Origin: Dehalococcoidia bacterium
GTDB lineage: Bacteria > Chloroflexota > Dehalococcoidia > GIF9 > UBA5629
NCBI GenBank assembly: GCA_028716085.1
Contig: JAQUQM010000012.1
Coordinates: 1 to 32,920, forward strand
Direction: 5' to 3'
Length of the DNA: 32,920 nt
Shown here: piece by piece, positions 1-32,920 of the stretch
Layout of the letters: every line of letters begins with the position of its first letter
How positions within the stretch are numbered: the first letter of the stretch is position 1
Translations under genes and position numbers: made by a program
The notes under the pieces: model-generated
Told to the model about the DNA's origin: nothing
Databases searched by the model: none
Seen by the model: only the letters and a program-made list of their open reading frames with translations

Positions 1-296
1 GCCTCCACTTCAAGAGTGGAAATTCCAACCAGGGGAATATTGAGTGAAAATGCAAAACCCTTGGCGGCGCTGATGCCGGCCCTGAGGCCGTTGTAGCTGC
101 CCGGACCCCTGGCTACAAATATAGCGGTTAATGCCGGGAAATCGATACCCGCTATTTCCATGAGGTGTTTGATATTGGGCGTCAGCTCGGATGTCTGGTT
201 TTGCCCGCAACGCCATGCTAGATCAGCAATAAGCCTTCCTTCGGCGGAAAGTGCGACACCACCCCAATCAGTAGATGTGTCTATAGAAAGTTCCAT
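1..296 (-). CDS. tsaB: TsaB, N-terminal part (cut by window edge)
   Basis: This is the first 98 residues of TsaB, the ASKHA-fold partner of TsaD in making the N6-threonylcarbamoyl group on adenosine 37 of ANN-decoding tRNAs. The sequence shows the family start DTSTDWGGVAL (residues 6-16) and the signature GPGSYNGLRAG near residue 70, where the usual form is GPGSFTGLR, so a Thr is replaced by Asn. The ATG at 296 overlaps the 3' end of tsaE by 16 bases, so the two are probably translationally coupled. About 60% of the protein lies outside the window. The family call is secure; whether the gene is intact cannot be seen. Confidence 0.9.
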   Translation of the reverse strand, partial: MELSIDTSTDWGGVALSAEGRLIADLAWRCGQNQTSELTPNIKHLMEIAGIDFPALTAIFVARGPGSYNGLRAGISAAKGFAFSLNIPLVGISTLEVE

Positions 297-781
297 TTCC
301 CTTTGTCATCCCCTTGAAGATTATGTGCAAGTTGCTTCAATAGATCGTTATAGCGCCGGCCATGAGGTTCTAACATTATTTTACGCTCATTCTCCGATAT
401 GTATTCAAGATGAATGTTTAGATTATCAACGGGCAATATGCCACCCCCTTTTTCAGCCCATTCAATAGCACATACAGATTCGGCATTGAAATATTCTTCG
501 ATGCCCAGATCGGCGATCTCTTCGATGTTATCCAGGCGGTAGAGATCGAGGTGGTTCAGGTGGAGCCTGCCCCGGTATTCCCTGGCAATCATGAATGATG
601 GGCTGCAGGTATACTCTTTAATACCCAGTCCGAAAGCTATGCCCTGCACCAGGCATGTTTTCCCTGCGCCGAGGATACCGGTTAATAGATATACATCATT
701 TCCCTGTGACAATTTGCCGATGTGGGAACCAAGATTTTGTGTCTGCTCGGAGCCGATGGTAATAATGTTCAGCCTGTTCAT
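281..781 (-). CDS. tsaE: TsaE, tRNA threonylcarbamoyladenosine biosynthesis ATPase
   Basis: A 166-residue P-loop ATPase that drives the TsaB-TsaD complex during threonylcarbamoylation of tRNA A37. A Walker A motif GILGAGKT lies at residues 35-42. The family features HLDLYRL and IEWAEKG follow in the middle of the protein. Length is normal. It is the second gene of thiL-tsaE-tsaB: it starts nine bases after the thiL stop and its end overlaps the tsaB start. The pairing with tsaB is typical and supports the call. Confidence 0.95.
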   Translation of the reverse strand: MNRLNIITIGSEQTQNLGSHIGKLSQGNDVYLLTGILGAGKTCLVQGIAFGLGIKEYTCSPSFMIAREYRGRLHLNHLDLYRLDNIEEIADLGIEEYFNAESVCAIEWAEKGGGILPVDNLNIHLEYISENERKIMLEPHGRRYNDLLKQLAHNLQGDDKGKWNFL

Positions 782-790
782 ATCGAATTC

Positions 791-1801
791 TCACAAGCGT
801 GACCGGTAATGGTCCCAGCCTTTATTTTCAAGATTTATGGATTTGCCATGTTTATCAAAAACTTTTACCTCTCCCGGAGTCCCCGACATGATTTCACCTA
901 TTATTGTTACAGGGCATGAAAGGCGGTTTTTTATTCGATCCATTACTGCCTTTCCTGCTGTAAACAGGAGTTCATAATCTTCGCCGCCGGTGAGGGCGAA
1001 TTCCAGGCTTTTCTCCGGGAAATACTCATTCAGGAACGGATGCAGGGGTAAATTGGTTTCATATATTGCAGCGCTGACACGGCTGGCCTCACAGATGTGT
1101 GTTAGATCAGCGACGAGCCCATCGCTGGTGTCGATGGCAGACCTCACTCCGTTTTTTAAAAGAATCCTGGCCTCATTGATCCGGGGCAGGGGACGCAGGT
1201 GTGTATCAAGCATTATTTTCCTTGCGTTCGGTCTGATATCCAGTTTTTTACGGAGGACCTCATATCCTGCCGCAGATAGTCCGGGATACCCCGTAATTGC
1301 CACATAGTCCCCCTGCCTGGCAAAAGCCCTGGTCAGCAATTTATTGCCCGCGGCCTTACCAAGAAGCGTGATACTGATAATGACCTGTTTGGAAAAAGAG
1401 ATATTTCCTCCGCTGATAACAACCTGAAAGTTATCTGCAACTCCGACCATACCTTGATAAAGAGCGGTAATGTTTTCCACTTCAACGTCACCGGGAAAAG
1501 CCAGGGATACGAGTGCATATAGCGGGACACCACCCATGGCGGCTATATCACTTAGATTAGATGCTATTGATTTCCAGCCAAGATCATACCAGCCGGTATA
1601 TTTCAGATCGAAGTGAACTTCTTCAATCATGATATCGGTCGTTGCCAGGTTTATTGCCCTGCTCGTGCTCCAGGCTGCCGCATCATCTCCGATACCTAAA
1701 CATAAATGGTTCCATGCGTACGATGTTTTAGAGCTCCGCTTCTTAATTATTTCGGCAATGTGCGCTATCAGACCGAATTCACCTATATCCATAACCTTCA
1801 T
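791..1801 (-). CDS. thiL: Thiamine-monophosphate kinase ThiL
   Basis: A 336-residue kinase of the PurM/ThiL superfamily that phosphorylates thiamine monophosphate to thiamine diphosphate with ATP. Motifs visible are GIGDDAAAW (residues 36-44), ATTDIMIEEVHFDL (53-66), NLSDIAAMGGVP (82-93) and, near the C-terminus, GGEDYELLF. All are usual for the family and the length is normal. It is the first gene of the thiL-tsaE-tsaB operon. There is no Shine-Dalgarno sequence. Instead an extended -10 box TGATATAAT ends six bases before the ATG, so transcription would start at or next to the start codon. No TPP riboswitch fits in front of it. Confidence 0.95.
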   Translation of the reverse strand: MKVMDIGEFGLIAHIAEIIKKRSSKTSYAWNHLCLGIGDDAAAWSTSRAINLATTDIMIEEVHFDLKYTGWYDLGWKSIASNLSDIAAMGGVPLYALVSLAFPGDVEVENITALYQGMVGVADNFQVVISGGNISFSKQVIISITLLGKAAGNKLLTRAFARQGDYVAITGYPGLSAAGYEVLRKKLDIRPNARKIMLDTHLRPLPRINEARILLKNGVRSAIDTSDGLVADLTHICEASRVSAAIYETNLPLHPFLNEYFPEKSLEFALTGGEDYELLFTAGKAVMDRIKNRLSCPVTIIGEIMSGTPGEVKVFDKHGKSINLENKGWDHYRSRL

Positions 1802-1818
1802 GGCGCGATTATATCACA
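1802..1818 (-). promoter_or_regulatory. Extended -10 promoter for thiL, probably leaderless mRNA
   Basis: Read on the minus strand, the bases before the thiL ATG are TGATATAAT followed by CGCGCC. This fits an extended -10 (TGn-TATAAT). A start point about seven bases downstream would fall on the A of the ATG. No convincing -35 box and no ribosome binding site are present. A leaderless transcript is inferred. Confidence 0.6.
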
Positions 1819-1869
1819 AGCTACGACGAACGGACTAAATGAAAAACAGTGAAAATTGTTTGGCAAGTC

Positions 1870-1899
1870 TTGATATGATATGAAACCTAGTTATATAAT
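1870..1899 (+). promoter_or_regulatory. Sigma-70-type promoter of the zinc-ribbon gene
   Basis: TTGATA at 1870-1875 and TATAAT at 1894-1899 are separated by 18 bases. The predicted start near 1906 leaves a short leader that contains the ribosome binding site AAAGGTGG before the ATG at 1929. Confidence 0.6.
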
Positions 1900-1928
1900 G
1901 CAGGAAAATATCGCAAAGGTGGTGAAGT

Positions 1929-2291
1929 ATGCAGCAAACGGCCACGTGTCCGAACTGCGGTTCACAGAATGCTGCCAATCAGCAATTCTGTGTAGCATGT
2001 GGCGCTCACATTGCAGGAGCGCCAAAACAATTGCCGCACGTGCCTATCGTTACCGGTGTGGCAGCGCCACCGCCGGGTGTACCCGGCGTTATTCAGCCTC
2101 CTCCCTTGACAAGCTTGCCTCCTCTGCCTGCCGCACTCCAGACCAGGCAGCGTGTTGAGATTGCTCCCACCTGGGGACTGGCCTGGGGTTTATTCTGGAG
2201 GATGTTTTTTTTATGGTTGTTTTTGTTCGGTCTGATTTTCCTGGTTTACGTAGTGGTGCGTCTTGTACTTGGTTATACAACTATATTTTAG
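1929..2291 (+). CDS. Zinc-ribbon single-pass membrane protein, function unknown
   Basis: A 120-residue protein. An N-terminal zinc ribbon is visible as CPNC at residues 8-11 and CVAC about 12 residues later. A Pro-rich linker follows (about 30-75). One strongly hydrophobic, Trp/Phe-rich segment lies at about 85-112. The expected topology is a cytoplasmic ribbon tethered to the membrane. Such zinc-ribbon membrane proteins are common and mostly uncharacterised. The ATG at 1929 has a good ribosome binding site (AAAGGTGG) and its own promoter. A longer frame overlapping at 1880 has no such features and is a shadow. No function is assigned. Confidence 0.75.
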   Translation: MQQTATCPNCGSQNAANQQFCVACGAHIAGAPKQLPHVPIVTGVAAPPPGVPGVIQPPPLTSLPPLPAALQTRQRVEIAPTWGLAWGLFWRMFFLWLFLFGLIFLVYVVVRLVLGYTTIF

Positions 2292-2353
2292 TTACAATAA
2301 TGTAGGTTTGCTGCTGAAGTAATACTCATCATAAATATCGTTTTTTTGAATAA

Positions 2354-2385
2354 GTGCTGCCGTAGGGCAGCACATCGATTATAAT
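2354..2385 (+). promoter_or_regulatory. Perfect palindrome plus -10 box in front of the cyclophilin gene
   Basis: GTGCTGCC (2354-2361) and GGCAGCAC (2366-2373) form a perfect 8-base inverted repeat around GTAG, and TATAAT lies at 2380-2385. The palindrome occupies the place where a -35 box would be. No T-run follows on either strand, so it is a poor intrinsic terminator for the upstream gene. An operator overlapping the cyclophilin promoter, or an mRNA hairpin, are the alternatives. Confidence 0.45.
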
Positions 2386-2417
2386 AATATACATTCGGGA
2401 GGATTATAATTCAGTAA

Positions 2418-3101
2418 ATGCCGAAATCTAAAAAAGCCAAGGCTCGGAGCCGTAATAAAAGCAAAGACCGTAAAAACACCCAAAATAGAAAATCGAGCTG
2501 GTTGATGAATAACAAGATAATACTGATAATTGCCGCAATAGTCATCGTTGCAGGAATAATATTGACCTTAGGTCTTACAGGAGTAATTAGCATGCCACCA
2601 CAAGAATCAAAGAGTTCCCCGGACCCTAAGAGCCTTAAATCTCCTATCCCAATGGTAATAGATTTAAACAAGAAGTATACCGCCACTATCAAGACAGCCA
2701 AGGGTGATATTGTATGTGAGCTTTATGCTAAGGATGCCCCCGTCACTGTGAATAATTTCGTCAGCCTATCAAGAAGAGGATTTTATAACGGCCTGACCTT
2801 TCACCGCGTTATTCCTGGTTTCATGGCACAGGGAGGCGATCCGAACGGCAATGGAACGGGTGGACCCGGATATAAATTCCAGGATGAGTTCAGTCAGCGG
2901 ACACATGTTACGGGCACCCTTTCTATGGCCAATTCAGGCCCCAATACGAACGGGAGCCAGTTTTTCATCTGCTATGCCCCACAACCTCACCTTAACGGAA
3001 AACACACTGTCTTTGGTCAATGCACTCAGGGAATGGATGTAGTGCAAAAATTGGTCAACGGCGACAAGATGATCGAGATTGTTATTACCGAAAGCAATTG
3101 A
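2418..3101 (+). CDS. Membrane-anchored cyclophilin-type peptidyl-prolyl isomerase
   Basis: A 227-residue protein. A Lys/Arg-rich N-terminus (1-33) precedes one transmembrane segment (about 34-56), then a linker and a cyclophilin domain (about 78-227). Catalytic-core motifs include [33 protein letters not shown] and the Trp-less [11 protein letters not shown]. It should catalyse prolyl cis-trans isomerisation as a folding helper outside the membrane. The positive-inside rule puts the domain outside. The codon before the ATG is an in-frame TAA, so 2418 is the first possible start. The GGGAGG sequence at 2398 is rather far upstream (about 14 bases). The protein keeps its anchor as a signal-anchor rather than a lipoprotein. 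Confidence 0.93.
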
Positions 3102-3122
3102 TCTCTTAATACAATCTGCAGA

Positions 3123-3521
3123 TTAAATAATTCCCCAATCCCTGTAACCCTGCTGGATAACCGCCAGGTACTGCGGTGACGGTTTGTCCTCTTCTGCCTC
3201 TTTTACCCTGATATACGTCACCGCTTCGACAGGGTCGCCGCCATCTGTCCAGACGGTAACTTTGATATGTTTATAGGCGGTGAGGTCTTCCCACCTGTCC
3301 AGCTTCCTCAAGGCGGCTTCCGTTATTTCATAGACGCCGCCCAAAACCTTATCTCCTTTGGAGTACATAATTGTAGCAGGCGCCCCTTCGCGCTCACGGG
3401 AATAGCCGGCGAAGATAAGCTTGTAGTTAGGAAGCGCAGCGGAGGATTTCGCCTTAGCCTCGGGACATCTCTCTGCCATCTGCCTGCGGTTCAGGTTGGA
3501 AGCATATGCAAAATAGTACAT
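3123..3521 (-). CDS. Gamma-glutamylcyclotransferase-like (AIG2/BtrG fold) protein
   Basis: A 132-residue protein with the family opening YFAYASNLN (residues 3-11; usual form YFAYGSNL, here Ala replaces Gly) and a likely catalytic Glu78 in LDRWEDL. Family members cyclise gamma-glutamyl amines or peptides to 5-oxoproline, but many paralogues have other substrates, so the substrate is open. It is transcribed divergently from the metallophosphoesterase gene. No clear ribosome binding site precedes the ATG; a weak -10-like TGTTAT lies nine bases upstream. Confidence 0.8.
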   Translation of the reverse strand: MYYFAYASNLNRRQMAERCPEAKAKSSAALPNYKLIFAGYSREREGAPATIMYSKGDKVLGGVYEITEAALRKLDRWEDLTAYKHIKVTVWTDGGDPVEAVTYIRVKEAEEDKPSPQYLAVIQQGYRDWGII

Positions 3522-3605
3522 GTGGTACCAATAACATGGATCATCCTAACATCCTGGCCGCACGACGTCAAATCGTATGAGACAAAGGGTCGTACAATTT
3601 TTTTA

Positions 3606-3614
3606 TGCTATAAT
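3606..3614 (+). promoter_or_regulatory. Extended -10 promoter of the metallophosphoesterase gene
   Basis: TGCTATAAT (TGn-TATAAT) ends nine bases before the GTG at 3624. The expected start point near 3621 leaves about three untranslated bases, and no ribosome binding site is present. This matches the arrangement in front of thiL. Confidence 0.55.
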
Positions 3615-3623
3615 CCAGTTCTT

Positions 3624-4358
3624 GTGAAGTACCTGGTCGTAGCTGATATCCACAGTAATCTGGAGGCTTTTCAGGCGGTGCTGGATGATGTCAATGAGAA
3701 TTACGGCGGTTTTGACCACATCTGGTGCCTGGGAGATATTGTGGGATACGGCCCCAGTCCGTCACAGTGCATCAAACTTTTACATGAATTTGATTATACC
3801 TGCGTGTGCGGCAACCACGATCAGGCGGCAGTGGGTAAGCTGGACACCTCCGATTTCAATGCCGACGCGGCAAGCGCCAACGAGTGGACCGCCCGGCAGC
3901 TTTCGGAAGATGAGAGACAGTTTCTGCTGGACCTGCCCGAGGTGGTTATTGAAGGTGAATTCACCATCGTGCACGGCAGCCCGCGCGCACCGGTATGGGA
4001 ATATATAACCTCGGCCCTCTCGGCCGCGGAGAGTTTCCGGCATTTTGATACAAAGTACTGCCTGGTCGGCCATACACACGTTCCTTTTGTATTTGAACAG
4101 GATGAAGTCTCGGTGAATGAAGGCTATCTGGGAAGTGGGGATATGCTTGTGCTGGGGGGCAACCGCCTGATCATCAATCCGGGTGGAGTGGGCCAACCAC
4201 GTGACCGCGACCCGCGCGCCAGCTATGCAGTCTATGATTCTGAAAAAAATATTGTTTACCATTACCGGGTTTCATACGATGTCTCAGCCACACAGGAAAA
4301 AATGGAAGAAGCGGGCCTGCCCGGATTTTTAATCAGCAGGCTGGGATGGGGTGTATGA
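3624..4358 (+). CDS. Calcineurin-like metallophosphoesterase (YfcE/MJ0936 type)
   Basis: A 244-residue phosphoesterase with all five metal-binding motifs: DIHSN (D8, H10), GDIVGYG, GNHD, VHGSPR and GHTH. The single-domain length fits the small MPE family of phosphodiesterases; the natural substrate is not predictable. I chose GTG at 3624 because the protein begins KYLVVADIH, as the family does, and the upstream frame has no homologous content. Its last 61 bases recur, about 87% identical, at 18307-18367 beside the SRP RNA gene, which suggests that MPE and SRP RNA were once neighbours. Confidence 0.9.
   Translation: MKYLVVADIHSNLEAFQAVLDDVNENYGGFDHIWCLGDIVGYGPSPSQCIKLLHEFDYTCVCGNHDQAAVGKLDTSDFNADAASANEWTARQLSEDERQFLLDLPEVVIEGEFTIVHGSPRAPVWEYITSALSAAESFRHFDTKYCLVGHTHVPFVFEQDEVSVNEGYLGSGDMLVLGGNRLIINPGGVGQPRDRDPRASYAVYDSEKNIVYHYRVSYDVSATQEKMEEAGLPGFLISRLGWGV
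4288..4358 (+). repeat. Direct-repeat copy 1: 3' end of MPE, starting at CCACACAGGA
   Basis: This stretch from CCACACAGGA (4288-4297) to the MPE stop codon is repeated at 18297-18367, same orientation and same length, with eight differences in the 61 bases after the shared decamer. The two copies bracket the 14 kb catabolic island. Confidence 0.85.
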
Positions 4359-4698
4359 GGCATTGGCGTGGTGAACGGATTCAGATATAATAGTGCACGA
4401 TAGGTGCATACAGGCTGCTTTGATTTTTCCCCTTACGGCAAGTTGGCAAGTTATGTTACATGGAGGATAGGATGAGGCCGTATTTAAAGACATTTTTAAA
4501 CCTATTTTTCTCTTAAACATCTCGCCATCGGCTACATTGTTAATGAGTTTTCGGATATGGTATCGTGAAATGCATCAAACTCAGCGATTTGCTTAAAAGA
4601 AGTGGAGAACTTGGGGAAGCCTTTTGTCCGGATGATGTCGCAACATATAATAATTAGTATTCCGGGCGCACCTAAAGGTACGACCCCGCGCATAAAAA
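4359..4698. other. 340-base intergenic region with an orphan promoter
   Basis: There is no recognisable gene between the MPE stop and the stop of the convergent CoA-transferase gene. A promoter-like pair on plus, TTGGCG (4363-4368) and TATAAT (4386-4391) with a 17-base spacer, sits immediately after the MPE stop and leads to no gene. A short plus-strand frame of about 30 codons (GTG at 4565 to about 4657) has no ribosome binding site or recognised motif. It may be eroded DNA. Confidence 0.6.
4363..4391 (+). promoter_or_regulatory. Orphan sigma-70-like promoter just after MPE
   Basis: TTGGCG-17-TATAAT begins four bases after the MPE stop codon. The SRP RNA promoter sits at an equivalent place after the MPE fossil at 18370. 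No gene follows on this strand before the convergent CoA-transferase. It could drive a small RNA or be a relic. Confidence 0.4.
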
Positions 4699-6471
4699 TC
4701 AGGATTTAGTGTAATAGCCACGGGGATCGAAGAGTCTGACCATCATTATTTCCTCTTGGGATGGCAAGTCGATTCTCTTGAGTTTAGGAGCAACTTCAAC
4801 TTCCCAGGAGACTACTTTCTTAATGCTCTTAATAGCTTCTTCCTCTTCTAATGCAGTGGCATAAGGTGAATAGGCTGTAAGTGTGAATTTCTCCTCGCCA
4901 TCAAGTTTTTCGAAAATACCCACATCTGTGATTAGCGTTTTAACTCTGTTACCCGGATAGGTTATATAGGGGACTTTTTCCACCAGCCTTTCTTTGCCAG
5001 AGGAGCAAAAAGCTATTGTCTCCCTGCAAGTAGTGACAATATCATTGGCTCCGCCGGAACCTACCATATAGAAAACACCGGGGATCTCCGTTGAGTTCGC
5101 ATTGCCATAAACATCGATTTGTCCCCCAGCGAGTACCCCCATACAGGAGTTAGTAGGACCCCCCACCATTACACCCAAAGCGGTTTCGATGTTGGACAGC
5201 ATCTTACAGGACCAAAAGTTGTGCATGCTGAAGACTGTGGGATCGGACGGCCTCGGCAGATAACCGTACATGCCTATTTCGGCTACCAGGTCTACATCAT
5301 AGCCAGTTTCCTTCAGTTTATAGGTAGCCATCCAGGCCGCCAGATTGGAAAGGCCTATTCCTGCCAGGATGTTCTTGTATCCTTTCGATTTACATCTTTC
5401 CATGATGAATCTGCTACCGGCAATGACCATCGTCTCCAACCTATTGGCTTCCTTATCAAATTCCACTACCGGCACGGCAGCCAATGTTTCCGCCACCCAG
5501 GAGTAAGGTTTAGCCTTGTCTTTGAGATAGCGCAATCTATCTCCACCAATTTTTTCGAAATACTGCTTAGGATCGGGGCAATCTAGTATCCATTCTTGGA
5601 TAAAGTTTAGAAATTTGTTTTCATCCATTGAGGCATTCCTGATCAAAGTTGCAAACTCATAGTCTTCGAAATATCCCTCGAACTGCGATACTCCGAAACT
5701 AGACATCCCACTAGGATGTGCACCGAATGGCACTTCGCAAACAGCTTTCACCATGTAGGAAGGAATACGAACCATATGGGCATGGCTGCGTATATATTCG
5801 GTGGATACGATGTTTTCCACACTCACGATAACGCCTTCTTTTGCCGCCCATGCTCCGAAGGCATCTACATTTAAGGGATAGGATAAAATGGTATTTCCAC
5901 TGCGGTCAGCAGCTATGCCGTGAACCATTGTGATGTCTGGGCGTAGAGCCTTCACAAGGCCTATCTTATTTCCCGAATTGAAAGGAGATTCTATAACCTT
6001 AAAAGAATTTTTATTATCCTTGGCTATGGAACTACCGATAAGCGAATTGGTAGGTATGAAATCCCAACCCATTGCGCCGGCCATCAATCGCTGAGTGATG
6101 GTGAGCATGGACCAGTTCTCAAACTCGACCGCACGGGTGATGTAGGCTTTTTGCACCAGCGGGTTTGGGCCGGGAGTTGGGTAGGAATTGCCGGCGAAGC
6201 TAATTACAGCTTTTTTAAGCAGGTTGCCACATAAGAGCACTAGAACAAGACTTGCTAATGACGGACTTATCAGCGTAAAGTTGGCATTCTTGCCCCAGAA
6301 TTCACGCACAAGCTGATAAAATAGAGCTCCGCCCTTGCCTGCGAAGTGAAAGGACATACCCCTACGTAAATTTTTACTGACAGCTTCTTCAAGAGAACAG
6401 ACCTTATCCTCACCCTCAATGGGTGGTATATTAAATTTAGCATCTATGAATTTCTTCAGTTCATCTTTCAT
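4699..6471 (-). CDS. Fused family I CoA-transferase (alpha and beta in one chain)
   Basis: A 590-residue CoA-transferase. The alpha-like half spans about 1-340 (GMSFHFAGKGG near residue 38; DITMVHGIAADRSGN). The beta-like half spans about 350-590 and carries the probable catalytic Glu398 in VAEIGMYGYLP, then GGQIDVYGNANST and GSGGANDIV. Family I enzymes move CoA between acyl groups through a glutamyl-CoA ester, and can activate an acid at the expense of another acyl-CoA. The acyl substrate is unknown. It is transcribed opposite to the catabolic operon and toward MPE. A GGAGG lies 12 bases before the ATG. The island also holds a split enzyme of the same family (15707-17545). Confidence 0.9.
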   Translation of the reverse strand: MKDELKKFIDAKFNIPPIEGEDKVCSLEEAVSKNLRRGMSFHFAGKGGALFYQLVREFWGKNANFTLISPSLASLVLVLLCGNLLKKAVISFAGNSYPTPGPNPLVQKAYITRAVEFENWSMLTITQRLMAGAMGWDFIPTNSLIGSSIAKDNKNSFKVIESPFNSGNKIGLVKALRPDITMVHGIAADRSGNTILSYPLNVDAFGAWAAKEGVIVSVENIVSTEYIRSHAHMVRIPSYMVKAVCEVPFGAHPSGMSSFGVSQFEGYFEDYEFATLIRNASMDENKFLNFIQEWILDCPDPKQYFEKIGGDRLRYLKDKAKPYSWVAETLAAVPVVEFDKEANRLETMVIAGSRFIMERCKSKGYKNILAGIGLSNLAAWMATYKLKETGYDVDLVAEIGMYGYLPRPSDPTVFSMHNFWSCKMLSNIETALGVMVGGPTNSCMGVLAGGQIDVYGNANSTEIPGVFYMVGSGGANDIVTTCRETIAFCSSGKERLVEKVPYITYPGNRVKTLITDVGIFEKLDGEEKFTLTAYSPYATALEEEEAIKSIKKVVSWEVEVAPKLKRIDLPSQEEIMMVRLFDPRGYYTKS

Positions 6472-6902
6472 AGGCGTGAGCGTCCTCCTTTATATATATA
6501 TTGGCTGCAAATCAACGGATGCCTGATGCCGCAGGTGTTTTCTATTCTATCTACATGAATATAGAAACCACAATTCTGGTGGCCATATAAAATTATGATT
6601 AATTCCCGATCCAATTCCTATCTGAATAAGGTTATGCCCTGGTTGTCAAAACAAGCTTACCGACCCAGAAATTATCTTGAACGCCTTCTTGACAAATTCA
6701 AGATACTTGTATAGTAGTAAATGATACTAGTATAAATATATTATTCAATTCTGTCAATTTCATCACAGATAGGAATGAATTATTTAATATTGGGGGGGCA
6801 CGGTGTGCGACTAGAACGGCAGTCCGATAGATCGCATGACTTCACATAAATATAACTAGGAAAAATATATTACCAAATAAGGTAAATGTATATTGCCATC
6901 AA
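6472..6902. other. Intergenic region with a second copy of the operon promoter motif
   Basis: This 430-base AT-rich stretch holds no gene. On plus it carries CTTGACAAAT (6688) and ACTAGTATAAAT (6726), the same two elements in the same order and nearly the same spacing as in front of the acyl-CoA dehydrogenase (7702 and 7738). A G-run near 6791 resembles the G-rich ribosome binding site of that gene, but the GTG after it meets a stop after three codons. It looks like a decayed duplicate promoter whose gene was lost. Confidence 0.5.
6688..6737 (+). repeat. Duplicated promoter/operator motif, copy 1
   Basis: CTTGACAAAT at 6688-6697 and ACTAGTATAAAT at 6726-6737 on plus match CTTGACAAAT at 7702-7711 and ACTAGTATTAAT at 7738-7749 in the same order, 38 and 36 bases apart. 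Copy 1 has TTGACA but no plus-strand gene of its own. Both copies flank the padR-type gene. Confidence 0.45.
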
Positions 6903-7523
6903 TTACTGTTTTTCGATTTTGCGGCCTCTCGTTTTTTCGTTTCTTCTTCGGTCAAGATCTTGACTATCCAACGATTTCTTAATGGCATTTTCATTAAAAT
7001 CAGTGATAACTCTTATCGCTTTTTCTACAAAGCTAAGGGTATCCCTATAACGTGAAAGAATGAAATCGTATACTAAGCTTTTGTACATATAATCGAACTC
7101 ACTGGGAGAATCTTTTCTGCTTTTTGTATATTTTTGACTTTCTTGCCGATAATATACGTACTCTTGCTGTACATTTCGTGCAAATTTGTTTAATAACATT
7201 AAGGTGGTTTCCTTATTTACCAAAGCACTATACCACAGTATAACCGACAATCCATCATTTCTAAATTTATCATTCGAAAATGTAGTGAGCCACTCCGTTA
7301 ATACATCGCGCCCCTTTTGTGTGATACTAAATACATTTTTAGCAGGAAATTTCTCTTGTTCTACTCGTTCAACTTCGACCAGGCCCTCGTCCAGCATTAA
7401 ATTCAGGTATCTGTATACCACTGCTCGAACCGGTCTAATCGGTTTAAAAAATCGCTTGGTTAGTTGATACCCTGTAGATGGTTCATAACTTAAAAAGCCT
7501 AGCAGGGGGTATTTTAAGCTCAT
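6903..7523 (-). CDS. PadR-family transcriptional regulator
   Basis: A 206-residue regulator. A PadR winged helix occupies about 1-85 (LGFLSYEPSTGYQL; YRYLNLMLDEGLVEVERV; FSITQKGRDVLTEWL). A helical C-terminal domain of about 120 residues follows and ends in a basic tail. PadR repressors usually sense small organic acids or xenobiotics and control a neighbouring or divergent operon. Its divergence from the acyl-CoA dehydrogenase operon makes that operon the likely target. The ATG has a ribosome binding site AGGAG about eight bases upstream. Effector and binding sites are inferred only. Confidence 0.88.
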   Translation of the reverse strand: MSLKYPLLGFLSYEPSTGYQLTKRFFKPIRPVRAVVYRYLNLMLDEGLVEVERVEQEKFPAKNVFSITQKGRDVLTEWLTTFSNDKFRNDGLSVILWYSALVNKETTLMLLNKFARNVQQEYVYYRQESQKYTKSRKDSPSEFDYMYKSLVYDFILSRYRDTLSFVEKAIRVITDFNENAIKKSLDSQDLDRRRNEKTRGRKIEKQ

Positions 7524-7565
7524 TTATTATCTCCTGAATTATAAGTAATTTATACATGAATTTAA

Positions 7566-7577
7566 ATAGTTAACTAT
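7566..7577. promoter_or_regulatory. 12-base palindrome, candidate PadR operator
   Basis: ATAGTTAACTAT is perfectly self-complementary and sits about 43 bases before the PadR start codon. Autoregulation by PadR proteins is common, so this is a candidate site. AT-rich DNA yields such palindromes by chance fairly often. Confidence 0.35.
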
Positions 7578-7701
7578 CTACTAATCTAAATTTTCTATAA
7601 TCAAATGCATTAATAAATACATAGGCTATTTATATTTTCTCTGTTAATAATGTTTATGCTGATAATAGAATTATATCGCAAATGCCGTTCCTGTAATAGG
7701 A

Positions 7702-7757
7702 CTTGACAAATGATAATTATGTGATAACATATAATAAACTAGTATTAATTTATACTA
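7702..7757 (+). promoter_or_regulatory. Promoter/operator of the catabolic operon (motif copy 2)
   Basis: TTGACA at 7703-7708 is a consensus -35 box. TAACAT at 7725-7730 gives a 16-base spacer, and TATAAT at 7730-7735 gives 21. Downstream, ACTAGTATTAATTTATACTA is an imperfect dyad that could hold a repressor. Confidence 0.5.
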
Positions 7758-7871
7758 TATTGATCCGGATTTGATGTCAAACGTCTAATTAATTAGAAGT
7801 GTAAAAATATATAGTCTGGCAGCACACGGTTCGCGATTGGCCAATATTGATAATAACTTTGGGGGGTACTA

Positions 7872-9038
7872 ATGGAATTCGAGCTTACAGAATCTCAAAA
7901 AATGTTACAAAATACCGTTCGTGAATTTGTTGAAAAGGAGATTACTAAAGAATATTGTCGCCGGTGGGATACCAATCATGAAACAATGGACTGGCTTGAT
8001 CAAAGGATTAGGATAAAAGGCATTGAATTGGGTCTGTTTTGCATTGCAGTGCCCAAGGAGTACGGGGGATTGGGTGGTGGCATGGTGGATGAAGTCATAA
8101 TAGTAGAACAGGTCGCTCGACGTTCTCCAACAGCTGCATTTTCTGTGGGAGGACGAATGTTTGTAGAGCTGATAATGCAGTATGGTACTGAAGAACAAAA
8201 GAATGAGTATTTACCGAAGATGGCAAATGGCACGATAGGTTTTGCTATTGCAATTACTGAACCCGCAGGTGGAACTGATGTTCTTGGCGCCATGTCCACC
8301 ACGGCTGTATCCAATGGTGACAATTTCATTATTAATGGACAAAAGATATACATCACGGGAGCCCACAGGGCGGATTTTATATGTACTCTGGCAATTACAG
8401 ATAGAAACCAACCAAAGAGAAGCAAAGCGGTTTCTCTGCTTTTTGTTGATAGGAAAAGCAAGGGATTAGAGGTAAAGCCTTTGAATAAGCTTAGCATGAG
8501 GGGCGCCGGCACAAATGAAGTATTTTATGCTGATGTCAGAGTGCCCCGGGAGAACCTTATTGGTGAGCTTAATAAAGGATTTTATCAACTGGTCAGCCTG
8601 CTTAATCCTGAGAGAATCTTTTGTGCGGCCACTACAGTTGGTTTAGCGCAGGGCGCTTTCGAAGACGCCCTGGAATACGCTAAATCCAGGATGGCATTCG
8701 GTAAACCGATAGGGCAATTCCAGATTATTCAACATTGGTTAGCAGACATGGCTATTGAAATTGAAATGGGCCGTCTGATGACTTATAAGGCTGCATGGCT
8801 CCTTGACCAGGGCAAGCCGGCTTATCTTGAAGCAGCCGCAGCCAAGGTATGTACATCTGAAATAGCGGTAAAAACCACGACAAATGCCATGGAGATATTT
8901 GCTGGCGCCGGTGTGATGATGGAAACGGATATTCAGCGGTATTTCAGGGATGCAAGACAATTTACATTTGCGCCGATCAGCAACGAAATGGCAAGGAATT
9001 TTATAGGTGAATTAATGGGATTGCCCCGATCATTTTAA
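7872..9038 (+). CDS. Acyl-CoA dehydrogenase
   Basis: A 388-residue flavin enzyme of the acyl-CoA dehydrogenase family that forms an alpha,beta-double bond and passes electrons to ETF. Features in order: an N-terminal helical domain, the FAD/substrate loop ITEPAGGTDV, the SMRGAGTNEV segment, FGKPIGQFQIIQ and RYFRDARQF. At the position of the MCAD catalytic Glu (YEGT) the protein reads FAPIS, with Pro368. A Glu247 in NPERIFCAA lies where isovaleryl-CoA dehydrogenase has its base, so that residue is the probable base. It is the first gene of the plus-strand operon, with a G-rich ribosome binding site. Chain length and branching of the substrate are unknown. Confidence 0.93.
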   Translation: MEFELTESQKMLQNTVREFVEKEITKEYCRRWDTNHETMDWLDQRIRIKGIELGLFCIAVPKEYGGLGGGMVDEVIIVEQVARRSPTAAFSVGGRMFVELIMQYGTEEQKNEYLPKMANGTIGFAIAITEPAGGTDVLGAMSTTAVSNGDNFIINGQKIYITGAHRADFICTLAITDRNQPKRSKAVSLLFVDRKSKGLEVKPLNKLSMRGAGTNEVFYADVRVPRENLIGELNKGFYQLVSLLNPERIFCAATTVGLAQGAFEDALEYAKSRMAFGKPIGQFQIIQHWLADMAIEIEMGRLMTYKAAWLLDQGKPAYLEAAAAKVCTSEIAVKTTTNAMEIFAGAGVMMETDIQRYFRDARQFTFAPISNEMARNFIGELMGLPRSF

Positions 9039-9066
9039 AAAAGAATTATTACAGTAAGAGGGAACT

Positions 9067-9870
9067 ATGAACAAGAATCAATATGAATTTATCATTTATG
9101 AAAAGCTGGATGGTGTCGGTAAAATTATTTTTAACAACCCTGCACGGAACAATGCCATGTCAGCCAAGATGCTGACAGAATTGAAGGATGTACTATTAAA
9201 TGCCCAGTTTGACGGCAGTGTAAATGTTCTGGTATTAACCGGCGCAGGAGACAAGGCTTTTTCATCAGGGCAGGATTTTGCCCTGCCTTTTGAGGGCGCG
9301 GGTACTTCCGTGGGAACGTATAACTACTTGAGGAATGTATGTTATGAAGCCCACAGACTTATGGAAAAAATGGAGAAGCCCATAATAGCTGCTGTTAATG
9401 GCCATTGCCTTGCAGGTGGGTTTGAGTTTGCTCTGGCCTGTGATTTTATTATCGCTTCAGAGAACGCTACTTTTGGGATGCTAGAGGTTGGCCTGGGCAT
9501 ATTGCCTGGATCAGGTGGAATTGTACGCTTATGCAAGGCGCTACCGGTAAGGAAAGCCAAAGAATTGCTTTTCACTACCAGGCGTTTTTCGGCAAAGGAA
9601 GCAGAAGCAATGGGTATTGTCAACAAAGTAGTACCTCAAGGTAAACTTGCGGAGGCGGTAAAGGAAATAACAGACAGCATTTGCCAGAAATCGCCACTGG
9701 CAATCAGGCTTGCCAAGATGGTTGCTAATGCCAGTATAGAAACAACTGATATCGATGTGGCTCTGGCATTGGAAAGATCAGCGGGAGCTCTGATATCTGC
9801 TTCCGAGGATGCGAGGGAAGGTCCGATAGCCTTTCTTCAAAAACGGCCGCCGGTGTTTAAGGGCAAGTAA
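9067..9870 (+). CDS. Enoyl-CoA hydratase/isomerase (crotonase family)
   Basis: A 267-residue crotonase-fold enzyme that should add water across an enoyl-CoA double bond. The oxyanion-hole region AAVNGHCLAGGFE and both catalytic glutamates are present: Glu120 in GGFEFA and Glu140 in GMLEVGLG, exactly 20 residues apart as in rat crotonase. It is therefore probably a true hydratase and not one of the inactive family members. It lies 28 bases after the dehydrogenase and 38 before the thiolase-fold gene, within one operon. Confidence 0.93.
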   Translation: MNKNQYEFIIYEKLDGVGKIIFNNPARNNAMSAKMLTELKDVLLNAQFDGSVNVLVLTGAGDKAFSSGQDFALPFEGAGTSVGTYNYLRNVCYEAHRLMEKMEKPIIAAVNGHCLAGGFEFALACDFIIASENATFGMLEVGLGILPGSGGIVRLCKALPVRKAKELLFTTRRFSAKEAEAMGIVNKVVPQGKLAEAVKEITDSICQKSPLAIRLAKMVANASIETTDIDVALALERSAGALISASEDAREGPIAFLQKRPPVFKGK

Positions 9871-9908
9871 ATAAATTGGTGATTTCAATACAGGAGGAAA
9901 ATTTTGAT

Positions 9909-11090
9909 ATGAGCAGAGGCAAATTGGCCATTGTAGGTATTGGAGAGGTAGCTACCGGATGGTATCCGGACCGGACAGAGTGGGACATGATTTATGATAC
10001 CTGCATAGAAGCTATCAGGGATTCCGGTTTAGGGAAAAATGACGTTGAGGGGGTTATCTCAGTCAATCCTATGGCACAGCCTAAGCTCCAGGGCGAGATA
10101 GGCTTTGGCAAGGTTCCTGAGGAACTGGGATTGAAAGGGTGCAAGGATATTTGCATTGTCAATGCAGGCGGTTCAACAACCACCAATGCTTTGAGGCTGG
10201 CCGAACACTGGATACAAAGTGGAATTGCTAAAACCGTACTGATACACCATTGCACCAAGCATTCCAGCATTCCGATTGATGAGGCCATACGCTTTTTTGC
10301 TACTGCGGGCATCGACCTGCAATGGGAATATCCATTTGGTATGACATACAATGCTTTGATAGCCCTGTCAATGACCAGGTATATGCATGATACTAAAACT
10401 ACTCCTGAGGAGATGGCTTCAATAGTTGTGGCACTGAATAAATGGGCCCAGCTTGATCCACTATCAATGAACAGGAAACCAGTAACGATAGAGAAGGTAC
10501 TAGCATCTAGGATGGTAACCACTCCTCTACATGCATTTGAGTGTAACCGGCTTGGAGATGGTGCATCTGCCATGGTAGTCACTTCGCCCGAACTGGCAAA
10601 GAAACTCACTGATACTCCTGTTTATAAGTTAGGTGAAGCCGTCCGATATACACAGGCTACCATTACGCAAAGGACTGATAGGGAAGGAATCAGGAAGGCA
10701 GTGTCAGATGCAGCCAAAGAAGTCTTGAAAGAAGCAGGTATAACGCTTAAAGACATCAGCATTCTAGAGCTTTATGTAGCTTACCCGCTGGGCATTGTAA
10801 ATTTACTTGAAGGCCTGGGTATTTGCATGCCTGGTGAAGCTGGCAAATTTATTATGGAAGGCAACACATCGCCGGGTGGCAAGTTACCTGTATCGACAAT
10901 GGGCGATGCTGTTGGTCGGGGGCATACAGGTTCCGGCGTGGGTACGGCCACTTATGTGGAATGTGCCAGGCAATTGATGGGAAGGGCAGGTGAACGGCAG
11001 GTCCCAAACTGTAAATATATATTAACCAACTCGGCCGGTGGTTCTGGTATGAACATGATATGGAGCGTATTTGGGAGGGAACTGAAATGA
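9909..11090 (+). CDS. Thiolase-fold protein lacking the nucleophilic Cys, probable aldolase
   Basis: A 393-residue member of the SCP2/SCPx-type thiolase family. I place the start at ATG 9909, after AGGAGG at 9892-9897; an upstream GTG at 9876 lacks a ribosome binding site. Aligned by eye with human SCPx, the catalytic Cys of NNCSTGSTAL is Gly88 (VNAGGSTTTNAL), and the His of ELHDCF is Tyr289 (ELYVAY). His339 in GRGHTG is kept. Ordinary thiolysis is therefore unlikely. The same changes, with a neighbouring DUF35 protein, mark the Ltp2-ChsH2 steroid side-chain aldolases, so a retro-aldol cleavage of a 3-hydroxyacyl-CoA is the best inference. Its stop overlaps the next start (ATGA). Confidence 0.85.
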   Translation: MSRGKLAIVGIGEVATGWYPDRTEWDMIYDTCIEAIRDSGLGKNDVEGVISVNPMAQPKLQGEIGFGKVPEELGLKGCKDICIVNAGGSTTTNALRLAEHWIQSGIAKTVLIHHCTKHSSIPIDEAIRFFATAGIDLQWEYPFGMTYNALIALSMTRYMHDTKTTPEEMASIVVALNKWAQLDPLSMNRKPVTIEKVLASRMVTTPLHAFECNRLGDGASAMVVTSPELAKKLTDTPVYKLGEAVRYTQATITQRTDREGIRKAVSDAAKEVLKEAGITLKDISILELYVAYPLGIVNLLEGLGICMPGEAGKFIMEGNTSPGGKLPVSTMGDAVGRGHTGSGVGTATYVECARQLMGRAGERQVPNCKYILTNSAGGSGMNMIWSVFGRELK

Positions 11091-11494
11091 ACGATTATAA
11101 TAAACCGTTACCTGTAAAACAACCATGGAGTGAAGAATTCTGGAAGGGCACAAAACGTCGTAAACTTCTAATACAGCATTGCAACGACTGCGGTAAGAAT
11201 ATATTTTATCCGCGTAAATATTGTCCTGAGTGTTGGTCATCCAATCTGGGATGGATTGAATCTAAGGGCACTGGCACACTGTTCAGCTACACAGTGACCA
11301 TGTATGGTGTAGAGGAAAAATTTATGGCGGATTTACCATATGTTATAGCATTAGTTGACCTGGGGGAAGGAATCCGTGTTATGAGCAGGCTTGTAAATTG
11401 CAGACATGAAGATATTAAATGTGATATACCTGTCAAAGTAGTGTTCGAAGACATGACGGATGAATTCACAATCTTCTATTTTGAACCTGCTTAG
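11087..11494 (+). CDS. DUF35 OB-fold/zinc-ribbon protein, partner of the thiolase-fold protein
   Basis: A 135-residue protein with a rubredoxin-like zinc ribbon (CNDC at about residues 29-32 and CPEC at about 44-47) followed by an OB-fold (GTGTLFSYTV onward). DUF35 proteins bind thiolase-fold partners and channel acyl-CoA between active sites, as in archaeal HMG-CoA synthesis and in the ChsH2 DUF35 domain bound to Ltp2. Start ATG 11087 overlaps the thiolase-fold stop by four bases and has GGAGGG seven bases upstream. The overlap implies coupled synthesis and a physical complex. Confidence 0.9.
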   Translation: MNDYNKPLPVKQPWSEEFWKGTKRRKLLIQHCNDCGKNIFYPRKYCPECWSSNLGWIESKGTGTLFSYTVTMYGVEEKFMADLPYVIALVDLGEGIRVMSRLVNCRHEDIKCDIPVKVVFEDMTDEFTIFYFEPA

Positions 11495-11544
11495 TTCAGC
11501 TGCGAAATATTTATTATTTTAAGTTTATAAATGGGAGTGGATTT

Positions 11545-13149
11545 ATGCAAACGCTAGCGGACATTCCAAGAAAATGGGCTTCAATGATCCCAGATAAGGA
11601 GTGCATGGTATGTTATAGTTATGATGAAGAAAGGTTCACCTGGAAGCAGTTAAATGACAGAATAAACCGGTTAGCCAATGCTCTGCTCAAATTGGGATTC
11701 AAGCGAGGTGAACACCTCGCTATACTCATGGAGAATTGCCACAGGTATGTAGAGCTATATTACGCTACCTATAAGACCGGTATCATACCAGTGCCTCTGA
11801 ATTTCAGGCTTCATCGTAATGAGATTCGGCACATCATCGAACATTCCGATGCCAGAGGCCTGGTTGTTGGTCCGGAAAAGGAATTACATGAAATTCTTGC
11901 AGCAATCAAACCGCAATTAAAGAAGGTAAGAACATTTATAAGTGCCATTGAACGTGTTCCGGGTATGGAATATTATGAGAAAATGTTAGAACAAAGTACG
12001 TCCAATGAGCCTCCGGTGGAAATCAAGGAAGATGATGATGCTCTATTGATGTATACCGGTGGAACCACAGGATTGCCTAAAGGCGCTGTATTGACACATA
12101 GAAACCAGGTTAACTGGATCATTGACGGGTTAATTACTTCAGTAGTATTCAACAGTACAAGCTTCAATAAAGACGATAGCACACTATTCATTCTTCCCGC
12201 ATTCCATATTTCTTACTGGCCCATCATACTTTATCATTTCCTTGGATTAAAAGTAGTTATGGTAAGAAGGCCGGACCTCATACAGATAATGCAACTGATC
12301 GAGAAAGAGAAAATTACTCACATGAATGCCGTGCCTACAGTATATTTCTGGCTTGTAAATCATCCGGACCTAAGGAAATATGATTTAAGCAGTATTGTAA
12401 GTTTTGGTTGGGCGGGTGCTCAATTCCCTCATGAGGTACTAAAGCAATGTATAGAAGTATTTGGTCCTGTATTTACTTCGGGATGTGGTGCCACAGAGGG
12501 CGGCCCTTGGGCCCAGCTCGGTTTTAGCGATCATGTAATAGAGGGCTCCGAACTTGAGAAAGACCGGATCAAATCTATTGGAAAGCCCACTTTATTATGT
12601 GATGTCAAGATCGTAGATGATAATGGAAGAGAAGTTAAGCAGGGTGAAGTAGGCGAGATGGTCGTCAAGACCAAATCAACTATGAAAGAATACTGGAAAG
12701 ATCCTGAAAAAACTAAAAAGGTTATGAAAGGTGACTGGTATTATACAGGCGATCTGGGATATGTTAGTGAAGACGGCTATATCTATCTGAAGGAAAGAAC
12801 TGCTGACATGATCAAAAGCGGTGGCGAAAGAGTCTATCCCTCTGAGGTTGAAAACGTTATTTATAAACATCCATCTGTCTCAGAAGTCACCGTGATAGGC
12901 GCACCCGATCTGGAATGGGGTGAAAAAGTAGTAGCTGTTGTTTATCTAAAGCGGGAATTCCATGAGAAGTATAAAGAAAATGAAGATAGCCTGCGAAATG
13001 AGCTTAAGGAATTATGCCGCAAAGAGTTGTCCGGATATAAATGTCCGAAGGTGATTGACTTCAGCGACCAACCACTGCCTAAAACAGTCGTGGGCAAATT
13101 GACAAGAAAAGAGCTGAAAGATAAGTATAAAACAGCCGGCAATAAATAA
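11545..13149 (+). CDS. AMP-forming acyl-CoA ligase
   Basis: A 534-residue ANL-superfamily enzyme that adenylates a carboxylic acid and transfers it to CoA. The P-loop motif YTGGTTGLPKG is at residues 170-180. Later motifs are SGCGATEGG, YYTGDLGYVSEDGYIYL and RTADMIKSGGERVYPSEVE, with the catalytic C-terminal Lys in VVGKLTRKEL. All expected elements are present, so it should be active. It probably activates the substrate of the operon; the type of acid cannot be read from sequence. A GGGAGTGG ribosome site precedes the ATG. Confidence 0.94.
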   Translation: MQTLADIPRKWASMIPDKECMVCYSYDEERFTWKQLNDRINRLANALLKLGFKRGEHLAILMENCHRYVELYYATYKTGIIPVPLNFRLHRNEIRHIIEHSDARGLVVGPEKELHEILAAIKPQLKKVRTFISAIERVPGMEYYEKMLEQSTSNEPPVEIKEDDDALLMYTGGTTGLPKGAVLTHRNQVNWIIDGLITSVVFNSTSFNKDDSTLFILPAFHISYWPIILYHFLGLKVVMVRRPDLIQIMQLIEKEKITHMNAVPTVYFWLVNHPDLRKYDLSSIVSFGWAGAQFPHEVLKQCIEVFGPVFTSGCGATEGGPWAQLGFSDHVIEGSELEKDRIKSIGKPTLLCDVKIVDDNGREVKQGEVGEMVVKTKSTMKEYWKDPEKTKKVMKGDWYYTGDLGYVSEDGYIYLKERTADMIKSGGERVYPSEVENVIYKHPSVSEVTVIGAPDLEWGEKVVAVVYLKREFHEKYKENEDSLRNELKELCRKELSGYKCPKVIDFSDQPLPKTVVGKLTRKELKDKYKTAGNK

Positions 13150-13294
13150 GTCTATACGAAAAATATTAATTTTGGGTTTATAGGAGGCTATCCATGGCAA
13201 CAGCAGGACTCTTTGATCCAATCCACATCAAGCACGTGGAAATTCCCAATAGGATAGCATTGGCTCCGATGAACGTGACATATTCCACACAGGA
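13139..13294 (+). repeat. Source of the fossil: end of ligase and start of oxidoreductase
   Basis: This 156-base stretch covers the ligase stop codon, the spacer and the first 34 codons of the oxidoreductase, and ends at CCACACAGGA (13285-13294). A degraded copy, about 80% identical with a two-base insertion, lies at 18149-18306 in the same orientation. Confidence 0.85.
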
Positions 13295-14468
13295 TGGATA
13301 TGCGACGCAGCAAGATATGGCTCACCTTGCACGTAGGGCGCAAGGGGGATTCGGCCTGATCATCACAGGGGCTGTAATTGCCACAAAGCTCGCAGCGCCA
13401 TTTGTCTATCACCGGAACCTGTATTTGTATGATGAGTCATTTGTTCCGGGTTTGAATATGATGGTACAGGCTTGCCACAACTTTGGCGCTAAAATATTTT
13501 GCCAGTTAAGCGTCGGGTTCGGCCGGCAAGGGCATGCACTTGACGGTAGGCCATCACCTGCTCCTTCACGTATACCCCTTGAACGTTCACCCGAAAGGAC
13601 ACCCAAAGGCATAATTGATTATATGATACGTGCACCCGGCGTGCTAGCGGAAACATTACACGATCCGGTTCCCAGAGAGATGACTATTGAAGAGATTAAG
13701 GATGAAGTATACCAATATGCCATGGCTTGCAGGAAGTGTGTTTATGCTGGGTTCGATGGAATTGAAATACATGCACCGCACGGCTACCTAGAGCATCAAT
13801 TCCTATCACCGCGCTCTAACAAGAGGACCGATATGTATGGTGGCTCCTTGGAAAACCGGATGAGGTTCCTGCTGGAAGTCACTCAGATGGCGCTTATGGC
13901 TGTTGGTAATGCAGTGCCAGTCGGTATCAGGATGAGCGCGCAGGAGCATATGCCCGATGGTATCACGATTGATGAGGTGAAAATTGTTGTCAAGAGGCTG
14001 GAAGATCTCGGTGTTGCCTACCTTCAGCTATCGGACGGTTCATACGAAGCTCTTGACTATATGTTCCCCGGTTCTATTAAGCATGTAGAGGAGCATCTTC
14101 TCAGGGAAGCGAAAGAGATTAAATCAGTGCTCAAGATACCCATTATTGTCCCCGGCGTTAATGATCGGGCCATAGCAGAAAAGGCGATAGCGGAAGGGGT
14201 AGCGGATATGATCTCGCTGGGAAGGGGAGCACTGGCAGATCCCGACTGGCCTAATAAAGTGAAAGCTGGCAAAAAGGTAACAGAGTGCAAAAGGGATTGT
14301 ATGTGCCTGATAGGATCATTGGTAGGTCTTTCTCCGAGGTGCACGGTCAATCCTGAACTTGGTTACGAGCAATACGATCCTGATCTTTTCCCCAAGAAAA
14401 GGGTCGGGCCTACTGTACCTTCTGCTTTGACTAAGCTGCCACCGCCTCCACCCCCGCCTCATATTTAA
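13194..14468 (+). CDS. Old Yellow Enzyme-type NADH:flavin oxidoreductase, short form
   Basis: A 424-residue FMN TIM-barrel protein related to the N-terminal half of 2,4-dienoyl-CoA reductase and BaiCD/BaiH. It has HAPHGYLEHQFLSPRSNKR (probable proton donor Tyr198) and MYGGSLENRMRF. Cys365, 369, 371 and 383 sit where these enzymes bind a 4Fe-4S cluster, but the spacing is C-x3-C-x-C-x11-C rather than the usual C-x2-C-x3-C-x11/12-C. The FAD/NAD(P)H-binding C-terminal half of the long family is missing. The chain ends in a poly-proline tail (KLPPPPPPPHI). A role in reducing an enoyl- or dienoyl-CoA in the operon is likely. The start has TAGGAGG upstream. Confidence 0.9.
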   Translation: MATAGLFDPIHIKHVEIPNRIALAPMNVTYSTQDGYATQQDMAHLARRAQGGFGLIITGAVIATKLAAPFVYHRNLYLYDESFVPGLNMMVQACHNFGAKIFCQLSVGFGRQGHALDGRPSPAPSRIPLERSPERTPKGIIDYMIRAPGVLAETLHDPVPREMTIEEIKDEVYQYAMACRKCVYAGFDGIEIHAPHGYLEHQFLSPRSNKRTDMYGGSLENRMRFLLEVTQMALMAVGNAVPVGIRMSAQEHMPDGITIDEVKIVVKRLEDLGVAYLQLSDGSYEALDYMFPGSIKHVEEHLLREAKEIKSVLKIPIIVPGVNDRAIAEKAIAEGVADMISLGRGALADPDWPNKVKAGKKVTECKRDCMCLIGSLVGLSPRCTVNPELGYEQYDPDLFPKKRVGPTVPSALTKLPPPPPPPHI

Positions 14469-14577
14469 AGCAAGCAGCTAAGCTAGCGGAGATGGATTTA
14501 TAACGTGTTAACGATAATTACTAATTGAGCATACGGTAATTTTAACATTGGGATTTATTAAATGGAAGGACGTAAAG

Positions 14578-15585
14578 ATGGCTACAAAACAATTCAAAAA
14601 GGACGGTTACTTTAAAATTGACCCTGAAGCTCACCTCATTGGTGATATGACACCCTATAACTATTATCCGGGTGTAAAAATGTGGTGGGACGCTATTGCC
14701 AATATTAGGCGTCCGCTCACCATGGGTGCCCCCGTTTCTTTAATAGAGACGTTGGAACCTGATGAAATGGTTAAAAACCATAATCCTCAAAACCTGTTAA
14801 ATGCGATGGATAAATATGGCGTTGATATTGCCTGCCTTTTGCCGGAATCAATGATGGATACTACCCTATATTCCAGTCGCTGGGTTTCGAATGGGGATAT
14901 GGCCAAGGTAGTCGATTCAAATCCTGATCGATTTATGTACGAACCCAATGTCTCCCCGATAAAGTTTAGGGGGGTAAAAAATGCGATTTGGGAACTTGAA
15001 TATTGGGTCAAAGAAAAAGGTGCCAAAATATTCAAATACTATCCGCCGGAGGATACTTATATTAATGATGAAGATCTCTGGCCATTCTACAAAAGAGCTG
15101 AAGAACTGGATATTGTGCTGGATATTCATACTGGTATGAGTTGGTGCCCACCTGGCAAGAGCAAATATGCAGTGCCGATATTGCTCGACGATGTTGCTCG
15201 CGATTTCCCGCACCTGAAGATCATTGCCTTTCATATGGGCTACCCGTACTGCGATGAGTTGAATATGATAGCGATGGGACATCCCAACATAACGCTATGC
15301 CTGACTTTGCTTGTTCCCTGGGCGATAATGGCCCCGCGTAAATTTGCCAAGATTATTGGTGAAGCATTGCGTTTTGTAGGTCCTGACAGGATTACCTGGG
15401 GTGTGGATTATGCTGGTTACGCAGCTCAGATGGCGTTTGCAGTAACCGGGCTTCGCGAGTTCCAGATACCTTTGGATATGCAGGAATCTTACGGATATCC
15501 TGCAATCACCGATGAAGATCGTGCAAAAATATTTGGTCTTAATCTGGCCAGATTAATGGGCATTGATACTAAAAGGAGAATTTAA
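14578..15585 (+). CDS. Amidohydrolase-family (ACMSD-like) metal enzyme
   Basis: A 335-residue amidohydrolase 2 family TIM barrel. Likely metal ligands are Glu17 and His19 (DPEAHL), His184 (LDIHTG) and His219 (AFHMG), with Asp277 (WGVDYAG) as the catalytic acid. Members hydrolyse C-N or C-C bonds or decarboxylate acids (ACMSD, gamma-resorcylate decarboxylase). Which applies here is not known; a decarboxylation or ring-opening step would fit the operon. I chose ATG 14578, with GGAAGGA seven bases upstream, over an in-frame ATG at 14548 without a ribosome site. Confidence 0.88.
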   Translation: MATKQFKKDGYFKIDPEAHLIGDMTPYNYYPGVKMWWDAIANIRRPLTMGAPVSLIETLEPDEMVKNHNPQNLLNAMDKYGVDIACLLPESMMDTTLYSSRWVSNGDMAKVVDSNPDRFMYEPNVSPIKFRGVKNAIWELEYWVKEKGAKIFKYYPPEDTYINDEDLWPFYKRAEELDIVLDIHTGMSWCPPGKSKYAVPILLDDVARDFPHLKIIAFHMGYPYCDELNMIAMGHPNITLCLTLLVPWAIMAPRKFAKIIGEALRFVGPDRITWGVDYAGYAAQMAFAVTGLREFQIPLDMQESYGYPAITDEDRAKIFGLNLARLMGIDTKRRI

Positions 15586-15706
15586 TCCGAAGTAATTAGT
15601 TGGATAAATTACTTCAAAATATTTTGCTCCCGTATACGGCTGGTAAAGATATCTTGATGAGACATGGATGATACTGAATGTCTGCAACTAAAGGAGATTA
15701 TTTCCT

Positions 15707-16717
15707 GTGGAAGTTTTATATGAAGGATTAGGCCAGCTAATCGGCTGGCATGATCCGGATGAAAATCGCGAATACGTATTGCACAATAAATCCCGTGAAT
15801 TAAAAGATAAAACCATGACGGCTAATCAAGCCGTCGGTAAGTTTATCAAAGACGGTGATTTTATTGCCAGTGGTGGATTCGGTCACGTCAGGGTTTCCAT
15901 GAACATTATCTATGAGATATTGCGGCAGCAAAAACGCAACTTAATCATGGCCGGTAAAACTGCGGTACATGATCTTGATATACTGGTTGGAAATGGATGT
16001 GTGGATAGAGTTGAAGTGGCATACAGTTTCGGTCATGAGATAAGAGGCCTTTCTCCGGCCAGCAGGCGCATGGTGGAATCAGGGAAATGTCGTGTAGTAG
16101 CTGAAACCAGCAACGCTGGTTACCAGTGGAGATTTCTGGCGGGAATGCTGGGAATACCTTTTCTTCCCAGCCGTAATCTGATGGGCACAGATACGGCTAA
16201 ATATAGTTCCTGTAAAGTTGTAAAAGATCCTTTCAGTGGTAAGCTTATAAACCTGATTCCCGCCGCTTATCCTGATGTCGCTTTTATTCACGTTCACAGG
16301 TGCGATATCTACGGTAATTGCCAGATAGATGGTATTCTGGTGGAAGATTTTGAGCTTGCACGTTGCGCCCGAAAACTCATTATTACAACGGAACAAATCA
16401 TCTCATCCGACGTTATACGCACAGAGCCGTGGAAAACAGTAATACCGTTTTATTTCGTTGATGGAGTGGTAGAACAGCGCTATGGATCACATCCTTGCGA
16501 GATGCATGGGGAATATTTCTTTGATGAGGAACATATCGCTGAATGGCTTGATCTATCCAAAACTGATGACGGAGTGAAGAAGTATTCTGGCAAATACATT
16601 TACGGTGTTGAGGATTTTGGCGAATATATTGAACTTTGCGGCGGCGAAAAGAAAATGTTCTTCTTAAAAGAGCGTCAAGCTATGCGAGTGTCATTAATAA
16701 CACCATGGCGAAAGTGA
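15707..16717 (+). CDS. Family I CoA-transferase, alpha subunit (GctA-like)
   Basis: A 336-residue subunit with the family features GDFIASGGFGHVR near the N-terminus and FIHVHRCDIYGNCQIDG in the middle. It most resembles glutaconate CoA-transferase subunit A in layout. With the following beta subunit it should move CoA between acyl groups. The start is GTG 15707, preceded by AAAGGAG. It lies 121 bases after the amidohydrolase gene and 42 before the beta gene. Confidence 0.9.
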   Translation: MEVLYEGLGQLIGWHDPDENREYVLHNKSRELKDKTMTANQAVGKFIKDGDFIASGGFGHVRVSMNIIYEILRQQKRNLIMAGKTAVHDLDILVGNGCVDRVEVAYSFGHEIRGLSPASRRMVESGKCRVVAETSNAGYQWRFLAGMLGIPFLPSRNLMGTDTAKYSSCKVVKDPFSGKLINLIPAAYPDVAFIHVHRCDIYGNCQIDGILVEDFELARCARKLIITTEQIISSDVIRTEPWKTVIPFYFVDGVVEQRYGSHPCEMHGEYFFDEEHIAEWLDLSKTDDGVKKYSGKYIYGVEDFGEYIELCGGEKKMFFLKERQAMRVSLITPWRK

Positions 16718-16759
16718 CCAATAAAAATGTTATCTCTATATTTGTAAGGAAATAAAAAC

Positions 16760-17545
16760 ATGAGCTATATCCCTGCAATCGAGTGCAATGTACGTGAATT
16801 CATTGCTTTCACAGGCGCCGGTATGCTTGAAAATGGAAAATCAGTGTTTGTAGGCACAGGTCTGCCCATGATAGCAGGAATACTGGCACAAAAAACACAT
16901 GCTCCAAACCTGTTGATAATATTTGAAGCAGGTGGAGTAGGTCCGATATTGCCCGAGTTGCCTATATCAGTTGGACAATCTCTGACATGCCATCGCGGTG
17001 TTGCAGCATCGAGTATGCACGATGTAATGGCTTCATGTCAGGCTGGTTTTATCGATTATGGCTTTCTGGGCGGAGCGCAAATAGATATGTACGGTAATAT
17101 AAATACTACGTGCATTGGAGACCATAATCTGCCTAAAGTACGACTGCCGGGCAGTGGTGGCGCCAACGACATAGCTTCATTTGCTAACAAGACTATTATT
17201 ATCGCTGCTTCTCAATCCAAGCGCACATTTGTTAATAAGCTGGATTTTCTCACATCGCCTGGGTATTTGGACGGACCTGGCGCTCGTGAAAAGGCTGGGC
17301 TGCCTCTCAGTACCGGGCCGTATAGGGTTATTACTCAGCTTGCGACCTACGGTTTTGATGAAAATACTAAACAGATGAAGCTAATTTCCCTACATCCTGG
17401 TGTGTCGCTCGAGGAAGTCCAGGACAATTGCAGCTTCGATATGCTCATTCCTGAGAAATATACTATCAGTCCGGAACCCTCCGAAAAGGACCTGCATATT
17501 CTGCGAAAGGAAATCGATCCGACCGGGATTATGATAGGTAAATAG
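16760..17545 (+). CDS. Family I CoA-transferase, beta subunit (GctB-like)
   Basis: A 261-residue subunit. Glu56 in IIFEAGGVGP is the probable nucleophile that forms the glutamyl-CoA ester; the equivalent residue of Acidaminococcus GctB is Glu54. GGAQIDMYGNINT and GSGGANDIASF are typical beta-subunit motifs. It pairs with the upstream alpha gene. Together they duplicate the activity of the single-chain enzyme at 4699-6471, so the island may exchange CoA between two different acyl pairs. Confidence 0.92.
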   Translation: MSYIPAIECNVREFIAFTGAGMLENGKSVFVGTGLPMIAGILAQKTHAPNLLIIFEAGGVGPILPELPISVGQSLTCHRGVAASSMHDVMASCQAGFIDYGFLGGAQIDMYGNINTTCIGDHNLPKVRLPGSGGANDIASFANKTIIIAASQSKRTFVNKLDFLTSPGYLDGPGAREKAGLPLSTGPYRVITQLATYGFDENTKQMKLISLHPGVSLEEVQDNCSFDMLIPEKYTISPEPSEKDLHILRKEIDPTGIMIGK

Positions 17546-17665
17546 AAAACTAGTGGAATGTAGTTTAGTAACTATATTCAAAGACAGAAATGTTCCAAGT
17601 TAAGTAACAATTCTTGAGAGAATAATTATCAATTAAAGATATTTTGTTAGTACTAAGGAGATAGC

Positions 17666-18034
17666 ATGGAAAGAGTTAAATGGATGGAGACGAGAGGTAA
17701 GAAAGTTCTATACATTGACTATAGGGGGCTGGTGGGGCTAAAAGGTGAAGCCGAGGCGAATGCAGTATGGGAAGAATCTCAAAGGATTTTGAAAATGTCG
17801 CCAACGAAGGTATTAATGATGACCAATTTTAACGAAGCACATGGCAGCAAAGAATTTATGGACCGTATCAATAAAGAAGGTAAAGAAACCAAAGACAAGG
17901 TTGAAAAATCGGCATTGTTAGGGATAACAGGGGTTAAATCCATCCTGTTCTCTGCTTATGTTCGTTTTACCGGGCAAAATAATTTAAAGTCATTCGATAC
18001 AGAGGAAGCAGCAATAGAATATCTGGTTTCATAA
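17666..18034 (+). CDS. Small STAS/SpoIIAA-like protein of unknown function
   Basis: A 122-residue protein with alternating strands and helices: KVLYIDYRGL near residue 15, an internal helix, then SALLGITGVKSILFSAYVRFTG and a C-terminal FDTEEAAIEYLV. The pattern resembles small STAS/SpoIIAA-like stand-alone proteins found beside signalling genes. No catalytic residues are visible. It is the last gene of the plus-strand run, 120 bases after the CoA-transferase, with a ribosome binding site AAGGAG. It could be a regulator or a structural accessory. The family call is tentative. Confidence 0.6.
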   Translation: MERVKWMETRGKKVLYIDYRGLVGLKGEAEANAVWEESQRILKMSPTKVLMMTNFNEAHGSKEFMDRINKEGKETKDKVEKSALLGITGVKSILFSAYVRFTGQNNLKSFDTEEAAIEYLVS

Positions 18035-18103
18035 AGATGGTGTATGCCCTGCTTGGCGCAATCGCCAGTTAAATGCCTCAATAAGTCAATTGTCTGTAGG
18101 TTT

Positions 18104-18125
18104 GTCTGACCGGTTGAAATCAGAC
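18104..18125 (+). terminator. Possible hairpin at the end of the catabolic operon
   Basis: GTCTGA (18104-18109) and TCAGAC (18120-18125) pair around a 10-base loop, and flanking TTTG/CAAA can extend the stem with a bulge. There is no following T-run, so factor-independent termination is doubtful. Confidence 0.3.
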
Positions 18126-18148
18126 TCAAATCAAAGCCAAGTAAGCTA

Positions 18149-18367
18149 GCAATAAATAAGTCTATGCGGATAATATTAATATTTTAAGTTTATTGGAGAC
18201 CATCAATAGGAACGACAGGACTTTTTGATGCAATCCATATCTAGCATGTGGAAATTCCCAGCAGGATAGAGCTGGTCACAATGAACATGACATATTCCAC
18301 ACAGGAAAAGATGGAAGAGGTCGGCCTGCCCGGATTTCTCATCAGCAGGTTGGGGTGGGGTGTATGA
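18149..18367 (+). pseudogene. Chimeric gene fossil: oxidoreductase start fused to MPE end
   Basis: Bases 18149-18306 are a degraded copy of 13139-13294: the ligase stop, the spacer and the first 34 codons of the oxidoreductase (about 80% identical). Bases 18307-18367 copy the last 61 bases of MPE (about 87% identical). The join lies within CCACACAGGA (18297-18306), a decamer both intact genes carry there. The reading frame continues across the join, but the start codon is ATA (18206) and codon 13 is TAG (18242-18244). It cannot be translated normally and is read as the scar of an illegitimate recombination. It ends two bases before the SRP RNA promoter. Confidence 0.85.
18297..18367 (+). repeat. 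Direct-repeat copy 2: MPE 3' end
   Basis: Second copy of 4288-4358, same orientation. Together the copies bound the island between MPE and the SRP RNA gene. Confidence 0.85.
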
Positions 18368-18369
18368 TC

Positions 18370-18398
18370 TTGAAAAGTTCGGCATGGCATAGTAGTAT
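18370..18398 (+). promoter_or_regulatory. SRP RNA promoter
   Basis: TTGAAA (18370-18375) and TAGTAT (18393-18398) are 17 bases apart. The expected start point at about 18404-18405 coincides with the 5' end of the RNA inferred from pairing. Confidence 0.7.
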
Positions 18399-18403
18399 TT
18401 GTC

Positions 18404-18673
18404 CGGGTCGTGCTAGGCGGGGAACTAGCGGTGCCCTGTACCCGAGATCCGCTATAGCGGGGTCGAATTCCGGCTAGAGGTTTTATCTGTCAGGACTGTG
18501 AGAGTTAAGCGGTGATGAGGGCTGGGTCTTGCGCGGCGGAGTGCTATGAATCCCGTCAGGTCCGGAAGGAAGCAGCGGTAAATAGTAAACTCCGGGTGCC
18601 GCAGGGTTACCTGGTTGGAGCTGGCTGGCTGGAATAAGCTGATGGGTATCATCGAAGGCCGGTGCACGGCCCA
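18404..18673 (+). ncRNA. ffs: Signal recognition particle RNA, large bacterial type
   Basis: The universal core GTCAGGTCCGGAAGGAAGC is at 18555-18573 and the matching GGTGCCGCAGGG is at 18595-18606. The 5' part, with GTGCTAGGCGGGGAACTAGC and GGTGCCCTGTACCCG, is the Alu-domain sequence of the long (Bacillus-type) SRP RNA. The ends pair: GGGTCGTGC (18405-18413) with GCACGGCCC (18664-18672). Inner helices CTGGGT/ACCTGG and CGGAGT/ACTCCG also pair. The length is about 270 bases. It is the scaffold for Ffh in targeting membrane proteins. rsmA follows 30 bases later. Confidence 0.95.
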
Positions 18674-18702
18674 CTAAATAAAGATGTAATAAGTCGCCAC
18701 AC

Positions 18703-19554
18703 GTGTCAAAGAAGGCAGTATCACCTTCCGATAAAATCCGAGGCCAGTTGCTGGGTTCAGGTCTGCGCTCCAGAAAAAGCCTCGGCCAGAATTTTCTTGT
18801 CGATGATGATATCCGGGACAAAATAATTAGGTCCGCCCAACTGTCAGTCGATGACGTTGTAATAGAGGTTGGACCAGGATTGGGAGCGCTGACCGCAGAA
18901 CTGATAAAAAAAGCAGGACGGGTCATTGCCGTTGAAAAGGACGATCAACTGGCCCGACGGCTTGGCGACAGATTCAAGCAGTATCGCAATTTGCAGATTG
19001 TAAATGCCGATATACTTGAAATTAGCCTGGAAAATATCGTGAAAAATGACCGCGGTTACAAAGTCGTGGCCAACATACCGTATTATATTACTTCACCAAT
19101 TCTGCACATGTTTATCCATTCTAAGCTGAAGCCTTCCATGATGGTTGTCATGATGCAGAAAGAAGTGGCTGAGGCAGTTACTGCCAAACCCGGTAAAATG
19201 AGCTATATTTCGGTGAGCATGCAGTTATTCAGCAAACCGGAGATTGTATGTCCTGTGCCGTCAGGCAGCTTTTATCCTGAACCGAAAGTGGACTCAGCCG
19301 TAGTGAAATTCAATATGCTGCCGGTACCGGCGGTGCCAGTGGATAATATAGAGAGATTCCTGAATATTGTGCAGCGGTGTTTTGCAGCTCCCAGGAAACA
19401 ACTGAGGAACTCCATGGCGCTCGGTTTGGACATTGATAGCGGAATGTCGAAGGAGATTCTGGACAGGGCAGGCATCGATTACCAGCGGCGTGCGGAGACC
19501 CTGTCGCTGACGGAATGGCGTGCTCTATACCTGGAAGTAGTGGTAAGGAGGTGA
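18703..19554 (+). CDS. rsmA: 16S rRNA dimethyladenosine transferase RsmA (KsgA)
   Basis: A 283-residue SAM-dependent enzyme that dimethylates two adjacent adenines in helix 45 of 16S rRNA. Motifs: LGQNFLVDD at about residue 27, the SAM-binding EVGPGLGALT and the catalytic NIPYYITSP. Length is normal. The start is GTG 18703; no good ribosome binding site is present between the SRP RNA and the gene, so it may be read from a processed transcript or lack a leader. ispE follows three bases after the stop. Confidence 0.95.
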   Translation: MSKKAVSPSDKIRGQLLGSGLRSRKSLGQNFLVDDDIRDKIIRSAQLSVDDVVIEVGPGLGALTAELIKKAGRVIAVEKDDQLARRLGDRFKQYRNLQIVNADILEISLENIVKNDRGYKVVANIPYYITSPILHMFIHSKLKPSMMVVMMQKEVAEAVTAKPGKMSYISVSMQLFSKPEIVCPVPSGSFYPEPKVDSAVVKFNMLPVPAVPVDNIERFLNIVQRCFAAPRKQLRNSMALGLDIDSGMSKEILDRAGIDYQRRAETLSLTEWRALYLEVVVRR

Positions 19555-19557
19555 AGC

Positions 19558-20418
19558 GTGCTTATTTTACAATCTCCAGCCAAAATAAATCTGGTTCTTG
19601 AAATCATAAGCAAGCGGGATGACGGTTACCACGAAATAAAGAGCATTATGCAGACCATCGGTTTGTATGACATGATTAGATTTGAGGAAGCACAGGACCT
19701 TGAATTGAACTGCACTGTGTCACAGCTTCAGACGGATAACAACCTGGTAATGAAGGCGGCCCAGCTACTCAGGCAGGTCAGCGGCTGTAAAAAAGGCTCG
19801 CGGATAAAACTGGATAAAAGGATACCCTGGAGTGCCGGTTTTGGTGGAGGCAGCAGCAACGCGGCGATCACTTTAATTGGTTTGAACAGGATGTGGGGGC
19901 TGAATTACCCGGAACGGGAGCTGGCTGATATTGGCAGCCGTATAGGTTCGGATATCCCATTTTTCATATATGGCGGCACCTGCCTTGCGGAAGGAAGAGG
20001 TGAAAAAATCTCTCCTTTACCCGATATTGTGCCAGAGTGGTTTGTGTTTATAAAGCCGGATATACCCGACCAGGCAAACAAAACAACAAGGTTATACGGC
20101 ATGATGCAGCCGGCAAATTATACCGAGGGCACGCACGCAACCGGCATGCAGGCATTGATTGAAAGCGGCGGCAGATTGACATCCGCCTCTCTTTATAATG
20201 CATTCGACTATGTCGTGTTTAAGGCATATCCGGAACTGGTCAGGTACTGGGGGCCTTTCCACCGCAGCGGCGCTGGCAAACTGCACCTGGCCGGCTCCGG
20301 GCCCGCTATCTTTACACTGGCGGAGGACGAAGCGAAGGCCAATGAAATAAAGCAAAAACTGGCCGAGCAGGGCATAACTTCCATCGTTGTTCCAAGTGCT
20401 AAAAGAGGCTCAATTTGA
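19558..20418 (+). CDS. ispE: 4-diphosphocytidyl-2-C-methyl-D-erythritol kinase IspE
   Basis: A 286-residue GHMP kinase of the MEP pathway to isoprenoids; it phosphorylates the 2-hydroxyl of CDP-methylerythritol. The N-terminus has SPAKINLVLEI and the ATP-binding loop PWSAGFGGGSSNAA. Toward the C-terminus is LAGSGPAIFTL. The GTG start follows a strong TAAGGAGGTG ribosome site inside the end of rsmA. The rsmA-ispE pair is common in bacteria. It overlaps the next gene by four bases (TTGA). Confidence 0.95.
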   Translation: MLILQSPAKINLVLEIISKRDDGYHEIKSIMQTIGLYDMIRFEEAQDLELNCTVSQLQTDNNLVMKAAQLLRQVSGCKKGSRIKLDKRIPWSAGFGGGSSNAAITLIGLNRMWGLNYPERELADIGSRIGSDIPFFIYGGTCLAEGRGEKISPLPDIVPEWFVFIKPDIPDQANKTTRLYGMMQPANYTEGTHATGMQALIESGGRLTSASLYNAFDYVVFKAYPELVRYWGPFHRSGAGKLHLAGSGPAIFTLAEDEAKANEIKQKLAEQGITSIVVPSAKRGSI

Positions 20419-21014
20419 AAGAGAACGGCCAGGAAAAAACGAAAAAAAGTATCAGATGGCTTGAAGAGGGGCTGCTGCTTCTGGCTATGATAGCCTTTTC
20501 GTGCGCCATTGTTTTCTTGCTTACAGAACTGCAGGATTATTTTCGCCTTTCGCTACGCAGCTATTCATGGGTTGCCTATCTTCTTGTCTTTGCGGTCAGC
20601 ATGTTGAGCAGCGCAACTATTTTTATTCCGGCTCCGGGAGTGGCCTTTGTACTTGCCGCTGCCGCTGTCTGGGATCCGGCCTTTGTGGCAATTGCGGCAG
20701 GTACCGGGGATGCCTTAGGTGAAATGACATCATACTGGGCGGGCTACGCGGGGGAGAAAATAATGGTCGATGAACGCTTACCGGCATATCAGAGAGCCGT
20801 ATCCTGGATGAATCGGTATGGTATATGGGCGGTTTTTACTGTCGCACTGGTGCCGCTGATGCTTTTTGACCTGATAGGCATGGCCGCCGGAGCATTAAAA
20901 ATCACGTGGTGGAAATTCCTGCTGGCAACTCTGGCGGGTAAAATCCCCCGGGCTTTTGTGGTGGCCTACCTGGGGCACCAGATACCCCTAGTGATCCATC
21001 CCTGGATCAGATAA
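20415..21014 (+). CDS. VTT-domain (DedA/SNARE-associated) membrane protein
   Basis: A 199-residue integral membrane protein with about five hydrophobic segments. The VTT/DedA signatures are FIPAPGVAFVLAAAAVW, AIAAGTGDALGEMTSYWAG and the C-terminal MAAGALKITWWKFLLATLAGKIPRAF (kept short here). Family members act in lipid or small-solute transport and membrane homeostasis. The start is TTG 20415, overlapping the ispE stop, with AGAGG upstream. Its last 27 bases overlap the 3' end of the convergent CCA-adding gene. Confidence 0.85.
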   Translation: MKENGQEKTKKSIRWLEEGLLLLAMIAFSCAIVFLLTELQDYFRLSLRSYSWVAYLLVFAVSMLSSATIFIPAPGVAFVLAAAAVWDPAFVAIAAGTGDALGEMTSYWAGYAGEKIMVDERLPAYQRAVSWMNRYGIWAVFTVALVPLMLFDLIGMAAGALKITWWKFLLATLAGKIPRAFVVAYLGHQIPLVIHPWIR

Positions 21015-22259
21015 CCTGCTGATTATTGATCTGGCCAGTCTCTCTTCGCCCAGCCTCGTTTTAACTTCTCCATTAAGTTTTGCTGCAAGCAAATCCTGTA
21101 AGACCGCTCCAATAAGGCGGCCTTCGGGGATTCCCATCTTGACCAGGTCCCTGCCGTTTAGTAGAGTTTTAGTGAAACGAAGCTTGTCTAAGTATAAATC
21201 CAGGTAAGCGCGCATACGACGTGACGTGTGGTAAAGAGCGTTCGCCCTGATTGCCGGAGGGGAGAAATCCTTGAGCAAGGAATATATATCAGCTCGCTTA
21301 ATTTCCCTGTCACCCATTAGGCCGAGACGGGTTTTCAGGTTTATTGTTTGCCGGCATAAATCGCCGAGCTTGCCTCTGTGTATGTTAAGGCGCCTCAGCA
21401 ATTCATCGAGTTCGGATTGCTTCAGGTTGTAAACCAGCAGGCAATAATATAATTGAACTGCGGAAGCGGGTTTGGCGTGATTTCCGGCACTGGAAAAAGC
21501 TTCGTTGACATCATAGTTCCAATGAAGATGGCGATGCAATTTCTGCAACACTGCAAGCTGATCAGCACGATGGATGATTCTTGCCGGCTCAGGTTCGCCG
21601 AACCACAGAGAAACTTCCTTTCTCAAACGGTCACCGCTGATTCTATCCAGCATATCCAGGTCCCGCGTAAGCAATTTTGCAGTCTTTGTTTCGATTTCGA
21701 AATCCAGCCTCTGTTCGTAACGAATTGCCCTCATAATCCTGGTGGCATCATCGGTAAAACTTTCACTGTGCAATACGCGGATGAGTTTATTTTCGATATC
21801 CTGCCTGCCGTTATATAAATCGATCAGTTCACCGAACTTCCCGGGTGCAATGCACAGGGCCAGGGCGTTGATCGTAAAATCCCGGCGGAATAAATCTGCT
21901 GTTATGTCCCCGGGCTTGACGGACGGCAGCGCACCGGGGCGGCTGTATGTTTCGCTGCGGCAGGTGGCAAAATCGATTTCATAACTGCCCGCTTTAAGCG
22001 TTGCAGTACCGAATTTTTTATAAGATGTGATCCCGGTTTTTAGTGTCTGTGCCAACAATTCCGCAAACCCGATGGCGTCACCCTCTATCATAATATCGAT
22101 GTCTTCATTTTTCCGCTCCAGAAGAAGGTCACGTACTGCGCCGCCCACCAGGTAAATCCCGTATGACATGCTGCGGGCCAGATTTCCTGCCTGCATGACC
22201 AACTGAACAACGGGTTCAGGAAAAGCCTGTTTAATCAGTTTCGAATAGTTCTGAGACAT
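20988..22259 (-). CDS. tRNA nucleotidyltransferase (CCA-adding or related)
   Basis: A 423-residue class II nucleotidyltransferase. Motifs: YLVGGAVRDLLL (about 37-48), NEDIDIMIEGD (metal-binding Asp residues), RRDFTINALAL and RIMRAIRYEQRLDFEI. It should build or repair the 3' CCA of tRNAs. It could be a CCA-, CC- or A-adding enzyme, which sequence alone does not settle. The start codon directly follows the CPBP gene stop (TAAATG), with no strong ribosome site, implying translational coupling. Confidence 0.9.
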   Translation of the reverse strand: MSQNYSKLIKQAFPEPVVQLVMQAGNLARSMSYGIYLVGGAVRDLLLERKNEDIDIMIEGDAIGFAELLAQTLKTGITSYKKFGTATLKAGSYEIDFATCRSETYSRPGALPSVKPGDITADLFRRDFTINALALCIAPGKFGELIDLYNGRQDIENKLIRVLHSESFTDDATRIMRAIRYEQRLDFEIETKTAKLLTRDLDMLDRISGDRLRKEVSLWFGEPEPARIIHRADQLAVLQKLHRHLHWNYDVNEAFSSAGNHAKPASAVQLYYCLLVYNLKQSELDELLRRLNIHRGKLGDLCRQTINLKTRLGLMGDREIKRADIYSLLKDFSPPAIRANALYHTSRRMRAYLDLYLDKLRFTKTLLNGRDLVKMGIPEGRLIGAVLQDLLAAKLNGEVKTRLGEERLARSIISRLSDPGMDH

Positions 22260-23189
22260 TTAACCGCCGGATTTGGATATTTCCATATTCTTAATAATCT
22301 CATTGACCGGCTCTTTTGTTACAAACCTGTCGTAGACAAAGAGCCCGATATTGGCAATGCCGAATACGATAAATCCTGCCAGACCGGTAATCCCGACCAG
22401 AAGATCATCGCCGCCCGAGATGAGCAAGACGGATAGTCCGGCTGTGGCATTGATTGTGCCGTGGAAAATGGAAGCTGCTATAACGGATTGTGATTTCAGC
22501 CTGATGTAGCTGAAGAGCGGGGCCATTATTATCGTCCAGCCTGTCATCATAAGTACGCCGATCTGTGGATGTTGAGGGTAGTTGAATCCCTGTAATATGA
22601 GGGGAGCATGCCAGATACCCCAGATTAATCCGATGAGTGCCGAGGATTTCCAGAACCCGAGGAAGTTCAATTCTTTCTGCAGAAGTCCGCGCCACCCCAG
22701 TTCCTCTCCGAAGGCGAATACGGCATTAATAGTGGTGCCTGCTATCAGGCCCTGTATCAGCATCAGCCAGAAAGGATGGACTGTAATGTCCACCAGCTGC
22801 TTTTTCATCAGCTCGATTTGCTCAGGTGTCAGCGTACCCTGAAGCGAGTTAAAGAAGCCGGACATATCGGGGGTAAATGTTATACCCGGGAAAAGCAGGC
22901 TGACCCCCATGGTAGCAACAGCGATAAGGGGAGGGAGAAACCAGGCAAAGAAAAACCAGGAATTTATTTTGAAGGAGATCCCCAGTGGCGCAGCCAGAGT
23001 TTCCTTGAATATGGCTTTTTGTACTATGATGGCAACGGTCATAGGCACCAGCATGTAGGCTACGCCAAGCAAAGCTATTCCGATGTTGTCGAATTTACCT
23101 CCAAGCGCGAGGTAGACGTAAACCATGGAATAGTTGATAAGGAAAGTCAACCCCAGGAAAAGTAGGATCTTTCTCGTACGCAAACTCAT
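22260..23189 (-). CDS. CPBP family intramembrane protease
   Basis: A 309-residue protein with about eight hydrophobic segments and the CAAX-protease motifs EELGWRG (Glu162, Glu163), IWGIWHAPLIL (His195) and IFHGTINA (His243). These are intramembrane metal-dependent or Abi-type proteases; bacterial roles range from prenyl-protein processing to bacteriocin immunity. No substrate is suggested here. Ribosome site AGGAG lies ten bases before the ATG. It is followed directly by the CCA gene. Confidence 0.88.
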   Translation of the reverse strand: MSLRTRKILLFLGLTFLINYSMVYVYLALGGKFDNIGIALLGVAYMLVPMTVAIIVQKAIFKETLAAPLGISFKINSWFFFAWFLPPLIAVATMGVSLLFPGITFTPDMSGFFNSLQGTLTPEQIELMKKQLVDITVHPFWLMLIQGLIAGTTINAVFAFGEELGWRGLLQKELNFLGFWKSSALIGLIWGIWHAPLILQGFNYPQHPQIGVLMMTGWTIIMAPLFSYIRLKSQSVIAASIFHGTINATAGLSVLLISGGDDLLVGITGLAGFIVFGIANIGLFVYDRFVTKEPVNEIIKNMEISKSGG

Positions 23190-23247
23190 CAGTATAGGGC
23201 TCCTAAATTACTGTTTCCCTGCAACTCAAGATAGCATGGAAAATTTA

Positions 23248-24273
23248 CTATTTCGGGAGATTAATGTGTGCTGCTTTTTCATAGAGTGAACAAGAACCTT
23301 CAACCGCCTGTAGTTGTTCCATGGTTCCGAAAGCTGTAAGGATACACCCCATCTCCACCTGTGTTTCTGTGCCCGGACTAACGATCAGGTTGCCTTCTTT
23401 CCCTCTCATGGCAAGAATACGAACTCCGGGAAATTGCTCCATTATGTTCTGAATATTCAAGCCTATAAGAGACGATCCTTCGCCGACGAAAATTTTCTCT
23501 ACAATTACCTCACCTTCTTTACCTGCCAGCACCGTTTCTATGTATTGTACTGTAGTCGGGCGCAAGGACAGGCGGGCCATCTGCTGCCCGCCAATAACTT
23601 CAGGAAGAATGATATGACTTGCGCCGGCCTGTTTGAGCCTCCTGGCAGCTTCGTTATTGCTGGCGCGACTGATAATGATGAGCTCAGGATTCAATTCCCG
23701 GGCAGTCAGGACGGCGTATGTATTGTACGCATCATCACCAAAGGCGGTGATAAGACCTCTTGCACGCTGTATGCCTGCGCGTACGAGCACTTCATGCTTG
23801 GTGGCATCATCCATTATTGCCAGGCAATCTTCCTGCACCGCGAGTGTATAGCTGTTAAGATAATGTTCAATGACTACGAAATCAGCCTTCTCCAGCTTGA
23901 GAGTACTGGCTATGGCTTCGCCAACACGGCCGTAACCGCAGAGAATGAAATGCTGATTGAGCTTCTTGATCCTGGCTTCCATACGACGCCTCCTGAAAGT
24001 TCCAAACTCACTTTCAAATGTTGTCTGAACGAAACTAGTTAGAATATAGATCGCGGTTCCAACTCCACCCAGGGCCAGAATAACGGTGAAGACACGGCCG
24101 CCCTGGGAGAGCGGTTGGGTCTCAGCAAATCCCACGGTGGTTATCGTGATCACCGTCATATAAAAAGCATCGGCTATGCTCCACCCTTCTATGACGGAGT
24201 ACCCGATCGTGCCGAAGAGAAGCATGAAAAGCAGGGCCAGGGACAATTTTATAAGACGGTTTCTAGTACCCAT
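23248..24273 (-). CDS. Two-TM potassium channel with RCK (TrkA) domains
   Basis: A 341-residue channel protein: TM1 at about 9-27, pore loop with selectivity filter TTVGFAE (45-51), TM2 at about 62-83, an RCK-N Rossmann domain (LCGYGRVGEA at 111-120) and a C-terminal TrkA-C domain. The filter has Ala where Gly is usual in TVGYGD. The layout matches MthK-like ligand-gated K+ channels. It is in the minus-strand run between the FN3/redoxin gene and the protease. Confidence 0.9.
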   Translation of the reverse strand: MGTRNRLIKLSLALLFMLLFGTIGYSVIEGWSIADAFYMTVITITTVGFAETQPLSQGGRVFTVILALGGVGTAIYILTSFVQTTFESEFGTFRRRRMEARIKKLNQHFILCGYGRVGEAIASTLKLEKADFVVIEHYLNSYTLAVQEDCLAIMDDATKHEVLVRAGIQRARGLITAFGDDAYNTYAVLTARELNPELIIISRASNNEAARRLKQAGASHIILPEVIGGQQMARLSLRPTTVQYIETVLAGKEGEVIVEKIFVGEGSSLIGLNIQNIMEQFPGVRILAMRGKEGNLIVSPGTETQVEMGCILTAFGTMEQLQAVEGSCSLYEKAAHINLPK

Positions 24274-24308
24274 TGCGACAGCCCGCGAGAATTAAACTCT
24301 GCACAGTA

Positions 24309-26639
24309 TCAATTGATCTTGCCAAGGATATCGTCAATTTCACTAATACTTTGAAAACGTTCTGTCTTGATTTCTCTGATAATGCCGCTGGAATCAATGA
24401 AAAAGGAAGTCGGGAAAAACGGCGGTTTGTATACACTATCCACCTTGCCCTCGGTATCCAGCAGAACGGGGAAGATAAGGTTTTCCTTGCCCGCGAAATA
24501 TTTAACTTTATCAATATCCCCACGTACGTTAACCGCAAGCACGATAAGCTCATCCCGAGTGTATTTATTAAATGCGGTCTGCAGGATCGGCATCTCCGTT
24601 TCGCACGGAGGGCACCCTTCCAACCAGAAGTTCAGTAAAACCCTTTTGCCTTTAAACTGACCCAGGCTGATCTCTTCGTCATCCAATGATTTCAAAGTGA
24701 AATCCGGCGCGCGTTTTCCAATTCTGGGTGCAGATTCAACTAAACTTTGAGTTGTGACCGGTTCTATCTCCTGGCTTGACTCCCGGCCGCTGCCGTCTTT
24801 TGCTCTTACTTTAATGTAGTACTGTGTTTGGGGTTTGAGTCCCTCGATTTTTACTGCGTGCCATATAGTCAGCTTATCGCCCTGGCTGGCTGTGCCCGTA
24901 TAATTCTTACCAGGCCCGTAGTCAACTTCGCCGGTGGTTGGCTCGTCGGTCTTCCATGAAACGGTGATAGAAGAATCCGTTATGAAACTGCTGCCGATAT
25001 TGGATATATCAGGGTAGCCGGCATCTTTGTTAGACGTAGCAATCAGGTAGCGCTGGGAAACAACAGTATTTGCCAGGGCCGCATAAGAGTGTTCCGACAC
25101 ATTTATATTGTCAGCATTGTAAACAATCCTGATACGGTATGACGTATCAGGCGATAAGTCTCTTAATGTGAGGGAATGAAGCGTAACCGGAGAGGACGTT
25201 ATCACCGTCTCGATATTTTTCCCATCTACGTCCACCTGCGTGGTAGTTGGCTTATCAGTTATCCAGTTGATAGCAGCACTTTTCTCTGTAACCGACTGTA
25301 TTAACACCTCAGTGATGGGAGGTTTAGGAGATTTGATGGGATTTTTTTGTTCCATATTGTAGATGATCTGCTCGAAATCGCTGGTATTGGTCAATGGTCC
25401 TTGGATTTTCGATTTAATCGTACCGCTCCTATCAATGAAAACGTAGGTCGGTTCATAAGAGATGTTGTAGCTTTTACGCAGCTTGCCGAAGGAGTCCACT
25501 ATCACAGGGAAATTGATCTTGTAATCATTGATAAGCTTATCCACTTCGTTGTTGTTGGTGCCTGAAGCTATGGCTATTATCTCAAGACCGTTTTCCGAAT
25601 TGTTATCATATAGTGCATTAAGTTTGTCCGGCGTATAAAATTTGCGAAGCGCTCCATTAACGTAGAAAAACTGGTCGTCCCAGAAATCACGGTCCCAGAA
25701 GACCAGAATTACATTTTGACCGCGGAAAGCACTAAGAGAGGATGTATTATCGCCCAGTTGCATGGCAAAATCAGGCGCAATATTGCCGATCTCAGACCCT
25801 GTTCTGGGTATTAACAGCGAATACGCGCCCCATAGAAGGAGTGTGATAAGAGAAACCAGGATGATAATGCTGATTATGCGGTAGTTCCTGGTGAATTCAA
25901 CCAATCTGTTGCTCTTCTTTCCAGACGGAGGTAATCCGCCGGGTTTGACATAGGTGGATGGGATTGCTGTTACAGCCTCTTTAGCCACTTCCTTTTCTTG
26001 CGGCTTTTCACCAGCACCTTCCAGGGGCCTCTCCTGTTCCGAAGGCTCCACAGCTGCCGGTTCTTTTTCCTGTAGCACAACGGCTTTCTCCGGTTCCGGT
26101 TGCTCCATAGCCGCAGGTTGTATTACGGCGGGCTTTTCCTCTGCCTGCTCCACCTTCTCGGTATCTTTAGGCGCGGATTCAGCGGCCGCTGCAACTTCAG
26201 CCGGTGGTGTTACAGCAGGGGTCTCAGCGGGAGTCTGGGCCACTGCCTCCTGAGGCACCTCCTCGGCGAACCTCGCGCTGATCAGCTTCTGGATATCCTG
26301 GACCTTCTTCTCCAGCGAATTGATTTTTTCCAGCAGGCCTTTGCTTTTGTGCTGGAAAGCCTCTTCGCTTATCTCGCCGACCTTCAACCTTGACTGCAGA
26401 ACGGCCAGTTCTTCCTGGCATTCATCCAGCTCCCTGGTTTTAATGGCAAGCTCCTTGGAAAGCTTGTCCTTGATATCATCAATAGCCTTTCTGGCGCTTG
26501 AGACTGCATGGATATATTCCTTGCTCAGCTTATCGTAATCATCCTTTTCGATAGCCTTGTCTTCCCTTTTCTGGTCAAGCTCAGTAAGAATAGCCTGCGC
26601 CCGTTCTATCTTTTCAAAAACGCGTTTTAAATCTTCCAT
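24309..26639 (-). CDS. Coiled-coil/TM/FN3 protein with two redoxin domains
   Basis: A 776-residue protein of unusual build. Residues 1-125 are charged and coiled-coil-like. 126-250 are Pro/Glu/Ala-rich and probably disordered. 254-276 form one TM segment. 284-430 form a TlpA/AhpC-like redoxin domain that lacks any Cys (WDRDFWD at 315-321 replaces WCxxC). 442-525 and 545-630 are two fibronectin type III domains. 637-774 form a second redoxin domain with an intact Cys676-Pro-Pro-Cys679. Topology should put the coiled coil in the cytoplasm and the rest outside. With CcdA and thioredoxin upstream it probably receives electrons for thiol reduction outside the membrane. The build looks new to me; function is inferred. 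Confidence 0.88.
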   Translation of the reverse strand: MEDLKRVFEKIERAQAILTELDQKREDKAIEKDDYDKLSKEYIHAVSSARKAIDDIKDKLSKELAIKTRELDECQEELAVLQSRLKVGEISEEAFQHKSKGLLEKINSLEKKVQDIQKLISARFAEEVPQEAVAQTPAETPAVTPPAEVAAAAESAPKDTEKVEQAEEKPAVIQPAAMEQPEPEKAVVLQEKEPAAVEPSEQERPLEGAGEKPQEKEVAKEAVTAIPSTYVKPGGLPPSGKKSNRLVEFTRNYRIISIIILVSLITLLLWGAYSLLIPRTGSEIGNIAPDFAMQLGDNTSSLSAFRGQNVILVFWDRDFWDDQFFYVNGALRKFYTPDKLNALYDNNSENGLEIIAIASGTNNNEVDKLINDYKINFPVIVDSFGKLRKSYNISYEPTYVFIDRSGTIKSKIQGPLTNTSDFEQIIYNMEQKNPIKSPKPPITEVLIQSVTEKSAAINWITDKPTTTQVDVDGKNIETVITSSPVTLHSLTLRDLSPDTSYRIRIVYNADNINVSEHSYAALANTVVSQRYLIATSNKDAGYPDISNIGSSFITDSSITVSWKTDEPTTGEVDYGPGKNYTGTASQGDKLTIWHAVKIEGLKPQTQYYIKVRAKDGSGRESSQEIEPVTTQSLVESAPRIGKRAPDFTLKSLDDEEISLGQFKGKRVLLNFWLEGCPPCETEMPILQTAFNKYTRDELIVLAVNVRGDIDKVKYFAGKENLIFPVLLDTEGKVDSVYKPPFFPTSFFIDSSGIIREIKTERFQSISEIDDILGKIN

Positions 26640-26742
26640 CGTATCAATCAGATCAAAACATATCTGGTATTAAGTTTATTGTTTTGATTATACACCTATG
26701 CTGGCTAAAGTAGAACCTATCTCCGAAAGTGTAAATATCGTG
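26640..26742 (-). promoter_or_regulatory. Possible internal promoter before the FN3/redoxin gene
   Basis: On the minus strand a TATAAT (26692-26687) lies about 48 bases before the ATG at 26639, with only a weak -35 candidate. The gap of 103 bases is the largest in this gene run, so a separate start is possible. No ribosome site is clear. Confidence 0.3.
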
Positions 26743-27303
26743 TCATGGCGTTGAATTATCAGCTATGTCGAACGATTTCATCATGTCCTCTATTTCTTCC
26801 TGAGTAATAAACGGCCCGATCCTGACGGAAGTGATGATGCCTTCCTGGTCGATAAAAAATGTCGTCGGCATGCCGCTGATACCATATTTCTTGGCGACAT
26901 TCCCCATGACATCCACCGGGATGGTAAACTTAAGGTTGTACACTTTGGCATAGCTGCGGACACTATCTGGATCATCCATGGTGGCTATGGCCAGGACAAT
27001 GACTCCCGACTTATCCCATTTCTCCTGAACAGCCTGGAAAAAGGGCATTTCATAACGGCAGGGGCCGCACCAGGTGGCCCAGAAATTGAGTATTACATTC
27101 TGGCCGCGATAGTCACTCAATTTGATTTCTCTGCCATCGGTGGTGTGCAGGTTGAAATCCTGGGCGAGGTTGCCGATGCGGTTGCCCGTCATAATACCTG
27201 ATTGGCCGGTTTGATTGGTCGCGCTGCATCCGTTAATGAAAACGGCAACCAATGTGGCTATAACAATAATATATACAGATATGTATTTACTGATATTCGG
27301 CAT
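26743..27303 (-). CDS. TlpA-like thiol-disulfide lipoprotein 1
   Basis: A 186-residue redoxin. A signal sequence with a lipobox-like FINGC at about residues 22-26 suggests a lipid anchor. The redoxin domain has FWATWCGPCRYEMP, the canonical WCGPC active site, and the cis-Pro loop GMPTTFFID. It should act on disulfides outside the membrane, reduced through CcdA. It sits between the other redoxin genes. Confidence 0.92.
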   Translation of the reverse strand: MPNISKYISVYIIVIATLVAVFINGCSATNQTGQSGIMTGNRIGNLAQDFNLHTTDGREIKLSDYRGQNVILNFWATWCGPCRYEMPFFQAVQEKWDKSGVIVLAIATMDDPDSVRSYAKVYNLKFTIPVDVMGNVAKKYGISGMPTTFFIDQEGIITSVRIGPFITQEEIEDMMKSFDIADNSTP

Positions 27304-27315
27304 CGGAGTATAGTC

Positions 27316-27828
27316 CTATTGCATGGTTTTGATGATGCTCTCGATCTCTTCCTCGTTGACAAACCCGCCGATTTTAATACCTTTGAGTATGCCATCGGCA
27401 CTTATGAAAAAGGTATTGGGATCAGCGTTCTTGGGGCAACAGAAATTCTTATAGATTACGTGTTCTTGATCAAAAAGCAGGGTGAAAGTGTATCCGTTCG
27501 CGGACATGAAATCCCTGGCAGTGGCCACGCTGTCAAGCGTGTTTACGGATAAAATAACAAGGCCCTGGGGTGAATATTTTTTATAAATTTCCTGAAAATA
27601 GGGCATTTCCTTTTTGCATTCTATGCAGCTTACCGACCACGTATTAATAATCACAGGTTTGCCTGAGAAACTGCTCAGGCTGATGTTTTTGCCGTCGCTA
27701 CCAGTCAGAGAAAAATCAGGCGCTTTAGCGCCAATTCTGGGACAGGTCTGGGTACTGCCGCATCCTGCCAGCAAAGACACCGTAATTAGCGTCATAAGTA
27801 TGGCGGCCAGGCTAAATTTCATATTCAT
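27316..27828 (-). CDS. TlpA-like thiol-disulfide lipoprotein 2
   Basis: A 170-residue redoxin with lipobox LLAGC near residue 23. The active site is CIEC (SVSCIECKKEMP), not the usual CxPC. Two more cysteines appear in NFCCPKNADPNTF before the cis-Pro. The in-frame ATG at 27864 has no ribosome site; ATG 27828 has AAGGGG just upstream, and ATG 27822 is also possible. The start lies inside the end region of ccdA spacing, so it is coupled to it. Confidence 0.88.
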   Translation of the reverse strand: MNMKFSLAAILMTLITVSLLAGCGSTQTCPRIGAKAPDFSLTGSDGKNISLSSFSGKPVIINTWSVSCIECKKEMPYFQEIYKKYSPQGLVILSVNTLDSVATARDFMSANGYTFTLLFDQEHVIYKNFCCPKNADPNTFFISADGILKGIKIGGFVNEEEIESIIKTMQ

Positions 27829-27853
27829 TGCACCCCTTGTAAGTAATAACGGA

Positions 27854-28549
27854 TTACACTGCAAAACGGCTAAGCCAGTTGAGCTGGCCGGTGAGCATCA
27901 GTATACCGACTATTATAAGCAAGATACCGCTTAAGATGGAAATCAGCACCAGGTGGCGGTTGATCCCTTTCCAGAAGGGAACTATAGCGCTCCAGGCAAT
28001 TCCTATTATAAGAAAGGGGATGCCCATGCCCAGTGAATATACGGCCAGCAGGGATGCTCCCTTTATATGTTCCTGGGTATATGATGCAATACACAGTATG
28101 GAACCCAGAATGGGGCCGATGCACGGTGTCCAACCTAGCGCGAATGCCGCTCCTATCAACACCGAGCGGAAATATCCGGGATTGCGGGCGCCCTGCATGT
28201 GCATCCTTTTTTCGTAGTTCAACCAGGGGATTTTAAAGGCGGCTATAAGGAAGATGCCGAAGAGGATAATCAGGATGCCTGAGATAATGCGCAGTGCTTC
28301 GGAGTAGGCGGTTATCGCCGATCCCAGCAATCCTGCTGAAGCTCCCATCAGGATGAAAAGGATAGAGAAGCCTGCAACGAAAGCAATACTGTGCAGGAAT
28401 ACGGGTAACATCTTTCTTTTTTGGTTCAGTTCAATAGCAGACGTACCCGCCAGGTTGGCCAGATAGGCCGGTACCAGCGGCAGTACACAGGGGGAAAAGA
28501 AGGACAGCAGGCCGGCGCCAAAAGCAGTCCAGTAAGATATATCAGTCAA
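27854..28549 (-). CDS. ccdA: CcdA, cytochrome c biogenesis/DsbD-like membrane protein
   Basis: A 231-residue integral membrane protein with six TM segments. The two redox cysteines are in FFSPCVLPLVPAY and GWTPCIGPILG. It carries electrons from cytoplasmic thioredoxin to thiol proteins outside the membrane. Thioredoxin is directly upstream (8-base gap) and TlpA-type proteins follow, so the donor and acceptors are encoded together. Confidence 0.94.
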   Translation of the reverse strand: MTDISYWTAFGAGLLSFFSPCVLPLVPAYLANLAGTSAIELNQKRKMLPVFLHSIAFVAGFSILFILMGASAGLLGSAITAYSEALRIISGILIILFGIFLIAAFKIPWLNYEKRMHMQGARNPGYFRSVLIGAAFALGWTPCIGPILGSILCIASYTQEHIKGASLLAVYSLGMGIPFLIIGIAWSAIVPFWKGINRHLVLISILSGILLIIVGILMLTGQLNWLSRFAV

Positions 28550-28557
28550 GGAATTAC

Positions 28558-28890
28558 CTATTGTACCAGTGCCTTATCCAACAGTTTCTGCAAGTCTTTC
28601 TTCGGCCTGAAACCCACTACCTGTTCTATGGGCTTGCCCCCCTTAAAGACGATCATAGTGGGGATGCTCATCACGGAGTAGGCCGAGGCAATCTTGGGAG
28701 CTTCGTCTACGTTTACTTTGGCGAATCCCATTTTTTCTTTGTATTCCGCCGAGAGCTCATCAATAATGGGCGCAACCATGCGGCAGGGGCCGCACCATAC
28801 TGCCCAGAAATCTACAAGTACGGGTTTTGGCGAGTCCAGGACCACTGCTTTAAAGTCCTTTTCGCCTACGTTAATTATATCGCCAGCCAT
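28558..28890 (-). CDS. trxA: Thioredoxin
   Basis: A 110-residue thioredoxin with the canonical active site FWAVWCGPCRMVAP and the cis-Pro loop MSIPTMIVFKGG. No signal peptide, so it is cytoplasmic. It follows the sugar nucleotidyltransferase gene and precedes ccdA, so it probably feeds electrons to CcdA. The ATG has a GGAGG site nearby. Confidence 0.95.
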   Translation of the reverse strand: MAGDIINVGEKDFKAVVLDSPKPVLVDFWAVWCGPCRMVAPIIDELSAEYKEKMGFAKVNVDEAPKIASAYSVMSIPTMIVFKGGKPIEQVVGFRPKKDLQKLLDKALVQ

Positions 28891-28908
28891 TTTTCCTCCA
28901 ATATTTAT

Positions 28909-29949
28909 TTACTTTTTATCAGATTTGCCGGGAACAGCCTGATATATAGTTTCGCCCATGATGGCGGCCCTTCCTTCTATAATAGCACCACCGGCAACAA
29001 TACTGTTAAGCACAGAGGCATTCTCACCTATGGTTACACCATCCCATAATATCGTATTCCCGATGACGGCCCCTTTTTTAATGCGGCAATCTTTGCCCAT
29101 AATTACCGGACCTCGGACCTGTGTGTTTTCTTCTATGCGGCAATTACAGCCCATTAATATCGGGCCGCTTGTTTTTGCCGTTTCGTGGATATTGCCATCC
29201 AAACCCAGGGACACGGATTCGACATTACATAATGCAGACTTACATTTACCCTGTAACATATCCATATTTAATTGATGATACTGATCAGGATTCCCCATAT
29301 CTATCCAGTAAGCTTCGCTTTTATATGCGTAGACGGGCTCACCATCTGCCAGCATACCGGGAAAAACGCCGCGCTCAAACATATATTTTTCGCCCGGAGG
29401 AATGCGGTCAAGCACCTCCGGTTCCAGTATGTATACTCCCGCGTTTATCCAGTGGCTGGTTACCTTGTCGGGCGCAGGTTTTTCAATGAAAGCTTTAACC
29501 TTGCCTTTCTCGTCCGCTTCTACCACGCCGAAGCGGGTGGGATCTTCAACCCGGGTCAGCGCAATAGTTGCCATGGACCTGTTGTGCCGGTGAAAACGCA
29601 GCATGGCATTATAATCTATATCGGAGAAAGTATCTCCGTTGAGTACGAAAAAAGTATTATCTATATGTCCAGCCGCGTTTTTGATCGCGCCGGCCGTGCC
29701 AAGCGGTTTGTCCTCAAGGCTATAGACAAGTTTACAGTCGAAGCCTGTGCCTTTTTTAAAATATTGGTAAATGGATTCGGGCTTGTAGCCCATAGCCAGT
29801 ATGATCTCACTTATACCCTGGCTGACAAGATTCTTTATAACATGCTCCAGGAAAGGTTTATTGAGCACTGGGACCATTGATTTGACTACGGCATAAGTCA
29901 GCGGGCGCAGCCGGACGCCTTCGCCACCGACCAGAATGATAGCTTTCAT
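28909..29949 (-). CDS. Sugar-1-phosphate nucleotidyltransferase with left-handed beta-helix
   Basis: A 346-residue NDP-sugar pyrophosphorylase. The N-terminal nucleotide-binding signature is LVGGEGVRLRPLT then KSMVPVLNKP. Hexapeptide repeats of a left-handed beta-helix fill about 250-335. It makes an activated sugar (GDP-mannose or dTDP/UDP-glucose type) for surface polysaccharide; the base and sugar are not resolved. It is the first gene of the minus-strand run. The leader is short, without an obvious ribosome site, and a -10-like TAAAAT lies 15 bases upstream. Confidence 0.88.
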   Translation of the reverse strand: MKAIILVGGEGVRLRPLTYAVVKSMVPVLNKPFLEHVIKNLVSQGISEIILAMGYKPESIYQYFKKGTGFDCKLVYSLEDKPLGTAGAIKNAAGHIDNTFFVLNGDTFSDIDYNAMLRFHRHNRSMATIALTRVEDPTRFGVVEADEKGKVKAFIEKPAPDKVTSHWINAGVYILEPEVLDRIPPGEKYMFERGVFPGMLADGEPVYAYKSEAYWIDMGNPDQYHQLNMDMLQGKCKSALCNVESVSLGLDGNIHETAKTSGPILMGCNCRIEENTQVRGPVIMGKDCRIKKGAVIGNTILWDGVTIGENASVLNSIVAGGAIIEGRAAIMGETIYQAVPGKSDKK

Positions 29950-30128
29950 ATGATGAGTTAAATCATTTTAACCTGTTTATGATGGTGGGGCAAACTACCG
30001 GCGTTATTTGAGTGTAATTGATCGGGACCCGTAAACATTTTGCTCAGTATTTCGTTTCCCATAATGCCGGATACTCATTGTATCCGGTAAACAGAATTTG
30101 AAAAAAAGCTGATTTTAGAGGTGTGAAA
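29950..30128. other. Divergent spacer between nucleotidyltransferase and exported hydrolase
   Basis: A 179-base divergent region. On minus it carries TAAAAT 15 bases before the nucleotidyltransferase ATG, within the imperfect dyad TTAAATCATTTTAA (29968-29981). On plus it carries GAGGTGTGAAA before ATG 30129. No other gene is seen. Confidence 0.5.
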
Positions 30129-32920
30129 ATGCTAACACATAGCAAGTTAACCCATTGGCTGATATTGGCAGTTGTTTTCCTCTCGTTAGTGATTCCTGTT
30201 TCGGTTCCGCAACCGGCTGCAGCCGCTTCACAGCCGGTTCTGCTGCTGGCCCTCGGGGTGCATGTGGAGCCGTTCGGTGCAGTGCCCAGCCAGATTGTAG
30301 GAGGGGGCAAAGTCTTCACATCCAGGGGTGTGAAATCACAGGACTATCATGACAGCCAATTTTTCCAGCGGCATGTCACTGATATCAAAAATCTTGCGGC
30401 GGTAATGGAAAAACATGGGGGCAGGCTGACAGTAGAAGTGCAGACTCCTTTCACCACCGTGGCCGCCCAGAATGGAAATGCATTGCTGAGCGACCTCGAG
30501 AACAAAGGACATGAGATAGCGTTGCATTTCCATGAAGACAAACACCTGGGCAATAACTGCGAAGCTTTGCCCGTGAGCACATGGACCGCTGTGATGGCCG
30601 AGGAAATATCGTATATCAAGAAAGCGGGTGCATCATCGGTGAGGACATGGAGCGGCGGGAACCTTTATGAAGGGGTCTTGAAGGCGGGAGCAGCAGCCGG
30701 GTTGGACGTATACAGCGACTGGAAGAACCCGCAAAGCCAGACTGCCGATACTGTTACATTCGGCCTGCATCCATGGAGACCTGCCGAAGGACCTGATCCC
30801 GATGATATGTCGGGCTTTGCCCGGAATGACCCGGACGGCAAGGTTATTTTTCTGCCCTGGGGGGTGAGCAGTACCGGAGGTCTCTTCGGTCCGGGCAGGG
30901 GTAAGGCGGATGCCATGTTTGAGACTCTGAAACAGAGCATCGACCTTTCACTTTCGCAGGCCCAGGCGGACAAGGTCAACGTTTTCCATTTTGTGGTGCA
31001 CCCGGGAGAAATCACAGGTATCGGTACCACTCCGTATGCATCATTAGACAAGTTTTTAACGGAGTACATCGATCCCCTCGTGGCGTCCGGCAGGGCTCGC
31101 TGGGCGACATATTCCGGTATGGCGGATGCTTACAAAGTCTGGGAGAGCAGCCATGTTTCCGGCGGAGTAACGGCCTCGTCTTCAACATCACCGGCCGTAA
31201 GTACGGTAACTTCGAGCCAGGGTTACATGACCTTCGTTATTAATGTGCATGACTGGGTGAATGTAGATGACAGCGCCGATACATTGATCAGAGCGATAAG
31301 CCTCTTCCAGAAATACGGGGTGAGAGGTGATTTTTACCTGACAGCTCCTGTATTGCAAGCCTATGCCGATAAGAGACCGGACGTTATTGAAAAGCTGAAG
31401 AGCGGCGGCATGACTATCAGCTATCATGTCAGGCCTCCGCACCCGCTTTACAATGGTTTCGACGATAGCCTGCAGAACCTTAGTGACGAGGAGCTGTATA
31501 AAACGCTGAAGGATTACGAAACTTACAGGCTTGATCTTGCCACCGGCGGACTTGATACGGGCAAACCGGGTGGATACAGCTATGTGAAGCAGGTATTCGG
31601 AGCGGCGCCGGTTACCATAGGTGCGCCCAATGATGACAGGCAAATCAAAGATACTGCACTGAAAATTTATGCTGAAATGGGAGCCAGGGCAGTGGTAATG
31701 TACCACGAGACCGGCACCAAAGCGGACAAGCCGTTCGAGTATGTAAACGGCATGCTGGTAAGGCCGAGTGACTTCAGCATTACCCGCTGGTTGGCCGGCG
31801 ATAAAAAAGACACCTTCTGGTGGAACTTCATGAAATCATCCCTGGCGGACGAATTCAATCCCACTGCGTATCTTAAAAAGAGGCTGGATGAATGGGATAA
31901 CAGCAGGCAGCCCTTCGTTACCAGCCTGATACATGAGAATAACTTTTACCGGCAGGGCGCCGAGTCCTGGACTTACTACTATTTTAGCGGCAGTGGCAAA
32001 GAAAAACCCCTCAAGCCTCCGTACAATTTGAACGCGGTCGACCTGTCCCGCGAGCGGACACAGGGCGAGCAGGAAGCGATCTGGTCTGCCTATGAAGAGA
32101 TGGTGGCTTATGCCGCAGCCAATATGACCGTGGTAACCTCATCAGATATAGTAGCCCTGGCTTCAGGCAGCGCAACGACGGCAAACAGCCAGCAGCCTGC
32201 AGTTCCAGTGCCAACCGCTAAATCAGGGACTGTTGAAAAGAACATTGTGTACGGCAATGCAGGCGGTGAGAAGCTCACTATGGACATATATTATCCCGAC
32301 GAAATCGTGAGCGCCCTGCCCGCGATACTTTACGTGCACGGTGGAGCCTGGATGAAGGGGAGCAAGGAACTGGGTAAGAGCAACATGGATGTCCAGGGGC
32401 TGCTGGATAGGGGTTTCCTTGTGGCCTCCATAAACTACAGGCTGGCGCCGAAGTATAAATTCCCGGCGCAAATAGAGGATGTCAAGTGCGCAGTCCGCTA
32501 CCTGCGGGCGAACGTTGCCAAATATGGAATTGATTCCAACCGTATAGGCGCCATGGGCGGTAGCGCGGGCGGGCACCTTGTGGCCTTGCTCGGTACGAGC
32601 GATGACGATGATTTCAACTCCTCCGGCGGTAACCCGGGGCAATCAGCACGGGTAAAGGCTGTTGCCGATATGTTCGGTCCCGCCGATCTCACTGCTGAAA
32701 TGGGGACCAATAACATCAGTGTAATGACACAGGTTTTCGGCACGACGGATAAAAGCTCGCAAATCCTGAAAGACGCCAGCCCAGTGTATTACGTTTCCGG
32801 CGACGACCCGGCGTTTTTTATCCTGCACGGGGATAAAGACCAGACGGTCCCGTTGCTGCAAAGCCAGTTGCTGTACGACGCCCTTAAAAATGCAGGTGTC
32901 TCCGCGGAACTGCTGGTGGT
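30129..32920 (+). CDS. Exported protein: two deacetylase-like domains plus esterase (cut at right edge)
   Basis: The open frame runs 930 codons without stop to the window end. Residues 1-33 are a signal peptide (cleavage after AAAA). Domain 1 (about 37-345) has GVHVEP and ALHFHED (His133, His135). A Ser/Thr linker (348-365) leads to domain 2 (366-678), polysaccharide-deacetylase-like, with NVHDW (His374, Asp375) and YHVRPPH (His433, His438). A second linker (679-701) precedes an alpha/beta-hydrolase (702 on) with HGGAW (737-741), nucleophile Ser812 in GGSAGG and acid Asp904 in HGDKDQTV; the catalytic His lies beyond the edge. It could remove acyl groups from polysaccharide. Start ATG 30129 has GAGGTG upstream. 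Confidence 0.88.
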   Translation, partial: MLTHSKLTHWLILAVVFLSLVIPVSVPQPAAAASQPVLLLALGVHVEPFGAVPSQIVGGGKVFTSRGVKSQDYHDSQFFQRHVTDIKNLAAVMEKHGGRLTVEVQTPFTTVAAQNGNALLSDLENKGHEIALHFHEDKHLGNNCEALPVSTWTAVMAEEISYIKKAGASSVRTWSGGNLYEGVLKAGAAAGLDVYSDWKNPQSQTADTVTFGLHPWRPAEGPDPDDMSGFARNDPDGKVIFLPWGVSSTGGLFGPGRGKADAMFETLKQSIDLSLSQAQADKVNVFHFVVHPGEITGIGTTPYASLDKFLTEYIDPLVASGRARWATYSGMADAYKVWESSHVSGGVTASSSTSPAVSTVTSSQGYMTFVINVHDWVNVDDSADTLIRAISLFQKYGVRGDFYLTAPVLQAYADKRPDVIEKLKSGGMTISYHVRPPHPLYNGFDDSLQNLSDEELYKTLKDYETYRLDLATGGLDTGKPGGYSYVKQVFGAAPVTIGAPNDDRQIKDTALKIYAEMGARAVVMYHETGTKADKPFEYVNGMLVRPSDFSITRWLAGDKKDTFWWNFMKSSLADEFNPTAYLKKRLDEWDNSRQPFVTSLIHENNFYRQGAESWTYYYFSGSGKEKPLKPPYNLNAVDLSRERTQGEQEAIWSAYEEMVAYAAANMTVVTSSDIVALASGSATTANSQQPAVPVPTAKSGTVEKNIVYGNAGGEKLTMDIYYPDEIVSALPAILYVHGGAWMKGSKELGKSNMDVQGLLDRGFLVASINYRLAPKYKFPAQIEDVKCAVRYLRANVAKYGIDSNRIGAMGGSAGGHLVALLGTSDDDDFNSSGGNPGQSARVKAVADMFGPADLTAEMGTNNISVMTQVFGTTDKSSQILKDASPVYYVSGDDPAFFILHGDKDQTVPLLQSQLLYDALKNAGVSAELLV

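Follow-up and report, generated by a model that had tools for sequence, protein, structure and literature searches.

A chimeric oxidoreductase-metallophosphoesterase segment as the probable right-hand junction of an old catabolic island insertion in a Dehalococcoidia genome

How did the start of an oxidoreductase gene come to be joined in frame to the end of a metallophosphoesterase (MPE) gene, just before the SRP RNA gene of a Dehalococcoidia bacterium? The segment concerned (18149-18367) lies on contig JAQUQM010000012.1, within the 32,920 nucleotides that were analysed (referred to here as the window). An earlier note, made from the sequence alone, had described it as a free-standing chimeric gene fossil. 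Comparison with related genomes suggests another origin: the segment is very probably the right-hand junction of an old island insertion that duplicated the MPE tail and was joined illegitimately on its right through microhomology. The earlier note had not recognised this junction as the right border of a 13.9-kb insertion.

Composition of the chimeric segment

A search of positions 17901-18600 against the window (blastn) returned significant local alignments for both halves of the segment. Positions 18149-18306 were found to match 13139-13294 with 128/158 identities (81%), two gap positions and E=1e-37, while 18297-18367 matched 4288-4358 without gaps, with 63/71 identities (89%) and E=2e-21. 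Neither half had a further match elsewhere in the 2.46-Mb assembly. The identities previously put at about 80% and 87% are thus upheld for the first half, with the second being 89% over its 71 bp and 53/61 outside the decamer in which the two alignments overlap. This decamer, CCACACAGGA, occurs in exactly three copies in the window, at 4288, 13285 and 18297, with none on the other strand, and the reading frame runs unbroken across the join. The claims of an in-frame fusion and of a join inside a decamer common to both parents were therefore borne out.

The oxidoreductase half is a degraded copy, as the earlier note had proposed, with ATG changed to ATA at the start and AAG changed to an in-frame TAG at codon 13, both as previously reported. 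Ten of its 15 changed codons are non-synonymous, and the residues M1, P9, K13, N19, A24 and P25 are altered, all six of which are kept in the 67%-identical protein of G051, a genome of the same order. Its differences from 13139-13294 comprise 20 transitions and seven transversions, an excess as would be expected under real mutational divergence. Judged against an intact parent, disabling mutations of the kind that define a pseudogene (start loss and TAG) were identified in the oxidoreductase half, with none in the MPE half. Per-site divergence of the two halves did not differ significantly (Fisher p=0.22 on entered counts of 28/146 and 7/61, the tail count of 8/61 given by the script being closer still), so a single date for both is possible. 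The view that the event was not recent was supported.

Table 1. Coordinates of features of the window discussed in the text
Feature	Position	Strand	Evidence
Metallophosphoesterase (MPE) gene, intact; start approximate, open ORF from 3267	3594..4358	+	Pfam PF12850, E=1.8e-19
MPE tail, left copy of the duplication; completes the MPE gene	4288..4358	+	blastn, relatives
Catabolic island (13,938 bp), not present at the site in relatives	4359..18296	.	Adjoining flanks in G001; GC
Parent of the left half of the segment: CoA-ligase gene end, leader and OYE-type oxidoreductase gene start	13139..13294	+	blastn
Partial copy, decayed, of the oxidoreductase leader and initial codons (start ATA, codon 13 TAG); forms the island's right end	18149..18296	+	blastn
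Junction decamer CCACACAGGA, also at 4288 and 13285	18297..18306	+	blastn
Resident MPE 3' end stranded beside SRP RNA, reads (S)TQEKMEEVGLPGFLISRLGWGV*	18297..18367	+	Comparison with relatives
Probable SRP RNA promoter, TTGAAA-N17-TAGTAT	18370..18398	+	Similar sequence conserved upstream of SRP RNA in relatives
Bacterial large SRP RNA	18408..18669	+	RF01854, 188.8 bits, E=8.8e-32

Gene order at the site in relatives

G001 is the only other genome of the genus, and in it the MPE gene directly adjoins the SRP RNA gene. Window positions 2793-4354 align to positions 3-1565 of the G001 locus L006 and window positions 18299-20177 to 1501-3379, which means that the two window segments overlap in the MPE tail. 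The stretch running from the MPE tail into the SRP RNA is uninterrupted in G001 and most of the family examined, with the MPE stop codon 40-41 bp before the SRP RNA in 14 relatives. This linkage is not universal, as G002, G014 and G018 have other sequence between the two genes or in place of the MPE gene. In the genome studied here the MPE gene (the stranded tail aside) and the SRP RNA gene are each single copy, the latter beginning 40 bp past the end of the segment. Since the MPE tail and the SRP RNA adjoin in relatives, positions 18297-18367 represent the original resident 3' end of the MPE gene, still joined to the SRP RNA, and positions 4359-18296 an insertion.

The placement of the MPE half at the SRP RNA, as in relatives, is what decides against a free-standing gene fossil in which illegitimate recombination fused two degraded copies. 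In favour of that reading, the two similarities and the decamer were confirmed and the oxidoreductase half has decayed. The MPE half, however, belongs to a gene neighbourhood conserved in the family, in which the MPE tail adjoins the SRP RNA, and did not arise by degradation of the left tail; for this half the fossil reading is contradicted by the empty site seen in relatives. A fossil of this type is therefore regarded as very improbable; of the earlier interpretation the microhomology junction stands and the two degraded copies do not.

The polarity of changes between the two MPE tails points the same way. Seven codons differ between the left and the segment copy, including codon 0, where the segment carries the oxidoreductase base. 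At four synonymous codons (AAG, GAG, TTG, GGG) the segment has the G001 codon and the left copy differs; the segment alone differs at one synonymous codon (TTA to CTC), and at one further codon GTC in the segment stands against GCG in the left copy and GCA in G001 (Ala to Val). The half that had been described as a degraded copy is thus barely decayed, and lies nearer the outgroup than its supposed parent at four codons. With a single close outgroup (G001) and few informative sites in a tail of 71 bp, the comparison is modest evidence against the segment tail being derived by degradation from the left tail. A foreign origin of the MPE body was considered and rejected, as the identity profile against G001 is level along it except at 4240-4340, where it falls to 0.68.

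The genome is a draft of 165 contigs (96.3% complete, 4.12% contamination), in which a metagenome assembler might have joined unrelated pieces at the decamer. Misassembly is nevertheless highly unlikely, because exact matches at the join reach no further than 19 and 15 bp between copies that have diverged. Differences of 11-19% between the copies, with an excess of transitions, are not the product of k-mer collapse, and both flanks of the island match G001 at approximately 79%, in order.

Downstream of the SRP RNA gene lie ORFs that we take, by eye from their protein sequences, to be ksgA and ispE. The promoter scan yields approximately one site such as TTGAAA-N17-TAGTAT per shuffled region, and the assignment of this motif as the probable SRP RNA promoter draws on its conservation in relatives. 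Elsewhere in the window, ARAGORN predicted a tRNA-Ser with the unusual anticodon ACT (24584-24670, minus strand) within a long protein-coding ORF (24309-26639), which is probably a false positive.

In G002 an unrelated stretch of 1.8 kb (L048, 8165-9948) occupies the same gap between the MPE and SRP RNA genes. An ORF within it was read by eye as presumably alpha/beta-hydrolase-like, and a duplication of the MPE tail, looked for at this insertion, was not found.

The inserted island

The island has a GC content of 43%, compared to 49% in its flanks. It encodes CoA transferases, a PadR regulator, acyl-CoA dehydrogenase, enoyl-CoA hydratase, a thiolase with a ChsH2-type OB protein, a CoA ligase, the OYE-type flavin oxidoreductase and an amidohydrolase. 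Close homologues of these genes are rare, nearly absent, in the sampled relatives. Seven of the island genes lie together in a Syntrophomonadaceae metagenome-assembled genome, MAG-67 (L056), and part-clusters were identified in MAGs of Deltaproteobacteria, Actinobacteria and Freyarchaeota. Differing composition, patchy distribution and the empty site in G001 are the properties by which genomic islands are recognized, and on sequence grounds the island looks like a horizontally moving catabolic module. No integrase or recombinase gene was recognised among the island proteins scanned, such as would identify a site-specific integrative element.

The L056 locus has much the same content as the island (CoA ligase, OYE, amidohydrolase, thiolase with OB protein, enoyl-CoA hydratase and acyl-CoA dehydrogenase). 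The island oxidoreductase has homologues of 55-61% identity in Freyarchaeota and Jordarchaeia MAGs. In a Deltaproteobacteria MAG, two oxidoreductase genes of the same family are arranged in tandem (L057, 2548-5266), which may be a precedent for an island ending in a second copy of this gene.

An oxidoreductase and an amidohydrolase gene also lie within approximately 10 kb of the SRP RNA in G051. Their interpretation as the same insertion was rejected, as several unrelated housekeeping genes intervene (ORFs that we presume, by eye, to be prfA-, hemK- and speE-like) and the MPE gene is on another contig.

Junctions and possible mechanism

At the right junction, the oxidoreductase start is joined to the MPE tail within ten shared bases, the kind of illegitimate join by which homology-facilitated illegitimate recombination (HFIR) is recognized. 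Approximately 1.3 shared decamers are expected by chance between the tail and the island, so microhomology was simply available; the informative part is that the join lies on the decamer, the chance of an overlap of at least ten bases at a random breakpoint being approximately 1e-5. This is consistent with the microhomology-mediated illegitimate recombination invoked in the earlier note. G001 carries ACCCAGGAG at the position of the decamer; when the join was made, fewer than ten bases of microhomology may thus have been available in the resident sequence. At the left junction, homology to the G001 gap extends as far as the MPE stop codon (4358) or ends shortly ahead of it.

The oxidoreductase piece has an inner border as well. 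Similarity to the ligase-oxidoreductase region begins at approximately 18144-18149, the homology probably extending back to about 18144/13134, and positions 18049-18148 showed no similarity above chance to the 3' region of the ligase gene (p=0.73). At least one further join is needed to account for this border. A junction of a tandem duplication (unit 4288-13294) was rejected, as native SRP RNA sequence follows the segment and not a second copy of the island.

The ancestral order was the MPE gene, 40 bp, the SRP RNA gene and then ksgA, and a catabolic cluster of approximately 14 kb now separates the first two genes. On the right, a partial second oxidoreductase start would have been joined illegitimately to the resident MPE tail inside CCACACAGGA; on the left, homology or copying at the MPE tail would have been involved. 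With respect to homologous exchange with donor DNA on that side, the MPE tail is on both sides of the island, but the identity profile gives no indication of a foreign MPE body, and no donor was found. The overall process would most likely be HFIR or replicative template switching, the latter of which would explain both duplicated pieces in a single event. The MPE tail was duplicated in the process: the left copy makes the MPE gene complete, and the other stands stranded before the SRP RNA. The insertion point right before the promoter-like motif, together with the restored MPE end, would account for the survival of both neighbours, and an insertion that kept the MPE gene whole and the likely SRP RNA promoter untouched would have been tolerable. 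The truncated oxidoreductase piece then decayed as a non-coding scar. Neither an intermediate nor a second genome with the island at the MPE-SRP RNA site was found, and we therefore infer the order and number of these events. The genome carries a ComEC-family gene, which is weak support for competence, since most control genomes also have one.

Alternatively, a circle carrying the oxidoreductase start, decamer and MPE tail, with the chimera formed before insertion, could have entered through one crossover within the MPE tail, either homologous or integrase-mediated, which would leave 71-bp repeats on the two flanks. Such a crossover would produce direct tail repeats on both sides and an intact MPE gene, and the layout fits. 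A second oxidoreductase start and an MPE tail must, however, have been present in the donor circle beforehand, and no recombinase gene was recognised among the island ORFs scanned. This course of events is possible though rather improbable; it differs from the favoured explanation only in event order, and the confidences attached to the two are not mutually exclusive.

It is quite doubtful that the locus reflects a reproducible, integrase-free route of entry, whereby microhomology would duplicate the 3' end of a target gene, both neighbours would survive and the MPE-SRP RNA gap would serve as a tolerated landing site in the lineage. The unrelated 1.8-kb stretch in the G002 gap was noted beside this reading.

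Comparison with known systems

Integrative elements that target the 3' ends of genes flank themselves with att repeats. The island likewise lies between direct repeats of a gene 3' end with its target gene whole, but no recombinase was found, and on the inner right the island stops in a truncated gene of its own, joined at a microhomology. Microhomology-mediated template switching (MMBIR/FoSTeS) leaves short microhomology at the join and short duplicated pieces near breakpoints, both of which are also seen at the segment, whereas only one of the joins here has visible microhomology; to our knowledge, the process has not been demonstrated in this lineage.

The corresponding empty site in relatives should be consulted before an apparent gene fossil is taken for a degraded copy. 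Here, the scar shows a catabolic gene block fitted between two housekeeping genes, neither of which was broken. HFIR has been documented experimentally and is known from laboratory transformation and conjugation (PMC3240628), and it has been put forward to explain Vibrio effector modules with displaced gene ends (PMC5361080). As in HFIR, foreign DNA is joined illegitimately on one side, with putative homology on the other, and the original gene end is displaced downstream of the new genes. The present case differs in being read from a scar, in its short gene-tail duplication and in an island end formed by a partial gene copy. The type of event is known and ordinary, and the scar that it left is unusually readable, not surprising.
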